From Monoglobus pectinilyticus (GTDB lineage: Bacteria > Bacillota > Clostridia > Monoglobales > Monoglobaceae): a stretch of 64,000 nt of DNA. The DNA lies in contig NZ_CP020991.1 in NCBI RefSeq assembly GCF_002874775.1, forward strand, positions 186,001-250,000, given 5' to 3'. Numbering within the stretch: the stretch's first letter is position 1; each line of letters begins with the position of its first letter. Of the stretch, positions 1 to 64,000 are shown one piece after another. Made by a program: the position numbers and the translations under genes. Below the pieces are notes generated by a model, which saw nothing but the letters and a program-made list of their open reading frames with translations, did no database searches and was not told the DNA's origin.

Positions 1-429
1 TACGGCTGTCCTTATGTTCAGGAAAACTGCGATATGGAACTGCCAAGCGACAATATCATTATCTACGGTCATCATATGAACGACGGCTCTATGTTCGCCG
101 GTCTTATGAAATTCAAGGACAAGAGCTTTTGGGAAAAGCACAAAACAGTATCCTTTGATACGCTGACCGATAGACAGACCTATGAAGTAATTGCCGTGTT
201 CAAAACCGTAGTATATACGGATAGTCCCGACAGCTTCAAATATTATCAGTTCGTCAATGCGGACACCGCCGAGGATTTCACTGCCTATGTTGAGAAGTGC
301 AAGAAACTGTCGCTTTACGAAACCGGCATAACCGCCGAATACGGCGACAAGCTCCTGACCCTTTCCACCTGTGAGTATTCCCGGACAAACGGCAGACTTG
401 TTGTAGTGGCGAAGCTAATAAACGAATAA
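1..429 (+). CDS. Class B sortase, C-terminal part (5' end outside window)
   Basis: The reading frame is open from base 1 and ends at a TAA at 427-429, so only about 142 C-terminal residues are visible. The segment has the sortase B pattern: an N-IIIYGHHM stretch with the catalytic His region, then TLSTCEYS containing the catalytic Cys, then a downstream RTNGRLVVVA stretch with the catalytic Arg. Sortase B enzymes are membrane-anchored transpeptidases that attach proteins to the cell wall. Many Tn1549-like ICEs carry one beside their conjugation genes, and the next gene here, a CHAP hydrolase, fits that setting. Family assignment is firm; substrate and exact length are unknown. Confidence 0.88.
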   Translation, partial: YGCPYVQENCDMELPSDNIIIYGHHMNDGSMFAGLMKFKDKSFWEKHKTVSFDTLTDRQTYEVIAVFKTVVYTDSPDSFKYYQFVNADTAEDFTAYVEKCKKLSLYETGITAEYGDKLLTLSTCEYSRTNGRLVVVAKLINE

Positions 430-469
430 TACAACAGGTAGTTCAGCCTGCATAGGAAGGAGGGATTGT

Positions 470-2179
470 ATGGCTGATATTAAAACGAAAGACAATGCAA
501 AAGGTACGATACGAACAATAGATAAGGCTGCCGTCGCAACCCAACGAATGAAGCAGGCGTATATCGCAACAAAAGAAAAGGCGGAGCGGTCGGTAAATGC
601 CAACAGCAGTTCTGCCGAGGAATACGCTTCCGATAAACTGGAAAGCGGTATTGACGAGGTGTTTCACGATGGTGCCTATGCGTTTGACAAGGCGGGACGA
701 AAGGGACTTGAAACCACAAAAGAGAATATCCGCACCGCAAAGGACGGTATTCAGCGTTTCAAGCAGCAGCGAGCCGAGCAGTCTTTGAGAAAACAGGCTT
801 CGCAAAACACAAGCTCTGCGATTAAGACTGTCGATAAGGCGGAAAAGACCATAAAGCAGTCTGCCACTTCCTCCGGAAAGAAAACCATTAAGTTTGCCGG
901 AAAAGAAGCAACAAAGACCGCACAGAAATCGGTTAAGACGGCTGAGCAGACTGCAAAGACTGCGATAAAAACCAGTCAGCAAGCGGCAAAAGCGGCACAG
1001 AAAACAGCTCAGGCGACAGTTAAGGCTTCGCAGAAAGCGGCACAGGCGGCAAAAGCCACAGCCAAAGCAACAGCCGCTACGATTAAAGCCGCAGCCAAAG
1101 CCACCATTGCCGCAGTAAAAGCAATCATAGCGGCGGTAAAAGGTCTTATTGCCGCTATCGCTGCCGGCGGTTGGGTTGCGGTGGTAGTAATTATTGTGCT
1201 ATGTCTTGTAGCCTTGATTGCAGGTTCTGTGTTCGGTATCTTCTTTTCGGGAGAGGATTCCGGCACGGGAATGTCAATGCAGACAGTCGTTCAGGAAATC
1301 AATCAGGAATATGATGACCGATTGGAACAGGAAAAGAACTCTGTAAGCTATGATGTGCTTGAAATGAGCGGAAGCAGAGCTGTTTGGAAAGATGTTCTTG
1401 CGGTCTATTCTGTTAAAGTGAATACCGACCCCGACAATCCGATGGAGGTTGCTACGGTTGATGAAACCAAGAAGCAGCTACTGTCGGATATTTTTTGGGA
1501 AATGAACGATATTTCTTCCCGAACGGAAACGAAAACCCATACCGAAATCGAAGAAAGCGACGACGGACACGGCAACATCGTACAGACCGAAACCACAGTA
1601 ACAGAAACTTTCCTGTATATCACGGTATCGCACAAGACCGTTGATGAAATGGCGGCTATGTACGGATTTAATCAGGAGCAGAAAGAGTATCTTGCCGAGC
1701 TGCTAAAGGACGAAAACAATCAACTATGGTCTCAGGTGCTTTACGGTATCGGATACAGCGACGACCAAATCGTAACGGTTGCCTTGTCACAGGTGGGTAA
1801 TGTAGGCGGTCAGCCTTACTGGTCTTGGTACGGATTTGACTCCCGTGTAGAATGGTGTGCCTGCTTCGTCTCTTGGTGTGCTAACGAGTGCGGATATATC
1901 GACGCCGGTATTATTCCAAAGTATGCCGGCTGTGTAAACGGTGTACAATGGTTCAGAGACCGAGGACAGTGGGCAGACGGTTCGTATGAGCCTTCGCCCG
2001 GTACAATCATTTTCTTTGACTGGGAGGGCGACGGTGTGACAGACCACACCGGTATTGTTCAGAAATGCGAAAACGGTACAGTCTATACCGTTGAGGGCAA
2101 CTCAGGCGACACTTGCAGAACCAAAACATACCCTGTCGGAAGCTCTGTTATCTACGGATACGGTATTCCGGCATATTAA
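470..2179 (+). CDS. ICE-encoded CHAP-domain cell-wall hydrolase with Ala/Lys-rich N-terminus
   Basis: 569 residues; a strong AGGAAGGAGG precedes the ATG. Residues 1-230 are basic and rich in Ala, Lys, Thr and Gln, with repeated KTAxQ/KAAQK units likely to form long helices or a coiled coil. A single hydrophobic segment at about 233-260 should span the membrane. After a Glu/Thr-rich linker comes a CHAP amidase/peptidase domain at about 430-569, with WCACFVSWC carrying the catalytic Cys and DHTGIV carrying the catalytic His. Such proteins open peptidoglycan for the conjugation channel in Gram-positive ICEs. It lies 40 bases after the sortase gene and is probably co-transcribed with it. The hydrolase class is clear; the conjugative role is inferred from context. 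Confidence 0.85.
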
Positions 2180-2183
2180 AAAG

Positions 2184-2219
2184 ATGGCTGCTCGTTTGAG
2201 TAGCCATCAAGTACATTAT
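2184..2219 (+). repeat. 36-bp direct repeat, left copy (contains a hairpin)
   Basis: These 36 bases are identical to 3269-3304. The first 24 bases form an inverted repeat (ATGGCTGCTC / GAGTAGCCAT, one G.U pair in RNA, loop GTTT). The copy begins 4 bases after the CHAP gene stop. Similarity continues weakly for about 20 bases past the exact repeat. The two copies bracket the three reverse-strand genes at 2238-3176. Confidence 0.9.
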
Positions 2220-2237
2220 GAGAAATCAGGTATTTAC

Positions 2238-2459
2238 TCAAGAACAAATATAACCTTCTGAAGCCTTTGTCCCAACAAGAGAAATATGCGGATATATACC
2301 ATTGACAACATCTTCATAGAATTTACGACCGATTCTTGCAGATGTAACTCTATTTGTGAAAAAGTCTCTAAAGTGGTATGTGCCGGGTAATAATGAAGGA
2401 ACAACAGCAACAATAAAAGCGTTATATTCATTTTGTTCCATTTTGTTAAGTTTTATCAT
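2238..2459 (-). CDS. Small unknown protein, possible DUF1413-like
   Basis: 73 residues. The ATG at 2459 overlaps the 3' end of the preceding gene by 14 bases, suggesting translational coupling. The middle and C-terminal part (YHFRDFF ... ARIGRKFYEDVVNG ... GTKASEGY) resembles the pattern of the small mobile-element DUF1413 family: a short strand, a basic 'lGRkF' helix, and a terminal strand. This is recognised by eye only. No catalytic motif, signal peptide or membrane segment is visible. It is last of three reverse-strand genes between the 36-bp repeats. An alternative overlapping frame rich in Leu (start 2431) is less likely because it lacks the coupling. Confidence 0.55.
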   Translation of the reverse strand: MIKLNKMEQNEYNAFIVAVVPSLLPGTYHFRDFFTNRVTSARIGRKFYEDVVNGIYPHISLVGTKASEGYICS

Positions 2460-2778
2460 CAGTGTTCACCTCCTTGTTGATAAGCCTGAATTTGTAAATG
2501 GAATTCTGAGTTGTTACTAATAGATTGTTCTTTTTAATATAATAATCATCACGGGAACTAATAATTCCCAAAGAAGTAATTGGTTTAAAATCATCGTCAA
2601 CAGGATGCCAAACAAAGAATTGTCTGTTTCCATTCTTAAGAATATAGATAACACCGTCTTGACCTATATATCTATTTCTCCAAGATGTAGAATGTGAATT
2701 ATTATTCTTATCACAAGACTCTATATATGTGACAAAATAGACATCAACAATTTCATCTGCCGTTTTCAAATAATCCAT
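2446..2778 (-). CDS. Unknown protein, middle gene of three-gene reverse cassette
   Basis: 110 residues, soluble and not recognised. It contains several aromatic-rich strands (VYFVTYIES, VIYILKNGNRQFFVWHPVDDD, YYIKKNNLLVTTQNSIYKFRLI) that suggest a small beta-rich domain. The start lies 23 bases downstream of the previous gene's stop, and its end overlaps the next gene by 14 bases, so the three appear to form one operon read against the ICE's direction. Composition is more AT-rich than the surrounding conjugation genes, suggesting separate acquisition. No function is proposed. Confidence 0.55.
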   Translation of the reverse strand: MDYLKTADEIVDVYFVTYIESCDKNNNSHSTSWRNRYIGQDGVIYILKNGNRQFFVWHPVDDDFKPITSLGIISSRDDYYIKKNNLLVTTQNSIYKFRLINKEVNTDDKT

Positions 2779-2801
2779 AACATTTTTTCTTTCGCTTGAC
2801 T

Positions 2802-3176
2802 TTAGTATCTTTCATATTGCTTGATATTATTGTGTAAAATATCACATACTCTAAATCTGTCAGAACAGTTTTCTATTATGTTCTTTAAATATAGGCTTAA
2901 TGTGATTTTTTGACTTCGATTTAGATTTGACCACTTTTCCGGTGGTAACAAAGCACTTACAATGAATTTGTCTCCAACTTTTTTGTTATTAAGTTCTTGA
3001 TTCATAATTTGTTTCATTTCTTCTATATCTATCTTTTTAATTTCCTCGGCATTTTGTCCTAAGTATAATAGTACACAATACTTTTGGAATGCAGAGGGGG
3101 TCATTCCATATTGCTCGCATTCATTAGATATTAGAGCAAATTCTTCCTCACTGTAACTGGTGTATACTCTCGACAC
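2802..3176 (-). CDS. Unknown protein, RHH-like N-terminus and DUF1413-like C-terminus
   Basis: 124 residues. The N-terminus (YTSYSEEEFALISNECEQYG, then MTPSAFQKYCVLLYLG) looks like a ribbon-helix-helix type DNA-binding segment of the kind seen in mobilization accessory proteins. The C-terminal 60 residues (VGDKFIVSALLPPEKWSNLN ... ITLSLYLKNIIE) match the layout of DUF1413, as does the last gene of this cassette. If so, the first gene may autoregulate the operon. The promoter should lie in 3177-3268, an AT-rich stretch just inside the right 36-bp repeat. Both domain calls are by eye. Confidence 0.5.
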   Translation of the reverse strand: MSRVYTSYSEEEFALISNECEQYGMTPSAFQKYCVLLYLGQNAEEIKKIDIEEMKQIMNQELNNKKVGDKFIVSALLPPEKWSNLNRSQKITLSLYLKNIIENCSDRFRVCDILHNNIKQYERY

Positions 3177-3268
3177 TTTTAATCACCTCTTTTACTCCTA
3201 AAATTGTGAACTGCACACTTCACATTGTTATAATACACTATTACTTGAAAAAAGTCAATAAAAAAATA

Positions 3269-3304
3269 ATGGCTGCTCGTTTGAGTAGCCATCAAGTACA
3301 TTAT
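3269..3304 (+). repeat. 36-bp direct repeat, right copy (contains a hairpin)
   Basis: Identical over 36 bases to 2184-2219, in the same orientation, 1085 bp away. It includes the same 24-base hairpin with a GTTT loop. It could result from insertion or excision of the intervening cassette, or from duplication of an element end. There is no T-run after the hairpin, so it is not an ordinary terminator. Confidence 0.9.
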
Positions 3305-3480
3305 TCAAAATCAGTTATTTCTCTATCTTTCAGATAGACATTGTGCGTGTGATAAGTAAAACACATCAACAAATCGCTGTCTCTATTATCTTTTGCTTTG
3401 AACATAGAAAAGTCGTCGGACAGGATAAAAATAAGTCCCAGCAGTTTCTTTATATATCCATTATATGAAGCATAGTTCAT
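3301..3480 (-). pseudogene. Possible C-terminal gene remnant, unrecognised
   Basis: A 59-codon reverse-strand frame from an ATG at 3480 to a TAA inside the right 36-bp repeat. It has protein-like composition (SDDFSMFKAKDNRDSDLL, then YHTHNVYLKDREI). The frame continues upstream but there overlaps sequence that clearly codes for a helicase on the other strand, so any real gene is broken near 3470-3480. No family is recognised, and it may be noncoding. Confidence 0.25.
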
Positions 3481-4158
3481 ATAGCTTCTCCTGCAATAAC
3501 TATAAACAGAACCTATCAATCTTACTGCAAACGAGGAACTACTTTTCCAAGTTATTTGCCAAGTCAGATTGCAAAAATCTTTATAAACCGTATGAATACA
3601 GCCGAGTCTACAGCCACAGTCGAGCTTGCTTGTGGTAAAAAAAGCGAGGACGCACATTGGGAAAATCTGCTTACCTATTGCAAGCAGGGAAACATTCAGG
3701 CTATGTTTGATGAATATGCTCATTTAATTACAAACGGTTTAGACGCAGACAATAATTTGGTTGATAACTTACACTATACAATAGCAAGTTCTATGGATGT
3801 GAGAACCACAATATACACTATTGATACATTCAATGCGTTTAAGGCAAGAGCAAATGGAACAAAGGAAAAACCAACTGCTATTCGTTCTCACTTTGCAGTT
3901 GCCTTTACTAAAGGAGATGGAAAAGAAAAGGACGCAGACAGAAAAAAGAGCGTTAGAAATTCTTTCAATTCTCCATTTAGACCATTTGTTTTAGCATCTA
4001 CTTCCATAGGACAAGAAGGATTGGATTTCCACAATTATTGCCGAAGAATTGTGCATTGGAATCTGCCATCAAATCCGATTGATGTAGGACGGATTTTGCG
4101 GACATTCAAAATAAAAAAGAATGTGGAGGTAACAGACAATGGCAAAATCATTATTTGA
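3469..4158 (+). pseudogene. Fragment of SNF2/DEAD-like helicase, truncated at both ends
   Basis: The frame is open from 3469 but has no convincing start or ribosome-binding site. Its last third carries a helicase C-terminal signature (LASTSIGQEGLDFHNYCRRI then VHWNLPSNPID), where full-length relatives continue with an Arg-containing motif VI. Here the frame departs at about 4085-4095 into GRILRTFKIKK and a stop inside the tnpV gene. Helicases with this GQEGLDFH ... HWNLPSNPID pattern often belong to defence or DNA-modification loci. The head is missing too, so this is a piece of about 200 codons left by deletions on both sides. Family confidence is good; the original system is unknown. Confidence 0.7.
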
Positions 4159-4513
4159 GGAACTGGGCGGCAAATACGAAAGGCAAGGGGATTATTTGAT
4201 ACCGTGCTTAACTGTACCCGCCGAAGAAGAACAGGCAATAGGCATCTGGGGGCAACGGCATTTAGATTATCTAAAACAGTACCGTAAAGTTACATACACC
4301 AATCTTCTTACAAGCGGCAGGCTAAACGCCTACCTTGCCGACATCAACAGACAGGCACAGGAACGCTTTGAAAGGCTCATAGAGGGTATGAAACAGGCAC
4401 AGGGCATAACGGAACAGCTAAAGGCAGAAAACGCCTTAGAATGGACAGGATGCCTCAATAACATAAGGGCTTGTGCGAGGGAGATTGTGGAAAAGGAAAT
4501 TATTTTTGCATAA
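4139..4513 (+). CDS. tnpV: TnpV-type transposon-encoded protein
   Basis: 124 residues, starting MAKSLFEELGGKYERQGDYL. This start and the following IGIWGQRHLDYLKQYRKVTY stretch are typical of TnpV, first known from the mobilizable element Tn4451 and common in clostridial ICEs. Its biochemical role is not established. An AGGTAAC lies just before the ATG. The first 20 bases overlap the out-of-frame end of the helicase remnant, so its natural upstream region was replaced at a deletion junction. A hairpin terminator follows at 4525-4553. Confidence 0.85.
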   Translation: MAKSLFEELGGKYERQGDYLIPCLTVPAEEEQAIGIWGQRHLDYLKQYRKVTYTNLLTSGRLNAYLADINRQAQERFERLIEGMKQAQGITEQLKAENALEWTGCLNNIRACAREIVEKEIIFA

Positions 4514-4524
4514 ACAGATGATTA

Positions 4525-4553
4525 GTGGCAGGGGGAAATCCTGCCGCTTTTTC
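4525..4553 (+). terminator. Terminator after tnpV
   Basis: GGCAGG (4527-4532) pairs with CCTGCC (4540-4545) and is followed by GCTTTTTCTG. It lies 14 bases after the tnpV stop. Confidence 0.7.
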
Positions 4554-4555
4554 TG

Positions 4556-4581
4556 CTTTAGTTTGTCAGCTTGACAAATAA
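4556..4581 (+). repeat. 26-bp direct repeat flanking the insertion sequence, left copy
   Basis: These 26 bases are repeated exactly at 5660-5685 and directly abut the two terminal inverted repeats of the insertion sequence. They include TTGACA, the -35 sequence used in the tet promoter region. This is most simply a target-site duplication, though long for the IS481 family. Confidence 0.85.
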
Positions 4582-5659
4582 TGTAGGTTTGTCAATGATG
4601 TGTTACAAAAATCAGAAAACTTCGCCGTTAGATAAAAAGGAAAACAAATAATCGGCAGGAGATTTCCAATTGAGAGGACGCATAGGGAAATTATTGTACT
4701 TTCTGCTGTGAACAGCAAGCTGCTTTTTAAAATCTTCAAACGAGTAAAAAGTATGAGTGGCATAGAAGTATTCGTTATCTTTGCGATGTGAACGCTCTAC
4801 CTTACCGTTGTGTCTGGGAGTGTACGGTTTTATCAGCTTGTGATTTATGCCACACTGTTTGAGGCGCGCCTCAAACAGTGTGGGTGTCGGCTTTTCGGTA
4901 TTGCCTAAGCTTTTAGTAAATTCCGAGCCGTTGTCGGTTTGAACACATTGTATCTTAAAAGGAAATTTTTTTATAAGGTGTTCAAGAAAAATGGCAGAGG
5001 AATATGTGCTGTGTTCCTCAAATGCTTCCAAATACCTAAAGCGTGAATACTCATCTATTGCGGTATATTGGTAAAATTTCTTGCCCTTAACATCACCTAC
5101 CATACACACCTCCGGCACAAATTTAACATCTATTTGAACCCTTTGCCCTGGAAATTGCATTTGTTCGTACGGTTTCGCCACATACTTTGGGTTTGGCGGC
5201 TTAACCGCCATTTGTCCTTGTCGGCGTAAAATGCGGTATAATCCAGTCACCGAGCGTGTATATCCTCTTTGACGCAGCTTTACCCAAAAAACTACTAATC
5301 CGGCGTTCATATTACGCTTTCGCATATCTGCAATCAGCTTTAATTCCTCTGCCGTATGCTCATTAGGGTGATGGTGCGGTCGGTGTGATTTGTCTGCCAA
5401 TGATTGCAGCGTTCCGTCATATCTTTTCAGCCAGCGGTAAATATACTGACGGTTTGTTTTGTATCTGATTGCCGCTTTTGTTACACCTTTTTTATTTGCA
5501 TAGTTAATTAGGGCTTGACGGTACAGCATTGTTTGTGTTACAGTATTCATGACGAATGGTGCTTCCTTTCAGTTGGTGTCGCAACTTTAACTGTAACACA
5601 GAAAGCTCCATTCGTCACTCTTTTTTTAATCTCTGTAACACATCTATTGTAAACCTACA
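4582..5659 (-). mobile_element. IS481-family insertion sequence with 26-bp inverted ends
   Basis: The element is 1078 bp with a single transposase gene on the reverse strand. Ends 4582-4607 and 5634-5659 are inverted repeats: nine outer bases (TGTAGGTTT) and ten inner bases (ATGTGTTACA) match, with differences in the central seven. A 26-bp direct repeat abuts both ends. The intact transposase, clear ends and perfect flanking repeat suggest a recent, potentially active insertion. It separates tnpV from the tet(O/32/O) promoter region without destroying that promoter. Confidence 0.9.
4612..5550 (-). CDS. IS481-family DDE transposase
   Basis: 312 residues. An N-terminal helix-turn-helix (GVTKAAIRYKTNRQYIYRWL) binds the ends, and an rve/integrase-like catalytic domain follows. 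The DDE residues are visible as VQIDVKF (first Asp), VQTDNGSEF (second Asp) and HNGKVERSHRKDNEYF (Glu). HKLIKPYTPRHNGKVERSHR is typical of the IS481 group. The ATG at 5550 follows AAGGAAG. The frame is unbroken and of usual length, so the enzyme is probably functional. Confidence 0.92.
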   Translation of the reverse strand: MNTVTQTMLYRQALINYANKKGVTKAAIRYKTNRQYIYRWLKRYDGTLQSLADKSHRPHHHPNEHTAEELKLIADMRKRNMNAGLVVFWVKLRQRGYTRSVTGLYRILRRQGQMAVKPPNPKYVAKPYEQMQFPGQRVQIDVKFVPEVCMVGDVKGKKFYQYTAIDEYSRFRYLEAFEEHSTYSSAIFLEHLIKKFPFKIQCVQTDNGSEFTKSLGNTEKPTPTLFEARLKQCGINHKLIKPYTPRHNGKVERSHRKDNEYFYATHTFYSFEDFKKQLAVHSRKYNNFPMRPLNWKSPADYLFSFLSNGEVF

Positions 5660-5685
5660 CTTTAGTTTGTCAGCTTGACAAATAA
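5660..5685 (+). repeat. 26-bp direct repeat flanking the insertion sequence, right copy
   Basis: Exact copy of 4556-4581. It overlaps a perfect 15-bp tandem duplication (5673-5687 and 5688-5702, unit GCTTGACAAATAAAG), which places two TTGACA hexamers upstream of tet; only the second is correctly spaced to a -10. Confidence 0.85.
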
Positions 5686-5689
5686 AGGC

Positions 5690-5718
5690 TTGACAAATAA
5701 AGGGTTAAGGAATATAAT
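5690..5718 (+). promoter_or_regulatory. Consensus promoter of the tet(O/32/O) leader
   Basis: TTGACA (5690-5695) and TATAAT (5713-5718) are separated by exactly 17 bases, a perfect vegetative promoter. It drives a leader of about 280 bases before the resistance gene. A second TTGACA at 5675-5680, created by the tandem duplication, has no matching -10. Confidence 0.88.
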
Positions 5719-5750
5719 TAGATTCAGTATTATACAAGGAGTTAATAAAT

Positions 5751-5774
5751 ATGCGGCAAGGTATTCTTAAATAA
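5751..5774 (+). CDS. Leader peptide of the tet attenuator (MRQGILK)
   Basis: ATG to TAA encodes seven residues, preceded by AAGGAG at 5737-5742. The GTATTCTTAAA portion of this small gene can pair with CAGTTTAAGAATAC about 90 bases downstream, so ribosome movement on the leader should alter folding of the mRNA. Leaders of this kind control ribosomal protection genes such as tet(M) and tet(O) by transcription attenuation. The peptide is evident; the mechanism is transferred from relatives. Confidence 0.7.
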   Translation: MRQGILK

Positions 5775-5925
5775 ACTGTCAATTTGATAGTGGGAACAAA
5801 AAGTAGCAGTCCCGTTTCACTTTTAATATGGGGCTTAGTTTTTTGTACCCAGTTTAAGAATACTTTTATCATGTAATTTTATATGCCCGAAAACATATAA
5901 GTGTTTTGGGGCTATTGGAGTTATT

Positions 5926-5961
5926 TACCCAGTGATAGGAGTATTTATCACTGGGTATTTT
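5926..5961 (+). terminator. Attenuator hairpin before tet(O/32/O)
   Basis: TACCCAGTGATA (5926-5937) pairs perfectly with TATCACTGGGTA (5946-5957), followed by TTTTTATG. It lies 38 bases upstream of the resistance gene and would end transcription when tetracycline is absent. A second short T-rich stretch follows before the AGGAGG site. Confidence 0.82.
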
Positions 5962-5998
5962 TATGCCCTTTTTTGGGTGTTGATAGGAGGAAAATCAC

Positions 5999-7918
5999 AT
6001 GAAAATAATTAACTTAGGCATTCTGGCTCACGTTGACGCAGGAAAGACAACATTAACGGAAAGTTTATTGTATACCAGTGGTGCAATTGCAGAACTAGGG
6101 AGCGTAGATGAAGGCACAACAAGGACAGATACAATGAATTTGGAGCGTCAAAGGGGAATCACTATCCAGACAGCAGTGACATCTTTTCAGTGGGAGGATG
6201 TAAAAGTCAACATTATAGATACGCCAGGCCATATGGATTTTTTAACCGAAGCATACCGTGCTTTATCTGTCCTTGACGGAGCTGTTTTAGTCATTTCGGC
6301 AAAAGACGGCGTACAGGCACAGACGCGTATATTATTCCATGCGCTTCAGAAAATGAACATTCCGACAATTATCTTTATAAATAAGATAGACCAAAATGGA
6401 ATCGACCTACAGCGTGTTTACCAAAGCATTAAAGACAAACTTACCAGTGATATGATTGTCATGCAGGAGGTTTCCCTGTCGCCCCAAATATCCATGACCG
6501 ATATTTCTGATTTGGACAAATGGGATATGATTATTTCCGGAAGCGATGAACTATTAGAACGATATGTTGCAGAGGATTCTTTGGATATACAGGAATTACA
6601 ATATGAAAAGTGCAAAAGAACCAGATGCTGCTCTTTGTTTCCTGTTTATCATGGGAGTGCAAAAGACAATTTAGGAACAGAAAAACTGATTGAAGCGGTT
6701 ACAGAAACTTTCATTACAGAAACAGACGATATTCAGTCTGAATTATGTGGATATGTTTTTAAGGTTGAGTATACAGAGCGGAAAAAACGGCTTTCTTATT
6801 TACGCCTGTATCATGGGACGCTCCATTTACGGGATACCCTGCTGCTGTCAAAAAAGAAAAAAATAAAGATTACAGAAATGTGTATTCCGTCAAATGGTGA
6901 AATCGTCCCGGCTGACCATGCCTGTCCGGGAGAAATTGTTATTTTAGCTGATGATACTTTGAAACTGAACGACATTCTGGGAAATGAAAAACTCCTGCCT
7001 CACAAAACATGGATTGATAATCCCATGCCATTACTTCGGACAACGGTAGAGCCGCAAAAGCCGGAGCAAAGGGAAGCCCTGTTAAATGCCCTCGCAGAGA
7101 TTGCTGATACAGACCCTCTTTTGCATTTTGACATTGATACTGTTACACATGAGATTATGTTATCTTTTTTGGGAAAAGTACAGTTAGAAGTTATTTGTTC
7201 GCTATTAGAAGAAAAATATCATGTGGGCGTGGCTATGAAAGAGCCTTCGGTTATTTATCTGGAAAGACCGCTTAGAAAAGCAGAATATACCATCCACATA
7301 GAAGTCCCGCCAAATCCTTTCTGGGCTTCTGTCGGGTTGTCCATAGAGCCGCTCCCTATTGGAAGCGGAGTGCAGTATGAAAGCAGAGTTTCACTTGGAT
7401 ATTTAAATCAATCGTTCCAAAATGCGGTTATGGAGGGGGTTCTTTATGGCTGCGAGCAGGGGCTGTATGGATGGAAAGTGACAGACTGTAAAATCTGTTT
7501 TGAATATGGATTGTATTATAGTCCTGTAAGTACCCCCGCAGACTTTCGGCTGCTTTCCCCTATCGTATTGGAGCAGGCTTTAAAAAAAGCAGGGACAGAA
7601 CTATTAGAGCCATATCTCCACTTTGAAATTTATGCACCGCAGGAATATCTCTCACGGGCGTATCATGATGCTCCAAGGTATTGTGCAGATATTGTAAGTA
7701 CTCAGATAAAGAATGACGAGGTCATTCTGAAAGGAGAAATCCCTGCTAGATGTATTCAAGAATACAGGAACGATTTAACTTATTTCACAAATGGGCAGGG
7801 AGTCTGCTTGACAGAGTTAAAAGGATACCAGCCAGCTATTGGTAAATTTATTTGCCAACCCCGCCGCCCGAATAGCCGTATAGATAAGGTTCGGCATATG
7901 TTCCACAAGTTAGCTTAA
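5999..7918 (+). CDS. tet(O/32/O): Mosaic tetracycline ribosomal protection protein, tet(O/32/O) type
   Basis: 639 residues, the usual length of ribosomal protection proteins. This EF-G-like GTPase removes tetracycline from the ribosome. Visible motifs are G1 [10 protein letters not shown]2/G3 RGITIQ and DTPGHMDF, and G4 NKID. From memory of the reference proteins, the first ~80 residues and everything after about residue 420 (from [20 protein letters not shown]) match Tet(O), while the middle ([40 protein letters not shown]) matches Tet(32). This is the known tet(O/32/O) mosaic arrangement. AGGAGG sits 8 bases before the ATG. tet(40) follows 51 bases later. Exact recombination points need an alignment. 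Confidence 0.9.
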
Positions 7919-7969
7919 CAGCTTGCAAAAGTCATATAAAATGAGATTTGAAAGGATTAGAGACTAATT

Positions 7970-9208
7970 ATGATGAAATGTAACTTCATGTTTGCTAAAA
8001 ATTCAAAGGCATATTCTGTCTACCTGCTGTTCCGATTTGTCTGTTCCCTGGCGGTTTCTATGTCCACAGTGCTTTCCATCGTGTACCACCTGGAGGTGGT
8101 GCAGCTGGATGCTTTCCAGCTTGTCCTGGTAGGGACGGTTCTGGAGACCTCCTGCTTTCTGTTCGAGATACCCACCGGTGTGGTGGCGGATTTGTATAGC
8201 CGTCGGCGCTCGGTGCTGATTGGAATGTTCCTCTACGGCCTGGGCTTTCTGATGGAGGGTGCGCTACCGTGGTTCGCGCCGGTTCTGCTGGCCCAGGTTG
8301 TCTGGGGTTGCGGTGATACCTTCATCACCGGCGCTCTGGAGGCGTGGATTGCCTCGGAGGAAGAGGACAAACCCATAGACAAGGTGTTCCTGCGGGGCAG
8401 TCAAATGGGGCAAATCGGCGGCGTTCTGGGCGTGGTGCTGGGCACACTGCTGGGAAACATAAACCTGCAAATGCCTCTCATCTTGGGGGGCAGTTTGTGC
8501 TTGTTGTTGGGGCTGGTGTTGGGTCGCATCATGCCAGAAACCAACTTCTCCCCTGCTATTGAGGAACGGCAGGGCTTGCTTAAAGACTTTGTCTGCCTGT
8601 TCAAGCTCAACCTGGGCTTTGTGAAAGGCGCACCTGTGTTGCTGGCGCTCTTAGCAATCACACTATGCGGGGGACTTGCCAGTGAAGGCTTTGACCGGCT
8701 CTCCACCGCTCATTTTCTGGATGACACGGTAATACCCGTTATCGGGCCGCTGAACAGCGTCACTTGGTTCGGTGTTATCAGTCTTATCGGCAGCGGCTTA
8801 GGTATTCTGGCTTCTCAGTTGCTCATCGCCCGCATGGAGAAAAAAGGGACTGTCAGCCGAACCAGTGTGGTCATGTCCACCAGCGCCGGGTATATCCTGT
8901 GCCTGGTTCTCTTCGCGGTGGGGCGGAGCTTTTGGTTCATGTTGTTGGTGTTCCTGCTGGCGGGGCTTATGCGCACCATCAAGGAGCCTGTGCTGGCCGC
9001 CTGGATGAACGACCATGTGGATGAGAAAATGCGCGCCACAGTCTTTTCCACCAGCGGACAGCTGGACTCTTTCGGGCAGATCATCGGCGGGCCTATTGTG
9101 GGGCTGGTAGCCCAGCAGGTGTCCATACCCTGGGGGCTGGTCTGTACCGCTTTCCTGCTGTTGCCCGCGCTGTTCTTAGTGCCGGTGGCGGGAAAGAAGC
9201 GGGATTGA
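7970..9208 (+). CDS. tet(40): Tetracycline efflux MFS transporter Tet(40)
   Basis: 412 residues from the first ATG; a second in-frame ATG at 7988 gives the 406 residues I recall for Tet(40). The protein has about twelve hydrophobic segments, the MFS loop motif DLYSRRRSVLIG after TM2, and a start MFAKNSKAYSVYLLFRFVCS matching Tet(40). It should export tetracycline by proton antiport at the membrane. tet(40) directly downstream of tet(O/32/O) is a known arrangement from gut clostridia. Base composition is clearly more GC-rich than tet(O/32/O) and the chromosome, marking a separate origin. A strong hairpin terminator follows. Confidence 0.93.
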   Translation: MMKCNFMFAKNSKAYSVYLLFRFVCSLAVSMSTVLSIVYHLEVVQLDAFQLVLVGTVLETSCFLFEIPTGVVADLYSRRRSVLIGMFLYGLGFLMEGALPWFAPVLLAQVVWGCGDTFITGALEAWIASEEEDKPIDKVFLRGSQMGQIGGVLGVVLGTLLGNINLQMPLILGGSLCLLLGLVLGRIMPETNFSPAIEERQGLLKDFVCLFKLNLGFVKGAPVLLALLAITLCGGLASEGFDRLSTAHFLDDTVIPVIGPLNSVTWFGVISLIGSGLGILASQLLIARMEKKGTVSRTSVVMSTSAGYILCLVLFAVGRSFWFMLLVFLLAGLMRTIKEPVLAAWMNDHVDEKMRATVFSTSGQLDSFGQIIGGPIVGLVAQQVSIPWGLVCTAFLLLPALFLVPVAGKKRD

Positions 9209-9229
9209 TATGGCATAGTTAAGTTTACT

Positions 9230-9262
9230 GACGAGCGGGAGATTACTTCCGCTCGTCTTCAT
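9230..9262 (+). terminator. Terminator after tet(40)
   Basis: GACGAGCGG (9230-9238) pairs perfectly with CCGCTCGTC (9249-9257), followed by TTCATTT. The stem starts 22 bases after the tet(40) stop. Confidence 0.75.
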
Positions 9263-9447
9263 TTAGTAGCGCAAAATTTGAGGACTCTTTATTTCCTTAT
9301 TCGGTATAGCGGAGGCGGCTGTCAATTCGACATAATTTTCTTGTGATACTTTACCGTACATGAGCATTTGTTTCGTATTTGAAAGAACAAACTCACCAAA
9401 TAAAAAAAACGATATTCGGGTGGGTTATTTTGTTATACCCTAAATTA

Positions 9448-9485
9448 CCCTCTGAATTTGTTTTTAAATTTGGAGGGATTTTTTT
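9448..9485 (+). terminator. Terminator-like hairpin in long leader of sigma-like gene
   Basis: CCCTCTGAATTT (9448-9459) pairs with AAATTTGGAGGG (9466-9477) with two G.U pairs, followed by ATTTTTTTA. The gene-free stretch 9209-9804 holds this hairpin, a second terminator at 9661-9696 and a ribosome-binding-site hairpin at 9760-9795. Confidence 0.7.
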
Positions 9486-9660
9486 ATGTCCTTTTTTCGG
9501 GCAGTTATCTATCTGCTCATACGAAGCAAAATTTATCAATACATAGCATATCAGAGAACGGCAGGAAACCAGTTAAAAAAATTTCTGCCAGTGCAACGGT
9601 ACTTCTCACCTTGAAAGTAGAAGTACAATCTCCATACAATAGAATTACTATTTCCTATAA

Positions 9661-9696
9661 CCGTAAAGGTCACAGAGCCTTTGCGGTTTTTCTTTT
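9661..9696 (+). terminator. Second terminator-like hairpin in the leader
   Basis: CCGTAAAGG (9661-9669) pairs with CCTTTGCGG (9678-9686, one G.U) and is followed by TTTTTCTTTT. It lies about 110 bases before the sigma-like gene, so transcription reaching that gene from upstream must pass two terminator-like structures. Confidence 0.7.
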
Positions 9697-9759
9697 GTCG
9701 ATTTTTGTTGGAAAGTGCCGTAGGGCTGTTTCTGATATGCGGTGTCGTTCTCCGCCTCT

Positions 9760-9795
9760 CCATCTGGATTTTTTACATTTCAAAAATTCAGATGG
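9760..9795 (+). promoter_or_regulatory. Hairpin abutting the ribosome-binding site of the sigma-like gene
   Basis: CCATCTGGATTTTT (9760-9773) pairs over 14 bases with AAAAATTCAGATGG (9782-9795, one G.U), with a loop of 8. The stem's last G residues run into the Shine-Dalgarno GGGAGG (9794-9799), so folding would hide the ribosome-binding site. Confidence 0.65.
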
Positions 9796-9804
9796 GAGGT
9801 ATTT

Positions 9805-10317
9805 ATGGTGAAATATGCACCAAGAAAGGTATATATCAGAGAAAGTGGCGGCTATGTGGAATTATCCTACACGGAGTTCTGCCGTTGCAGGGAATCCGAC
9901 CAGACCTATATGGACAAGCTGTTTATCCCCATTCAAGGCTGTCTGCTTGAAGTCGTGAGGGAGCAATACACAGACTTCTACCGTGACAAGGAACGGTGGC
10001 GTTATCTGCAAAAATTAGATACAAAGAATAGACTGCTATCTCTCGACGGATTTACGGACAGCGAGGGGAATCCTCTGGACTTTATCACTGATGAAGCGGT
10101 GGACATTGCAGAAACCGTTGTCAATGCGGTCATGGTGGACAGGCTGAAAGCCGCCCTGCCTTTGCTGTCGGATAGTGAACAGGAGCTGATACAGGCAATC
10201 TTTTTTGACGGACTTTCCGAGCGTGAAGTCGGGGCGAGGTTGGGCATAACCCAGAGCGTTGTAAACAAACGCAAAGCCAGAATCCTAATAAAACTAAGAA
10301 AGATAATAGAAAATTAA
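9805..10317 (+). CDS. Sigma-70-like regulator of the ICE (region 4 HTH)
   Basis: 170 residues from the ATG at 9805, chosen over an upstream ATG because GGGAGGT lies 5 bases before it. The C-terminal 55 residues are a sigma region 4-like HTH (LSDSEQELIQAIFFDGLSER then EVGARLGITQSVVNKRKARI). The N-terminal part (KVYIRESGGYVELSYTEFCR) resembles Tn916-family ORF7-type sigma-like proteins, which steer transcription of transfer genes. Its long leader with two terminators and a sequestered ribosome-binding site points to tight post-initiation control. Family call is good; the promoters it serves are unknown. Confidence 0.8.
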   Translation: MVKYAPRKVYIRESGGYVELSYTEFCRCRESDQTYMDKLFIPIQGCLLEVVREQYTDFYRDKERWRYLQKLDTKNRLLSLDGFTDSEGNPLDFITDEAVDIAETVVNAVMVDRLKAALPLLSDSEQELIQAIFFDGLSEREVGARLGITQSVVNKRKARILIKLRKIIEN

Positions 10318-10331
10318 AATTTAAGGCGTTC

Positions 10332-10373
10332 AGCCCCCTTGTTTTTTCCTTTGGGAAGATGAGGGGGCTTTTC
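10332..10373 (+). terminator. Terminator between the two sigma-like genes
   Basis: AGCCCCCT (10332-10339) pairs perfectly with AGGGGGCT (10362-10369), followed by TTTCTC. The loop is 22 bases. Confidence 0.75.
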
Positions 10374-10411
10374 TCTGCCCTCTCAATCAATTCTGATTGG
10401 AGGAAGTAAGA

Positions 10412-10837
10412 ATGGCATACAACCACGGACGGGAGGACAGGAAATGGCGTATCTGGAAAGAAGCGGAGGAAAAGCTGCTGCGTGAGTGCGGCGTTGATGA
10501 AGCGACCATTGAGCAGATACGCATGGCGGACAGGGCAGACTTCAATTCCAACAGGCGGTTTTACCGATGGACGAATGACGTTGCGGAATATCTTGAGGAC
10601 ATGGCAGGCAGGGAGCGGCAGGCGGAAGTGGGTACGGTTGCGGAGTTACTGGAAGAGATTGAGAGCGAAAATCTCTATCAAGTATTAGTCACGGTGGACG
10701 GGCGTACCTTGAAAATCGTCCTGCTGAAAATGCAGGGGTATTCCACAAAGGAGATTGCCCCGCTTGTGCATTTGACGACTGGTGCCATCTATGCGAGGTT
10801 AGACCATCTGCGGAAGAAGCTGCGGAAAATTTTATAG
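10412..10837 (+). CDS. Second sigma-70-like ICE regulator
   Basis: 141 residues from the ATG at 10412, with GGAGGAAG 6 bases upstream. The C-terminus has a region 4-like HTH (LKIVLLKMQGYSTKEIAPLV then HLTTGAIYARLDHLRKKLRK). The N-terminus is charged (NHGREDRKWRIWKEAEEKLL), as in small sigma-like proteins of Tn916/Tn1549-related elements. A short perfect hairpin (CAATCA/TGATTG, 10384-10399) abuts the ribosome-binding site. A terminator separates it from the first sigma-like gene, so the two are independently gated. Target promoters are unknown. Confidence 0.72.
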   Translation: MAYNHGREDRKWRIWKEAEEKLLRECGVDEATIEQIRMADRADFNSNRRFYRWTNDVAEYLEDMAGRERQAEVGTVAELLEEIESENLYQVLVTVDGRTLKIVLLKMQGYSTKEIAPLVHLTTGAIYARLDHLRKKLRKIL

Positions 10838-10872
10838 CTTCTAAAACAGCCTGCCATCCTGCGGGCTACTGG

Positions 10873-10904
10873 GTGAGGGATGGAAATCCCCTCACTCATT
10901 TTTT
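10873..10904 (+). terminator. Terminator after second sigma-like gene
   Basis: GTGAGGGA (10873-10880) pairs with TCCCCTCAC (10887-10895, one bulge), followed by TCATTTTTT. An AGGAGG follows at once for the truncated gene at 10921. Confidence 0.7.
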
Positions 10905-10920
10905 GCAGGAGGACAACAGG

Positions 10921-10965
10921 ATGGCATACAGGGTTAAGGCATGGGAAGAACCTATGAGTCTATGA
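10921..10965 (+). pseudogene. Beheaded gene start (14 codons), cut by a rearrangement
   Basis: A good AGGAGG (10907-10912) precedes an ATG that opens MAYRVKAWEE and then runs to a TGA after four unrelated codons. A strong start site leading nowhere indicates that the body of an ICE gene was deleted when the GIY-YIG segment joined here, near 10945-10952. The original gene is not identifiable. Confidence 0.4.
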
Positions 10966-11411
10966 TGGAGGAACTGGAAGTAATAGAAATTCTTTCTACT
11001 GCTTATGATGGTGACGAATTTCCGGGTTATGAGAACATAAGATTGAGTTTTTCACAACTGGAAACGATTATTCGGAATAAACGCAGCGGTTGGCTTGATG
11101 CTTTGAGAAATCAAAAAGCAGTTTATCTTATAACTGATACCAGCAACGGAAAAATGTATGTTGGCTCGGCAACTGCTCAGTATGGAATGTTGCTTCAAAG
11201 GTGGACTAACTATATAGACAATGGACACGGTGGGAATGTTGAACTTAAACATATTGTTGACACCAAAGGGTTTGATTATATAAAAGCAAATTTTCAGTAT
11301 TCAGTATTAGAAAACTATAACGCACGAATGGATGATAATTACATACTGAGTCGTGAAAAATGGTGGAAAGATACCCTTTGCACAAGACAATTCGGATATA
11401 ATAAAAACTGA
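10941..11411 (+). CDS. GIY-YIG nuclease-like protein, possibly with altered N-terminus
   Basis: 156 residues. The C-terminal 100 residues fit a GIY-YIG family protein: AVYLITDTSNGKMYVGSAT contains the paired strands with the key Tyr and Gly, followed by RWTNYIDNGHGGN and a late SREKWWKDTLCTRQFGYNKN with a candidate catalytic Glu. The N-terminal 50 residues (DEFPGYENIRLSFSQLETII) match the lead-in of longer relatives, so the front of the protein seems lost at the junction at about 10945. No good ribosome-binding site precedes the ATG at 10941. It could be a defence or cargo gene; activity is uncertain. Confidence 0.6.
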   Translation: MGRTYESMMEELEVIEILSTAYDGDEFPGYENIRLSFSQLETIIRNKRSGWLDALRNQKAVYLITDTSNGKMYVGSATAQYGMLLQRWTNYIDNGHGGNVELKHIVDTKGFDYIKANFQYSVLENYNARMDDNYILSREKWWKDTLCTRQFGYNKN

Positions 11412-11420
11412 TAAAAATTA

Positions 11421-11465
11421 GACCGTCAGATCTCATTCGAGACTTGACGGTCTTATATTTTTTTA
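11421..11465. terminator. Bidirectional terminator between convergent genes
   Basis: GACCGTCA (11421-11428) pairs perfectly with TGACGGTC (11445-11452). T-runs follow on both strands (TTATATTTTTTT forward; TAATTTTTATC reverse). It lies between the GIY-YIG gene and the reverse-strand ImmA gene, whose stop is at 11453. Confidence 0.85.
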
Positions 11466-11986
11466 CTGTATTTAAGAAAATCGTTTTGGTGTTCCTGTTT
11501 GCGAAGTTGATAGCCTTGTGCAATCAGCGTATCTACTTTCAGAGCAATTAGGTTTATGTCGGAACACATTGCCCGTGCAATCTGCTGAATGTCATAGCCG
11601 TTTTCAATGTATTCCAAAATGGTGTCGTCCGGGAGCGAAGCCTGAGAAGCGAAGATATTTGCTTCATACTCCATACGGTTCTCTCTCATATCAAAGATGT
11701 TGAACTCTTTGAACCCGCCGACAGCAACCGCTTCTTGCCTGTGGAGAACATCGTGTCCGATTTCGTGCCATAGCACTATCTGTTCCACGACCGGGTGCAT
11801 ACCGTTTTTAAGGAAAACAAAGCGGTTCTTCAGAATGACCTTGTATGCTCCACGCTGCTTTTCAAAATCTCGGTAGATAATATTGATACCAAGCTCTTTT
11901 GCGACCTTGTACGGGTCACGAGTACCGCAACGGTCAATGAGCTTGTTGACGATTTTCACAATTTCAGCCGTAGTGTAATACCCCAA
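11453..11986 (-). CDS. ImmA/IrrE-family metallopeptidase partnered with an XRE repressor
   Basis: 177 residues. The zinc-metalloprotease signature HEIGHDVLH is present, with a downstream YEANIFASQASLPDD that supplies the third ligand region typical of ImmA. In ICEBs1-like elements ImmA cleaves the XRE repressor ImmR to derepress excision and transfer. Here it lies 100 bases downstream of an XRE repressor gene on the same strand, the same partnership. The start has CAGGTGAGC a few bases upstream. Family call is firm; that its substrate is the adjacent repressor is inferred. Confidence 0.88.
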   Translation of the reverse strand: MGYYTTAEIVKIVNKLIDRCGTRDPYKVAKELGINIIYRDFEKQRGAYKVILKNRFVFLKNGMHPVVEQIVLWHEIGHDVLHRQEAVAVGGFKEFNIFDMRENRMEYEANIFASQASLPDDTILEYIENGYDIQQIARAMCSDINLIALKVDTLIAQGYQLRKQEHQNDFLKYSKKI

Positions 11987-12086
11987 TCCGGCTCACCTCC
12001 CATATTATAGTATATCGGATATTTACCCTATAATAAATTATAAACTATTGTGTGTCCCATATATTGGACTTAGTTCACTGTGAGGA

Positions 12087-12497
12087 TTACTCGTCTTTGC
12101 GGTATTTCTTCGGGGTGTATTTTTTATTGTTCTTCTTTGCAATAAGATATGCTTCCTGAATAGCGTCAACCATTTCACGCATATCTTCGTCAGCCATTTC
12201 GCCGCCGGCAAACAGACCGGTAACTTCTGCAAGCAACTCCTGAGCCTGTCTTGCCCCTCTGCGTCCGTATTTATCCTCTACATCGGCGATGAAAGCGTCA
12301 TCCTCAGACAGCAGATAATTCACATTTACATTTAATGCTTCTGCCAGCTTCTTGTATCTTTCCGTTCCTCTCGGACGGGATTTATCATTTTCATAAGAAC
12401 AAATTACACGTCGGGTTACGCCTATTTTTTCAGCCAATTCATCCTGATTAAGACCGAGTTTAGTCCTCTCTGCTTTGACTTTTTCACCGAATGTCAT
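12087..12497 (-). CDS. XRE-family repressor (ImmR-like)
   Basis: 136 residues from ATG 12497; a GTG at 12509 would overlap its own AAGGAG site and is less likely. Residues 1-65 form an XRE helix-turn-helix (GLNQDELAEKIGVTRRVICS then YENDKSRPRG), followed by a Glu/Lys-rich C-terminal half that could serve as oligomerization region and ImmA target. It is divergent from the Y-family polymerase operon, and the 12510-12647 spacer is full of AGTTTA-type half sites, its probable operators. It likely represses that operon and itself. Confidence 0.87.
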   Translation of the reverse strand: MTFGEKVKAERTKLGLNQDELAEKIGVTRRVICSYENDKSRPRGTERYKKLAEALNVNVNYLLSEDDAFIADVEDKYGRRGARQAQELLAEVTGLFAGGEMADEDMREMVDAIQEAYLIAKKNNKKYTPKKYRKDE

Positions 12498-12527
12498 CTT
12501 TGATTTCACTCCTTAAAAGAATATTTA

Positions 12528-12619
12528 CAGTTTAACTTCTCATTTACTCTTGACAAGTACACTTAAACTGCGTATAATAAGAAACAGGAAGTTGAACTAC
12601 TCATAGTTTACACTAAACT
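12528..12619. promoter_or_regulatory. Operator cluster (AGTTTA/TAAACT sites) in divergent intergenic region
   Basis: Four related sites are visible: CAGTTTAA at 12528-12535, TTAAACTG at 12563-12570, a weaker GTTGAACTA near 12591-12599, and the perfect palindrome AGTTTACACTAAACT at 12605-12619. The second lies inside the promoter spacer, and the palindrome lies between promoter and gene. This layout suits an XRE repressor binding as dimers. Binding itself is inferred. Confidence 0.65.
12550..12578 (+). promoter_or_regulatory. Consensus promoter of Y-family polymerase operon
   Basis: TTGACA (12550-12555) and TATAAT (12573-12578) with a 17-base spacer, matching the vegetative consensus exactly. 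A TTAAACTG half site occupies the spacer. No Firmicute LexA (DinR) box is visible, so control is probably through the XRE/ImmA pair rather than LexA. Confidence 0.88.
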
Positions 12620-12647
12620 TCCCAAAATGTCAAGGGGGGTTCAAAAA

Positions 12648-13883
12648 ATGTTACGAAGCATACTTCATTGTGATATGAACAACTTCTATGCCAGCGTCGA
12701 ATGTATGCTCGACCCCGCATTGAAGAAATATCCGATTGCTGTCTGCGGCTCTGTGGAGGAACGACACGGTATCGTGCTTGCAAAGAACTACAAAGCAAAG
12801 GCTTTTGATGTGAAAACCGGGGACGCAGTATGGCAGGCTAAACAGAAGTGCAAGGACTTGGTTGTAGTGCCGCCCCATTATGAGGAGTATATCAAATACT
12901 CAAAGCTTGCGAGAAGCGTTTATGAGCGATATACCGACCAAGTTGAACCGTATGGTATGGACGAGTGTTGGCTGGATATTAGCGGGACAGAAAGCCTTTT
13001 CGGTTCGCCGGAAAAGGTGGCAAATGAAATTCGTGAAACGATGAAGTTTGAACTCGGCTTGACGATTTCTGTGGGTGTTTCCTTTAATAAGATATTTGCG
13101 AAGCTCGGCTCGGATATGAAGAAACCGGACGCAGTAACCGTTATACCAAAGGATACATTCAAAGAAAAGATTTGGGGACTTCCTGCCGCTGACCTGCTCG
13201 GTGTAGGACGGGCAACCCAGCGAGTGCTTGACAGCTATTGTATTCGTACCATCGGGGATTTAGCGAATAACGACCCTGAGTTCTTACGCAGAAGATTAGG
13301 AAAGAACGGAGTAGTTTTATGGAACTATGCCAACGGCAACGACCTTTCCCTTGTTGCCAAGAAAGACTTCGTTTCTCCTATAAAAAGTGTAGGACACGGT
13401 ATAACAACAGTAGCAGATTTAGAGAAACCGGAGCAGGTGTGGCCCGTGTTTCTCGAATTAACCCAAGACATCGGACACAAGCTCCGTGTTCACGGACTGA
13501 GTGCAGAAGGTGTCGCAATACATATTAGAGACAACACGCTCAATACAAGGCAATGGCAGACGAAGATTGCACTTCCTACACAGTCTCCGATGATTATTGC
13601 AAAGACCGCTTTTCAGTTGTTTGAAAAAAGATATGGGTGGAATAACCCTATCCGTTCTGTGACAGTACAAGCCATAAATCTTATTCCACAAGACACGCCC
13701 CGTCAAATAGATATGTTTATGGACGCCGCAAAGCAGGACAAATTGGAGCGAATGGAAAAGTGTGTTGAAGAAATCAGACGGCGTTTCGGAAAGGACAGCA
13801 TAAGGAATGGGGTTCTGTGTCAGAACTTGCGGCTACCACCGGAAAAAGCCGAAATCACTATGCCGACAGGTATGGTTGGTTAA
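12648..13883 (+). CDS. Y-family translesion DNA polymerase (DinB/UmuC type)
   Basis: 411 residues from ATG 12648; AAGGGGGG lies 8 bases upstream, so the ATG at 12627 is rejected. Catalytic landmarks are visible: ILHCDMNNFYASVE with the first metal-binding Asp, YGMDECWLDISG with the Asp-Glu pair of the palm, and a SVGVSFNKIFAKLGSDMKKP stretch followed by a helix-hairpin-helix LLGVGRATQRVL. The C-terminal QIDMF stretch (about residues 350-354) could be a beta-clamp-binding motif. Such enzymes copy damaged DNA with low fidelity. It heads an operon controlled by the consensus promoter and candidate XRE operators. ICE copies may act during single-stranded transfer or under DNA damage. Confidence 0.9.
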   Translation: MLRSILHCDMNNFYASVECMLDPALKKYPIAVCGSVEERHGIVLAKNYKAKAFDVKTGDAVWQAKQKCKDLVVVPPHYEEYIKYSKLARSVYERYTDQVEPYGMDECWLDISGTESLFGSPEKVANEIRETMKFELGLTISVGVSFNKIFAKLGSDMKKPDAVTVIPKDTFKEKIWGLPAADLLGVGRATQRVLDSYCIRTIGDLANNDPEFLRRRLGKNGVVLWNYANGNDLSLVAKKDFVSPIKSVGHGITTVADLEKPEQVWPVFLELTQDIGHKLRVHGLSAEGVAIHIRDNTLNTRQWQTKIALPTQSPMIIAKTAFQLFEKRYGWNNPIRSVTVQAINLIPQDTPRQIDMFMDAAKQDKLERMEKCVEEIRRRFGKDSIRNGVLCQNLRLPPEKAEITMPTGMVG

Positions 13884-13895
13884 GGAGGTCTAAAT

Positions 13896-14195
13896 GTGAT
13901 TGACGAAAAAGAGGTTACGGCTTATGTTACGATGCCCGACTGCTTTTTGCAGGGGTGCAGCGAAGATATTGTTATCTTTCGTGCGGACGGCGGAAACCAT
14001 TTTACCGACTACGGTATATATGAGGGAATGTTTCTTTTCTTTGACCGGAAAAAACGCTTTAAGAAAGGAAGGCTTTCCTGTTACATCAATACTGCCGGAG
14101 ATGACCGACCCAAGTACAGGGTGTCGGATAAGAACATCGACGGATACAAGCACTTGGGAAGATTAGTTTTGACTTTGAGAAATTACGAGGAATAA
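13896..14195 (+). CDS. S24/UmuD-like protein lacking the catalytic serine
   Basis: 99 residues, GTG start at 13896 with AAGGAGG 7 bases upstream; the nearby ATG at 13894 is out of frame and meets TGA at once. The pattern FRADGGNHFTDYGIYEGMFL then FFDRKKRFKKGRLSCYIN, and a late LGRLVL, follows the LexA/UmuD S24 fold (GDSM...GIxDGDxVxVDR), but the position of the nucleophilic Ser is Asn-His here. I infer a non-cleaving UmuD-like accessory subunit for the polymerase encoded 12 bases upstream. The fold call is by eye and needs structure prediction. Confidence 0.5.
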   Translation: MIDEKEVTAYVTMPDCFLQGCSEDIVIFRADGGNHFTDYGIYEGMFLFFDRKKRFKKGRLSCYINTAGDDRPKYRVSDKNIDGYKHLGRLVLTLRNYEE

Positions 14196-14197
14196 AA

Positions 14198-14449
14198 ATG
14201 GAATCCGAAAGAAGAAAAGTTTATGTTGAAGTAAATGTAACACATAGACCTGATGGAACGGCTCGTCCGAACTTCATCAAGTTTGAGAATGATGAAAAAT
14301 ATGAGATAGACCGTGTAATTCAGAAATGCCGTGCGGCTTCCACCAAAGTCGGAGGAACCGGTATCCGCTACACGGTACAGATTTGCGGCAAGCCCACATT
14401 TCTGTTCGACGAAGAAAACGGAAAGTGGTTTGTAGAAGCAAAATCCTAA
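14198..14449 (+). CDS. Small conserved protein of Y-family polymerase operons
   Basis: 83 residues, starting 2 bases after the previous stop. The core (KVYVEVNVTHRPDGTARPNF, KYEIDRVIQKCRAAS, GGTGIRYTVQICGKPTFLFD) matches by memory a small beta-rich family of unknown function found next to DinB-like genes in Firmicutes. No signal peptide or catalytic motif is seen. Tight spacing on both sides marks it as part of the polymerase operon. It could be a polymerase accessory factor. Confidence 0.65.
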   Translation: MESERRKVYVEVNVTHRPDGTARPNFIKFENDEKYEIDRVIQKCRAASTKVGGTGIRYTVQICGKPTFLFDEENGKWFVEAKS

Positions 14450-14468
14450 TGGTAGGAGGTTTTGTAAC

Positions 14469-15200
14469 TTGAAACATTTATCGAGATTTGACATCGAAGC
14501 GATTGCCGACAAGTATGTTCAGGCATATATGGCACTTCCCGATGTCCGTAACACACAAATATACAGAATTGACCCGGAGCTTCTCTTGGAGAAGGTTCTC
14601 GGATTGAATGTCGAATACCAGCACCTATCTTATGACGGTAGTATTCTCGGAATGACCTCATTTACGGAAATGGGTGTTCAGGTATTTGAAGATGATGATA
14701 ACGAAGCCTTTTTCTTTTTGGATGGAAAAACCGTTCTCGTGGAAAAGGACTTGAACTTTGACAGCAAGCTGAAAGGCAGAAAGAATTTCACCTTAATGCA
14801 CGAGGGCAGCCATCAGATATTTAAGATGTTGTTCCCGAATGATTACGGTGTGACACAGAAATCTGCCGGAGTACATTATTACAAGGCAAATTCCGAGAGA
14901 AATAAGCCTATATCCGATTGGGAGGAATGGCAGGCAAATACGCTTGGAGCTGCTATCCTTCTTCCCGAAAACCTTATAAAGCAGGGAATGTATCTGTTCA
15001 GTCTTGGAGAAAAGATTGAGTGTCTGAACAAAATATACTATCCGAGCGTATATAAGAGATTTGATGCACTTGCGGATTTTTTAGGGTGTTCCAAAAAAGC
15101 ACTTGCTATACGAATGAAACAGCTCGGACTTTTGAAAAAGGAGTATCTTGATAATCCTTTTGATTTGGTTACGGTTTATCCGGAGGTGAGCGAGCTATGA
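14469..15200 (+). CDS. Second ImmA/IrrE-like metallopeptidase, in polymerase operon
   Basis: 243 residues from a TTG at 14469, with TAGGAGGT 8 bases upstream. The zinc motif HEGSH sits in FTLMHEGSHQIFKMLF, and the downstream EEWQANTLGAAILLPENLI supplies the Glu ligand region, as in ImmA/IrrE. The C-terminal part has an HTH-like stretch (ALADFLGCSKKALAIRMKQL). It is distinct in sequence from the ImmA at 11453-11986. Its place in the operon suggests feedback on a repressor once the operon is induced. Substrate unknown. Confidence 0.82.
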   Translation: MKHLSRFDIEAIADKYVQAYMALPDVRNTQIYRIDPELLLEKVLGLNVEYQHLSYDGSILGMTSFTEMGVQVFEDDDNEAFFFLDGKTVLVEKDLNFDSKLKGRKNFTLMHEGSHQIFKMLFPNDYGVTQKSAGVHYYKANSERNKPISDWEEWQANTLGAAILLPENLIKQGMYLFSLGEKIECLNKIYYPSVYKRFDALADFLGCSKKALAIRMKQLGLLKKEYLDNPFDLVTVYPEVSEL

Positions 15201-15394
15201 AATCGTTGGAACAAAAGATAATCGTAAGGTGCAAAAACTGTGGCTGGCGTATTTTTGACAAGGTAACAATGACAACAGGCGTGATTGAACTGAAATGTCC
15301 GAACTGCCACAGAGTAGTAGAGGTTGACCTATCCCTACGCAAGGGAACAGTCAAGTACAGATTAACAAGAAGTAGTAACAGAGCGAACAATTAA
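15197..15394 (+). CDS. Small zinc-ribbon protein (Com-like)
   Basis: 65 residues; its ATG overlaps the preceding TGA (ATGA), so translation is coupled. IVRCKNCGWRIFDK and LKCPNCHRVVEVD provide two CxxC pairs forming a zinc ribbon, as in phage Mu Com-like translational regulators. The C-terminal tail is basic, consistent with nucleic-acid binding. It is last in the polymerase operon; a terminator begins about 60 bases later. Function is not known. Confidence 0.7.
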   Translation: MKSLEQKIIVRCKNCGWRIFDKVTMTTGVIELKCPNCHRVVEVDLSLRKGTVKYRLTRSSNRANN

Positions 15395-15454
15395 ATATCG
15401 GACAGATGTACCGAGCCACGAGTCCTTGAGCGAAAGCTCTTGAGTCATCAAATT

Positions 15455-15514
15455 GCCGGACGCTGAGAATTAAGGGATAGAAATATCCTAATGTTCTTGG
15501 TGTCCGGCTTTTTT
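15455..15514 (+). terminator. Terminator of Y-family polymerase operon
   Basis: GCCGGAC (15455-15461) pairs with GTCCGGC (15502-15508), followed by TTTTTTG. The interior also pairs (AGAA/TTCT and GGATA/TATCC), giving a long composite hairpin. A short GAGCgaaaGCTC hairpin precedes it near 15428-15439. Confidence 0.85.
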
Positions 15515-15578
15515 GTCGCTCCCGAAAGGAGCAAGACCGTGACATATAAGTGGCTGGCGTATATCGCCAAGTATCCGT

Positions 15579-15632
15579 AATCTCCGAATTTTTGATTTCA
15601 ACCAAATTCAAAAATTCAAATTTAAGGAGATT
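15579..15632 (+). promoter_or_regulatory. Hairpin sequestering the ribosome-binding site of the sigma-like gene
   Basis: AATCTCC (15579-15585) pairs with GGAGATT (15626-15632), which contains the Shine-Dalgarno. The inner GAATTTTTGA (15586-15595) pairs with TCAAAAATTC (15608-15617). A further TGGCG/CGCCA hairpin lies upstream (15554-15569). Folding would hide the ribosome-binding site of the gene at 15639. Confidence 0.7.
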
Positions 15633-15638
15633 ACGACA

Positions 15639-16178
15639 ATGACAAAACTTACATTAGAACAACAGGAATTATTATTTGCGAACGACTGCAAGCTCATTAA
15701 CCTGCGGTATGAATATCACGGCTACACCGGCACGGAGAAATGGGCGATTGTAACAGAACTGGCGGAAGAAGAATTGTGGGTTAAATACCCTGATGTTATC
15801 CGTCGGTACACTCCGTTCATTCTGCTTTCTATGGCTCAGGGCGAAGTGATAACGGAGTATCAGAACTACGAAGCAAGAGAGAGAATGAGAAGGCTTCTTT
15901 TCGGACACGCATTTGACATCAATGACGGAGAATTTGAAGTGCATCATCCGGAATTGGCAGTCGATACAGACCCAATCGAAGAAATAATGCTGAAAGACAA
16001 TATTAAGCGACTTCGGGAGGTTTTGTGTTACTTAAGCGAAACACAGAAACGCAGAGTTTTTAAGTATTTCTTCTACAACAAAACACTTGAAAAAATCGCA
16101 GATGAAGAAGGAGTCGATTTTACTTCTGTAAGGGAATCGGTAAACAGTGCAATAAAAAAGTTGAGGAAATTTTTCTAA
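15639..16178 (+). CDS. Sigma-70-like protein (third ICE regulator)
   Basis: 179 residues. The C-terminus is a region 4-like HTH (YLSETQKRRVFKYFFYNKTL then EKIADEEGVDFTSVRESVNS). The N-terminal 100 residues resemble the sigma-like proteins found near integrases of clostridial ICEs (ELAEEELWVKYPDVIRRYTP). The ATG is 7 bases after GGAGATT, which is locked in a hairpin. It precedes the mazF-like and excisionase-like genes and probably controls the recombination end of the element. Target promoters unknown. Confidence 0.75.
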   Translation: MTKLTLEQQELLFANDCKLINLRYEYHGYTGTEKWAIVTELAEEELWVKYPDVIRRYTPFILLSMAQGEVITEYQNYEARERMRRLLFGHAFDINDGEFEVHHPELAVDTDPIEEIMLKDNIKRLREVLCYLSETQKRRVFKYFFYNKTLEKIADEEGVDFTSVRESVNSAIKKLRKFF

Positions 16179-16278
16179 AACACCCCCCAAAAACGCTCTC
16201 CCATTTCAAACAAGTGAAGGGGTTAATTCTAATCCGGATATGAATTACCTCAGAATAATCGAAAGCGAGGATTTACAT

Positions 16279-16857
16279 ATGAAAGAAAAAGAATTTAAGA
16301 ATGTCAGATGGGGCGATATTTATTACTGCGACTTGGGGGTTACAAACGGTAGTGTGCAATCGGGAATGAGACCGGTTCTTGTGGTTCAGACAAATCGCTT
16401 AAATGAAAGCAGTCCTACGGTCGTTGTAGCCGCTATAACGGCTGTTAAAAAGAAAACGGCAATGAATACTCATATTGAGCTAAACACGGATTGTGGCTTA
16501 AAAGAGCCGTCGATGGTAATGCTTGAGCAGCTACGCACCGTGGATAAAGCCACAGAGCTTGATAATTTTGTCGGAAGAATTACCGACGCAGATAAAATCA
16601 GCGAAATCAAGCGAGGATTGAAATTTGCAGTCGGTATTCCCGTTAAACCCAAGACAGAGCGTAAAGGCATTGTACTAAGTCTTTGCCCTCGTTGCAGAAG
16701 CGAGTTTCAGTCTATCCCTGAAAACATTGTAAAAAGACTTGACCCCTTTCAGGCAGATAAAGAGATGTGCGATAAATGTCAGGTAGGATACGGCTATGAC
16801 TATATGATTTTCAAAAAGAACCATCATCACGCTAAGGGAGGTGTTGACAATGTTTGA
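16279..16857 (+). CDS. MazF/PemK-like protein with C-terminal zinc ribbon
   Basis: 192 residues from ATG 16279, chosen over 16240 because GAGG sits 8 bases upstream and the MazF domain begins directly (VRWGDIYYCDLG). The MazF core is complete: GSVQSGMRPVLVVQTN, VVVAAITAVKKK, THIELNT ... LKEPSMVMLEQLRTVDK. Canonical MazF is an mRNA endoribonuclease. Residues after about 130 add a zinc ribbon (LCPRC ... CDKC) not found in canonical MazF. No antitoxin gene lies upstream; the next gene overlaps it by 8 bases and encodes an excisionase-like HTH. It may be a regulator or RNA-binding derivative rather than a classic toxin. Confidence 0.82.
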   Translation: MKEKEFKNVRWGDIYYCDLGVTNGSVQSGMRPVLVVQTNRLNESSPTVVVAAITAVKKKTAMNTHIELNTDCGLKEPSMVMLEQLRTVDKATELDNFVGRITDADKISEIKRGLKFAVGIPVKPKTERKGIVLSLCPRCRSEFQSIPENIVKRLDPFQADKEMCDKCQVGYGYDYMIFKKNHHHAKGGVDNV

Positions 16858-17110
16858 AGATAAGATTGAAGCAATGAACAAACTACCCAACGCTGTTGAT
16901 GATAGTTCCGGCTTTGAGAAAAGAGTTTATACGGTAGAAGAAATAATGGATATTCTCAGCATTGGAAAGAACACTGCTTATGCTCTCGTCAACTCAGGCG
17001 TTTTCCATTTTGTAAAGGTCGGCGGACATTACAGAATTTCCAAGAAGAGCTTTGACCGATGGCTTGATAATATGGACAGCGAAAGCTCCGGTTGTCAATT
17101 ATGCGATTAA
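16850..17110 (+). CDS. Excisionase-like HTH protein 1
   Basis: 86 residues from ATG 16850, with GGGAGG 8 bases upstream, overlapping the mazF-like gene by 8 bases. A single HTH_17/excisionase winged-helix domain spans residues about 27-74: YTVEEIMDILSIGKNTAYAL then VNSGVFHFVKVGGHYRISKK and SFDRWLDN. Such proteins bend DNA at attachment sites or act as regulators. It is the first of six homologous domains in four genes before the integrase. The last codons form one arm of an 8-bp hairpin. Confidence 0.82.
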   Translation: MFEDKIEAMNKLPNAVDDSSGFEKRVYTVEEIMDILSIGKNTAYALVNSGVFHFVKVGGHYRISKKSFDRWLDNMDSESSGCQLCD

Positions 17111-17207
17111 ACCAATCGCATAATTAACAAAAACTCCGATTTTCAGTACCATATAGCCAAGTCACTTGGCTATATGGTAGTCAGAGTGGCAAATAAGAAA
17201 TCGGGGG
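17101..17207 (+). promoter_or_regulatory. Structured leader with a 33-bp perfect palindrome
   Basis: Three nested structures are visible. ATGCGATT/AATCGCAT (17101-17108 and 17114-17121) spans the stop of the previous gene. A perfect palindrome runs from 17147 to 17179 (16-bp arms around a single C). An outer stem pairs CTCCGATTT (17134-17142) with AAATCGGGG (17198-17206), which includes the ribosome-binding site of the next gene. No T-run follows, so it is not a terminator. It may be a translational switch in RNA or a binding site in DNA for excisionase-type proteins. Confidence 0.7.
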
Positions 17208-17216
17208 TAAACGGTA

Positions 17217-17468
17217 ATGCGAAAGAAAATTGAAAAGAGCGATACTCGACTTCCTAATACATTCAGGCAGACTGAACCTGATATACGAGCATACACGGTA
17301 GATGATATACAGCACATCTTGAAAGTGAGCAGAACTACCGTCTATGAGCTGCTTAAAAGCAAGAAATTCCATAGCGTTCGTGTCGGAGGTCAATATCGAA
17401 TATCTAAAAAGAGCTTTGAAAATTGGCTCAATGGCGAGAAAGGAGGTTCTGAAGATGGCATTTGTTAA
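17217..17468 (+). CDS. Excisionase-like HTH protein 2
   Basis: 83 residues. One HTH_17-type domain (YTVDDIQHILKVSRTTVYEL then LKSKKFHSVRVGGQYRISKK and SFENWLNG) closely resembles that of protein 1, including the shared YRISKKSF wing. The first 25 residues are charged and probably flexible. The ribosome-binding site GGGGG is part of the nested hairpin upstream. Its end overlaps the next gene by 14 bases. Likely DNA-binding; role in excision is inferred from position. Confidence 0.82.
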   Translation: MRKKIEKSDTRLPNTFRQTEPDIRAYTVDDIQHILKVSRTTVYELLKSKKFHSVRVGGQYRISKKSFENWLNGEKGGSEDGIC

Positions 17469-18156
17469 TATGTTCAATGACCGAGTGGAGCAGTTTAATC
17501 TCAGAGAGGAAAATGAACGCTTGGCAGAATTGTTCAGCGATGAAAAGCTTCAGGAGGAAGCACAGTGGCAAGCCTATTCTGTCAAGGAAATATCTCGGTT
17601 GTTTTCCATTTCCGAAGAAGAAGCACTGAAACTGATGAATTGCGGCTTATTCAAAACATACCGAGTCGGCAACGAATACAGAGCTTCAAAGAAAAGCGTT
17701 GAAGAAAATAAGAAAATCGTCAAGGCAGTTCTTACATATCAGGACAAAAAGACAATGTCTGTACCCGACGTAATGAGAATACTCGGTCTTGGAAAGACGG
17801 CTACATACCGACTCATCAATCAGTGCCGATTTAAGACCTATTTGGTACTGGGCAAAATGAGAGTTGATGTGGATAGCTTTGAAGATTGGTATGCAGGACA
17901 ATTCCATTATGAGAAAGTAAACGGCGAAAGACCCGGTAAGAAATACGGCAAAACGCTCTCTCCTCTTACTGTTGCAAAGGTACTCGGCATTCCGAGAAGC
18001 ACCGCAAATGACCTTATGAACGATGGCATTGTTGAGTTTATATGGGTTGACGGTAAACGCCGAATAAAAAGAGAAAGCTTTGATAAGTGGTACGCTTCGC
18101 AAAGTAAATACACTAAAGTTAAGGAAATCGAGGAGGTGGAGGGATATGTCGATTGA
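17455..18156 (+). CDS. Triple excisionase-like HTH protein
   Basis: 233 residues from ATG 17455 (AAAGGAGG 7 bases upstream; the longer frame is rejected). Three related HTH_17-type domains occur in a row: YSVKEISRLFSISEEEALKL (about 40-85), MSVPDVMRILGLGKTATYRL (about 101-145) and LSPLTVAKVLGIPRSTANDL (about 165-210), the last two ending in the SFDKWY/SFEDWY signature. Tandem duplication of an excisionase unit explains this. A protein with three DNA-binding units could bridge several sites at the element end. It overlaps both neighbours by 11-14 bases, implying coupled translation. Confidence 0.8.
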   Translation: MAFVNMFNDRVEQFNLREENERLAELFSDEKLQEEAQWQAYSVKEISRLFSISEEEALKLMNCGLFKTYRVGNEYRASKKSVEENKKIVKAVLTYQDKKTMSVPDVMRILGLGKTATYRLINQCRFKTYLVLGKMRVDVDSFEDWYAGQFHYEKVNGERPGKKYGKTLSPLTVAKVLGIPRSTANDLMNDGIVEFIWVDGKRRIKRESFDKWYASQSKYTKVKEIEEVEGYVD

Positions 18157-18352
18157 GGATAGAGTTCGTGAATTAAACGGCGGTACATATACAAAAAAGA
18201 GCTATTCCGTAGAGGAAGTTCAGTCAATCTTGGGTATTACCCGACAGACCGTATATAAGCTCATCAAACAGGGGTGTTTTCAGGCAGTAATGCTCGAAAC
18301 CGGATACCGCATAATAAAGACCAGCTTTGATAAATGGCTGGATAATGAATAA
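18146..18352 (+). CDS. Excisionase (Xis-like), adjacent to integrase
   Basis: 68 residues from ATG 18146, with GGAGGTGGAGGG just upstream, overlapping the triple-domain gene by 11 bases. A single HTH_17 domain (YSVEEVQSILGITRQTVYKL then IKQGCFQAVMLETGYRIIKT and SFDKWLDN) makes up nearly the whole protein, the usual Xis size and position directly before int. It most likely provides directionality to the integrase in excision. Confidence 0.85.
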   Translation: MSIEDRVRELNGGTYTKKSYSVEEVQSILGITRQTVYKLIKQGCFQAVMLETGYRIIKTSFDKWLDNE

Positions 18353-18364
18353 GGAGGAACGACT

Positions 18365-19828
18365 ATGGCTTCTATTGTAAAGAGAAAGAATCGATATTCC
18401 GTCGTTTATACCTACAAAGACGATGACGGAAACCAACATCAAAAATGGGAAACCTTTGATACAAACGCAGACGCTAAAAAGAGAAAAACTCAAATTGAGT
18501 TTGAACAGCAAAGCGGTACATTCATCATTCCTAATGCTACGACAGTTGCGGATTTGCTTGAAGAATACTGCTCCGTGTACGGAGTAAATAACTGGGCAAT
18601 GTCAACCTACCGTTCAAAGAAAGGGCTTATGTATAATTACATCATTCCGCTTATCGGCGATGTGAAACTTGATGAACTGACTCCGAGACTTATGGATAAA
18701 TTCTATCAAAGCCTTCTGAAAGTTAAGACCAAAGTGGTACAGAATAAAAAGCCTAAAAATGAGTATCTGACCGTACATACCGTAAGAGAAATCCATAAGT
18801 TTTTAAGGAGTGCCTTTAATCAGGCGGTAAAATGGGAGTTGATGACAAGAAACCCGGTTCTCAATGCAACGCTCCCGAAAGAGGAACATCAGAAACGAGA
18901 AATATGGACAGCAGAAACTCTTATGCACGCTCTTGAAGTGTGCGATGATGATATTCTCGCATTAGCCATCAATTTATCCTTTGCCTGTTCACTCCGTATG
19001 GGTGAAATGCTCGGTCTTACTTGGGATTGCATTGATATTTCGGAGGAAAGCCTGAAAGAAAACAACGCTTCCATTTTTGTAGATAAAGAGCTTCAGCGAG
19101 TAAACAGAGATGTAATGGAGGTGCTTGATAATAAGGACATTATCCGTGTCTTTCCGAGAACTCTGTCAAATACAAATACCTCCCTTGTTTTGAAAACGCC
19201 AAAAACTAAAACAAGTGTGAGAAAAATCTTCTTGCCGTCAACCGTAGCTCAAATGCTGTTAGAGAGAAAAAAGCAGATTGACGAAATGAAAGAGCTTTTC
19301 GGTGATGAGTATTTGGATTATGACTTGGTATTCTGCCATTCGTCAGGCAGACCGATGGAAGGTCAGGTAATCAACCGTGCTTTGAAAAAGCTGATACAGG
19401 ACAACGACTTACCCGATGTGGTATTTCACAGCTTCCGTCACGCAAGTATAACCTACAAGCTGAAATGGAACGGCGGCGATATGAAATCGGTTCAAGGCGA
19501 CTCAGGACACGCCCGAATGGATATGGTTGCCGATGTTTACAGCCATATAATCGACGAGGACAGGCGATATAACGCACAGAAGTTTGAGGAACAGTTCTAC
19601 AACGCTAAAGGTCTCAAAAATGCGGAAGAAGGTAAAACTGCTCCAATGCCCAAGTTTGAAACTTCGGTTGAACTCCTTGACCCAATGGCAGAGGTTCAAA
19701 AAGAGAGCGAAGTTGAAAAAGAAAAGCCTGCTGAGAACAGTACAGATGAAAACGCCGCCTTGCTCACAAAACTGTTATCAAATCCGGAAACAGCAGCATT
19801 ATTAAAGGCTTTAGCGAAAACAATTTAG
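18365..19828 (+). CDS. int: ICE tyrosine integrase
   Basis: 487 residues; AAGGAGG lies 8 bases before ATG 18365. An Arm-type DNA-binding N-terminus (KRKNRYSVVYTYKDDDGNQH) is followed by a SAM-like core-binding domain and a catalytic domain. Catalytic residues are visible in SLRMGEMLGLTW (Arg), VVFHSFRHASITY (His-x-x-Arg), GHARMDMVADVYSH (His and the Tyr nucleophile). The last 70 residues form an unusual Glu/Lys-rich tail (ENAALLTKLLSNPETAALLK). The gene points at the tRNA-like attachment site 350 bases downstream, the usual position for an ICE integrase. Confidence 0.93.
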   Translation: MASIVKRKNRYSVVYTYKDDDGNQHQKWETFDTNADAKKRKTQIEFEQQSGTFIIPNATTVADLLEEYCSVYGVNNWAMSTYRSKKGLMYNYIIPLIGDVKLDELTPRLMDKFYQSLLKVKTKVVQNKKPKNEYLTVHTVREIHKFLRSAFNQAVKWELMTRNPVLNATLPKEEHQKREIWTAETLMHALEVCDDDILALAINLSFACSLRMGEMLGLTWDCIDISEESLKENNASIFVDKELQRVNRDVMEVLDNKDIIRVFPRTLSNTNTSLVLKTPKTKTSVRKIFLPSTVAQMLLERKKQIDEMKELFGDEYLDYDLVFCHSSGRPMEGQVINRALKKLIQDNDLPDVVFHSFRHASITYKLKWNGGDMKSVQGDSGHARMDMVADVYSHIIDEDRRYNAQKFEEQFYNAKGLKNAEEGKTAPMPKFETSVELLDPMAEVQKESEVEKEKPAENSTDENAALLTKLLSNPETAALLKALAKTI

Positions 19829-19835
19829 TCATACA

Positions 19836-19868
19836 AAAAAGGCAATCCGTCAGGGTTGCCTTTTGTAA
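19836..19868 (+). terminator. Terminator after int
   Basis: AAAAGGCAA pairs with GTTGCCTTTT around a short loop, followed by GTAATT. It begins about 10 bases after the integrase stop. Beyond it, 19870-20160 has no gene; it holds an inverted pair CCTGCTAA (20033-20040) / TTAGCAGG (20066-20073) that may be an integrase or excisionase arm site. Confidence 0.75.
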
Positions 19869-20176
19869 TTCCTGAAAAATCTTGAAATCAAGAAGAAAAA
19901 CCATTATAATATTTGAACACAGATTATTGATTTGCATAAGAGAATGCGTAAACTTCAAATGCGTTTCCTGTGATTTATGGGCTACAGATTAACTCAATGA
20001 TGTTTCCCATATTTCTTTGCATTTGCTAATACCCTGCTAAAAGGAAGGCAAAAAACCACGAAAAATTAGCAGGTTTTGGACGAGAATTTACTAACAGTGA
20101 AATCCCAGAAAAGCCAGTAAAATCAAGGATTTTCGGGGATTTGTAGGGAGTCAAAAATGCCCCTCGGGGGCTTCTC

Positions 20177-20218
20177 CTAAGGGCTAGTCACGTGTTCGAC
20201 TCACGTAGAGGGTGCCAA
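20177..20218 (+). other. ICE attachment site: 3' end of a tRNA gene (probably tRNA-Arg)
   Basis: ACGTG (20191-20195), loop TTCGACT, and CACGT (20203-20207) form a perfect T-arm with the conserved TTC. It is followed by AGAGGGT, discriminator G and CCA (20216-20218), exactly a tRNA 3' end. Just upstream, CTCCTAA suits an anticodon loop with CCU, but the sequence further 5' does not fold into a D-arm or pair as an acceptor stem. So only the 3' fragment is present. This is the usual scar of integration into a tRNA gene; the restored full gene should lie at the other ICE end. Isotype is tentative. Confidence 0.75.
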
Positions 20219-20248
20219 ACGCCGTATAAATACGGCGTTTTTGTTTTG
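20219..20248 (+). terminator. Terminator of the tRNA gene
   Basis: AACGCCGTA (20219-20227) pairs perfectly with TACGGCGTT (20232-20240), followed by TTTTGTTTT. It directly follows the CCA and marks the first chromosomal sequence beyond the ICE. Confidence 0.88.
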
Positions 20249-20255
20249 AATAATA

Positions 20256-20313
20256 AAATGCACCTTTATTGCCGATGTAATAAAACTATCGTATCAATAA
20301 AAAGTGCATTTTA
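20256..20313. terminator. Hairpin between tRNA fragment and coat protein gene
   Basis: AAAATGCAC (20256-20264) pairs with GTGCATTTT (20305-20313), and inner TTTATTG/CAATAAA also pairs. It lies just downstream of the reverse-strand coat gene and may end its transcript, though no strong T-run follows on the reverse strand. Confidence 0.5.
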
Positions 20314-20332
20314 TCATTATTTATATATTTTT

Positions 20333-20581
20333 TTACGCTTGTGCAGCAAATTTTTGCTTAACCTGGCTTATCTTCTGTTGGTCAGCCTGTTCGGTTGGAT
20401 ACCAACCTTTTGCTGTCATTTTCTTATATATTTCATCCTGCATACATAATGTGTCATTTAATGCTTTATTAAATGAGTTATTTACATTAGTTGTTCCCGA
20501 TTCAATTGAACCATGCATATAAAGGTCGCATACTCCCTTTGTTGACATCAGCAAACTTTCCATAAGGTTCTTATCATCCAT
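20333..20581 (-). CDS. CotF-like spore coat protein
   Basis: 82 residues, with AAAGGATG upstream of the ATG. Features of the Coat_F family are visible: a helical protein with CDLYMHGSIES, a segment NSFNKALNDTLCMQDEIYKK and a C-terminal KGWYPTEQADQQKISQVKQK, the typical 'gwY' motif. These proteins are deposited on the spore surface. It is paired with a short upstream gene of the same type. Expression in the mother cell is expected but no promoter is recognised. Confidence 0.85.
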   Translation of the reverse strand: MDDKNLMESLLMSTKGVCDLYMHGSIESGTTNVNNSFNKALNDTLCMQDEIYKKMTAKGWYPTEQADQQKISQVKQKFAAQA

Positions 20582-20631
20582 ATTATTTTCATCCTTTCTC
20601 TGTTAACGAGTTCATCAATAATAGCGCTATG

Positions 20632-20805
20632 TTACACTAAATTATAGAATTGTTTGAACAGTTCATCATGCTTCATTACAAGCTGTGAAACATAGTTCTT
20701 TAATTCGCCGTCTTGAAGATTGTTGGCAGTATCCTGGCATTGCGTTTTCAAAAATTGTTCATGGCCAAGAGCGTCTTCAATATAAAGTAATTCTTTTGGA
20801 CTCAT
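20632..20805 (-). CDS. Short CotF-like spore coat companion protein
   Basis: 57 residues (MSPKELLYIEDALGHEQFLK at the start), with GGAGGTGA 7 bases before the ATG. The all-helical pattern, with EDALGHEQFLKTQCQDTANN and a late LVMKHDELFKQFYNLV, matches the N-terminal half of CotF-type coat proteins. It lies 50 bases upstream of the other coat gene on the same strand. Many Clostridia encode such two-piece pairs. The excellent ribosome-binding site supports it as real. Confidence 0.75.
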   Translation of the reverse strand: MSPKELLYIEDALGHEQFLKTQCQDTANNLQDGELKNYVSQLVMKHDELFKQFYNLV

Positions 20806-20880
20806 CTTCTCACCTCCAGTTATTTTATATATCTATTATTTGTAATTGCTGTTAAAATATACATGATTTTATTTTTATTC

Positions 20881-23109
20881 TTACAAAAGCGGATTTGAAT
20901 CCTGAGCTTTTAATCTTTCCCATCTTCGGTCAATTTCCCCCTGAATTTCATCTACTATATATTTATATTTTTTATCTTTAAGATGTTTTGTTCTGCCCAT
21001 CATACTCAGCCATTCAAGTACATTTATTTTCTTGTTTTTATCTTCTGGATTATAATTTATATTAGTTATTCCATTTTCTATTTCATATAGAGGAAAATAA
21101 CAGCAGTCCACGCCAGCTCCAATTACCTTTCTTTCTAGGTTTGGCTTATCAGACCAATTCAAAGGACAGGCAGAAAGAGCACGTAAATAAGACATTCCGC
21201 TTTCCTGTGAATACGCTTTTGCCTTACTAGCTTTTTTTATGAAATCCGCTGGATTTGATTCTGCCACAGTAGCTATATATGGAATACCTGTAGCAGACAT
21301 TATTTGAGGCATATCTTTATTAAAAAATGACTTGCCGTACTGATATTCACCTACATGAGAAGTTGAACTTTTTGCGCCTTTTGGAGTTGAATATGACAAT
21401 TGATAACCGGTATTCATATATCCGCCGTTATCATATTCAAATAGAATAATATGATTATTTCTTAATGCAGTCCCGATTGCACTTCCCATTCCAATGTCCA
21501 TGCCGCCGTCACCGCTTACCATTATGAACGTAATTTCTCCTTTCGGATACTCGCCGCGCTTTTGTCTCTGATGAAACATTTCAACAAGACCTGATAAAGT
21601 TGCAGCTCCGTTTTGGAAAAGATTATGAACATATGGAATCTTAAAAGAAGTCTTTGGATATGCGGTTGTAACAACCATGCCGCAGCCTGTATGGAACAGC
21701 AGTACAACGTTTCCTTCGATACCTCTCAGAAGTAAATTGACATTCACCGGTATTCCGCAGCCTGGACACGCTCCATGACCGGGAGCAAGTCTTTTTGGCA
21801 TTTTTGTAGTTTCATTTATTCTTCCGCCTGATACTTCCATATTCTGCTTATCATCGTTCCATTTGCATGTTGTTAGACCGGGGCTGGATTCTTCGTCGGT
21901 TATAGGATTAAAGTATTGAGTATTAGGTGTGCTCATATCGCCCGGATATATTCCCTTATAGTCAAATGATTTAGAATCTGAGTTTAATCCGGCTTCTAAA
22001 AATTCTATAGCGTCTTCAACATAAAAGTCTCGTCCTCCAAGACCATATATTCTTGATATAACACGTGTATCCAACTTTGCGTCTTGAAGCATTGCTTTTA
22101 TTTCCAGCGTCATATTTCCGCCGTTAGCTCCATAACTGTCTTGTCTGTCTCCAACAATAATTGTTTTTGCATTCTTGCATTTCTGAGCAAGCTGTTTTGC
22201 TGGAAATGGTCTTAGAACATTTGATGTAAATACTCCTACTGATTTTCCTTGTTCACGTAATATATCCACAGCCATTTTTGCTGTATGATAACTTGAACCC
22301 AATAAGAATAAAATAACTTCCGCATCATCGGTTTTGTAACTTTCAGTGAATTGATATTCTCTTTCAGATAATTTTGAAAATTCTGAAAAAACTTCAGGTA
22401 TTACTTTTCTGGCATCTTCCATAGCCATATGAAGCTGATATTTATTATTTAAAATGTCAGGTTCATTCATATAGGAGCCGATAGAAACAGGTTGTTCTAA
22501 ATCAAGTGCCGAATATTCTGCATTATATTTACCTATAAAATCTTGAACGGTCTTATCTTCTTCAAATACATAACAACGTCGTTTTTGATGGCTTGTAAAA
22601 AATCCGTCAAAAGCTACTATGACCGGCAATTTTACCGTTTCAGCAATTTTTAAAGCACAAATATTAAAATCATAAACGGCTTGAGGAGTGCTTGCAAAAA
22701 GTATTATCCATCCGGTGTTAAGGGTGTACATAATATCACTGTGGTCTCCTTTAATTGAAAGAGGACCGGATACAGTTCTGCAAGCGACATTCATAACCAT
22801 CGGAAAACGTGTTCCGGACTGTACAGGTAGCTGTTCCAAAGCATATAAAAGTCCGTTTGCGCTGGTCGCGTTAAAAACTCTTCCGCCGCCGGTTGACGCT
22901 CCGTAACATATTCCTGCAGCACTGTGCTCTCCCTCGGCAGGAATAAGAGATATATCATGTTCACCATTAGCTTTCATTAAATCCAAATATTCCGCTATTT
23001 GTGTGGATGGTGTGATCGGATAATATCCCATTACATGGTAATTAATCTGTTTTGCTGCATATGCGGCTAATTCATTACCGCTTTCAAATAAAAGTTTTTG
23101 TTTACTCAT
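20881..23109 (-). CDS. 2-oxoacid:ferredoxin oxidoreductase, fused alpha-beta subunits
   Basis: 742 residues. Residues 1 to about 390 are the alpha subunit (GYYPITPSTQIAEYL, PAEGEHSAAGICYGAS, RTVSGPLSIKGDHSD). About 440-742 is the TPP-binding beta subunit (GHGACPGCGIPVNVNLLLRG with cluster-ligand cysteines, VSGDGGMDIGMG ... NNHIILFEYDNGGYMNTG). The enzyme oxidatively decarboxylates a 2-oxoacid, probably pyruvate, to an acyl-CoA while reducing ferredoxin. Alpha and beta are usually separate genes or part of a single ~1170-residue chain, so a two-piece split is uncommon. Its start overlaps the gamma-delta gene by 4 bases. Substrate is not certain. Confidence 0.88.
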   Translation of the reverse strand: MSKQKLLFESGNELAAYAAKQINYHVMGYYPITPSTQIAEYLDLMKANGEHDISLIPAEGEHSAAGICYGASTGGGRVFNATSANGLLYALEQLPVQSGTRFPMVMNVACRTVSGPLSIKGDHSDIMYTLNTGWIILFASTPQAVYDFNICALKIAETVKLPVIVAFDGFFTSHQKRRCYVFEEDKTVQDFIGKYNAEYSALDLEQPVSIGSYMNEPDILNNKYQLHMAMEDARKVIPEVFSEFSKLSEREYQFTESYKTDDAEVILFLLGSSYHTAKMAVDILREQGKSVGVFTSNVLRPFPAKQLAQKCKNAKTIIVGDRQDSYGANGGNMTLEIKAMLQDAKLDTRVISRIYGLGGRDFYVEDAIEFLEAGLNSDSKSFDYKGIYPGDMSTPNTQYFNPITDEESSPGLTTCKWNDDKQNMEVSGGRINETTKMPKRLAPGHGACPGCGIPVNVNLLLRGIEGNVVLLFHTGCGMVVTTAYPKTSFKIPYVHNLFQNGAATLSGLVEMFHQRQKRGEYPKGEITFIMVSGDGGMDIGMGSAIGTALRNNHIILFEYDNGGYMNTGYQLSYSTPKGAKSSTSHVGEYQYGKSFFNKDMPQIMSATGIPYIATVAESNPADFIKKASKAKAYSQESGMSYLRALSACPLNWSDKPNLERKVIGAGVDCCYFPLYEIENGITNINYNPEDKNKKINVLEWLSMMGRTKHLKDKKYKYIVDEIQGEIDRRWERLKAQDSNPLL

Positions 23110-24197
23110 ACAATACCTCCATCCACTCTTTTTTCATCCAAATAAGCTTCGCTGGTAATCCAGCTGTTTGCGCCTGCATCCTCATATTCCAATTTATCTA
23201 CAATTAAATCCTTATTTCTCACAAACCATTTTTTATCCGGATGTTCACGTTCAAGTCCGGCAACTAAAGCGTTTGTAGGGCAAACATCAACGCATCTTAG
23301 ACATCCTTTGCAATGGTGATAATCTAAGCCCATATTAACCATAGCCGGTTTTTCTTTGTATGTGCCAGGCATAAACTGAAACACCATATCCGGGCATGTA
23401 GTGTCACATAAGCCGCAGTTTATACATTTTTCTTGAACAAATAAAGGAATATAACCTTCTCTGGAGGCTGACAGATCATTTGAAACAGTGCTGCCTATCC
23501 TATTATTGATACCTCCGATTGGTGCATTTTCATATCCCCAGCGATTTTCTGCTTCTTTATATTTTAGTGGTTCTATTTTATTATTACGCTCAAAAAACTT
23601 AGAAATCGTCTCATTATATCCGCGGCGTACACCATCAATATTTTTTTCGATTAAATTCGGATATTTTTTACCAATAGTTTCTTCAGTTATTTTTATAGCA
23701 GCGTCTAAAGGAACAAAGTTTGACGCTTTACATATTGCTCCAAGCATAACCATATTTATTCTAGTTTTACTTTCCATTGCTATCTTTTGTGCGTCTATAC
23801 AAAATATCTCTCCGCAGCAAAGATTTAAAGCTTTTTGAATTTCTTCAGGAGAGCGTGAAGTGTTTATAACGACCTTTGATTTTTCGGTTAATCCGGCTGT
23901 TACGGGAACTTTACCTGTCATCGCCTCGTGAAAAAGCCCCAGTATATGCGGTGACTCTATCGGGCTATTAAGCTGAATCTCAACATCCGGCTCGCTCCAT
24001 CGAATATGGGCTTTAACCGGTGAACCTCTTTTTTCTGAACCATAACTTGAAAAACTGGCAGCGTTCAGCTTAAGGCATGTAACGCCCAGCTCTCCCAACA
24101 TTTTTCCGCAAAGATTAGCTCCCAGTCCGCCAATGCTCTCTAGTCGTATTTCATAGTAACCTCGGTCATTTTTAACAGGAAGTTTTTCTTGATCCAT
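23106..24197 (-). CDS. 2-oxoacid:ferredoxin oxidoreductase, fused gamma-delta subunits
   Basis: 363 residues. Residues 15 to about 200 are the gamma domain (RLESIGGLGANLCGKMLGEL, SYGSEKRGSPVKAHIRWSEP). The C-terminal third is the ferredoxin-like delta domain with two 4Fe-4S motifs: CINCGLCDTTCPD and CKGCLRCVDVCPT. It transfers electrons from the TPP-bound intermediate to ferredoxin. The gene is first in a two-gene operon, ATGA-overlapping the alpha-beta gene. Together they contain all four domains of a complete enzyme. Confidence 0.88.
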   Translation of the reverse strand: MDQEKLPVKNDRGYYEIRLESIGGLGANLCGKMLGELGVTCLKLNAASFSSYGSEKRGSPVKAHIRWSEPDVEIQLNSPIESPHILGLFHEAMTGKVPVTAGLTEKSKVVINTSRSPEEIQKALNLCCGEIFCIDAQKIAMESKTRINMVMLGAICKASNFVPLDAAIKITEETIGKKYPNLIEKNIDGVRRGYNETISKFFERNNKIEPLKYKEAENRWGYENAPIGGINNRIGSTVSNDLSASREGYIPLFVQEKCINCGLCDTTCPDMVFQFMPGTYKEKPAMVNMGLDYHHCKGCLRCVDVCPTNALVAGLEREHPDKKWFVRNKDLIVDKLEYEDAGANSWITSEAYLDEKRVDGGIV

Positions 24198-24364
24198 AAT
24201 ACCACCTAGCTTTCTTATAATCTATTGTTATTATTTCACAAGACATAAATTTTATGTAAATATATAAACTTAGAAAGAATAAATGATAATAGAAGAAGAT
24301 GTATAAAAAAATCAAATTATATTTTGCTGTAAGTTGATGCATATAAGATTTAGTTATTAAATAT

Positions 24365-24397
24365 AAAAAAGTCAGTTTCCTGTTTATGGAAACTGAC
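24365..24397 (-). terminator. Terminator after purD
   Basis: GTCAGTTTCC (24371-24380) pairs perfectly with GGAAACTGAC (24388-24397); on the reverse strand TTTTTTAT follows. It separates purD from the oxidoreductase operon. The rest of 24198-24427 shows only AT-rich spacer. Confidence 0.88.
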
Positions 24398-24427
24398 TGT
24401 AGAAAAATATGATAGTAAGTTTTTTAA

Positions 24428-25696
24428 CTAGATTTCTTTTTTTATTCCAATATCTTTTCTAAAGTGGGCATTCTCAAAGTTTACTAAATCAACATATTTG
24501 TAAGCTTTTTGAATTGCGTCTTCAAGATTATCTCCTAGAGCTGTAACTCCTAAAACTCGGCCCCCATTTGTTAAAATATCATTATCGGAGCGTTTTGTCC
24601 CGGCGTGGAATACAAGTGCTCCCAAACTCTCCGCTTGTTTTATACCATCGATTTTATATCCCTTTTCATAGTTTTTAGGATAGCCGCCTGAAGCCATAAC
24701 AACACATACACAGGCATCATCGTTCCATTCAATATCTATTTCATCAAGCCTCTGGTCTATTACAGCGTTAAATATTTCGCATAGGTCTGATTTTAACCGT
24801 GGTAGAACTACTTGTGTTTCAGGGTCACCGAAACGACAGTTATATTCTATTACTTTAACGCCATCTACAGTTTTCATGAGCCCAAAATATAAAACTCCTT
24901 TAAAAGTTCTATTTTCTGCATTCATTGCATTCATGGTTGGAATGAATATTTTTTCCATACATTCTTCTGCAACTTCATCGGTATAAACTCGGCTTGGAGA
25001 AAACGTACCCATACCGCCGGTATTAGGTCCCTCATCATTGTCAAAAGCACGTTTATGATCTTGAGCAGAAACCATTGGCTTCATAGTTTTACCATCGGTA
25101 AATGCTAAAACAGAAATTTCAGGTCCGGTTAAAAAGTCTTCTACTACCACTTTAGCACCTGCAGAACCAAAAATTTTATCATCTAGTATGTCATGAACTG
25201 CATTTTCGGCTTCCTCAAATGTTTTAGCTATTATAACTCCTTTTCCCAAAGCGAGTCCGTCAGCTTTTACTACGACCGGGAATTTGTTATTTGCTTTAAT
25301 ATAATTTATTGCGTCTGTACTGTTTTCAAACACTTCATAATCTGCAGTGGGAATATTATATTTTTTCATTAAATCTTTAGAAAATGATTTGCTTCCCTCA
25401 ATGATTGCAGCAGCTTTATTAGGCCCAAAAGCTCTTAAACCATTTGCTTCAAAAGCGTCAACTGCACCTGCTGCAAGAGGATCGTCAGGAGCCACGACAG
25501 TTAAATCAATATTATTTTCTTTAGCAAATTTAGTTAATTTCTCAAAATCCATGACATCTATAGGAACACACTCCGCTAAATCCGCAATTCCGCCATTTCC
25601 AGGAGCGCAGTATATTTTTGATACATTTTTGCTTTGGGCAAGTTTCCAAATAATCGCATGTTCTCTGCCTCCGCCTCCAATTACAAGTACTTTCAT
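24428..25696 (-). CDS. purD: Phosphoribosylamine-glycine ligase
   Basis: 422 residues, usual length. It makes glycinamide ribonucleotide in purine synthesis. Visible features: N-terminal MKVLVIGGGGREHAIIWKLA, ATP-grasp part FPVVVKADGLALGKGVIIAK, the purD signature RFGDPETQVVLPRL, and DEGPNTGGMGTFSPS. The gene stands alone: no other pur gene is adjacent, whereas purD often closes a pur operon. The ribosome-binding site AAGGAG precedes the ATG. Confidence 0.95.
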   Translation of the reverse strand: MKVLVIGGGGREHAIIWKLAQSKNVSKIYCAPGNGGIADLAECVPIDVMDFEKLTKFAKENNIDLTVVAPDDPLAAGAVDAFEANGLRAFGPNKAAAIIEGSKSFSKDLMKKYNIPTADYEVFENSTDAINYIKANNKFPVVVKADGLALGKGVIIAKTFEEAENAVHDILDDKIFGSAGAKVVVEDFLTGPEISVLAFTDGKTMKPMVSAQDHKRAFDNDEGPNTGGMGTFSPSRVYTDEVAEECMEKIFIPTMNAMNAENRTFKGVLYFGLMKTVDGVKVIEYNCRFGDPETQVVLPRLKSDLCEIFNAVIDQRLDEIDIEWNDDACVCVVMASGGYPKNYEKGYKIDGIKQAESLGALVFHAGTKRSDNDILTNGGRVLGVTALGDNLEDAIQKAYKYVDLVNFENAHFRKDIGIKKEI

Positions 25697-25785
25697 AATC
25701 AGTTCTCCTTAGTAAAAATTAATATTATTTATATAATAATATTTTACATTATTTTTATTAAAAACACAATAGTTTTAAATAATTT

Positions 25786-25816
25786 TATAAAAAATGGCTC
25801 AGGCAGAACCTGAGCC
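25786..25816 (-). terminator. Terminator after rpsR
   Basis: GGCTCAGG (25796-25803) pairs perfectly with CCTGAGCC (25809-25816); on the reverse strand ATTTTTTATAA follows. Confidence 0.88.
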
Positions 25817-25827
25817 GAAATATTTTA

Positions 25828-26076
25828 TTAGTCAGATGTATAAGGCATCAAGGCAATCTGTCTTGCTCTTTTAATAGCAACTGTCAGCTGTCTTTGATGT
25901 TTTGCACAGCAGCCGCTGATTCTTCTTGGAAGTATCTTGGCACGTTCTGTTACATATCTTCTGAGCTTTGCAACATCTTTATAGTCGATGTAATCAACTT
26001 TATCAACGCAGAATGAGCAAACTTTTCTCTTAGGACGTCTGCCGCGGGGTCTGTCGTTTCTTCTTTCTTCAGCCAT
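25828..26076 (-). CDS. rpsR: 30S ribosomal protein S18
   Basis: 82 residues. The S18 core is clear ([51 protein letters not shown]). The N-terminus keeps a cysteine pair (KVCSFCVDK) and SGCC, the zinc-binding form of S18. It is the third gene of the conserved rpsF-ssb-rpsR operon, 25 bases after ssb. Confidence 0.96.
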
Positions 26077-26101
26077 CTTAAACTCTCCTTAACTTTAAAT
26101 T

Positions 26102-26599
26102 TTAGAACGGAAGGTCGTCATCAATTTCAGATAACGGAGTAAATTCATCTTCTTCAAGTCCGCCGGGCATTTGTTGAGCTGGAGCAGTATAATTATTTGA
26201 CTGCTGCTCTGCACCATAAGAAGAATATGCTTGCTGCTGCGGAGCATTATTATATCCTCCTGAATAACCGTTGTTTTCTTCTCTGGACTTTTTAGATTCA
26301 CCAAAGTTCACTTCATTTGCTATAACTTCAGTAACATAATTCTTTTTTCCGTCTTGACCTTCCCAAGTACGAGTCGAAATTCGGCCCGCAACAATCACCA
26401 TCATACCTTTTGTGAAATATCTGCCGAGAAACTCAGCTTGATTTTGCCACGCAACGCAGTTGATGAAATCTGTCTGTCTGTTTTCACCATATCCATTATC
26501 AATAGCTATAGAAAAACTACAAACAGCTTTTCCCGTACTGGTGTGTCTAACTTCGGGATCACGAGTGAGTCTTCCCATTAAGATTACTTTATTAATCAT
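26102..26599 (-). CDS. ssb: Single-stranded DNA-binding protein
   Basis: 165 residues. OB-fold start MINKVILMGRLTRDPEVRHT, then VCSFSIAIDNGY and FINCVAWQNQAEFLGRYFTK. A Gly/Asn/Gln-rich linker leads to the acidic tip DDDLPF, which recruits repair partners. It lies 2 bases downstream of rpsF and is translated with it. This is the housekeeping SSB. Confidence 0.96.
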   Translation of the reverse strand: MINKVILMGRLTRDPEVRHTSTGKAVCSFSIAIDNGYGENRQTDFINCVAWQNQAEFLGRYFTKGMMVIVAGRISTRTWEGQDGKKNYVTEVIANEVNFGESKKSREENNGYSGGYNNAPQQQAYSSYGAEQQSNNYTAPAQQMPGGLEEDEFTPLSEIDDDLPF

Positions 26600-26601
26600 A
26601 A

Positions 26602-26901
26602 TTAGTCCTCCTCACGTCTAACAACGATGTTTCTTAAAACGCCGTCTGTGATACCATAAACACGTTCAAGTTCTTTCGGGAAATCAGGGTTTGATTTAAA
26701 GTTAACCAATACATAATAACCTTCATTCATGAAATTGATTGGATAAGCAAGCTTACGCTTTCCCCACTCATCGACACTTTCGATTTCGCCGTGTTTTTCA
26801 ATCAATGACTTGAACTTTTCAAGCAATGCAGAGATTTCTTCTTCTGTTTTAGAAGAGTCTAAAACCATAATAGTCTCATACTTGTTGATATGTTCTGCCA
26901 T
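26602..26901 (-). CDS. rpsF: 30S ribosomal protein S6
   Basis: 99 residues from ATG 26901, chosen because AAGGAGGTGAC lies 5 bases upstream; the longer frame to 26976 is rejected. Signatures: INKYETIMVLDSSKTEEEIS, IESVDEWGKRKLAYPINFMN, EGYYVLVNFKSNPDF. A hairpin on the reverse strand (ACTCCTAT/ATAGGGGT, near 26926-26946) sits just upstream, where Firmicute rpsF leaders bind S6:S18 for feedback. I could not confirm that motif. Confidence 0.95.
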   Translation of the reverse strand: MAEHINKYETIMVLDSSKTEEEISALLEKFKSLIEKHGEIESVDEWGKRKLAYPINFMNEGYYVLVNFKSNPDFPKELERVYGITDGVLRNIVVRREED

Positions 26902-26983
26902 ATTTGTCACCTCCTTCTGGACTTTGACCCCTATAAATATAGGAGTAAGGAATTGTATATTTATAAATTTATACAACTAAGTT

Positions 26984-27012
26984 ATTATAATATACTTTAA
27001 GAATAATGTCAA
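26984..27012 (-). promoter_or_regulatory. Promoter of rpsF-ssb-rpsR
   Basis: On the reverse strand TTGACA (27007-27012) and TATAAT (26984-26989) are separated by 17 bases, a perfect vegetative promoter, about 85 bases upstream of the rpsF start. Confidence 0.88.
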
Positions 27013-27124
27013 GAAAACATCTAAAGAATTAAAGATATAATAATTTGGGAATTTTAAAACTTTATTTGGTAAATATGTACAAAAGTTTTAGTTTTATTTT
27101 ATACAATAAATTTTCAATAATAAT

Positions 27125-27153
27125 TTGCATTAAATAAAAAAATATGTTAAAAT
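27125..27153 (+). promoter_or_regulatory. Promoter of cytidylate-kinase-like gene
   Basis: TTGCAT (27125-27130), 17 bases, TAAAAT (27148-27153), followed 10 bases later by AGGAGG. The leader is very short. Confidence 0.65.
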
Positions 27154-27176
27154 CATCTGTATTAGGAGGAAATAAT

Positions 27177-27833
27177 ATGGGAAATGATATGAATAAAGTA
27201 GAAGCAGGTAAAAATTATGTTATTACAGTAGGCCGGCAATTTGGTTCAGGCGGCAGAAAAGTTGCTAAAAAAGTAGCAGATATGCTTGGAATAGAATTTT
27301 ATGATAAGGGTCTTATTGCTATTGCAGCAAAAGAAAGCGGGCTTTCAGAAAATCTTTTTGAAGGTATAGATGAAAAGCCAACTAATAGTTTATTATATTC
27401 TTTAGTTATGGGTCTTCAATCCGATAGAAATTCATTTTATAGATATGGCGACGTTTTGAATTCTGACGCTATTTTTAGAATTCAGTCTCAGGTTATTCAG
27501 GATTTGGTTAAGGATAATTCCTGCGTTATAGTAGGAAGATGTTCAGACTATGTTTTGAGAAATCAAGATAATGTTGTAAACATTTTTATTCATGCTAATG
27601 AAGAGTTTAAATTAGAACGCGTTATGCGTATCTATAAACAAAAAGAAAAAGAAGCTCTTGAAACAATGAAAAAGACTGATAAAAAGAGAAGTAATTATTA
27701 TAATTTTTATACAAATCAAGAATGGGGAAATGTTACAAATTACCACATATCGGTTGACAGTTCCGCTCTTGGTATTGATGATACTGCAAAGATAATTTGT
27801 GATTTTGTAAAACTAAGATTTGGTATAAAATAA
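27177..27833 (+). CDS. Cytidylate kinase-like protein
   Basis: 218 residues from ATG 27177 (AGGAGG 8 bases upstream). The N-terminal VITVGRQFGSGGRKVAKKVA is the variant P-loop of the cytidylate-kinase-like (AAA_26) family. ILGIEFYDKGL and NSCVIVGRCSDYVLRN follow the family pattern. Members are common in Clostridia, are distinct from Cmk, and have unproven substrates. The gene stands alone, divergent from rpsF, with its own promoter and terminator. Confidence 0.82.
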   Translation: MGNDMNKVEAGKNYVITVGRQFGSGGRKVAKKVADMLGIEFYDKGLIAIAAKESGLSENLFEGIDEKPTNSLLYSLVMGLQSDRNSFYRYGDVLNSDAIFRIQSQVIQDLVKDNSCVIVGRCSDYVLRNQDNVVNIFIHANEEFKLERVMRIYKQKEKEALETMKKTDKKRSNYYNFYTNQEWGNVTNYHISVDSSALGIDDTAKIICDFVKLRFGIK

Positions 27834-27861
27834 TTTCTTTATATATTAAATAATATTTTAG

Positions 27862-27899
27862 AACAGCTTTTTGCATTTATAGTAAAAAGCTGTTTTTTT
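27862..27899 (+). terminator. Terminator after cytidylate-kinase-like gene
   Basis: AACAGCTTTTT pairs with AAAAAGCTGTT around a 13-base loop, followed by TTTTTA. Confidence 0.88.
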
Positions 27900-28011
27900 A
27901 TTAAAAATTATTTGTAAAAATATTTATTTACACATATCTTTTGTGTAAATAAACTGTGTTTACTACAGAATAATTGCGAACTGGTATTAAAAACTATAAG
28001 ACGTTTGGCTA

Positions 28012-28039
28012 TTGATTTTATATGTAAGTATGCTATAAT
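28012..28039 (+). promoter_or_regulatory. Promoter of secreted esterase gene
   Basis: TTGATT (28012-28017), 16 bases, TATAAT (28034-28039), 43 bases before the start codon. Confidence 0.7.
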
Positions 28040-28081
28040 TTGAATAAATATATAACCCTTATGGGAAAAGGAGGAAGCAAA

Positions 28082-31000
28082 ATGTTAAAAAAGAGATGGC
28101 TGAGTTTTGTCATAATGATTACTTTTGTTTTTACAGTTTTTGCAGGCGTAACAGTATTAGCAGAACAAACTGAAAACTCAAATGTTTTTGTTATTAATGA
28201 GGCTTATTTCAATGATGCCGGTAAACTATATATTAGTTATACTTCAAATGGTGAATTAAGCAATGCAGTATTGTTCGTTGTAACTTATGAGGATAGCAGT
28301 GAAAAAATTATAACTGATTGTGCAAAATTTGATATAGGAACCGTAGGAGAAGAAGTATTGGATTACTATAAACCTGAAAGCGGGAAAACTAAATTATTTA
28401 TTTGGGATGGAACTAACAATATTATACCACTCAGCAATATAAAAACAGTGGATAGTTCTGAACCTGTTAGTGAAGTAACAATAGATTTCACAAAATTAAG
28501 TGAAGTCCCGGTGTATAATAAAGATAATGGTCAGGGGTTTGTTGATAAATCACATACCATAATGCCGGAATCTTATATGAGACAGGTTGGAGCGACAGAT
28601 AATATTAAGATTTCATCAGATAATGGAGCTACAGTTACAGAAACAACAGGCTCATATTTGCATTATGGCGGTGATAAAGATTATAATTACGGCGGTCTTA
28701 TTTACAGAATTGACACCGGGAAGCCGGGTGCATATCATATAGAAGTTGAGGTAACAGGCACATCAGCGGATACTTGGGTTGCTCCTACAGGTATGCAGGC
28801 CTCACGCCTGACAAGTACAAGTAATTGGGATAACTGCGGTCAGGTTCCGAGAACAGTAAGTGCTCAATGGAATGGAAACACATGGTCTTATGATTTTGGT
28901 ACAGGGGAAAATTTTATTGAAATCGATGTAGAACCTTCCAAACTGCCATCAGAATCATCTCCGAAGACTGTTGGTATTAAAAAAATTAAAGTGACGCCGC
29001 TTGAAAATAATGCGACAGGTGATAAGCCGACAATTCATATCTTAGGTGACTCTACTCAAAAGGCTTACAGTTTCAACGAAACTATAAGTTCGTGGGGACA
29101 AACACTTAAAAATTATTTTGATTTAAACAAGGTTAATGTTGTTAATTACTCAATGGGCGGCCGTGCTATGAAGAGTAACTATGATGAAGGCAGATTTGAC
29201 GAAATTCTTATCAGAGGTAAAGTCGGCGATTTTGTATTTATACATTCAGCACACAATGACGAGACTGTAAGCACAGATAGATACGAACGTGGTTCTTCTG
29301 TAAAAGAAGGCGATCTTGCAGCCAATAATGCAAACTATAATAAGTGGCTGGATATGTATATGACAGCTATAAAAGAACGCGGTATGACGCCTGTACTTGT
29401 TACAGCAATGCCGAGAACCGGCAGCGGAAGATATTCGGAAAGCTCTAAAAAACCTAATGGATTTGATCCTGATTCTCCCGGAAATATGCGTGAAAAGGCC
29501 GCTTCGGATTCAGAAATCGGTTTGGTTGAGCTTTACAGTGGTGCAAAAGCGTATATTGATAGTTTAGATTCAAATGAGATATTCTATATCTATAACACAT
29601 ATGAGGCAGGCGAAACTCCTGCAATCAATGCAGCTAATGGAACAAGAGGAGACGGTACACATTATCGTGAAGCTATAGCAAAGCAGTGGTGCAGAATTAT
29701 GCTCCAAAGCATATATGACCAGGCTAATTCAGCTGATGACATTTATAAAGACAAAGAGATAATGCAAAAATTGGTAAGTTACATGCCTGAAAATGTCCAG
29801 GAAGCAGCAAAATCAGGCAATTGGTCTGCTGTATTTCCCGAAATGGCGTCAGATGTGAGTACAGTTGGCATAATTCCCGGTGCGGTTAAACAGAGCAAAA
29901 ACAATTATTATTATAGGCCAAATATTGAAAAAGCTCTTGAAGTTGGTTTGCTCCATAAGGACAGCAATAACAATTTTAAACCAACTCAAACGATTACAGT
30001 TGGCGAATTTGCAAGGGGAGCCGAAAAAGCATTTGGTCTAGAAGAAAATTCACTTACTAATTACAACAAAACATATGCTGAACTGCAAACAAAGAACGCA
30101 GAAGTGTCAACAACGGCAGTTTCGGTTTCATCAGATAATAGTACAGAACTTGCTGAAGGTGAGGTTACAATCAATGTAACACAACCGGCGGCGGGCGGTA
30201 CTGTAACGGTCTATAATGAGAGTGAATTTCACACAGCAACTACTGATATTACAAGTAAGGTAACAGCAAACTCTGTACTGGGAGATAATGAATACTATAC
30301 ATTTAAGGCTCCGTCGGAGATAGTTAAGAAGGTAGATAATGGTGGTGTGTTTGCATTAAACAAAAATATTACAACATCGGCTATTGAAATTCGTAATAAC
30401 GGAACAAAACAGCCTGAGTATGTGGCAAAGGAAGACGGTGTACTCACTCTTTATCTTATGTTTGTTGACCATAAAATAATTACATGTGAAAATAAAACAG
30501 ACGGTACAACATCTACAAAGTATATAAATAATACTACTATTGCCGGCACAACAAAAGATAATAAATATAACGCTGTGACTTTTGATGTCAAAGCTGGAAA
30601 GACATATCAAGTTTATACAAATGGCGGCACAGGAAGATTGTTTGGTATTCAATATGAGTCAAATGACTATCCGCATAGCACAACTTCACTAGTTGCAAAG
30701 GCTAATGACAAAATCAAAGTTGTTGCGTTGCCAAACGAGTATTATATTAATAAATCAATCTTAGTAGATGGAGAGGTTATTGGAACTTCAAAAGAGGCCA
30801 CCTTTACTGCAACCAAAGATTCAAATGTAACAGCTGAATTCACAGCGGAACCACCTCTGGTGGAAGACACTATAGTTGCTAGTGACGCAGCTCTTACACG
30901 CGAAGTGATGGGAGCAATTCTCTATGATGCATATCAAAAAGCGGACAAATCAATTATTGATATGTATATAGCGCAAAATGGCAGTGTTCCATCACCTGAT

Positions 31001-31366
31001 GACCCCAATTATGATCCAAATATCAAGTATGAAGGTACTCCGTATATACCGCTTACCGGTTGGGGCGTACTAGATGATAAGGCAGCGATTAATACTGACC
31101 TTTATCAAAAACTCAAAAAGGCGTATAATCTAGGTCTTATCAGAACTGAGAGCGGAATTGCCAGAGGCTCTGTTTCTAATGGTAAAATTATTGAACCAAA
31201 GGTAGAGGTAACCCGAGCTAAAGCAGCTAAATCGCTGGTATTCTGCTTTATGCTTACTCAGCCAATGGGAAATGAAAGTCAGCTTCTGCCAAACGGCAAC
31301 CAAGCTGCACTAACTCAAGAAATACAGACAGTAAACACAAATGCACCAACTGTGCCAATAAAATAA
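28082..31366 (+). CDS. Secreted SGNH/CE12-like esterase with SLH-like segments
   Basis: 1094 residues from ATG 28082 (AAGGAGG 7 bases upstream). A signal peptide is clear (positive MLKKRW, hydrophobic core, cut after VLA at about 27). The catalytic domain at about 315-550 has the SGNH blocks of rhamnogalacturonan acetylesterases: GDST (about 321), SMGGRAMKS, HSAHND, and DGTHYREA with Asp and His (about 523). SLH-like segments lie at about 620-655 (ALEVGLLHKDSNNNFKPTQT) and about 940-1056 (AYNLGLIRTESGIARG). Between them is a beta-rich module resembling a carbohydrate-binding domain. Likely a wall-bound pectin deacetylase; substrate is inferred. Confidence 0.8.
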   Translation: MLKKRWLSFVIMITFVFTVFAGVTVLAEQTENSNVFVINEAYFNDAGKLYISYTSNGELSNAVLFVVTYEDSSEKIITDCAKFDIGTVGEEVLDYYKPESGKTKLFIWDGTNNIIPLSNIKTVDSSEPVSEVTIDFTKLSEVPVYNKDNGQGFVDKSHTIMPESYMRQVGATDNIKISSDNGATVTETTGSYLHYGGDKDYNYGGLIYRIDTGKPGAYHIEVEVTGTSADTWVAPTGMQASRLTSTSNWDNCGQVPRTVSAQWNGNTWSYDFGTGENFIEIDVEPSKLPSESSPKTVGIKKIKVTPLENNATGDKPTIHILGDSTQKAYSFNETISSWGQTLKNYFDLNKVNVVNYSMGGRAMKSNYDEGRFDEILIRGKVGDFVFIHSAHNDETVSTDRYERGSSVKEGDLAANNANYNKWLDMYMTAIKERGMTPVLVTAMPRTGSGRYSESSKKPNGFDPDSPGNMREKAASDSEIGLVELYSGAKAYIDSLDSNEIFYIYNTYEAGETPAINAANGTRGDGTHYREAIAKQWCRIMLQSIYDQANSADDIYKDKEIMQKLVSYMPENVQEAAKSGNWSAVFPEMASDVSTVGIIPGAVKQSKNNYYYRPNIEKALEVGLLHKDSNNNFKPTQTITVGEFARGAEKAFGLEENSLTNYNKTYAELQTKNAEVSTTAVSVSSDNSTELAEGEVTINVTQPAAGGTVTVYNESEFHTATTDITSKVTANSVLGDNEYYTFKAPSEIVKKVDNGGVFALNKNITTSAIEIRNNGTKQPEYVAKEDGVLTLYLMFVDHKIITCENKTDGTTSTKYINNTTIAGTTKDNKYNAVTFDVKAGKTYQVYTNGGTGRLFGIQYESNDYPHSTTSLVAKANDKIKVVALPNEYYINKSILVDGEVIGTSKEATFTATKDSNVTAEFTAEPPLVEDTIVASDAALTREVMGAILYDAYQKADKSIIDMYIAQNGSVPSPDDPNYDPNIKYEGTPYIPLTGWGVLDDKAAINTDLYQKLKKAYNLGLIRTESGIARGSVSNGKIIEPKVEVTRAKAAKSLVFCFMLTQPMGNESQLLPNGNQAALTQEIQTVNTNAPTVPIK

Positions 31367-31481
31367 TATATTAATGTGTTAGAAAAAAGAACTCTGCATT
31401 TGACATTTTAAAAAAAGTTATCTTTTAATTTAAACAGTGTTGGTTAAAAAAGTATAAATCAATTGCTGGATGTTAATAAAT

Positions 31482-31529
31482 AAAAAAGCGAAGATTCTCT
31501 GTTTTAAAGAGATTTATCTTCGCTTTTTT
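31482..31529. terminator. Bidirectional terminator between esterase and GNAT genes
   Basis: AAAAAAGCGAAGAT pairs with ATCTTCGCTTTTTT around a 20-base loop. A- and T-runs on the two sides serve both converging transcripts. Confidence 0.88.
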
Positions 31530-31558
31530 AATATAAATTTTAAAATAATATAAGTAAT

Positions 31559-32059
31559 TTAATTATTATAAGTCATAATATAATCGTCCATTACATAATT
31601 ATTTCCAATATCAGTTTTAGTACTGTCAGTTATAGTAAAGCCGAAACTTTTATATGCAGATATCGCTTTAGTATTGTTTTTATTTACTGTTAAATAAAAT
31701 AGTTTATAATCATCTCTATATTCTATTAAAACTTTGTTAAACAGTTTCGTCGCAAGACCCTTACGCTGATATTTGGGATCAACATAAATTTTGCTTATAA
31801 ACAACTTATCATTTTCCGGTCTTATTCCGCAAAAAGCAATTACTTCATCATCTTCTTGAATAATATAATATACATAACCATTATTTTTGATATCATTTTT
31901 TAATACATAAAAACTTTGGTACTTCTCTATCATATAATCTACTTGACCGTCAGGCAGCAAATTATCATAAGCGTCATGCCAAGTAATTTCTGCGCACTTT
32001 GCAATTTGTTCAATCTCTTTATCTGTTTGAGCTAGTTTTATATTATATTTATTCTCCAA
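31559..32059 (-). CDS. GNAT-family N-acetyltransferase
   Basis: 166 residues from a TTG start (GAGGTG 9 bases upstream). The acetyl-CoA binding loop is seen in KIYVDPKYQRKGLATKLFNK, and TVNKNNTKAISAYKSFGF is the usual C-terminal motif. IAKCAEITWHDAYDNLLPD is typical of the GNAT type that modifies small molecules or protein N-termini. Substrate unknown. It follows recR on the same strand by 15 bases. Confidence 0.85.
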   Translation of the reverse strand: MENKYNIKLAQTDKEIEQIAKCAEITWHDAYDNLLPDGQVDYMIEKYQSFYVLKNDIKNNGYVYYIIQEDDEVIAFCGIRPENDKLFISKIYVDPKYQRKGLATKLFNKVLIEYRDDYKLFYLTVNKNNTKAISAYKSFGFTITDSTKTDIGNNYVMDDYIMTYNN

Positions 32060-32074
32060 AACTTTTCACCTCAA

Positions 32075-32674
32075 CTATATTTCAACACGCCAGTTTAAAG
32101 CTTTTCCAAGCGTTACTTCATCCGCAAATTCTAATTCTCCGCCTACGGGAACTCCATGAGCAATTTTTGTCACCTTAACCCCAAAAGGTTTTAATAGTTT
32201 AGATATATACATAGAAGTAGCTTCACCCTCCAAATTTGGATTGGTTGCCATTATTACTTCTTTAATACCGCCCTCTGCAACCCTTGCAACAAGTTCCTTT
32301 ATTTTAATATCGTCAGGCGTTATATTATCCATGGGTGAAATAGCGCCATGCAGAACATGATAAACGCCTTTATATTCATTTGTTCTTTCCATTTGCATAA
32401 TGTCTCGGGGGCTTTCCATTACACAAATTATACTGTGGTCCCTTGCAGTATTTGAACATATATTGCATACCTCAGATTCAGATAGATTTTGACAAACTGA
32501 ACAGTATCTAATATTCTTTTTGGCATTAATAATTGCGTTAGCTAGTTTAGCTGATTTTTCTTCAGGGAGGTTCATAACATAGAAAGCTAGACGCTGAGCT
32601 GTTTTATTTCCGATCCCCGGAAGTTTATTAAATTCTTCTATTAATTCTCTTAGTGGCGCTGCGTATTGTTCCAT
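32075..32674 (-). CDS. recR: Recombination mediator RecR
   Basis: 199 residues, full length. The HhH motif ([20 protein letters not shown]), four-Cys zinc finger (CSVC ... CNIC), Toprim domain ([16 protein letters not shown] ... [15 protein letters not shown]) and C-terminal Walker-B-like segment are present. With RecF/RecO it loads RecA at gaps. In many Firmicutes recR follows dnaX and ybaB; here recD2 lies upstream instead. Confidence 0.96.
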
Positions 32675-32700
32675 CTATATATCTCCTATTTATTTAAAAA

Positions 32701-34893
32701 TTAAAATATTTTTAGTTTATCTTTTAAACCTGAAAATCTTCTTTGAACATTATCATTATTCACATACTGAGCCATAACGCCTTCTTGACCGACCAATACA
32801 ACAAGTGATTTAGCCCTTGTTATAGCCGTATAAAATAGATTTCTTGTCATCAAAAGTCTGTGTGTTTCAAACATTGGCATTACTACCGCATCAAATTCAC
32901 TTCCTTGACTTTTGTGAACGGTTATGGCGTAGGCAAGCTCAATTTCATCTAGTAATAAAAAATCATAAACGACTATTTTATCATCAAACTGAACAGTCAT
33001 TTTTTGTGCTCTGCTGTCAATATCTATTATAAATCCTACATCACCGTTAAAAACTCCCAAACCTTTCTCGGTATCTCTTTTCCATTCAAGCTGATAATTA
33101 TTTTTTATTTGCATAACTTTATCGCCAACTCTGAAAATACAACGTCTTGTTATATATTCTCTTTTATCAGGAGATGGTGGGTTTAAACAGCTTTGCAGAA
33201 TTGTATTTAAATTTTGAACTCCTATCAAGGATTTTCTGGTCGGCGTTAAAACTTGTATCTGTGTTATACCATCCAATCCATAATATTGTGGTAACCGCCT
33301 GACGCACAAATCGGCTATAGTATTCGGAAGCTGCATTGGGTCATCTCTGTGAACAAAGAAAAAGTCGTTGTCATTATCATTCAAAAGAGGTTCTTCACCA
33401 TTATTCACACGGTGAGCATTAACGACTATCATACTTTCTTTTGCTTGTCTGAATATCTCTGTTAATTTTATACACTCAATGCTGTGGCTGTCAATTATAT
33501 CTTTCAAGACATTTCCGGCTCCGACAGAAGGCAGCTGGTCGCTGTCTCCAACCATAATCAATCTTGTTCTGGAGGATAAAGCGTCAGTCAAATGTTTCAT
33601 TAATATAATATCTACCATTGACATTTCATCAATTATTAAAACATCGCAATCCAGCGGATTTTCTGAGTTTCTTGCAAAACAGCTGCCAACCTCGTCAACT
33701 CCCGGTGTAATCTCTAAAAGGCGGTGAATGGTTTTGGCTTCAAATCCACAGACTTCGCTCATTCTTTTTGCGGCTCTTCCTGTCGGTGCAGCTAACATAA
33801 CCTTGTTATGTTCAATTTTCATTGCGTTAATAATTGTGTTTATTATTGTGGTTTTTCCTGTTCCGGGTCCTCCTGTGATAACCAAAGCTGCAGTCTGAAA
33901 GGCACGTCTTACAGCTTCTCTTTGATTTTCACTAAGTTCAATTCTATCTTCGCTTTCTACTTTGTCTATTAAACCATCAATTTGACTTATATCTATATCA
34001 AATGTTACGCCGGACATTCTTATTAGTTTTTCGGCTACCTCACGTTCAGCGTCATAAAAAAGCTTTAAATATATTGCGTCATAGTCACCCTGGTTTTCAG
34101 ATATTAATTCGCCGCTGAGTAATAGCTGAGATATAGCGTCTTCAACGGGTCCCTGTTCAACTTCAAGCATAGAAACAGCCTGGGCGATAATTGTGGGCCG
34201 CGGAAGATATGTATGACCGTTCAAAAAGGAAATACGTTTAATAATAGACTTAATCCCGGAAGCTATTCTAACATATGATTTCGTTTCAAACCCCAATGAC
34301 ATAGCAATTTCATCGGCTTTTTCAAATGTAATTCCATCAATTTGGTCTGCTAAAATATACGGATTATTTTGAACCAAAGGTATAGTTCCGGTGCCGAAAA
34401 TTTTAAAAACTTTAACAGCAGAAGAGGGGGAAACATTATATTTTTGAAAAAACATAACAATTTGTCTGATACCTATTTGCTCAACAAATGCTTTATAAAT
34501 ATCTTCGATTTTGCTTTTTGTCAGCCCTTTTATTTCAAGCAGTTTTTCGTGGTCATTTTCTATAACGTCAAGTGCGTCTGTGCCAAATTTCTCGACAATT
34601 TTTTTGGCAGTCATTTTTCCTACATATGGTAAGATTCCGGAAGCTAAATATTTTTCAATTTCATTTTCAGAAGATGGCATTACACGTTCAATATACTCAA
34701 CTTTGAACTGATCGCCATAGTCAACGTGAGTTGTCCATTCACCTGAAGCAATTATTTTTTCACCCTCAGTTATATTTGGCATAGTTCCAGTCATTGTGAC
34801 AAGCTCGCCAACACATGATACATCACAGACTGCATAACCATTATCAGAGTTATAAAAAATCACTGTATCAATAATTCCTTCAATTTTTATCAT
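32701..34893 (-). CDS. recD2: RecD2-type DNA helicase
   Basis: 730 residues. An N-terminal OB/HhH region (EKYLASGILPYVGKMTAKKI, IKGLTKSKIEDIYKAF) precedes the helicase core. Walker A is GGPGTGKTTIINTII, DEMSMVD is Walker B, GDSDQLPSVGAGNVLKDI is motif III, and AYAITVHKSQGSEFDAVV then FYTAITRAK close the core. RecD2 is a 5'-3' helicase of bacteria without RecBCD, acting in repair and replication stress. It sits 26 bases upstream of recR. Confidence 0.94.
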   Translation of the reverse strand: MIKIEGIIDTVIFYNSDNGYAVCDVSCVGELVTMTGTMPNITEGEKIIASGEWTTHVDYGDQFKVEYIERVMPSSENEIEKYLASGILPYVGKMTAKKIVEKFGTDALDVIENDHEKLLEIKGLTKSKIEDIYKAFVEQIGIRQIVMFFQKYNVSPSSAVKVFKIFGTGTIPLVQNNPYILADQIDGITFEKADEIAMSLGFETKSYVRIASGIKSIIKRISFLNGHTYLPRPTIIAQAVSMLEVEQGPVEDAISQLLLSGELISENQGDYDAIYLKLFYDAEREVAEKLIRMSGVTFDIDISQIDGLIDKVESEDRIELSENQREAVRRAFQTAALVITGGPGTGKTTIINTIINAMKIEHNKVMLAAPTGRAAKRMSEVCGFEAKTIHRLLEITPGVDEVGSCFARNSENPLDCDVLIIDEMSMVDIILMKHLTDALSSRTRLIMVGDSDQLPSVGAGNVLKDIIDSHSIECIKLTEIFRQAKESMIVVNAHRVNNGEEPLLNDNDNDFFFVHRDDPMQLPNTIADLCVRRLPQYYGLDGITQIQVLTPTRKSLIGVQNLNTILQSCLNPPSPDKREYITRRCIFRVGDKVMQIKNNYQLEWKRDTEKGLGVFNGDVGFIIDIDSRAQKMTVQFDDKIVVYDFLLLDEIELAYAITVHKSQGSEFDAVVMPMFETHRLLMTRNLFYTAITRAKSLVVLVGQEGVMAQYVNNDNVQRRFSGLKDKLKIF

Positions 34894-35096
34894 ATATGTG
34901 TACCTGCTTTAAAATTATTATAATTGTATATTTTATAATTATATACTAACAGATATTGAATAGCAATAAGATATAAAATTAAAAGATAAATTGTAATATA
35001 ATTTTAATCTAAAAATACTGGAAATAAAATCAGTAGAGGTATATAATCAAAACAGAACATTGCACAAAATAAAAATTTTGTGACAAAAGATGGAAG

Positions 35097-36113
35097 ATGA
35101 AAAAAAATAAAAAGAAATGTGTGATTATTATGGACAATATTAAATATGCGCCTGAACCATTGCATTCTTTCTTGATTTACCTTGAAAGTATTCAGGGCAA
35201 ATCAAGAAAAACAGTTAATGAGTATTTTTATGATATTAGAACATTTTATAGATTTTTATGTTTACACTTTAATCTTGTAAATTCAAATATTAATTTTAAT
35301 CAAATTGACATTGATAAAATCAATATTGATTATTTAAAAAAAGTCGATTTAAATCTGCTGTATGAATATGCTGATTTTTTAAATCGAGACTTAGGAAATC
35401 AAGCTAGAACACGTGCCAGAAAAATTTCGTCATTGAGATCGTATTATAAATATTTGTGCAGCAAAGTTAAGTTGCTTCATGATAATCCGACAGCTGATTT
35501 GGATTCTGTTAAATTTGAAAACTCGCTTCCAAAATATTTTTCGCTTCAAGATAGTATTAATTTATTAAATGCTGTTGATGAACGAAATTATGAACGGGAC
35601 TATTGTATTTTGACATTGTTCTTAAACTGCGGTATGCGGCTTGCAGAATTGGTTGGAATTAATATTACAGATATACGTGGGGACGAATTAGTTGTTACAG
35701 GTAAAGGAAATAAAGAGCGCACTGTATATCTTAATAATTCATGTATATCAGCAATCAAGTCATATTTAAAAATACGCCAAAAAATGTCACCTGAATCAAA
35801 AGATAAAAACGCATTATTTTTATCTGAAAGAAACAAAAGAATCAGCCGGAGAACCGTTCAGCATATAGTTGAAAAATATGTTAAAAAGCTTGGAATGGAT
35901 TCTCATAAATATACTACGCACAAGCTGCGGCATACAGCTGCAACATTAATGCATCAATCAGGCGTTGATATTAGAATATTACAGGAAATATTAGGTCATA
36001 AACAATTGAGCACAACCGAAATATATACTCATGTAAACAATAATCAAATTAGAGAGGCAGTTGCCCAAAATCCTTTATCAGAAATCGAAAGTCAAGGTCC
36101 GAAGAACAAATAA
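35097..36113 (+). CDS. XerC/XerD-type tyrosine recombinase
   Basis: 338 residues from ATG 35097; a second ATG at 35130 is possible, and neither has a strong ribosome-binding site. An N-terminal SAM-like core-binding domain (LHSFLIYLESIQGKSRKTVN) precedes the catalytic domain: NCGMRLAELVG (Arg), VTGKGNKERTVYL (Lys), THKLRHTAATLMH (His, Arg), LGHKQLSTTEIYTHV (His, Tyr). The length and layout are those of housekeeping Xer proteins that resolve chromosome dimers at dif. An inserted basic stretch (QKMSPESKDKNALFLSERN) is ordinary. It converges on the ABC-F gene with only 2 bases between stops. Confidence 0.85.
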   Translation: MKKNKKKCVIIMDNIKYAPEPLHSFLIYLESIQGKSRKTVNEYFYDIRTFYRFLCLHFNLVNSNINFNQIDIDKINIDYLKKVDLNLLYEYADFLNRDLGNQARTRARKISSLRSYYKYLCSKVKLLHDNPTADLDSVKFENSLPKYFSLQDSINLLNAVDERNYERDYCILTLFLNCGMRLAELVGINITDIRGDELVVTGKGNKERTVYLNNSCISAIKSYLKIRQKMSPESKDKNALFLSERNKRISRRTVQHIVEKYVKKLGMDSHKYTTHKLRHTAATLMHQSGVDIRILQEILGHKQLSTTEIYTHVNNNQIREAVAQNPLSEIESQGPKNK

Positions 36114-36134
36114 ATTTATTCTTGTTCTTCGGAC
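36097..36134. terminator. Hairpin spanning the two converging stop codons
   Basis: GTCCGAAGAACAA (36097-36109) pairs perfectly with TTGTTCTTCGGAC (36122-36134), and the loop is itself nearly self-complementary (AATAAATTTATT). The stem is built from the last codons of both converging genes. No T-run follows on either strand. Confidence 0.7.
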
Positions 36135-38062
36135 AGTTTGGTCCAATTGTCATAATACTCTTCTAAATTTGAATTTAATTTCTCAAGCTCGCTGTTTTTT
36201 TCATTCATCAAAATATAATCTGAAAATACTTCTTCCTTTGTCATTTCATTTTCAAGCGCTGAAATTTCTTCCTCAGTCTTAGAAATCATCTTTTCAAGCT
36301 CAGCGATTTGAAGTTTTCGTTTAGTTTCCGCTTTTCTCTGTTCCTTAGACCTATATCCTCCGCTGCTTTTTTGTGATGAATTATTTGTTTCAACTTTATT
36401 ATTTGTTTCTATAGATTGTTTCTGTTTAATCCATTCTTTTCTTTGCTTATAATACTCAAAATTTCCGTCATAAATTGTAAAACCGTCCTTGGTCATTTCA
36501 ATTATTTTGTTTGGCACTTTATTGAGTAAATATCTGTCGTGCGATACAAACAATAAAGTGCCGTCATACTCGTTCATAGCTTGTTCTAAAATTTCTTTTG
36601 AGGGCAAATCCAGATGATTTGTAGGCTCATCAAATAATATGACGTTTGATTTTTCCAGCATAATTATACAGAACGCTAGCTTTGCTCGTTCTCCGCCGCT
36701 GATTACTTTTACAGGTTTATAAACGTCTTCTTTTGTAAGTCGAACATTTCCTAAAACTCTTCGGATTTGAGCCTCCGGAATGCGTGGAAATCTGTCCCAC
36801 AATTCATTAATAGCTAGATTATCGGGATTTAAATTTAAATTTTCCTGCTCATAGTAACTTACGCTTGTGTTTTTTCCCCAAACGACAGAACCGTTTTGGT
36901 GGGGAATTATATCCTGAATTACTTTTAGAAACGATGACTTGCCAATTCCGTTATCTCCAATCAGAGCAACCTTATCTCCGCGTTTAATACTGAGGTTTAA
37001 ACCTGAACAAATATTTTTAATACCGCCGGCGGACTCTCTATCTCCAACAGTAATGTCTAGATTTTCAACTGTTAAAACATCTTTATAAGGTTCTTTGATA
37101 GTTTCAAACTTTAATTTAATAGGCTTAATATCATCATCCGGCTTTTCAATTAATTCCATTCTCTCGAGAGCTTTTACTCTTGATTTGGCGCTTCCTGACG
37201 TAGAAGCTCTAGTTATATTCTTATCTATATATGTCTGCATTTGAGAAATTTGAAGCTGCTGCGCCTCATACTCTTTTCTCAAAACCTCGTTTCTTTCTTC
37301 TTTAAGAACCAAATATTTTGAATAGTTTCCGTTATAAGAATACATCTTCCCACGCTCTATCTCCAACATATTCTCTACTGTGTTATCAAGAAAATATCTA
37401 TCATGGCTCACAATCAAAAGCGAACCTTTGTAGGAGTTAATCAAATAATTTTCCAGCCAGTCAAGGGTTTTAAAATCCAAATGATTGGTAGGCTCATCCA
37501 ATATTAACAAATTGGGTTCTTCCAATAAGAGAGCCGCTAATGCAAGTCGGGTCTTTTCCCCTCCGGATAAAACATTTATTTCTGTCTCTAGGCTTCTATC
37601 TGAGAATCCCAGTCCGTTTAAAACCGTTTTTATCTTGACGTCAATATTATAGCCGTCCATACTCTCAAAATAAGACTGTTTTTTTGAATATTCAGACATT
37701 AAACTTTTATATTCCGATGAATTATGTTCTGAATATGAAAGCATTTTTTCCTCGATAAGCCTTAGTTCATCCTCGATTTTAATAATGTCAGAAAAAGCAT
37801 TGCGCATTTCCGATATTATTGTGGAGTTTCTGTCAAGACCGCTATTCTGCTTCAAATATCCGATTGTCAAATTTGGAGATTTATATATATCACCGTCATC
37901 GTAATCTAGCTCTCCCATAATTATACTGAGCAAAGTTGATTTTCCGGCTCCGTTTACGCCAATAAGACCATAGCGGCAATTATCCTCTATGGTCAAATTA
38001 ATATCTTTTAATATTTGATTTTCTCCAAAACTTTTACTAAGATTTGAAATTGAAATTAACAT
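36116..38062 (-). CDS. ABC-F family ATPase
   Basis: 648 residues with two ABC domains and no membrane segments. First: GLIGVNGAGKSTLLSIIMG, signature LSGGEKTRLALAAL, LLILDEPTNHLDFKTLDWLE. Second: ALIGDNGIGKSSFLKVIQD, ISGGERAKLAFCI, ILFDEPTNHLDLPSKEILEQ. A linker of about 70 residues and a coiled-coil tail (ELEKMISKTEEEISALENEM) follow the Uup/YdiF type. These proteins act on ribosomes. Some confer antibiotic resistance, but nothing here marks it as such. Its start overlaps the korC end by 7 bases, tying it to the kor operon. Confidence 0.9.
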   Translation of the reverse strand: MLISISNLSKSFGENQILKDINLTIEDNCRYGLIGVNGAGKSTLLSIIMGELDYDDGDIYKSPNLTIGYLKQNSGLDRNSTIISEMRNAFSDIIKIEDELRLIEEKMLSYSEHNSSEYKSLMSEYSKKQSYFESMDGYNIDVKIKTVLNGLGFSDRSLETEINVLSGGEKTRLALAALLLEEPNLLILDEPTNHLDFKTLDWLENYLINSYKGSLLIVSHDRYFLDNTVENMLEIERGKMYSYNGNYSKYLVLKEERNEVLRKEYEAQQLQISQMQTYIDKNITRASTSGSAKSRVKALERMELIEKPDDDIKPIKLKFETIKEPYKDVLTVENLDITVGDRESAGGIKNICSGLNLSIKRGDKVALIGDNGIGKSSFLKVIQDIIPHQNGSVVWGKNTSVSYYEQENLNLNPDNLAINELWDRFPRIPEAQIRRVLGNVRLTKEDVYKPVKVISGGERAKLAFCIIMLEKSNVILFDEPTNHLDLPSKEILEQAMNEYDGTLLFVSHDRYLLNKVPNKIIEMTKDGFTIYDGNFEYYKQRKEWIKQKQSIETNNKVETNNSSQKSSGGYRSKEQRKAETKRKLQIAELEKMISKTEEEISALENEMTKEEVFSDYILMNEKNSELEKLNSNLEEYYDNWTKLSEEQE

Positions 38063-38598
38063 TTATCGTATTCGTATCCTGCCTTTATCATTTCAATATT
38101 TTTTTCAGCCAAATTCATCTTTTGAGGGGGAATATGAGTTTTTACGCTGTCATATAAGTCATCTGCTGAAAACATTGTTTCTCTAGCTTTTATATAAGCT
38201 CCGGTCATAACCATATTTCCAAGCTGGCTATTTCCGAAACTTTCAGCAATTTCCATAGCCGGTATGTATACAACTTTAACATCAGAGCGTTCAACTTTTA
38301 AGTCTATCAAAGAGCTGTCTAATACTATTATACCACCAGGTTTTACAGTATCAACAAATTTCTCAAGTGACGGTTTATTCATAGCAATAAGTGTATCCGG
38401 TGACTGGATAATTGGCGAGCCAATTTGATTATCTGAAATTATAACGCTGCAATTGCATGTTCCGCCGCGCATTTCAGGTCCATAAGATGGCAGCCAAGAG
38501 ATATTCTTTCCTGTATCCATTCCTAAGTAAGCCAAAGTTTTCCCAACAAACAAAACACCCTGACCACCAAATCCGGCTATAACAATTTGTTCATACAT
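38056..38598 (-). CDS. korC: 2-oxoacid:ferredoxin oxidoreductase gamma subunit
   Basis: 180 residues. EQIVIAGFGGQGVLFVGKTL, then SWLPSYGPEMRGGTCNCSVI, are hallmark gamma motifs. The order korD-A-B-C points to a 2-oxoglutarate- or branched-chain-type enzyme rather than pyruvate. The ATG overlaps the korB stop (TAATG). The domain arrangement, one gene per subunit, contrasts with the fused enzyme at 20881-24197. Confidence 0.88.
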   Translation of the reverse strand: MYEQIVIAGFGGQGVLFVGKTLAYLGMDTGKNISWLPSYGPEMRGGTCNCSVIISDNQIGSPIIQSPDTLIAMNKPSLEKFVDTVKPGGIIVLDSSLIDLKVERSDVKVVYIPAMEIAESFGNSQLGNMVMTGAYIKARETMFSADDLYDSVKTHIPPQKMNLAEKNIEMIKAGYEYDKC

Positions 38599-39353
38599 TA
38601 TCTAACACCCCCGGTCTTAGTGCAGTCTTTATAAACACCCAAAGGAAATTCAGGCATCATTTCAGTGCGTATTCTTTCAAGCGCTTCAACCGGTGACATA
38701 CCCCAGTTTGTAGGACAAGTTGAAAGAACTTCTACCAGTGAAAATCCTAATCCCGCCATCTGACATTCAAATGCTTTTCTGATAGCGGACTTTGTTTTCT
38801 TTATATTGGGAACATTATCTACAGATACTCTTTCAACGTAACAGGCGCCTCTTAATGTCGACACCATTTCACTTACTTGTATCGGGTATCCCTGATTTTC
38901 TACTTTTCTGCCGAACGGCGTAGTTTGCGTAACCTGATTCACTAAAGAGGTTGGCGCCATCTGACCGCCCGTCATCCCATAAATTGTATTATTTACAAAA
39001 ATAATTGTAATATTTTCGGCTCTGGCAGCAGAATGTATAGTCTCGGCAGTACCTATAGCCGCCAAATCGCCATCTCCTTGATATGTAAATACAAGATTTT
39101 CAGGATGTACTCTTTTAATACCGGTTGCTACAGCAGGAGCTCTGCCATGCGATGCTTCCTGCATATCAAATTCAAAAAAGTTATAAGCCGTAACGCTGCA
39201 TCCAACCGGACATACGCCAATGGTCTTACCTTCAAGTCCCATTTCGTCAACCACTTCTGCAATTAGTCTGTTAATAACTCCATGCGTGCAGCCAGGGCAG
39301 TATGAGAGTACTACATCGCTGAGAGAGTGTGGTCTATCAAATATTTTTTCCAT
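38598..39353 (-). CDS. korB: 2-oxoacid:ferredoxin oxidoreductase beta (TPP) subunit
   Basis: 251 residues from ATG 39353, chosen because GGAGATG lies 8 bases upstream; earlier in-frame ATGs lack a site. YCPGCTHGVINRLIAEV and GVCPVGCS carry cluster-ligand Cys residues; TYQGDGDLAAIGTAETIHSA and NNTIYGMTGGQMAPTS are the TPP-binding motifs. It works with korA, korC and korD to make an acyl-CoA and reduced ferredoxin, probably succinyl-CoA. The start overlaps no coding sequence of korA except a 19-base gap. Confidence 0.88.
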   Translation of the reverse strand: MEKIFDRPHSLSDVVLSYCPGCTHGVINRLIAEVVDEMGLEGKTIGVCPVGCSVTAYNFFEFDMQEASHGRAPAVATGIKRVHPENLVFTYQGDGDLAAIGTAETIHSAARAENITIIFVNNTIYGMTGGQMAPTSLVNQVTQTTPFGRKVENQGYPIQVSEMVSTLRGACYVERVSVDNVPNIKKTKSAIRKAFECQMAGLGFSLVEVLSTCPTNWGMSPVEALERIRTEMMPEFPLGVYKDCTKTGGVR

Positions 39354-39372
39354 TTTATTTTCATCTCCTATG

Positions 39373-40440
39373 TTATGCATTTGCATCAAGACATTTTTTT
39401 ATTTCTTCAAGAATAGCGTCCTGCTGAGGAACCATTCCGCCGGTTCTTCCATAGAAATAAACAGGTTTCTTTCCATTAACAGAAAGCTTAACATCTTCTA
39501 TCATCTGACCCATGCTCATTTCAACGCAAAGGAATGATTTAGCTGTTTCCGCACGTTTTTCAAAAACTTTTGCCGGAAACGGCCATAATGTAATAGGTCG
39601 GATTAAACCAACTTTTAAACCATTGTTTCTAGCTTCTTCGACAGCAGACATTGCAATTCTAGCAATCGTTCCATATGCAACAATAATTAAATCTGCATCT
39701 TCTGTATTTATCTCTTCATATAAAGATTCAGTTTCTCTTATTGTATTATATCTTTTTTCTCTTTCGATACAAAGATTTTCAAGCTCTTCCGGCGTAAGAT
39801 ATAAAGAATTAACTATATTCTTTTTACGTTTCATACCTGTTCCGGTAGTTGCCCACGGTTTTTCAGGAAGACTTTCAGGGTCAATATACTCATTAAACTC
39901 TACAGGTTCCATCATCTGACCAAGCATTCCGTCTCCCATTATCATTGCCGGCATTCTATATTTATCAGCTTTATCAAAAGCGGTCGATGTTAAATCAGCA
40001 AGCTCTTGAACTGAAGACGGTGCGTATACTAATAGATGATAGTCTCCATGACCTCCGCCTTTGGTTGCCTGAAAATAATCAGACTGAGCAGGCTGTATTC
40101 CGCCGAGACCGGGACCGCCGCGAACTATATTTACTATTAAGCATGGCAGATCAGCTCCGGCTATGTATGAAATTCCTTCCTGCTTCAAGCTGATACCCGG
40201 GCTTGATGATGACGTCATAACCCTTGCGCCTGCGCCTGCTGCACCATAAACCATATTTATAGCCGCAACTTCACTCTCCGCCTGTAAAAATGTTCCGCCG
40301 TTTTTCTCCATTTTTTTTGCCATATAAGCGGCAAGTTCGGTTTGGGGAGTTATTGGGTAGCCAAAGAAAAATCTACAGCCACAGCGCATTGCAGCTTCCG
40401 CCAATGCCTCGTTACCTTTCATTAAAACCTTGTTAGCCAT
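39373..40440 (-). CDS. korA: 2-oxoacid:ferredoxin oxidoreductase alpha subunit
   Basis: 355 residues from ATG 40440 (AAGGAG 9 bases upstream; the longer frame to 40464 is rejected because it runs into korD). MKGNEALAEAAMRCGCRFFF then GYPITPQTELAAYMAKKM, EVAAINMVYGAAGAGARVMT and SSPGISLKQEGISYIAGADL are alpha-subunit motifs. A C-terminal domain II (VGLIRPITLWPFPAKVFEKR) is also complete. It lies 13 bases after korD. Confidence 0.9.
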   Translation of the reverse strand: MANKVLMKGNEALAEAAMRCGCRFFFGYPITPQTELAAYMAKKMEKNGGTFLQAESEVAAINMVYGAAGAGARVMTSSSSPGISLKQEGISYIAGADLPCLIVNIVRGGPGLGGIQPAQSDYFQATKGGGHGDYHLLVYAPSSVQELADLTSTAFDKADKYRMPAMIMGDGMLGQMMEPVEFNEYIDPESLPEKPWATTGTGMKRKKNIVNSLYLTPEELENLCIEREKRYNTIRETESLYEEINTEDADLIIVAYGTIARIAMSAVEEARNNGLKVGLIRPITLWPFPAKVFEKRAETAKSFLCVEMSMGQMIEDVKLSVNGKKPVYFYGRTGGMVPQQDAILEEIKKCLDANA

Positions 40441-40453
40441 TTTATCTATCTCC

Positions 40454-40660
40454 TTATTTTTCAATTGATATTACGCAATCAGGACACATTGTTGCACAAA
40501 ACGCACAACCAATACATTTATCCATATCAATAACTCCTGCCGGATGATATCCTTTATCATTCAAAACAGCAGAATCAATAGCAATAATTTTTTTAGGACA
40601 GACAGACACACAAAGTCCGCAGCCTTTGCACCTGTCTTGTCTAAAACTAACTTTTGGCAT
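40454..40660 (-). CDS. korD: 4Fe-4S ferredoxin subunit of the oxidoreductase
   Basis: 68 residues with two complete cluster motifs, CKGCGLCVSVCPKK and CIGCAFCATMCPD. It is the delta subunit and first gene of korDABC. The start has a GAAGGAAG site about 5 bases upstream. Confidence 0.9.
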   Translation of the reverse strand: MPKVSFRQDRCKGCGLCVSVCPKKIIAIDSAVLNDKGYHPAGVIDMDKCIGCAFCATMCPDCVISIEK

Positions 40661-40733
40661 ATTTCTTCCTTCTTTCTATACAGATTATCATACAATATAT
40701 TAAGGGAATGACCCCATAATTTTATAGTTTATA

Positions 40734-41444
40734 TTAAAATCCAGGACCAACAAAAAGTCTTAGCGGAAAACAATTATAAGTATTTATATCAGAATACTCG
40801 GATATTTCTGCAAGTATTTTAGGAGTTGCGGTTATAAACTTAATCGGAATATTTGTTTTAACAGAAAATTTCTCCGCTAACTTCTGACCCTCTAAAAGAA
40901 TCTCTTTATTAGTGTACTGCATTAAATGGGTATTATTTACTATACCAGTAAAATCCAGTCTAGAAACATATTTAATTTCATTATATATTTGTAAAGCATC
41001 ATCTACACTCTGCGTAAGAAGACGTCTTTCGTTTAAAACAAAAAACATATCATATTCTTCTTTTAGAAAATGTTCGTTATAAACTCCTAAAGGGGTGGCT
41101 CCATCTTTATCGCCGCCAACGTCAAAAACAATATACTTTGATTTATCATCAAAAGCGCGCAAAATTTCAGGAGGTAAATATGGGTTTTCTATATTCAAAT
41201 TTGCAAATTCAGGAGAAATTACATCTATTTTTTGATTTAATAAAAATTGTTCTGCATCTTTTGTTCTAAAATATGGGTTTACAATGTCAAAATCAATAAT
41301 TATAACATCAAGTCCTAATTCTTTAAGCGCCAAAGCATAATTGAGTGCAAATTCCGTTTTACCGCTTCCAAAATGCCCGGTAATCACGGTTATGCGTTTT
41401 ACATCATCTTTATTTAAATTATAAAACACAGCATCATTTTTCAT
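40734..41444 (-). CDS. P-loop ATPase of unknown role (MinD/CobQ-like)
   Basis: 236 residues. VITGHFGSGKTEFALNYALA is a variant Walker A, and DVIIIDFDIVNPYFRTKDAE and YIVFDVGGDKDGATPLGVYN follow the SIMIBI class layout (deviant Walker motifs). No membrane segment is present. Similar proteins lie near oxidoreductase operons in Clostridia, but no function is established. It is 12 bases downstream of the RseC-like gene and upstream of korD. Confidence 0.75.
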   Translation of the reverse strand: MKNDAVFYNLNKDDVKRITVITGHFGSGKTEFALNYALALKELGLDVIIIDFDIVNPYFRTKDAEQFLLNQKIDVISPEFANLNIENPYLPPEILRAFDDKSKYIVFDVGGDKDGATPLGVYNEHFLKEEYDMFFVLNERRLLTQSVDDALQIYNEIKYVSRLDFTGIVNNTHLMQYTNKEILLEGQKLAEKFSVKTNIPIKFITATPKILAEISEYSDINTYNCFPLRLFVGPGF

Positions 41445-41456
41445 TCTGTCTCCCAG

Positions 41457-41864
41457 TTATTCATCAATATTTTGTCTTTCAACTGACTTTATGGTAAATT
41501 CACTGTCTATATTCCTAAACGAAAATTTAATAATCAAAAAACCGACTGCAACAAATAATGCAGCAGACACTAGTGCCATAATGTCACGCTTAGTTAAAAC
41601 ATACCCGACAATGGCTCCAACAACTAACAAAATCGCTAAAAGACCATAGCCAATAAAAGCATATTTCATAACTTTTCTTGTATCTTCATATAGCGTTACT
41701 ATGTCGCCTTTATTGAGATTGAGTTCATTTTTAGCTTCTACAATAATAGCATTTGAAGGGCATCCTTTACAGCTGACACATTTTCCTCCGCAGGCAGATT
41801 CACGGTCAATTCTAATTTTTGCAACGCCATTTTTTATTTCAACTACATATCCTGTTTGTTCCAT
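41457..41864 (-). CDS. RseC/SoxR-reducing-type membrane protein
   Basis: 135 residues. The N-terminal domain has a Cys cluster (ESACGGKCVSCKGCPSN), and two hydrophobic segments at about 65-87 and 93-112 follow. This is the RseC/RsxC-associated layout: Cys-containing cytoplasmic domain with two TM helices. In E. coli RseC helps reduce SoxR with the Rnf complex. Here no rnf genes are visible, so a redox role is likely but unspecified. Confidence 0.82.
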   Translation of the reverse strand: MEQTGYVVEIKNGVAKIRIDRESACGGKCVSCKGCPSNAIIVEAKNELNLNKGDIVTLYEDTRKVMKYAFIGYGLLAILLVVGAIVGYVLTKRDIMALVSAALFVAVGFLIIKFSFRNIDSEFTIKSVERQNIDE

Positions 41865-42005
41865 ATAAATAATATCCTCGGTTTAAATTCGTTTATAATA
41901 ATATTGTCATTACCCAATGATTATATATTTAATTTTATTGTATCATTATAATAAATTTCAATCATATTGTCAAATAGATAATAATTACTCAGTTGTAAAT
42001 ATATT

Positions 42006-43691
42006 TTATATAAAAGAATCTTTAAGATTTTCTGCCTGCTGAAGCATTTCTTCGGCAGCTTTTAAAGTAGTATCCGTTACAGATACCCCTCCAATAATTC
42101 TCGATAATTCATCTTTTCTTTCTTCAGTTGATAATAAATTAACGAATGTTCTCGTTTTTGTTTCATCACTGTCTTTATGAATTAGATAGTGGAAATCACC
42201 CATAGAAGCAATTTGAGCCAAATGAGTTATACAAAGCACCTGCTTTGTTCTTGAAATTTTACATATTTTTTCCGAGATTTTCTGTGCGGCCCGTCCGCTT
42301 ACGCCGGTATCTATCTCATCAAAAATTAGAGTGTCCACAATATCGCCTTTAGATAAAATTGATTTTATTGCCAGCATTATTCTTGACATTTCACCGCCGG
42401 AAGCTATTTTGCTAAGCGGTTTGAGATTTTCACCGGGATTTGTGGAAATCAAAAACTCTATGTCATCACATCCGCTTATTGTAAAATCAGATTCAGTTAT
42501 CTTTACTTTAAAGACTACTTTATTCATGTCAAGTTCAGCAAGTTCTCTCATTATGGATTCAGCTAAAAATTCCCCGGCTTTTATTCTTGTTTCAGTTAAT
42601 TTTTTTGCTGCTGCGGTTAAAGCGTCTTTAGATTTTTTTACGTCATCTTTTATTGCTTCAATTGTATTTTCTAAATTTTCAATTTCGGCTATTTCTTCTT
42701 CACATTTATTGCAGTACTCTAAAACAGAGTCAATATCCAAGCAGTTATATTTACGTTTTAAGTCTGATATTAATGCAAGTCTATTCTGAACAATATCAAT
42801 TTCTTCAGGTTCATAATCTATTCCGTCGATATAAGATTTTAATTCTCTTGTTACATCGTCAATATCAGCAAGAACTGAAGAGATTGTATCGTAATAACTG
42901 CTTAACTTCTCATCATACTCAGCAGCTTTTTCAAGACTTTGATTTGCATCATAAAGCATATCGTATGCTGATTTTGTCATTTCATCTCCGTACAATGCGT
43001 TATGTGCCTCAATGGCATTAGACATTATATTTTCAACATTCATCAAAAACTCGCGCCGTTTTATTAGCTCCTCTTCTTCTCCTGGTCTTAAAGAAGCAGA
43101 TTTTATTTCGTTAACCTGAAATTTTAACAATTCTATTCTATGTTCTTTATCAGTTTCGGACTGCTGTAGTTCTTCAAATTTTTTAAGAACTTTTGAATAT
43201 TCAAGATATTTATTTGAATATTCAGCCAATATATCTTTATTTCCGGCAAAATTATCTACAAACTCACGATGTTTTGAGGAAACAAGCAGCGCCTGATTAT
43301 CCAGCTGGCCGTGTATGTTCAAAAGCATATTTCCAATCTCACGAACTATTGAAAGAGGCGCTGTTCTGCCATTAATCCTGCAGCTGCTTTTGCCGTCTGC
43401 GGTAATTTTTCTTGATAAAATCAAAGTATTATCTTCAAGCTCTATATCATATTCTGTAAGTTTCTTTTCAACTGTTTCATTTACTTCAAAAACTGCTTGA
43501 GAAAATGCGTATTCTGTTCCGTTTCTAACCAAATCTTTTGCTGTTCTTCCGCCTAAAGCCATATTTATTGAATCAATTAATATTGATTTTCCTGCTCCGG
43601 TTTCTCCAGTTAAAACATTAAAACCGGCTCCGAAATTAATTGTAATATTATCAATAATTGCAACGTTTTTTATTTGAAGTTCGGTTAACAT
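42006..43691 (-). CDS. recN: DNA repair protein RecN
   Basis: 561 residues. An SMC-like ATPase split by coiled coils: Walker A FNVLTGETGAGKSILIDSIN near the N-terminus; signature IASGGEMSRIMLAIK and Walker B DTLIFDEIDTGVSGRAAQKI near the end. RecN acts early at double-strand breaks. It is last in dxs-tlyA-nadK-recN. The arginine repressor gene that usually sits between nadK and recN in Clostridia is absent. Confidence 0.95.
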   Translation of the reverse strand: MLTELQIKNVAIIDNITINFGAGFNVLTGETGAGKSILIDSINMALGGRTAKDLVRNGTEYAFSQAVFEVNETVEKKLTEYDIELEDNTLILSRKITADGKSSCRINGRTAPLSIVREIGNMLLNIHGQLDNQALLVSSKHREFVDNFAGNKDILAEYSNKYLEYSKVLKKFEELQQSETDKEHRIELLKFQVNEIKSASLRPGEEEELIKRREFLMNVENIMSNAIEAHNALYGDEMTKSAYDMLYDANQSLEKAAEYDEKLSSYYDTISSVLADIDDVTRELKSYIDGIDYEPEEIDIVQNRLALISDLKRKYNCLDIDSVLEYCNKCEEEIAEIENLENTIEAIKDDVKKSKDALTAAAKKLTETRIKAGEFLAESIMRELAELDMNKVVFKVKITESDFTISGCDDIEFLISTNPGENLKPLSKIASGGEMSRIMLAIKSILSKGDIVDTLIFDEIDTGVSGRAAQKISEKICKISRTKQVLCITHLAQIASMGDFHYLIHKDSDETKTRTFVNLLSTEERKDELSRIIGGVSVTDTTLKAAEEMLQQAENLKDSFI

Positions 43692-43726
43692 CCACTCACC
43701 TCAGTCGATATTTTTATAATCATCTT

Positions 43727-44599
43727 TTAATCAGATAATTTATTTCTAAGCACATCAAAAAAGTTTGTATGCTCCTGTTTAACCAATAATGTTGTATACT
43801 TTGATTTTTTAATTCTTATTTTTTCAGATGAATCTTTAAACTTGTATATTATTTTTCCGTCAGCGCGAGCAACTGCTTCTGTTCTAAAAGGCGGAATCTG
43901 TGTTATTTCAATTGTGCTGTTTCCAGGTATAACAGTGCTTCTTGCCTTTAATGTATGAGGGCAGATAGGAGTAATAATCATTGCATCAACTTCCGGATGC
44001 ATAACAGCACCTCCTGCTGAGAGAGAATATGCGGTTGAACCTATTGCGGTGGACACTATAAGACCGTCAGCAGAGTAACGACCCATATTAGTTCCATCTA
44101 CAGAAGTAGATGTGGTTATCATTTTATATGAATTTCCTGTAACTATCAAGTCGTTAAGCGCTAGAAAATTACAGATTTCCTGATTATCTTTAGAAATGAT
44201 ACTTATATCCAGCATCATACACTCAGTTAACCCGTAATTATTGTCTATTACATCTTTTATGGCAGAATAATCACCTTTATCCGTTTGAGTTAAAAAACCC
44301 AAAGTGCCGACGTTTATCCCAACTATAGGAATCTCATATTTTGCAGCGTCAACAGCAATTTCTATTATTGTCCCATCTCCTCCAAGCGCAATTAAAAAAT
44401 TTGCCTCAGAAAACAGAATATTACGTGGAACAAAAGAACAATTTATACCGATATTTTTACAAAAATCGTACAGATCAGACTTATGAATGTCTTCAAAAAA
44501 AATCTTACATTCATATAAAGACAGATACTTTATTAAGTTTTTTGTTTCCAAATAATTCTCATCTTTAAGTGTATTTGGAACAATAGAAATCTTTTTCAT
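43727..44599 (-). CDS. nadK: NAD kinase
   Basis: 290 residues from ATG 44599; the longer frame would need a TTG start without a site. The GGDGT motif is seen in ANFLIALGGDGTIIEIAVDA, GVNVGTLGFLT-like text as GINVGTLGFLTQTDKGD, and TAIGSTAYSLSAGGAVMHPE completes the family pattern. It phosphorylates NAD to NADP in the cytosol. It lies 15 bases downstream of tlyA. Confidence 0.94.
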   Translation of the reverse strand: MKKISIVPNTLKDENYLETKNLIKYLSLYECKIFFEDIHKSDLYDFCKNIGINCSFVPRNILFSEANFLIALGGDGTIIEIAVDAAKYEIPIVGINVGTLGFLTQTDKGDYSAIKDVIDNNYGLTECMMLDISIISKDNQEICNFLALNDLIVTGNSYKMITTSTSVDGTNMGRYSADGLIVSTAIGSTAYSLSAGGAVMHPEVDAMIITPICPHTLKARSTVIPGNSTIEITQIPPFRTEAVARADGKIIYKFKDSSEKIRIKKSKYTTLLVKQEHTNFFDVLRNKLSD

Positions 44600-44614
44600 A
44601 TATATCACCAAAAT

Positions 44615-45415
44615 TTATTCCAGATTATTTAAGCTGTGTGAATTTTCAACTATCTCATTAATATTTATATCCGCATTATCTCCAGTTTTTCCTATAAACA
44701 TTAAGTATTCAATATTGCCCTCAGGACCTTTTATCGGAGAATAATCCAAACCTAAAACTTTAAATCCAATCTCTTTAGTGAAACTAATCACTTCTTCTAT
44801 TACCTCTTTATGAACGTTGATATCTCTAACGACACCTTTTTTCCCAACTCTGTCTCTTCCTGCTTCAAACTGTGGCTTTATCAGACACACGCCATAACCA
44901 CTTTCTTTTAAAAGTTTAAAAGCCGGAGGCAATATAAGCTTCAATGAAATAAAAGAAACATCAACTGAAAAAAAATCAATATCATCACTAATTTCATCAT
45001 GAGTTACATATCTAAAGTTTGTTCTTTCCATGTTAATAACTCTGTCGTCAGTACGCAATTTCCACGCTAATTGTCCATATCCGACATCTATCGAATAGAC
45101 GCGAACGGCTCCATTTTTCAGCATACAATCTGTAAACCCACCGGTAGAAGCGCCAATATCCATACATATTTTGCCGGATAAATCAATTGGAAAAACCTTT
45201 AATGCTTTCTCTAATTTGAGACCTCCGCGGCTTACATACTTAATACCATTATCTCTAACTTCTATAGTTTCATCGCCTTTTATTTGTTCACCGGCTTTTA
45301 ATGCTTTCTGGTTATTGACATAAACACTTCCGGCCATAATTAAAGACTGTGCTTTGCTGCGAGTTTCAATGTATCCGTTTTCTACTAAAAAATTATCAAG
45401 TCTCTGTTTTCCCAT
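44615..45415 (-). CDS. tlyA: TlyA-family rRNA methyltransferase
   Basis: 266 residues. An S4 RNA-binding domain at the N-terminus (RLDNFLVENGYIETRSKAQS) and an FtsJ-like methyltransferase domain (ICMDIGASTGGFTDCMLKNG; SVDVSFISLKLILPPAFKLL) are visible. TlyA proteins 2'-O-methylate rRNA and are sometimes annotated hemolysin. It follows dxs by 9 bases in a conserved operon. Confidence 0.92.
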   Translation of the reverse strand: MGKQRLDNFLVENGYIETRSKAQSLIMAGSVYVNNQKALKAGEQIKGDETIEVRDNGIKYVSRGGLKLEKALKVFPIDLSGKICMDIGASTGGFTDCMLKNGAVRVYSIDVGYGQLAWKLRTDDRVINMERTNFRYVTHDEISDDIDFFSVDVSFISLKLILPPAFKLLKESGYGVCLIKPQFEAGRDRVGKKGVVRDINVHKEVIEEVISFTKEIGFKVLGLDYSPIKGPEGNIEYLMFIGKTGDNADININEIVENSHSLNNLE

Positions 45416-45424
45416 AACAATATA

Positions 45425-47299
45425 TCACCTCAGTAATTTTTTTATTTTATCCGCTATAGACTGCGGTGATAAACCATACTTTTCCTCAAGTTCTTTTACG
45501 CTTCCCTGAGGGATTGGCTCGTCTTTGTAAGCAAATTTAACAATTGAGCGGTCGAGCTGAGACTGAAGAATTTCTCCAAACCCACCGATTATTACATTAT
45601 TTTCAATTGTTACAACAATTTTAGCTTTGTTGCTTTCTCTTCTTATAGTTGAAATATCAATCGGTTTGATACAAAATGCGTCAACCAAAGAAACTGAAAA
45701 TCCCATATCATTTAATAGTTTTTTTGTTTCTATAGCGTTTTTCAACATTACACCAACAGAAACTATTAATACATCAACAGTATTATAGGTCTCTAACACC
45801 TTAGCCTTAAAACAGTTTCTATATTCCAATTTTGGAAAAGAAACATTAGAGAAGTCTGAACGGTGTAAGATAGAACCTCTGGGATATCTTATAGCAACAG
45901 GTCCATTTAAATCATTTACAGATATATTTAGTATAGCTTCAAAGTCTTCTGCTAAAGCAGGAGAAAAAATAGTCATATTTGGCATTGGTGAAAGATATGA
46001 TATATCATATACTCCTTGGTGTGTTTCACCGTCAGCGCCTACCGGACCTGAACGGTCAATTGCAAAAATCATATGAAGATTCTGAAGTGAAACATCATGA
46101 AGAATTTGGTCATAAGCTCTTTGAAGAAAAGTGGAATAAACAGCAAAAACAGGAACTATTCCTGCTATTGTAAAACCGGCGGAAAATGTGACCGCATGCT
46201 GCTCGGCTATTCCAACATCAAAAAATCTTTGAGGATACTTCTGAGAAAATTCAACCAATCCTGTGCTGAATGGCATTGCGGCTGTTATTGCAACCAAATC
46301 TTTATTTTTTTCAGCTAATTTACACATGGTATTTCCAAAGCATTCTGACCATGTGATTCTGTCATTGTTGCATATAATTCTGCCGGTAGATGGTTCAAAA
46401 CAACCAACGCCATGGAACAGCTCTGGTTGGTTTTCAGCAGGTAAATATCCCTTTCCTTTCTTTGTATGAACATGTATAAACACTGGTTCTTCAACTGTTT
46501 TAGAATGTTCCAGAATAGTAAATAACTCTTCAAAGTTATGTCCGTCTACAGGACCCATGTATGTAAATCCCATACTTTCAAATACGCTGTCCCCATTTAT
46601 TACTATTTTTTTTAAGTCGCTTTTAAATTTTGTTAACCCCTTTTTAGTTGGTGTTCCTACAACAGGTATATTATCTAGTGCTAATTTAACATCTTGCTTA
46701 AATTTAAGGTATCTATTTGCATTTCTTAAACGCTTTAATGCTTTTGAAATTCCGCCTACATTTTTTGATATAGACATATCATTGTCGTTTAAAATAATTA
46801 TTAAGTTTTTGGTTGTATGACCGGAATAATTTAATGCTTCAAATGCCATTCCGCCTGTCATGGCTCCGTCGCCAATTACTGCAATTGTTTTTCCTGAAAT
46901 CCCTTTTAACTCTTTAGCTTTAGCTATTCCGCTTGCAGCTGATATTGAAGTAGAGCTATGACCAGTATTAAAGGTATCCCTTTTATCCTCAGATGTTTTA
47001 GGAAATCCGCTTATACCGTCATATTTTCTTAGCATATCAAACTTATTTGCCCTGCCTGTTAAAATCTTATGGGTATAGCTTTGATGACCTACATCCCAAA
47101 TAATATCATCATTTTGGTCAAGGTCAAACACTTTGTGAAGAGCAATAGTAAGTTCAACAACTCCAAGGTTTGAAGATAAATGACCTCCTGTTTTTGAGAC
47201 TTTTTCAATCAAAAAAGACCTTATACTTGAAGCCAATTTTTGAAGCTGTTCAATATTCATTTTTTTTAATTCGCCGGTATTTGAAATTTCACTAAACAA
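45425..47299 (-). CDS. dxs: 1-deoxy-D-xylulose-5-phosphate synthase
   Basis: 624 residues from a TTG at 47299 (GAGGAAGT 7 bases upstream). TPP-binding IAVIGDGAMTGGMAFEALNY with NDNDMSIS, an SSNLGVVELTIALHKVFD start, and FDVGIAEQHAVTFSAGFTIA with the catalytic Glu-Gln-His are clear. It joins pyruvate and glyceraldehyde-3-phosphate in the non-mevalonate isoprenoid pathway. First gene of dxs-tlyA-nadK-recN. Confidence 0.96.
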   Translation of the reverse strand: MFSEISNTGELKKMNIEQLQKLASSIRSFLIEKVSKTGGHLSSNLGVVELTIALHKVFDLDQNDDIIWDVGHQSYTHKILTGRANKFDMLRKYDGISGFPKTSEDKRDTFNTGHSSTSISAASGIAKAKELKGISGKTIAVIGDGAMTGGMAFEALNYSGHTTKNLIIILNDNDMSISKNVGGISKALKRLRNANRYLKFKQDVKLALDNIPVVGTPTKKGLTKFKSDLKKIVINGDSVFESMGFTYMGPVDGHNFEELFTILEHSKTVEEPVFIHVHTKKGKGYLPAENQPELFHGVGCFEPSTGRIICNNDRITWSECFGNTMCKLAEKNKDLVAITAAMPFSTGLVEFSQKYPQRFFDVGIAEQHAVTFSAGFTIAGIVPVFAVYSTFLQRAYDQILHDVSLQNLHMIFAIDRSGPVGADGETHQGVYDISYLSPMPNMTIFSPALAEDFEAILNISVNDLNGPVAIRYPRGSILHRSDFSNVSFPKLEYRNCFKAKVLETYNTVDVLIVSVGVMLKNAIETKKLLNDMGFSVSLVDAFCIKPIDISTIRRESNKAKIVVTIENNVIIGGFGEILQSQLDRSIVKFAYKDEPIPQGSVKELEEKYGLSPQSIADKIKKLLR

Positions 47300-47416
47300 A
47301 ATGGTTACTTCCTCTTCTTATATTTTAAACCAAATAATATAAATTAATTTAATAAAATTATCTGAAATTAACTTATATCATTTGGCTGTAAAATCTTACA
47401 TATTATAAACAAAACA

Positions 47417-47456
47417 CAAATAGGTTTACAAGCTTTTATCTTGTAAACCTAATTTG
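47417..47456 (-). terminator. Terminator after VOC gene
   Basis: AGGTTTACAAG (47422-47432) pairs perfectly with CTTGTAAACCT (47440-47450), with further flanking ACAAAT/ATTTGT pairs. Reverse-strand sequence beyond is T-rich. Confidence 0.82.
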
Positions 47457-47478
47457 TGCCAAACAACTTAGGTATGGT

Positions 47479-47853
47479 TTATAGCGGAGAAGGTCTGTTA
47501 ATCAAATGAAGAACATTTCCGTCAGGATCCTCAAAAAACATTGTTCCAATTCCTTTTGGATTAACAGCAGCTTCTGTCAGAACCTTAACGCCGGCATCCA
47601 TAAGTTTTTTTACCATTCCATCAAAATCGGAGACAGAAATTGCAATATGTCTGATACCGGTTGCTTTCATATCCTGTTTTCCGCCGTCAATATCAGTTTT
47701 ACAAAATTCAATCATGCCACCGTCATCTGCTTTTAAGAAAAATGTTCCTTTGCCATTGTCATAAACAACCTTCCAGCCGAACATGTCAATATACCAATCC
47801 TTAAGTGCGGCAGTGTCATTTGAAAATATTCCCACGTGCTCAATTCCTACCAT
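47479..47853 (-). CDS. VOC/glyoxalase-fold protein
   Basis: 124 residues. The paired beta-alpha-beta modules of the vicinal oxygen chelate fold are seen: GIEHVGIFSNDTAALKDWYI (metal His), KADDGGMIEFCKT (metal Glu), TGIRHIAISVSDFDGMVKKL (His) and GTMFFEDPDGNVLHLI (Glu). All four likely ligands are kept, so a lyase, isomerase or dioxygenase-type activity is possible. Substrate unknown. It stands alone between dxs and hisIE. Confidence 0.85.
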   Translation of the reverse strand: MVGIEHVGIFSNDTAALKDWYIDMFGWKVVYDNGKGTFFLKADDGGMIEFCKTDIDGGKQDMKATGIRHIAISVSDFDGMVKKLMDAGVKVLTEAAVNPKGIGTMFFEDPDGNVLHLINRPSPL

Positions 47854-47883
47854 TTTTATTACCTCCTGAATAAATTTTGAATA

Positions 47884-48522
47884 TTATTTATATCTTTTTT
47901 GCAGCTCAATAAATATATCATCCCAAGTTAAGCCCTGCTCAACCAAAACAACAGACAGATGATAAAGTAAATCTGCTGTTTCATATTGAACTTCTGATTT
48001 TACATAATTTTTTGAAGCTATGATAACTTCTGCAGCTTCTTCTCCTACTTTTTTCAGCATTTTGTCTATGCCCTTTTCAAATAGGTAATTTGTATATGAA
48101 CCTTCTTTTGGATTTTTCACACGGTCAACAATTACGTTATAAACATCATATAAAATTCCAGGTCTCGCTGCTAGTCCGGTAGGAATTTCTATAAGCTTTC
48201 CATTCTCAACCTTACGGAAAAAACAAGAGTGATTGTTAGTATGACAAGCATTGCCGGTTTGATTAACCTTTAATACTATAGCGTCTCGATCACAATCAAC
48301 ATACATATCAACCACATTCTGAATATTGCCGCTAGTAGCGCCTTTTTCCCACAGCTCTTGACGGCTTCTGCTAAAATACACAGCATGTCCTGTTTCAATT
48401 GTCTGTTTAATGCTCTCTTCGTTCATATATGCAAGCATCAATATCTCACCGCTCACCGCATCTTGTGCAACGGCAGGTATCAAACCTTTTTCATCGAACT
48501 TCAAATCCTTTACAAATTCCAT
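47884..48522 (-). CDS. hisIE: Bifunctional phosphoribosyl-AMP cyclohydrolase / phosphoribosyl-ATP diphosphatase
   Basis: 212 residues from ATG 48522, better spaced from GAAAGGAAG than ATG 48531. HisI half: [58 protein letters not shown]. HisE half from about residue 113: [20 protein letters not shown] then [11 protein letters not shown] and [12 protein letters not shown]. It catalyses steps 2 and 3 of histidine synthesis. Its start overlaps or abuts hisA. Confidence 0.94.
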
Positions 48523-48524
48523 TA

Positions 48525-49241
48525 TTAACATCTTCCTTTCAAAATAGCTTCTTTTAAATCAATATTTCCGGTATATAGCGCCTTGCCTATTATAGCGCCT
48601 TCTACGCCTAAAGCAGCAAGTTTTTTCACATCATTTAAAGTAGTTACACCTCCGGAAGCTATTATGTTTACATTAACATTTTCAAGCATTTCTGCCATAG
48701 CCTCTATATTAGGACCATTTAACATACCATCAGTTGCTATATCAGTATAAATTATATATCTAACTCCGATACTTTCCATTAACTTTGCAAACTCAACAGC
48801 AGGCGTATTGCTGACATCTTCCCAACCGCTGATTGCTACCATACCGTTTTTAGCATCTATTCCGACAGCAATTTTATCCTCGTATTTTTCGACAGCCAAT
48901 TTGACAAAATCGGGATTTTTAAGAGCTGAAGTTCCCAAGATAACTCTCGCAATCCCAGCGTTTAAATACTTATCCACACATTCCATACTGCGGATTCCTC
49001 CGCCAACTTCAACCGGTATATTAAGTTCAGATACTATAGTTCTTATGAGTTCAAAATTTGGCATATCACCTGATTTTGCACCATCCAAATCAACGATATG
49101 AAGAAATTCACCGCCTGCTTCTTCCCACTTTTTTGCAACCTCAACCGGATTTTGTGAATAAGTTGTCTTTTGAGAATAATCGCCTTTAACGAGTCTGACG
49201 CATTCTCTACCTATTATGTCTATTGCGGGGTAAATCTTCAA
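48525..49241 (-). CDS. hisA: ProFAR isomerase HisA
   Basis: 238 residues, TIM barrel. [20 protein letters not shown] has the catalytic Asp, [16 protein letters not shown] and [14 protein letters not shown] (second catalytic Asp region) follow, and [16 protein letters not shown] is the phosphate site. It catalyses step 4 of histidine synthesis. The start overlaps the end of hisZG by 4 bases. Confidence 0.95.
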
Positions 49242-50908
49242 CAGTTTATTTCTCCTTTCATCTTTTGAATAATATCAACAATTTTATCGCGTTTTAACTT
49301 CATGCTAACTCGGTTTACCACAAGTCTGGCGCTTAAATCACAAATTTTTTCCAAAACATCAAGACCATTTTCCTTTAAAGTTTTACCGCTTTCGACTATA
49401 TCTACAATGACATCTGAAAGTCCAACTAACGGACCTAACTCAACTGAGCCATTTAACTTTATAATATCAACGGTCTGCCCTTTAACTTTATGGAAATATT
49501 CTCTGGCAATTCTAGGATATTTGCTTGCAACACGCATAATGTTTTGTTTATCAATCCTGTCTTTCATTTCTTTAGGACCGGCTACTGCCATTTTGCATTT
49601 TCCAAAACCTAAGTCTAAAACTTCATACAGATTTTTATTGTTTTCTAAAAGCGTATCCTTACCTACAATACCTATATCCGCGGCACCGTATTCAACATAA
49701 GTCGGTACGTCGGAAGCTTTTACCAGTATAAATTTTAACTTATTTTCTTCATCAGTAAAAATTAATTTTCTTGTTTTTTCTTTAATTTGATTTACATCAA
49801 ATCCTATTTTTTCAAATATATCTACAGATAATTCCGCCAATCTGCCTTTAGCAAGAGCCACGGTAACGTATTCGCTGCTGCTTATTTCCTTGTCACTGTC
49901 ATTATTTTCATCATATATTGAAGCCATGACGCGCTCTACGCCTATAGCTATACCCGTAGCAGGAATGTCTCTTCCAAATTTCGCCAACAAATTATCATAT
50001 CTTCCTCCGCTGCAAATTGGAAATCCTACGCCATATGTAAATCCACGTATAATAATTCCGGTATAATAGTCTATATTTTGAACCATTCCCAAATCAATTG
50101 AAACATATTTGTCCAAATCTTTTTCAACTAGAATTGAATAAACATCCTTCAAGTTTTTTAACGCGTCTTTGGAACGTTGGTTTAAGTCATTATCACAAAG
50201 AGCCTTATCAACAATTTCAATTCCGCCAAACATTGTTGCTAGGTTCTGAAACATTGATTTCATATTGCTGTTAATATTTAAATTGTCAAGAACAGACTGA
50301 ACAGCAATAAAATCTTTGTCATTTATATGACTGCGTATTAAATCGCTTTCGCTGTCACTCAAGCCGGTTTGTTCAACCAAACCTTTAAAAAATTCAACCT
50401 GACCCAAATCAATTTGAAAATTTTTAATTCCGGATTTTAAAAATGTTTCTATTGCAATTTGAATTATTTCAGCATCAGCATTTACACTGTTGTCACCAAT
50501 TAGTTCAACTCCGACTTGTGTGAATTCACGCTGGCGTGCTTGACTGAAATTTTCCTCATTTCTGAAAGCGCTTCCACAGTAAGAAATACGAAGCGGCAAT
50601 TTACCGGCAGCCGGCTTAGTTGCCGCCATACGCGCTACAGAGGTAGTTAAATCGGGGCGAAGAGCAAGCATTCTTCCATCATTGTCAAAAAACTTAAACA
50701 TATGTTCCGCCTGAGTCGGGGTAGTAACATTATACACATCGAAATATTCAAAAGTCGGAATTTGAACCATTCGATAACCATAATCTTTAAAAACTGTACA
50801 AGCTGTATTTTCTATACGCAGTTTAAGTTCATACTCATCACATAATACATCGGCAAGTCCTACCGGAGTATGCGTAATCTTTCCAAAACTCAAAATTATC
50901 ACATCCAT
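49238..50908 (-). CDS. hisZG: Fused HisZ-HisG ATP phosphoribosyltransferase
   Basis: 556 residues in one unbroken frame. Residues 1 to about 330 are HisZ, the histidyl-tRNA-synthetase-like regulatory subunit ([61 protein letters not shown]). After a short acidic linker ([11 protein letters not shown]), residues 346-556 are a complete short-form HisG ([56 protein letters not shown]). These normally are separate proteins forming a hetero-octamer that starts histidine synthesis. The gene leads hisZG-hisA-hisIE. Fusion is seen directly; activity is inferred. Confidence 0.93.
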
Positions 50909-50938
50909 AAAGTTATATATTCAATTCATATAAAAGAC

Positions 50939-50968
50939 ATTATACCACTTTTACCAGCTATAAGTCAA
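50939..50968 (-). promoter_or_regulatory. Promoter of hisZG operon
   Basis: On the reverse strand TTGACT (50963-50968) and TATAAT (50939-50944) with an 18-base spacer, about 30 bases upstream of the ATG. No His T-box or leader structure is visible in the short space. Confidence 0.8.
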
Positions 50969-51007
50969 TATATTTTGTCTTAATTTGTTATATATTATAT
51001 AAATAAA

Positions 51008-51042
51008 AACCGGACGCACTTAATTATAAAGTACGTCCGGTT
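51008..51042 (-). terminator. Terminator after copA-copZ
   Basis: AACCGGACG (51008-51016) pairs perfectly with CGTCCGGTT (51034-51042); TTTTTATTTAT follows on the reverse strand. Confidence 0.88.
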
Positions 51043-51057
51043 AATTATACAGAAACA

Positions 51058-51264
51058 TTAAACTGCTTCAAATCCAATATCGTCTATTACATTTTTAAAA
51101 ATGCTTTCTTCTGTTTTGGCCTCATCATATTCAACTGTCGCCATTTCGTTTTCAAGGCTGACATCAACACTTTTTACGCCTTCTAAAGCTGAAAGAGCTT
51201 TTTGTATAGAAGCAACGCAATGGTTGCAGCTCATGCCTTTAATTTTAATCTCTGAAGTTTTCAT
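51058..51264 (-). CDS. copZ: CopZ-like copper chaperone
   Basis: 68 residues, a single heavy-metal-associated domain with KGMSCNHCVASIQKAL; the two Cys bind Cu(I). It carries copper to the P-type ATPase encoded 18 bases upstream on the same strand. Last gene of copAZ. Confidence 0.9.
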   Translation of the reverse strand: MKTSEIKIKGMSCNHCVASIQKALSALEGVKSVDVSLENEMATVEYDEAKTEESIFKNVIDDIGFEAV

Positions 51265-51282
51265 ATTAACACCTCTATATTT

Positions 51283-53463
51283 TTATTTTATCTTTATTCT
51301 TTTCAAAAGTAATGAATTAGTCACAACCGAAACACTGCTGAGAGCCATAGCTGCACCTGCAATTGCCGGGTTGAGAAATCCAAAGGCTGCGAACGGAATT
51401 CCTATTCCATTATATATAAAGGCCCAAAATAGATTTTGTCTTATCTTTTTCATAGTCATTTTAGAAAGATAAATTCCGTCACAAACTGCATTTGGGTCTC
51501 CTCTCAATAAAGTTATATCTGCAGCTTCAATAGCAACGTCTGTCCCATCGCCCATTGCTATACCTATATCAGCACTGACTAATGCAGGCGCATCATTAAT
51601 TCCATCGCCAACCATGGCCACAACATTGTCTTTTGACTTAAAAGACAATATTTTTTCTGATTTTTCATGAGGCAACACGTTAGCAAACACTTTTTTTATA
51701 CCTACCGACTTAGCAATTGCTGCAGCAGTCGCATCATTGTCACCTGTCAGCATACAAACATCAATATCCATTCTGCTCAATCTGTTAACTGCTTGAACAG
51801 ATGTTTCCTTAACTGTGTCAGAAAGGGCTACGGCTCCAATAAAATTCGTGTTTTCGGATACAAACATTACAGTCTTACCTTGCATTTCAAATTCGGACGC
51901 TTTTTTTAAATCTATATTGCTTATCTCAATATTAGCTGAATTCATTAGTTTTCTATTTCCGATTCTATATACATTTCCTTCCTTATCTTTTCCCTCTATA
52001 CCCATTCCTACTTTTGCTTCAGTTTCCTCAAGCTCCAGCAAACCATTAACATTTTTAACACAATGTGTATAAATAGCCTTACCAAGCGGATGCTCACTTC
52101 CAAATTCCAATCCGCCGATTATTTTCAAAAATGTTTCTTTATCTTCCTGATTAGATAATATTAAGTCGGTGACATCAGGCGTTCCTTTAGTTATAGTACC
52201 GGTCTTGTCAAATACAACTGTGTTTATTTTTGAGGATATTTCTAATATTTCACCGCTTTTTACAAGTATTCCGTGATTAGCACAGAGCCCCGTACCAACC
52301 ATAATTGCTGTTGGGGTTGCAAGTCCAAGAGAACATGGACATGCAATAACCAAAACTGATACTGCGTTTATCAAAGAAGTTTCAAAGTTTTTAGTAATAA
52401 AATACCAAGCAAAAAGAGTTATCAGAGCTATTATCATAATAGCCGGAACAAAAACAGCTGAAACCTTATCCGCTATCTTTTGTATTGGAGCTTTCTTGCC
52501 CTGGGCATTTCTAACATATGTGATTATATTTGATAACGTTGTTTCCTTACCAATTTTTTCAGCTTCTACTTGTATAACGCCCATTTTATTAATTGTAGCA
52601 CAAAATACATTGTCTCCAATTTTTTTGTCAACAGGAAGACTTTCGCCCGTAAGCATAGATTCATCTACTGTTGACCGTCCGCTTTTTATAACACCATCAA
52701 TTGGTATTTTTTCGCCCGGATTGATAACAACTACATCTCCGGCATTCAACATAGAGAGCGGTACTGTAGTTATAACTCCGTCACGAAGAAGATTTGCATT
52801 TTGCGGCTGTAGTTTTATCAGCGACTGTATAGCTTCGCTTGTTTTAACTCTTGCTCTTAATTCCAAATATTTTCCCAGCAATATTAAAGTAATAATAGTC
52901 ATGGACGATTCAAAATAAAGACCATCCATCTGTCCATGTACTATATTACCTGCTATCACATTATATAAACTGAAAAAATATGCAGACAGCGTTCCAATAG
53001 AAACAAGAACGTCCATATTAGGGCTTTTTGATTTTATAGCATAAAACGCTGGTTTATAAAATCTATAACCTATTATAAACTGCACCGGTGTAGCTAAGAT
53101 TAATTGAAAAATCGGGTCATGAAGAAACATTATATGAATTCCAAGCCACGAGGCAATCATTCCCAAAATCAGAGGGGTGGTTAATATTATAGAAAATATA
53201 AGATATATTTTTAGATTTCTAAACTCTCTTTGATTGGAATTTTCTTTTGATTCGTCGTAAACCTCAGCTCCGAAACCCATTTTTTTAATTTTATTTATTA
53301 TTTCATCATTTGTTATAAGTGTTTGGTCAAAACTTACAGTTGCCGTTTCAGTTGTTAAATTAACATTGATTTCTTCAATACCGTTCGTTTTTGCTAAAAC
53401 ACGTTCTATTCTTCCGCTGCATGCAGCACAGGTCATCCCGTCAATTTTTAGCTCAGACCTCAT
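51283..53463 (-). CDS. copA: Copper-exporting P1B-type ATPase
   Basis: 726 residues from ATG 53463 (GGAG 9 bases upstream). One N-terminal metal-binding domain ([16 protein letters not shown]), then eight likely TM segments. [17 protein letters not shown] carries the CPC transport motif, [14 protein letters not shown] the phosphorylated Asp, TGES the actuator motif, SEHPLGKAI the nucleotide site and [16 protein letters not shown] the hinge. This is the Cu(I)-exporter group. It is followed by copZ. Confidence 0.93.
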
Positions 53464-53488
53464 AACAACAGCTCCTTTCAATAATTGG

Positions 53489-53520
53489 AACATTTGTAAA
53501 AAGTTAGCAATTCCTAACTT
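53489..53520. promoter_or_regulatory. Candidate copper-repressor sites upstream of copA
   Basis: AACATTTGTA (53489-53498) differs at one base from the CopY-type box TACAnnTGTA. Next to it is the inverted repeat AAGTTAG (53501-53507) / CTAACTT (53514-53520) with 6 bases between. Both lie 26-57 bases upstream of the copA start. No repressor gene is adjacent, so this is tentative. Confidence 0.4.
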
Positions 53521-53612
53521 GTAATAATCATAGCATATTTATTTTATAATGTCAATAAAAATAAGGATGAGAATTACTCATCCTTATTATATAAATCTAA
53601 TAGAATAATATA

Positions 53613-54035
53613 CTACGCTTCATTATTAAAACTTTGCAGATTTTTTATACAAGCATAAATTTCAGGGTATTTCTTCAAAAGATTTAGTGGTTTAAATTTT
53701 CTGTCAGTGAAACCATGAGTGGTATATCCTGTGGCTAATAATTCACCGTCATCTCTAATAACGTTATATTCAAAAACGCATTTTGCAACGCCCAATTTCT
53801 TTAAATTAACCTCAATCCAAACATCATCCTGATACTTAGCACCCTTAATAAACTTACAATAGCAGTCAAGCAAAGGAAGCAAAACGTCGTTTTCTTCAAC
53901 TTCTCTGTATGACATACCTGAAGTTTTAAAGAATTCAGTGCGGCCGACTTCAAACCAAGGAAAATATCTAGAGTGATGCACTACTCCCATACTGTCAACT
54001 TCACAGTATCGAACCGTAATTTTTGTTTTAAACAA
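53613..54035 (-). CDS. Acyl-CoA thioesterase, hot-dog fold (4HBT/YbgC type)
   Basis: 140 residues from a TTG start with GGAGAG upstream. ITVRYCEVDSMGVVHHSRYF then PWFEVGRTEFF is the 4HBT signature with the catalytic Asp, and YCKFIKGAKYQDDVWIEVNL follows the fold. Acts on a CoA thioester; substrate unknown. It is 12 bases downstream of pyk in the mtrB-pyk operon. Confidence 0.85.
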   Translation of the reverse strand: MFKTKITVRYCEVDSMGVVHHSRYFPWFEVGRTEFFKTSGMSYREVEENDVLLPLLDCYCKFIKGAKYQDDVWIEVNLKKLGVAKCVFEYNVIRDDGELLATGYTTHGFTDRKFKPLNLLKKYPEIYACIKNLQSFNNEA

Positions 54036-54047
54036 TTTTATCTCTCC

Positions 54048-55808
54048 TTATACTATCTTTGCTATACCGGAGTAAACTTGTCCTCTTATTCCGTCTATTG
54101 TAACCGTGGTACCGTTTTTCAGAATCTTTGTCGCATTTTTAACACCTACCAAAACAGGAATATCCAAAGTCATTCCAACAATGGCGGCATGTGACGTGCT
54201 TCCGGAAACTTCTGTTATAATCGCTGAGGCTTTTTTTAATATAGAAATTATAGAATTAGAAGTCTCAGGTATTACCAATATATCGCCGTCTTCAAAATAT
54301 TTTAAAGCCTCATTGTTATTGGAAGCAACACAAACTTTTCCGCTTATTGATTTATTTGAAAGACTTTGTCCTGACGCTAGTATATCCCCAACCAACAGAA
54401 CTTTTAAAATGTTTGTAGTTCCGCTTATACCTAACGGCGAACCTCCGGTGAGAACAACTACATCACCCTTTTTAACCAGTTTAGTTTCTCTTACTGCACA
54501 ATTCACAGCATGTTCAAAAAGCTCATCGCTTGTGCTCTTAACTTCTGTCATAATAGGAGTGACGCCCCATGACAAATTCAGCTGACGCCATATTTTTTTA
54601 TTTAAAGCACCTGCAATAATAGGGCATTTAGGACGATAAGCAGAAATCTGACGCGGAGTATATCCGGACTGAGTGACAGTTATGATTGCAGCTGCACCGA
54701 TATCATGTGCAGTCGTACATGACGAGTGGCTTATCGCATTTGAAACACTGGTTGTTTGATTTAAATGCAAATTTTCAAACCTCTTAACATAATCTATATT
54801 CTCTTCTGTTTTAATACAGATTCTTGCCATAGTTTGAAGAGCCAAAACCGGATATTCACCGACAGCCGTTTCGCCCGAAAGCATAACGGCGGAAGTTCCG
54901 TCATAAACCGCATTTGCCACATCAGAAATTTCAGCACGGGTTGGTCTCGGATTATGTGTTATACTTTCAAGCATCTGTGTCGCAGTTATAACCTTTTTAC
55001 CCTCTGTATAACATTGTTTTATCAGCTTTTTCTGAATGGCAGGGAGTTCGTCAAAGGATATTTCAACTCCCATATCTCCTCTTGCTACCATTATTCCTTC
55101 GCTGACTTTTAATATTGATTCAATGTTGTCAACACCCTGCCTGTTTTCTATCTTTGAAATGATTTGAATATTTTCTCCGCCGTTTTGTTCCAATATCCTT
55201 TTTATGTCAAGAACATCAAAAGCTGAACGGACAAATGATGCTGCTATAAAATCAAAATCCTGTTCAATTCCAAATTTAATATCTTCAACATCTTTTTTGC
55301 TCATATATTCCATTCCAAGCTCAATTCCCGGAACATTTATACTTTTATGATTGCTGACAGGACCGCCGTTTAAAACCTCACATACTACGTCAGAACCTTT
55401 GATGCCGGTAACCTTCATTTCAATTAATCCATCGTCAATCAAAATTTTGGCGCCTGCATATACATCTTTTGCCAAATCCTTATATGTGATTGATGAACGA
55501 GTGTTATCGCCAACTATATTTTTAGGAGTAAGAGTAAAGCTCTGTCCTTCAACGAGTTCAACTTTTCCATTTTCAAAATCTCCGGTTCTCACTTCAGGGC
55601 CTTTAGTGTCAAGTAAAAGGGCTATTGGAAGGCCGAGTTCATCACGCATTTTCTTCACTGCATTTATACGAACCAAATGTTCCTCATGAGTACCATGAGA
55701 AAAATTTATCCTGGCGCAATTCATCCCATTCAGCATAAGCTGCTTTAAAACTTCTGGCTCATCTGTGGCTGGACCAAGTGTACATATTATTTTAGTTTTT
55801 CTTCTCAT
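54048..55808 (-). CDS. pyk: Pyruvate kinase with C-terminal PEP-utilizing domain
   Basis: 586 residues. MRRKTKIICTLGPATDEPEV, RINFSHGTHEEH, the catalytic stretch IQIISKIENRQGVDNIESIL, MVARGDMGVEIS, and TAVMLSGETAVGEYP are clear. The last ~90 residues form the extra domain found in Bacillus-type enzymes, with GSTSHAAIVGMTLDIPVLVG (PEP-utilizers' His motif). It makes pyruvate and ATP. The ATG is 3 bases after mtrB, so they are co-translated. Confidence 0.96.
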   Translation of the reverse strand: MRRKTKIICTLGPATDEPEVLKQLMLNGMNCARINFSHGTHEEHLVRINAVKKMRDELGLPIALLLDTKGPEVRTGDFENGKVELVEGQSFTLTPKNIVGDNTRSSITYKDLAKDVYAGAKILIDDGLIEMKVTGIKGSDVVCEVLNGGPVSNHKSINVPGIELGMEYMSKKDVEDIKFGIEQDFDFIAASFVRSAFDVLDIKRILEQNGGENIQIISKIENRQGVDNIESILKVSEGIMVARGDMGVEISFDELPAIQKKLIKQCYTEGKKVITATQMLESITHNPRPTRAEISDVANAVYDGTSAVMLSGETAVGEYPVLALQTMARICIKTEENIDYVKRFENLHLNQTTSVSNAISHSSCTTAHDIGAAAIITVTQSGYTPRQISAYRPKCPIIAGALNKKIWRQLNLSWGVTPIMTEVKSTSDELFEHAVNCAVRETKLVKKGDVVVLTGGSPLGISGTTNILKVLLVGDILASGQSLSNKSISGKVCVASNNNEALKYFEDGDILVIPETSNSIISILKKASAIITEVSGSTSHAAIVGMTLDIPVLVGVKNATKILKNGTTVTIDGIRGQVYSGIAKIV

Positions 55809-55811
55809 TGA

Positions 55812-56042
55812 TTATTTCTCCTCACCTATGTTTATTACTCCCATTTTTGTATATAATTTTGATTTACCTCTAATTTTTATTGCAGAAGTATTCTCTGTAA
55901 ACTGAGCAATATAAACCTCACCTTTATCTAATTTTTCAGTATGGTGAAACCGTGTGTCTTTTCCTCTGGTTAAACCAATAATAGTTACTCCGTCTTCCTC
56001 TGCAACGATTGTGACATATTCACCAAAAGTGTTTACATCCAT
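55812..56042 (-). CDS. mtrB: TRAP: trp RNA-binding attenuation protein (MtrB)
   Basis: 76 residues with GGAGG before the ATG. It aligns by eye almost end to end with Bacillus MtrB: TIVAEEDGVTIIGLTRGKDT, RFHHTEKLDKGEVYIAQFTE, NTSAIKIRGKSKLYTKMG. TRAP forms an 11-subunit ring that, when loaded with tryptophan, binds rows of (G/U)AG triplets in RNA to stop trp transcription or translation. Key Lys, Thr and Ser positions of the ligand and RNA surface appear kept. There are no trp genes here; it heads an operon with pyruvate kinase, an unusual setting. Target RNAs are unknown. Confidence 0.88.
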   Translation of the reverse strand: MDVNTFGEYVTIVAEEDGVTIIGLTRGKDTRFHHTEKLDKGEVYIAQFTENTSAIKIRGKSKLYTKMGVINIGEEK

Positions 56043-56180
56043 ATATAAACCTCCAGATTTTATATTGCTATTAAAAACAACATATATATTTACTTAAGGC
56101 ATTATATACCAAAGCGATAAAAAAATCAAGCAAAATTAGTTTAAATATAAAATATTAAGCGCAAAATTAAAGAGATTTAA

Positions 56181-56885
56181 TTAATTAAAGTCAAGATATG
56201 TATCTGGAACATCGCCAACTATGACTGATTCTGCAATGGGTACTTCTGTAACTATGTCTTCAAGGTCTCCTCTTACAGGCAAAACAACACCCAGTGCTGT
56301 TGTAACTTTTACTTTTATTAAATGTTTTGTTTGATTAATTCCAGCGGAAATAAATTCATTACAAAACTCAACCTTTACATTCTCATTTGTTAAAACACGC
56401 AATGATACAGGTATTCCGTACCCGGAATAGAACTTACTCGAAAACATAGAAAGTATTGGAATTGATATATCGACGCTGTTTATTTTATCAATTCTATTCT
56501 GAACATTTACAGCAAGTTCAGATTTTAAAAGGTTTATCTCCCTGTAATTGGTTTCAAGACTTTTTACATTTCCGCTGCTGTCTTTTGTCATATTTATTAT
56601 TGAATCATAGTTAATATTTGATTCATTTATTAATTCGCTGACAGCTGAATTACATTCTTTTGTAACTTCACTGTTTAATACTGATAATGACAAATCTTTA
56701 ATTACTGGATCAATATGGTTTTCAATTGAATTAAATAAAAATACACATGAAACTATGACTAAAATTAGGATAATATAAAATTTAATTTTTGAAGATGATT
56801 TTCTATTATAGTATGTTCTGTGACGTTTACACCTTTTTCCTGATAATCCGAGCCTATACTTTAACTTTTTTTGCCAAATAAACAT
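56181..56885 (-). CDS. yunB: Sporulation protein YunB-like
   Basis: 234 residues from ATG 56885 (AGGTGA 5 bases upstream). A basic N-terminus precedes one TM segment (IKFYIILILVIVSCVFLFNS) at about 36-57. The extracytoplasmic part has YREINLLKSELAVNVQNRID, IPVSLRVLTNENVKVEFCNE and the closing TEVPIAESVIVGDVPDTYLD, the YunB pattern. YunB is a mother-cell sporulation protein in Bacillus, needed for proper spore formation. It lies 138 bases upstream of mtrB. Confidence 0.85.
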   Translation of the reverse strand: MFIWQKKLKYRLGLSGKRCKRHRTYYNRKSSSKIKFYIILILVIVSCVFLFNSIENHIDPVIKDLSLSVLNSEVTKECNSAVSELINESNINYDSIINMTKDSSGNVKSLETNYREINLLKSELAVNVQNRIDKINSVDISIPILSMFSSKFYSGYGIPVSLRVLTNENVKVEFCNEFISAGINQTKHLIKVKVTTALGVVLPVRGDLEDIVTEVPIAESVIVGDVPDTYLDFN

Positions 56886-56966
56886 AAGAATCACCTATTG
56901 TATGTTACGCTATACTCTAATTTTTGTTACAATTATAAATTTATTTATAAATAAGGTAAATTTAAC

Positions 56967-56995
56967 GTGACAATGATGGTTTAGTATAGTATAAT
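56967..56995 (+). promoter_or_regulatory. Promoter of GH13 gene
   Basis: GTGACA (56967-56972), 17 bases, TATAAT (56990-56995), about 50 bases before the GH13 start. Confidence 0.72.
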
Positions 56996-57045
56996 AAACA
57001 AAAGATTAAATTTGTATATTATTTTGATGAAAGTGAGGAATAGTT

Positions 57046-58356
57046 ATGTGGTATGACGAAAGTGTATTTTATCAAATCTATCCTTTGGGATTTTGTGACG
57101 CTCCAACAGAAAACGATGGAATATATAAAAATAGAATAAAAAAAGTTGTGGATTGGATACCGCACATAAAAAAGGTTGGATGTAATGCGGTTTATTTTTC
57201 GCCTATTTTTGATTCTGATAATCATGGTTATGACACAAGAGATTATAAAAATATTGACTGCAGACTTGGTAATAACAAAGACTTTAAGATGGTAGCTCAG
57301 AATTTGCATGAAAACGGCATAAAAGTGGTTTTAGACGGTGTTTTTAACCACGTAGGACGCGGCTTTTGGGCTTTTAAAGACGTTATAGAGAAAAAGTGGG
57401 ATTCACAATATAAAGATTGGTTTTATATAAATTTTGACGGTAACAGTAATTATAATGACGGATTTTGGTATGAAGGCTGGGAAGGACATTATGAGCTGGT
57501 TAAATTAAATTTGAGAAACCAAGAAGTTGTAAATTATATACTGGAATGCGTAGATTTTTGGGTAAATGAATTCGATATAGACGGACTTAGACTTGATGTA
57601 GCTTATTGTTTGGATCAAGATTTTTTAAAAACTTTAAGATATCATTGTAATCAAATTAAAGAAGATTTTGTTTTAATCGGAGAATTACTGCATGGGGATT
57701 ACAATCTATTCGTTTCAGATGACAAACTTCACAGCTGCACAAATTATGAATGCTACAAGGGACTATATTCGAGCTTTAATTCTGAGAATATGTTCGAAAT
57801 AATCCATTCGCTAATTAGACAGTTTGGACCCGAAAATTGGTCGCTTTATAAAGATAAACATCTTTTAAATTTTGTTGATAATCATGATGTTACTAGAATT
57901 GCTGATTTGCTTAATGTTTCAGAACATTTACCCCTTATATATGGGTTATTATTTAGTATGCCCGGAGTTCCATGTATTTACTACGGAAGTGAATGGGGCG
58001 CAAAAGGAAAGAAAGAAAATGGAGACAATGCACTGCGTCAAAGCTTTGAAGCTCCTATTGAAAATGAACTTACAGAGTTAATTTCAAAATTATCAAAGGC
58101 ACATATGGAATCAAAAGCGCTCTGTTATGGAAGTTTTGAATCTGTTCTGCTAACAAATAAACAAGCAATTTTTCAGAGAAAATTTGAAGATGAACGTGTG
58201 CTTGTCGCAATAAATATTGATGATTCATCTTTCACCGCACACTTTGACGCTCAATGTGGAATGGCTGTCGATTTAATTACTGACGAAGTACACGACTTCG
58301 GCGGCGGAAGCAAGCTTCCTCCATACAGCGTGCAGTATTGGAAAATGGAAAGATAA
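57046..58356 (+). CDS. GH13 alpha-amylase-family enzyme (neopullulanase/cyclomaltodextrinase-like)
   Basis: 436 residues, no signal peptide, so cytoplasmic. The four GH13 regions are seen: VVLDGVFNHVG (I), DGLRLDVAYCL (II, nucleophile Asp), LIGELLHGDY (III, acid Glu) and FVDNHDVTRI (IV, Asp). The start MWYDESVFYQIYPLGFCDAP is typical of small intracellular maltodextrin-processing enzymes lacking the usual N-terminal domain. It likely trims imported oligosaccharides. It stands alone with its own promoter. Confidence 0.88.
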   Translation: MWYDESVFYQIYPLGFCDAPTENDGIYKNRIKKVVDWIPHIKKVGCNAVYFSPIFDSDNHGYDTRDYKNIDCRLGNNKDFKMVAQNLHENGIKVVLDGVFNHVGRGFWAFKDVIEKKWDSQYKDWFYINFDGNSNYNDGFWYEGWEGHYELVKLNLRNQEVVNYILECVDFWVNEFDIDGLRLDVAYCLDQDFLKTLRYHCNQIKEDFVLIGELLHGDYNLFVSDDKLHSCTNYECYKGLYSSFNSENMFEIIHSLIRQFGPENWSLYKDKHLLNFVDNHDVTRIADLLNVSEHLPLIYGLLFSMPGVPCIYYGSEWGAKGKKENGDNALRQSFEAPIENELTELISKLSKAHMESKALCYGSFESVLLTNKQAIFQRKFEDERVLVAINIDDSSFTAHFDAQCGMAVDLITDEVHDFGGGSKLPPYSVQYWKMER

Positions 58357-58573
58357 TTTATATTTTTATAAATTTTAAATATTATATGTTTTAAAAATTC
58401 ATATGTATAAATTTCAATAAAAACTTACATCAGATAAATTATATGCACTCCAAAATGAACTATATTGATTACTAACAATGACAGAATATTATTAAAAGGA
58501 GAAATTTATAACTATTATAATATTATAGCATATATTTTTGATTACAAGATTAAAATTGATAATTAAATATGCC

Positions 58574-58610
58574 AAACAGGCTTCTTGTAACTTTTTTAAG
58601 AAGCCTGTTT
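58574..58610. terminator. Terminator downstream of XRE-like gene
   Basis: AAACAGGCTTCTT (58574-58586) pairs perfectly with AAGAAGCCTGTTT (58598-58610). It lies between the GH13 gene and the reverse-strand HTH gene. The stretch 58357-58573 shows nothing else. Confidence 0.82.
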
Positions 58611-58633
58611 CTACTTGTTTAAAAACATATATT

Positions 58634-58885
58634 CTATTTCCCCACTGAATCTTCAGGTATGTATCCAGCTTTAATAATTTTTTCTACAAATAAATTTAAG
58701 TCTATGCCGCCATTTATAATTATATTAATTAAACTCTTAAATGACGGTAGTCTTTTCCCATTTTCTAAATCTATGTATTGACGTGGGGAGAGACAGCATT
58801 TTTCTGCCATTTTTTCTTGATTTAATTTCAGTTCCATTCTTCTAAAGTATAATGTCTTTCCAAAGCATAATTTTAATATATTCAT
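58634..58885 (-). CDS. Small XRE-like HTH protein (paralog A)
   Basis: 83 residues from ATG 58885 (AGGAG 7 bases upstream; the neighbouring ATG 58888 is nearly as good). An HTH of XRE type (LNQEKMAEKCCLSPRQYIDL then ENGKRLPSFKSLINII) fills the protein, with a short N-terminal lead-in. It resembles the next gene upstream (59087-59338) in layout and length. Regulatory targets unknown. Confidence 0.75.
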   Translation of the reverse strand: MNILKLCFGKTLYFRRMELKLNQEKMAEKCCLSPRQYIDLENGKRLPSFKSLINIIINGGIDLNLFVEKIIKAGYIPEDSVGK

Positions 58886-59030
58886 CATTTCACTCCTAAT
58901 ATACAAAATGTGTAAATTTTATCAATTTTTATTCCAAGCTATATGTTTAATTGCCGCATATGAATTTTACTTGCTAATACTTTTTGCAAAATATGAGTAA
59001 TAATTGCATAATAAATTTTATAATTAAATA

Positions 59031-59056
59031 AAAAAAACGCGGCTTTAAATGCCGCG
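59031..59056 (-). terminator. Terminator after paralog B
   Basis: CGCGGC (59038-59043) pairs with GCCGCG (59051-59056); TTTTTTTTATT follows on the reverse strand. It separates the two HTH genes into independent transcripts. Confidence 0.85.
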
Positions 59057-59086
59057 CCTGTCGGTGCAAATATAGTTGTTATCGGT

Positions 59087-59338
59087 TCAGGTATAATCTC
59101 CAGCGTTTTTTAATTTTTTTATAAACTCACCGGGGTCTATATCACAAATAATTAATATGTTTATAAAAGTTGGGGTTGACGGTATACTTACAGCGTTTTC
59201 TAAATTTACATATGATCTGCATGTAATATGGCACTTATGAGCCATAGCCTCCTGAGTAAGTTTATATTCCTTTCTTTTAGATAGTAAGATTTCGCTCAAT
59301 ACAGTTTTTATAATCTGTTGATTGTTTTTATTTATCAC
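59087..59338 (-). CDS. Small XRE-like HTH protein (paralog B)
   Basis: 83 residues from a GTG at 59338 with GGGAGG 8 bases upstream; the longer frame would overlap that site. HTH: LTQEAMAHKCHITCRSYVNL then ENAVSIPSTPTFINIL. It has the same length and same order of motifs as paralog A, including the C-terminal 'DPGEFIKKLKNAGDYT' versus 'DLNLFVEKIIKAGYIP', which supports duplication. Targets unknown; the site is next to spore-hydrolase genes, but a link is speculative. Confidence 0.72.
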   Translation of the reverse strand: MINKNNQQIIKTVLSEILLSKRKEYKLTQEAMAHKCHITCRSYVNLENAVSIPSTPTFINILIICDIDPGEFIKKLKNAGDYT

Positions 59339-59347
59339 AAAAAACAC

Positions 59348-59947
59348 CTCCCTTCAATATACTACAGATGGATTGTATCAGAATTTTATATATTTTGAAA
59401 CGAAGTGTGATTCATGAAATGCGAATCCCAAAATCTTCTTAAATTTTTTATATCAAACCTTACTCTGTATAGAGTAAAGATATATTAATAAGTTTTAGGA
59501 TATTTATCTAACAATAATATTTTTCTTTATAATGTATAAGTTTAAAGATTAATTATATTATCATTATATATAAACCTATTAATTAATCTTCTAATTTCTT
59601 ATTTCTAAATAATACTCTGAAGTATTGATATGTTGGTCAAAAAAATTTGCAGTTATCAGGCTATAGTAACATTTTCTTTATTGAAAATGTCATAGCAAAA
59701 ATATAAAAGGGTATGTTTTCACACCCTTTTAATAATCTAATAAAGAGCACAATTTTTTATATCAAAAATTCTGTTGAATATATATACACCAAAAAGATAT
59801 ATATTATATTAAGTTTATGATACATATGCTGCAGCAGTAATATCGATGTATTATAAGTAAAATATTTGTTTATTTTTATATAAATAAATACGCAGTTGTC
59901 AATAATAGAAATATTTATACTTATTATCTGTATGATGTATTTTATAA
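59348..59947. other. Gene-free AT-rich region with several hairpins
   Basis: No coding frame is convincing in this 600-base stretch. Three inverted repeats are visible: AAGATTAATTA (59545-59555) / TAATTAATCTT (59580-59590); GCTAT...ACATTTTC (59660-59676) / GAAAATGT...ATAGC (59683-59696); and AAAAGGGT (59705-59712) / ACCCTTTT (59723-59730), the last with a T-rich tail on the reverse strand. A small RNA or terminators are possible. Confidence 0.4.
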
Positions 59948-61234
59948 TTATAAAGTAATTATATTATAATTTGCATTTAGAATTACTAGATTTTGTGGAA
60001 ACTCCCGCATGAGATTCCAGTAGCCAATTCCTGATAAATTGTAACGTTCGGCAAGCTGGAGTTTGGCGGTAATACTTCTTGGATCTTCAAACCAAACTTC
60101 ATGAAGTCGCCCTTCATTATCTGTGTATCTGAACCATGGTGATTGCGCAACAGTGTCAAATTGTATTTCTGCATTATTTGCTTCCGCTATCCTAATACAT
60201 TCTACCGGTGATAAAGATGTTGCTTTTGTTACTCCTTGTTCAAATGGCAAGGGCCAGTCATAACCATAAGTCGGAACGCCTAAAAGTATTTTTGAAGAAG
60301 ATATGCGGGTCAGAGCATACTCCACCACTTCATTAACTTTATTTATTGGAGCCACAGCCATTGGCGGTCCATATGTATATCCCCACTCATAAGTCATAAG
60401 TAACACTTTATCCACAGATGAGGCAATAGCGCCATAATCATGACCTTCATATAAAGTTCCTTGCTGTGTGTCGCTAACTTTTGGAGCAAGCGCTGAAAAT
60501 AGCGGGTATCCAAGAGGATTTATAGCTTTGTACATATTTTGGAGAAATATAACATAATCATATCTATCTTCCGGGTATATAAATTCAAAATCTATATCAA
60601 GACCGTCATATCCTTTTCGTTCCATGTTACCAATAGTCTCATTGATTAATTTACTTTGTATATTTTCATTTGTGAAGACAAGATTTGCTCTTTCATTGCT
60701 GAAGTTTCCAGCTTCAGTTAATGTTGAAAGGTGCATTAAATTTTTGGTTCCAAAGCTGTTTGCCATAGCAATCATCCACTCATCGTTTTCTAAATTAACC
60801 AATCCACCGTCTTCTCTTATCCCATAAGTAAATGGGGTAGAGTATGTCATATAAGGCAGCTGTTCTCGAAGAAGTTCGCGACTTATGAACGGATAAGCAT
60901 ATCCGTTGGTTATAAATGATGTTGTTCTGTTTTCATCTTGATATTTAATTACTATTGTTTGACCCGGTGAAATGTTTGTACTGCCTTTTAAGAAATAATT
61001 GTTTCTTAATAAAGTTTTAATGCTGACATTATATCTGTTTGCTATACCTGTCAGAGTATCTCCCTGCTGAACTATATATTGTGTTTCGGGTTGCAGTATA
61101 ACCAATGCTTGACCGATAACAGCCCTTGAGTTGGTGTTTAAACCATTATCAGCTAAAAAATTATTTAAATTTACATTGTATTCATTAGCGATACCGGTTA
61201 GTGTTTCTCCTGGTTTGACGACATGAATAATCAT
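59948..61234 (-). CDS. LysM-GH18 spore peptidoglycan hydrolase (YaaH/SleL-like)
   Basis: 428 residues, no signal peptide. Two LysM domains come first: HVVKPGETLTGIANEYNVNL (1-48) and YIVQQGDTLTGIANRYNVSI (52-97). A GH18 barrel follows with YDGLDIDFEFIYPEDRYDYV, where the last Glu of DxxDxDxE is the catalytic acid. This two-LysM plus GH18 layout is that of Bacillus YaaH/SleL, which cut spore cortex peptidoglycan in germination. No signal peptide is usual for spore-coat-located forms. It is upstream of neither protease gene in an operon: about 400 bases separate them. Confidence 0.88.
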   Translation of the reverse strand: MIIHVVKPGETLTGIANEYNVNLNNFLADNGLNTNSRAVIGQALVILQPETQYIVQQGDTLTGIANRYNVSIKTLLRNNYFLKGSTNISPGQTIVIKYQDENRTTSFITNGYAYPFISRELLREQLPYMTYSTPFTYGIREDGGLVNLENDEWMIAMANSFGTKNLMHLSTLTEAGNFSNERANLVFTNENIQSKLINETIGNMERKGYDGLDIDFEFIYPEDRYDYVIFLQNMYKAINPLGYPLFSALAPKVSDTQQGTLYEGHDYGAIASSVDKVLLMTYEWGYTYGPPMAVAPINKVNEVVEYALTRISSSKILLGVPTYGYDWPLPFEQGVTKATSLSPVECIRIAEANNAEIQFDTVAQSPWFRYTDNEGRLHEVWFEDPRSITAKLQLAERYNLSGIGYWNLMREFPQNLVILNANYNIITL

Positions 61235-61632
61235 ATTTATACCTCCGTGATTTATATTTATTTGTTTACATTAAAATTAATTGTTAAACTACTAATTAAA
61301 GATATGTCATGAATTTCTGCCTATTATATTTTTAAAAGTATATAGCACATTTCACATAAACTAATATATCAGTCATAAATAATATAACAGATATTTATTT
61401 TTTAATATATATAATTAATAGTGTACCAGATTAAACCAACAAATGGCAGATAATTAACATGAATGTAAATCTTACTACGACATAATAATTACAATATATA
61501 AATTGTGATTAAAAAATAATAAATGTTTCTAATAAATATTATTATGAATTTATCTGCACTTATCTTCAAACCATTAATTCCATTGACAAAATTATTTTAT
61601 CAAAAGATTTTTATATAAAAAAATTCTAAGTT
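61235..61632. other. Gene-free AT-rich spacer
   Basis: 398 bases between the protease gene and the LysM-GH18 gene. I see no coding frame, no clear terminator and no repeat. It should contain the promoter of the GH18 gene near its left end (61235-61330), but no consensus sequence stands out; a sporulation sigma factor might explain that. Confidence 0.4.
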
Positions 61633-63339
61633 TTATAATTCACGCATCAGATGGAAAGACTGCATTAGATTTAAGGTTCCGTATCCCCATTGTTCATTGG
61701 GATAATCCATTGCAATGCTTTTTACACATCCGCGTATCAAGTAAGCCCGTATTTGATAGGTGCTTAATGATACATCGTTTCCATTTACAATTCCCCATTG
61801 CATTAAAAGTGCGCAGGCACCACTGGTTATTGCGGCAGCAGCACTTGTGCCGCTCATTTGGCCAAATCCATACGGAAAGTACCCGCCTATATTAACGCCG
61901 GGAGCTACTAAATCCGGAAGAGTTACTTCTGCCCTCGATGGACCCCAAGAGGATTTTTGATAAAGACTTTGGCTTAAACTATTATAAGCTCCACAGCATA
62001 TAGTGCCAATTGCTGTCCCTGGAATAGTTGTGGTGTAATATGGTGAAGCAGACAGGAATTCTACATCTGTAGACACAAATCCTGACATTGGAAGCCATGA
62101 GTGATAAACACCATTAAGAATAATGTCACCATGAACAATAATGGTCCATATTCCGGGAGTAGCATCTAATATTCGCACAACTGTTAACTGACCGCCGCTG
62201 CCCTCCAGCGGCATATAATATTCTACAGTTACTCTGGTATTCTCAAGAACAAGCTTTACCTCTGTGCTTGTGCCCGCTTTTGCCGGTACACGTCCAACTA
62301 ATTCTCCGGATGGTGACCGAATTGATACAGAAAGCCTATCGGATACAGTATTCCAAAGCGAAATACATATGTTACCGGCGTTGCTGCCTACTCTTACATC
62401 AACATTCTGAGTTTCACCAACTGTGTTGAGTTTTCCTGATGTATGATGGCGCTCCTGACATTCATTTCCGGCTGCATTACAAATACAAACTCCTTTTAAA
62501 TTAGATATACCGCTTAAATATTCTTCAAATATACTGAAACCATCGTGACTTCCAAAGTTTGTACCTAGACCAAGACAAATTACTACCGGCCTTTTCAATT
62601 CATGAGCCTTTTTTATAATATATTCAATACCTACCATTACTGCACTTGATTCAAAAGCGTATTCCTGTTGGTCTGGAACGCAAAATTTTTCAAGATAAAA
62701 TGGCCGGGCTTTTTTTAATTTAACGGCAATTATATCAGCCTCAGGCGCTGCTCCTGAAAAATCATCTATTTCTCTTCCTGCAGCTACCGAGGCCAAAAAG
62801 GTTCCGTGGCCTGATTTATCATGTTCAGGAACTATATCATGAGGATTTTCAGAAGATAATGCGGAGTTAATTTGTTCATTATTGTATTCATGTCCGAAAA
62901 AGAAACCGTCAGGAGGATCTCCTTCAGCTGTTTGATCATATATAAATTGAATTTTACTTGTTCCGTCTTCATAAATAAAGCTTTTTTGCATATAATCAAT
63001 ACCTGTGTCTACGATACCAACTAAAACGCCTCTGCCTTTTAAGTCAAGATACGGTTGGTTATGAACCGGTATAATTCCGGCTGAATCAAGAGGAGGACGG
63101 TCCAGTGTTCCCAATATTACAGGTGCAGAACTTATAAACGATGTGCTTAAATAAGAAAGCAAATCATCATAGTGACTTTTATCTATATAACCGATAATAT
63201 ATCTTCCGGATAGAGTCTGTGTAATTGTTATATTAGGATTTTCTTTTATAAATTCATCAAGATAATCGGAACTTCTGACTATAAAATCAAGAGTGTCGGG
63301 CGATTGTATAAAATTTTTGATCTCATTTGAAAGTTCCAT
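61633..63339 (-). CDS. Csp-like subtilisin-family protease with intact triad
   Basis: 568 residues from ATG 63339 (AAGGAG 8 bases upstream). The subtilase triad is complete: Asp111 in GVLVGIVDTGIDYM, His178 in DKSGHGTFLASVAAG, Ser499 in QMSGTSAAAAITSG. A large insertion (about 320-450, beta-rich, with LWNTVSDRLSVSIRSPSGEL) between His and Ser is the jelly-roll domain of clostridial Csp germination proteases. It lacks a secretion signal, as Csp proteins packed in spores do. Csp enzymes activate the cortex lytic enzyme SleC. It lies directly after a second gene of the same family. Confidence 0.87.
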   Translation of the reverse strand: MELSNEIKNFIQSPDTLDFIVRSSDYLDEFIKENPNITITQTLSGRYIIGYIDKSHYDDLLSYLSTSFISSAPVILGTLDRPPLDSAGIIPVHNQPYLDLKGRGVLVGIVDTGIDYMQKSFIYEDGTSKIQFIYDQTAEGDPPDGFFFGHEYNNEQINSALSSENPHDIVPEHDKSGHGTFLASVAAGREIDDFSGAAPEADIIAVKLKKARPFYLEKFCVPDQQEYAFESSAVMVGIEYIIKKAHELKRPVVICLGLGTNFGSHDGFSIFEEYLSGISNLKGVCICNAAGNECQERHHTSGKLNTVGETQNVDVRVGSNAGNICISLWNTVSDRLSVSIRSPSGELVGRVPAKAGTSTEVKLVLENTRVTVEYYMPLEGSGGQLTVVRILDATPGIWTIIVHGDIILNGVYHSWLPMSGFVSTDVEFLSASPYYTTTIPGTAIGTICCGAYNSLSQSLYQKSSWGPSRAEVTLPDLVAPGVNIGGYFPYGFGQMSGTSAAAAITSGACALLMQWGIVNGNDVSLSTYQIRAYLIRGCVKSIAMDYPNEQWGYGTLNLMQSFHLMREL

Positions 63340-63340
63340 A

Positions 63341-64000
63341 TTAAATTCTCCTTTTATATAGTTCCAAATCATCGATGGTGTCACAAAGACTTAGTTTTCC
63401 ATATCCCCAAAGAGGATTGGGATAGGTTAAATATGTATTTCGGACTGCATTTTTGCATAGGAAAGCTTTAACACGCTGTCCGTAAAGAAAAGGATCATTC
63501 CCTTTTACAATTCCCCATTCCATCATAAGAGCCGCTGCTCCAGAAACAAATGGGGCAGCCATGCTGGTTCCCGTATATGTATCAAAACCACCGCCGGATT
63601 TTGCTGTATAGATGTTTTCGGCAGGAGCTGTCAAATCCAATTGAGGCAGTCCAATTTCATGCATTGTGCCGCCTCTTCCTGAAAAGGTGCAAACAGTGTC
63701 AGTTTCGGGCCTATAACCGCCAACAGAAATTGGAGTAACCGCAGTAGCCGGTAATGTCATCGTCATGTCTGGAGTAGATTCAAGAAATGAAGTACGTTCA
63801 GACACTTCATCAATTGTCGGGAGCCAAACGTCAAAATTACCGTCTACTATTTTTTCACCGTAACATATTAGAGTCCAAATACCGTCCATTAGGTCTGATG
63901 CTGCTCCTAAATTAACGTAAATTTCCTGAGCTGCACTATAATGATTTGGTTCACCAAAAGAAAAAGATATTTTAACATTGTGTAAGTTTAAACTAATATC
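63341..64000 (-). CDS. Second Csp-like subtilase, C-terminal part (5' end outside window)
   Basis: The frame is open to the right window edge; about 219 C-terminal residues are visible. MDGIWTLICYGEKIVDGNFD belongs to the jelly-roll insert, and FDTYTGTSMAAPFVSGAAAL carries the catalytic Ser. The end (YPNPLWGYGKLSLCDTIDDL) matches the close of the downstream gene (YPNEQWGYGTLNLMQSFHLM). The stop lies 1 base before the next gene's start codon region, so the two are co-translated. Whether Asp and His are kept cannot be seen. Confidence 0.85.
   Translation of the reverse strand, partial: DISLNLHNVKISFSFGEPNHYSAAQEIYVNLGAASDLMDGIWTLICYGEKIVDGNFDVWLPTIDEVSERTSFLESTPDMTMTLPATAVTPISVGGYRPETDTVCTFSGRGGTMHEIGLPQLDLTAPAENIYTAKSGGGFDTYTGTSMAAPFVSGAAALMMEWGIVKGNDPFLYGQRVKAFLCKNAVRNTYLTYPNPLWGYGKLSLCDTIDDLELYKRRI

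Follow-up and report, generated by a model that had tools for sequence, protein, structure and literature searches.

The stretch of DNA analysed here (the window, 64,000 nucleotides) comes from the gut bacterium Monoglobus pectinilyticus and carries a mobile element that also bears drug resistance. Because relaxase and type IV secretion (conjugation) genes lie upstream of the operon under study, the carrier is an ICE. The operon and the genes divergent from it comprise the following features:

11453-11986, minus strand: ImmA1, an M78 (ImmA/IrrE) metallopeptidase downstream of the XRE gene, with the motif HEIGH (Pfam Peptidase_M78 1.2e-12)
12087-12497, minus strand: XRE-family repressor (Pfam HTH_3 8.9e-12)
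12498-12647, no strand: switch region between the XRE and polymerase genes
12529-12537, no strand: operator-like AGTTTAACT
12550-12578, plus strand: polymerase promoter TTGACA-N17-TATAAT (12/12), with a putative operator half-site in its spacer
12564-12569, no strand: operator-like TAAACT within the polymerase-promoter spacer
12590-12598, no strand: operator-like AGTTGAACT
12605-12619, no strand: operator-like palindrome AGTTTA-N3-TAAACT, overlapping the facing promoter
12605-12633, minus strand: facing XRE-gene promoter TTGACA-N17-TAAACT (10/12)
12648-13883, plus strand: Y-family DNA polymerase, 411 aa (Pfam IMS 3.4e-44)
13896-14195, plus strand: g2, a relative of the S24 (LexA/UmuD) C-domain without catalytic Ser or cleavage site
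14198-14449, plus strand: g3, an 83-aa protein, probable standalone ImuB-C
14469-15200, plus strand: ImmA2, a second M78-type metallopeptidase (HEGSH motif at residue 111)
15197-15394, plus strand: zinc ribbon protein with two CxxC pairs (PHROG gpCom 6.3e-5)
15455-15514, plus strand: terminator, a hairpin with a 16-bp stem (15455-15508) followed by TTTTTT

The gene set described in an earlier note on this DNA (polymerase, S24-like protein, small protein, ImmA-like protease and zinc ribbon, with a divergent XRE repressor and ImmA) was confirmed throughout, as were the perfect TTGACA-17-TATAAT promoter, the AGTTTA-type operator-like sites and the single strong terminator that it reported. The XRE repressor gene, followed by its HExxH M78 protease gene, constitutes an ImmR/ImmA-type pair; its start is given as 12509 in the ORF list, while the RefSeq-equivalent start of 12497 follows the annotation of a Monoglobus copy. 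Similarly, the polymerase is likely to start at 12648 rather than 12627, based on the RefSeq annotation of a near-identical Monoglobus copy. The catalytic acidic residues of the polymerase are intact (CDMNNFYASVE, GMDEC), and its C-terminal part contains the clamp motif QIDMF and what we read as a RecA-NT-like motif, EEIRRRFGKDSI (E. coli RecA N-terminus: GQIEKQFGKGSI). ImmA2 falls short of the family cut-off for Pfam M78 (E 0.0032) and matches a PHROG metallo-protease (1.2e-8), with a relative in locus L128 matching M78 at 2.2e-7. The folding energy of the terminator region (15440-15530) is -42.4 kcal/mol (z -7.2, 0/200 shuffles as low); a simple terminator scan confined to loops of 3-8 found none, and positions 9000-20500 gave no Rfam match at gathering score to a known RNA element.

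Within the switch region, the putative operator AGTTTA/TAAACT occurs four times (12529, 12564, 12605 and 12614), a number reached in 2/60 shuffles. Comparison of 19 switch regions, chosen by hand and including near-copies, showed a polymerase-side promoter of at least 11/12 in 17 and an XRE-side promoter of at least 10/12 in 15, with the -10 boxes of the facing promoters separated by 27-36 bp (17 regions); most XRE-linked loci thus share face-to-face consensus promoters. Operator-like 6-mers exceeded shuffles (at most 3/60) in 9 of 17 regions and did not in the other 8, a count that omits L095 and L071, which do not match the facing arrangement. Relatives within the genus carry a triple operator at the polymerase promoter that did not recur at the xre promoter, so in them the XRE-polymerase link is only a candidate.

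The neighbourhood survey covered 40 loci from some of the places found in the g3 survey (among which G076 represents the same element), 37/37 viral loci and 17/17 g2-bearing loci; its adjacency rule misses L044, whose polymerase is nearby. Of the 17 g2-bearing loci, 15 have polymerase, g2, g3, M78 protease and zinc ribbon in this order, and since the same genes are found in the same order elsewhere the operon is not a chance assembly. Neither immA2 nor the zinc ribbon gave a profile match in L094 and L095, which makes both non-obligatory, and their close relative L076 has a different zinc-ribbon ORF behind g3.

The more widespread of the two small proteins is g3, with copies in 58 of the 391 Clostridia genomes. 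Searches of Pfam, NCBIfam, PHROGs and PDB sequences gave it no name above threshold, and the window copy gave no hit at the curated DUF6504 cut-off; 2/34 members match DUF6504, at a best E of 0.026. Profile comparison with DUF6504 gave a P value of 2.5e-5 in one direction and 4.9e-4 in the other, with scores of 30.7 and 24.6 against a maximum of 22.3 over 59 shuffles, and a C-terminal Trp is conserved in g3. DUF6504 itself probably corresponds to ImuB-C, because a match was found in Caulobacter, which has ImuB, and because it lies behind Y-polymerases in 8/20 loci inspected. The neighbours of g3, namely polymerase, Ku (L130, L135, L136), radical SAM (L132), LexA (L065) and M78, match those given for ImuB-C in the accessible part of PMC3765255, and g3 is most likely a standalone ImuB-C. 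The earlier note had read g2 as a UmuD' form; its S24 reading of g2 stands, but it missed that g3 is the partner conserved widely alongside the polymerase. A relationship of g3 to YolD was considered and dropped, as Pfam scans of 44, 34 and 7 g2/g3 members listed no YolD match. As candidate comparisons, S. meliloti pSymB was dropped as an ImuB-C source (no DUF6504), as was a D. deserti stretch in which the cassette was not seen.

The g2 protein gave nothing above threshold in Pfam, NCBIfam, PHROGs or PDB sequences, including no Pfam S24 match. Against a profile of LexA-like and UmuD proteins, a subset picked after a weak result with a broader S24 set (probability 23.3%, P 8.8e-4; reverse direction 4.1%, P 0.01), it matched with a probability of 91.7% (P 7.8e-7), collinearly across 58 columns. 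The score of this match was 40.7, compared with a mean of 12.1 and a maximum of 20.0 over 100 column shuffles. As a point against the S24 reading, the pairing of g2 with g3, meant as a negative control, scored 21.0. When the g2 profile was searched against 391 genomes, the sole match with E <1e-3 outside the element was an S24 repressor built like LexA (L167; g2-profile E 1e-4, Pfam S24 1.1e-19). The catalytic Ser is missing in 20/20 aligned rows (10 distinct), also in the most distant homologue, L097, and its position is occupied by Asn-His in the window copy, as noted earlier. A Lys aligned to the dyad Lys is kept in the window (K73) and missing in L097. In the alignment, the N-terminus of the window protein lies 3-4 residues past the UmuD cleavage bond, which we take to be C24-G25; the form in L094 and L076 has ~11 extra N-terminal residues. 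Relative to UmuD, g2 lacks ~20 residues from the later part of the domain. Judged by these comparisons, g2 is a remote LexA/UmuD C-domain without catalytic Ser or cleavage site, which bears out the S24-type, serine-less and cleavage-free ancestry previously proposed. Among the loci found, it is restricted to two related lineages of this operon and one stray viral contig, and viral contigs scanned with single g2 or g3 sequences yielded no relative.

These properties would also suit a decoy role in place of that of a polymerase subunit: as a dead C-domain of LexA/UmuD type, g2 could pair with the host's LexA, UmuD-like or CI-like repressors and prevent or adjust their self-cleavage. In that case g2 would be directed against the SOS response or against prophages, and its place in the operon would be incidental. 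LexA/UmuD C-domains, to which g2 is closest, dimerise, three S24 matches exist in the host genome, g2 profiles found no match in polymerase-g3 loci outside the operon's own lineages, and in L097 g2 occurs without a polymerase, on a 4.6-kb contig. However, g2 lies immediately behind the polymerase in 17/17 genome loci (the polymerase being broken in one), and a LexA DNA-binding domain was found in 0/8 genomes of the host genus; we consider a decoy unlikely. That g2 is some other small protein, with only an accidental likeness to S24, appears improbable: the lack of a family-library match and the low score against the wide S24 set would fit, but the match is collinear, scores double the best of 100 shuffles and is echoed by the S24 repressor that was the best outside match in the whole-genome profile search.

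No GAAC-N4-GTTC site was found upstream of the window polymerase, even with one mismatch. Under a single rule applied to all retrieved locus sets (A-D) and the window, an SOS-box-like site precedes 29/35 polymerases without XRE/ImmA (20 exact) and only 2/32 XRE/ImmA-linked polymerases (none exact), a count that leaves out 2 XRE/ImmA-linked and 10 other polymerases and whose 32 include many near-copies of this element. The contrast was stronger in an earlier hand-picked set, at 28/29 without XRE/ImmA against 1/13 with (29/31 and 13/16 loci usable, near-copies included, start guessed in L046, L057 and L152 of the 29), yet it persists under the single rule. The exceptions are the XRE-linked L037 and L084, each with a one-mismatch site, and 6/35 loci without XRE/ImmA that have no SOS-like site; L292 and L293, in which XRE/ImmA is present, have three one-mismatch sites each. 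These counts support the earlier proposal that XRE/ImmA control replaces the SOS box. In a polymerase tree that omits near-copies, L095 and polymerase ORFs <350 aa, 12/14 labelled XRE-linked polymerases fall within one 20-row clade (98/100), while L036 lies outside with modest support and L040 beside UmuC on a very long branch. A single clade of XRE-linked polymerases is rejected, as three changes are required on the tree. It is very improbable that the ICE captured an ordinary LexA-controlled polymerase-ImuB-C cassette, with XRE/ImmA adjacent by chance and serving the transfer genes only: many polymerase-g3 loci of Clostridia do have an SOS-like site, but besides the near-absence of such sites from XRE/ImmA-linked loci and the clustering on the tree, divergent XRE/ImmA genes are present at 16/17 g2 loci, the last being cut by a contig edge.

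We therefore favour, as the probable reading, an ICE-borne mutasome operon in which a polymerase switched by XRE/ImmA1 acts with ImuB-C, RecA and a UmuD'-like g2. In the inferred mechanism, the XRE protein would hold down both facing promoters until a signal (DNA damage via RecA, as reported for ICEBs1) leads ImmA1 to cleave it and the operon fires. The polymerase would then work with RecA, g3 and g2, the last serving as a UmuD' that needs no cleavage, while ImmA2 might keep the system switched on for longer or cut a different repressor. The operon would probably serve to bypass or fill in lesions, in the DNA of the element or of its host, under stress or while a single strand is being transferred, where the host has no LexA of its own or a different one. 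The interpretation given in the earlier note is thus supported for g2 ancestry, gene order and XRE/ImmA control, and corrected for the partner protein. More tentatively, XRE/ImmA may have replaced LexA for mutagenic repair in mobile elements and some Clostridia without recognisable LexA, so that related polymerases have SOS boxes in most chromosomal polymerase-ImuB-C loci and, possibly, facing XRE-operated promoters in phages and ICEs. The ICE branch may have added a dead, pre-shortened UmuD-like subunit, giving a polymerase/ImuB-C/pseudo-UmuD'/RecA complex with parts of two mutasome types and no cleavage step. If this is true, drug-resistance conjugative elements come with an inducible mutagenesis programme that answers to the element's repressor-protease switch, is independent of host SOS and has been carried into Clostridia and Erysipelotrichia; a UmuD'-like subunit works without any autocleavage; and SOS box versus XRE/ImmA offers a simple comparative test of mutasome rewiring.

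The family name DUF955 is taken here to denote today's M78/ImmA-IrrE family. In the accessible part of PMC3765255, ImuB-C is linked to DUF955 metallopeptidases, and in the window ImuB-C and zincin metallopeptidase genes likewise adjoin; unlike the window, that part makes no mention of a Ser-less S24 relative or a facing-promoter switch. Like UmuD' of E. coli Pol V and HumD of phage P1, the latter an already shortened UmuD (PMC7092418), g2 appears to be a shortened, cleavage-free S24-type protein encoded on a mobile element, but it lacks the catalytic serine and the ~20 later-domain residues, and Pol IV-type models fit the window polymerase better than UmuC does. The XRE repressor and M78 protease gene pair resembles ImmR/ImmA of ICEBs1 and TnSmu1 (PMC10233336) and, among such pairs, DdrO/IrrE runs a LexA-independent DNA damage response in Deinococcus (PMC8072749); unlike in these systems, the divergent target here is a mutagenic polymerase operon with an additional M78 protease gene. 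In Bacilli, YqjW/UvrX-YolD also pairs a Y-family polymerase, often prophage-borne, with a small beta-rich partner (PMC6511836), from which g2 and g3 differ by having no YolD match in Pfam. Putative mutasomes of PolY and standalone ImuB-C (with RecA), including YqjH subgroups of Clostridia (PMC6511836, PMC12926913), share an active-type Y-family polymerase, an apparent RecA-NT-like motif and then a small ImuB-C-type protein. The window operon differs in being ICE-borne, in adding g2, an M78 protease and a zinc ribbon, and in having XRE/ImmA control in place of the SOS box of lexA-linked members. The new part of the system is its control, as polymerase with ImuB-C and ImuB-C with M78 are already published. 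Among 76 polymerase rows, the strict pattern for RecA-NT matched 42 and that for the clamp motif 56.

Every part of the XRE/ImmA-controlled Y-family polymerase operon proposed in the earlier note is present where that note placed it. The gene places stood and two starts were moved, the polymerase being better begun at 12648 and the XRE gene at 12497, as RefSeq annotates them in the Monoglobus copy. The features are, in window coordinates:

11453–11986, minus strand: immA1, divergent from the operon
12087–12497, minus strand: XRE gene, paired with immA1
12648–13883, plus strand: Y-family polymerase, first gene of the operon
13896–14195: g2, relative of the S24 (LexA/UmuD) C-domain
14198–14449: g3, probable standalone ImuB-C
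14469–15200, plus strand: immA2, second M78-type metallopeptidase, followed by the zinc ribbon gene
18365–19828: tyrosine integrase

A g2 profile scan of the genome contigs collection returned 17 loci, from Acetivibrio, Suipraeoptans, Faecalicatena, Pseudoflavonifractor, Caproiciproducens, Lacrimispora and others, including Faecalibacillus (Erysipelotrichia) and Hominifimenecus, with two loci on a single contig. Fifteen of the 17 have polymerase, g2, g3, immA2 and zinc ribbon in this order, and the divergent XRE/ImmA pair accompanies 16, the remaining locus (L092) being cut off by a contig end. Profiles did not find immA2 and the zinc ribbon in L094 and L095, and their close relative L076 has a different zinc-ribbon ORF behind g3. 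In two relatives the polymerase is split into two frames (L095:8723–9954 and L034:8358–9605). A further g2 relative, 44% identical and sharing the GGNHF motif, lies near recombinase genes on a 4.6-kb contig without a polymerase (L097:3434–3721).

The family libraries searched gave g2 no name above threshold. Its profile matched a LexA-like S24/UmuD profile, built from six LexA-like S24 domains of relatives and E. coli UmuD, over 58 columns (probability 91.7%, P 7.8e-7, score 40.7; 100 column shuffles, mean 12.1, maximum 20.0), this set being a subset picked after the result with a wider S24 set (probability 23.3%, P 8.8e-4; reverse 4.1%, P 0.01; maximum of 60 shuffles 20.7). Scores of about 20–25 mean little alone, because g2 against the g3 profile reaches 21.0. 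Across 391 Clostridia genomes, the only place outside the element with E < 1e-3 was L167 (E 1e-4), a 241-aa repressor of LexA-like build that joins a winged-helix part to an S24 domain (Pfam S24 1.1e-19). The alignment sets RADGGNHFTDYGIYEG over RAS-GDSMEDRGIYDG, with the serine replaced and one residue extra; N-H occupies the serine position in 20 of 20 tallied rows (10 distinct) and in the L097 relative. K73 of the window g2 aligns with the dyad Lys, which is absent in L097. UmuD is cleaved at the C24-G25 bond, and the window g2 starts three or four residues past it, approximately where UmuD' starts. Since the serine is replaced and the start lies near that of UmuD', the best reading of the g2 sequence is a LexA/UmuD C-domain that is naturally shortened and catalytically dead.

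Among 391 Clostridia genomes, 58, one of them that of the window, have a g3 relative. By an adjacency rule, a polymerase lies directly upstream in 31/40 genome loci and 8/37 viral loci and is divergent in 10 further viral loci of the 37. The g3 profile matched DUF6504 with P 2.5e-5 and 4.9e-4 (scores 30.7 and 24.6; 59 shuffles, mean 11.3, maximum 22.3). Within the phylum, 76 of 299 genomes contain DUF6504. One such protein, right behind a polymerase (L211), matches the g3 profile in a small set with E 5.7e-4; two others give E 0.049 and 0.27. For standalone ImuB-C, Aravind et al. 2013 (PMC3765255) describe a conserved C-terminal Trp and, as neighbours, a polymerase, Ku and ligase, SplB-like radical SAM, LexA and a DUF955 metallopeptidase. 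The Trp is present in g3, LexA adjoins the g3 gene in one genome, and one plasmid carries Ku and ligase genes a few kb away on the opposite strand. Ku stands beside g3 in three viral contigs (L130, L135, L136) and a radical SAM gene, just below the Pfam cut-off, in a fourth (L132); the fetched stretches of these four had no polymerase match. YqjH-type polymerases coupled to ImuB-C, mostly in Clostridia (Timinskas and Venclovas 2019, PMC6511836), and PolYs associated with ImuB-C among the putative complexes of a 2026 survey (PMC12926913) have been described; because this association is published and g3 resembles ImuB-C, polymerase plus g3 is a known kind of module. The gut phages L077, L078, L145 and L150 have xre-immA1-g3 on one side and, in divergent orientation, a polymerase on the other; behind this polymerase lie a second small HTH gene and a relative of immA2.

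SOS boxes (GAAC-N4-GTTC, at most one mismatch) were sought upstream of each polymerase. In a hand-picked set, SOS-like sites preceded 28 of 29 polymerase-g3 loci without XRE/ImmA (21 exact) and 1 of 13 XRE-linked loci (none exact), with letter shuffles at 4–5%. A one-rule repeat over all loci of four sets plus the window, with 12 more polymerases outside the count, gave 29/35 without XRE/ImmA (20 exact) and 2/32 with it (0 exact), many of the 32 being near-copies of this element. Neither XRE/ImmA nor an SOS-like site was present at loci L045, L061 and L162 and at the phage loci L079, L143 and L158. A promoter towards the polymerase or g3 matches at least 11/12 of consensus in 17 of 19 hand-picked XRE-linked switch regions and the XRE-gene promoter that faces it reaches 10/12 or more in 15 of 19, their -10 boxes lying 27–36 bp apart (17 regions); L071 and L095 are exceptions to this plan, and shuffles often matched both promoters (L093 9/30, L040 10/30, L071 4/30, L095 3/30). 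Repeated half-sites, the putative operators, beat shuffles (≤3/60) in 9 of 17 regions, the window among them. Because these half-sites vary by locus and the promoter plan is common to XRE-linked regions, we read this as XRE repressors probably having changed operators while the layout stayed.

A search that is positive in E. coli and B. subtilis found the DNA-binding domain of LexA in none of 8 host-genus genomes; S24 proteins are present in the host, so the genus may have a diverged LexA. A second Y-family polymerase of the host lies downstream of an XRE/ImmA pair that is on its strand and may act on it; its locus and those compared with it are:

L253:4370–7612 (own genome 1799369–1802611): host chromosomal Y-family polymerase locus; relatives' stretches, L278–L287
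L265, L288, L289, L290, L292, L293: other genera, Y-family polymerase with a divergent XRE/ImmA pair

Orthologues of this polymerase occur in 10 of 11 congeners; of the 10 stretches fetched, 8 have XRE plus ImmA upstream, one has just ImmA, at its edge, and one, a short contig, has neither. All 11 genus polymerase promoters (own included) match 12/12, with putative operator-like copies and no SOS box at any. The six stretches from other genera come from five genomes; g2 and g3 were not found in them, and L292 and L293 have one-mismatch SOS-like sites.

The working proposed here follows ICEBs1, for which repression by an XRE-type repressor and relief by ImmA after damage are reported, and TnSmu1, for which they are proposed (PMC10233336). 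Gene content, order, motifs, promoter matches, lack of an SOS box and serine loss are read directly from the sequence; binding, cleavage, induction and mutagenesis, all of them, we infer. XRE would repress the operon and ImmA would lift repression after damage; the polymerase would work with RecA via its RecA-NT-like tail, ImuB-C (g3) and g2 serving as its small subunits. The M78 and zinc-ribbon proteins would be modulators, because both genes vary between relatives. Among the matches listed, no paper brought an ICE, a Y-family polymerase and ImmA together, and titles or abstract starts revealed no XRE/ImmA-run polymerase operon; PMC8072749 covers the IrrE/DdrO parallel, and PMC12288472, by its listing, concerns a damage-response regulator of the XRE type. 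The polymerase-ImuB-C module and the switch type are known; their combination with an apparently dead UmuD-like subunit did not turn up in these searches and looks new.

The window is positions 186001–250000 of a 2.76-Mb Clostridia chromosome, and 6179–22450 matches Monoglobus pectinilyticus strain TSDC17.2-1.2 at 99.67% over 16,272 bases, including the flank past the integrase, which puts the host in or very close to this species. A MobA/VirD2-type relaxase, a type IV coupling protein and a TraG/VirB4-like ATPase lie within 18 kb before the window, which itself holds sigma-like factors, a GIY-YIG gene (so named in the annotation of the Monoglobus copy) and a PemK/MazF-like gene. Judged by gene content, the element with the operon is an ICE. 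It also carries two tetracycline resistance genes (5999–9208), one of the TetM/W/O/S ribosomal protection type and one tet(40). An IS481-family-like transposase gene lies at 4612–5550 on the minus strand. The MazF/PemK-like gene (16240–16857) has a C-terminal extension and is followed by small HTH genes and then the integrase. A gene upstream of the window (L295:19–5556) codes for a 1845-aa methylase-helicase protein and adjoins the relaxase region of the element.
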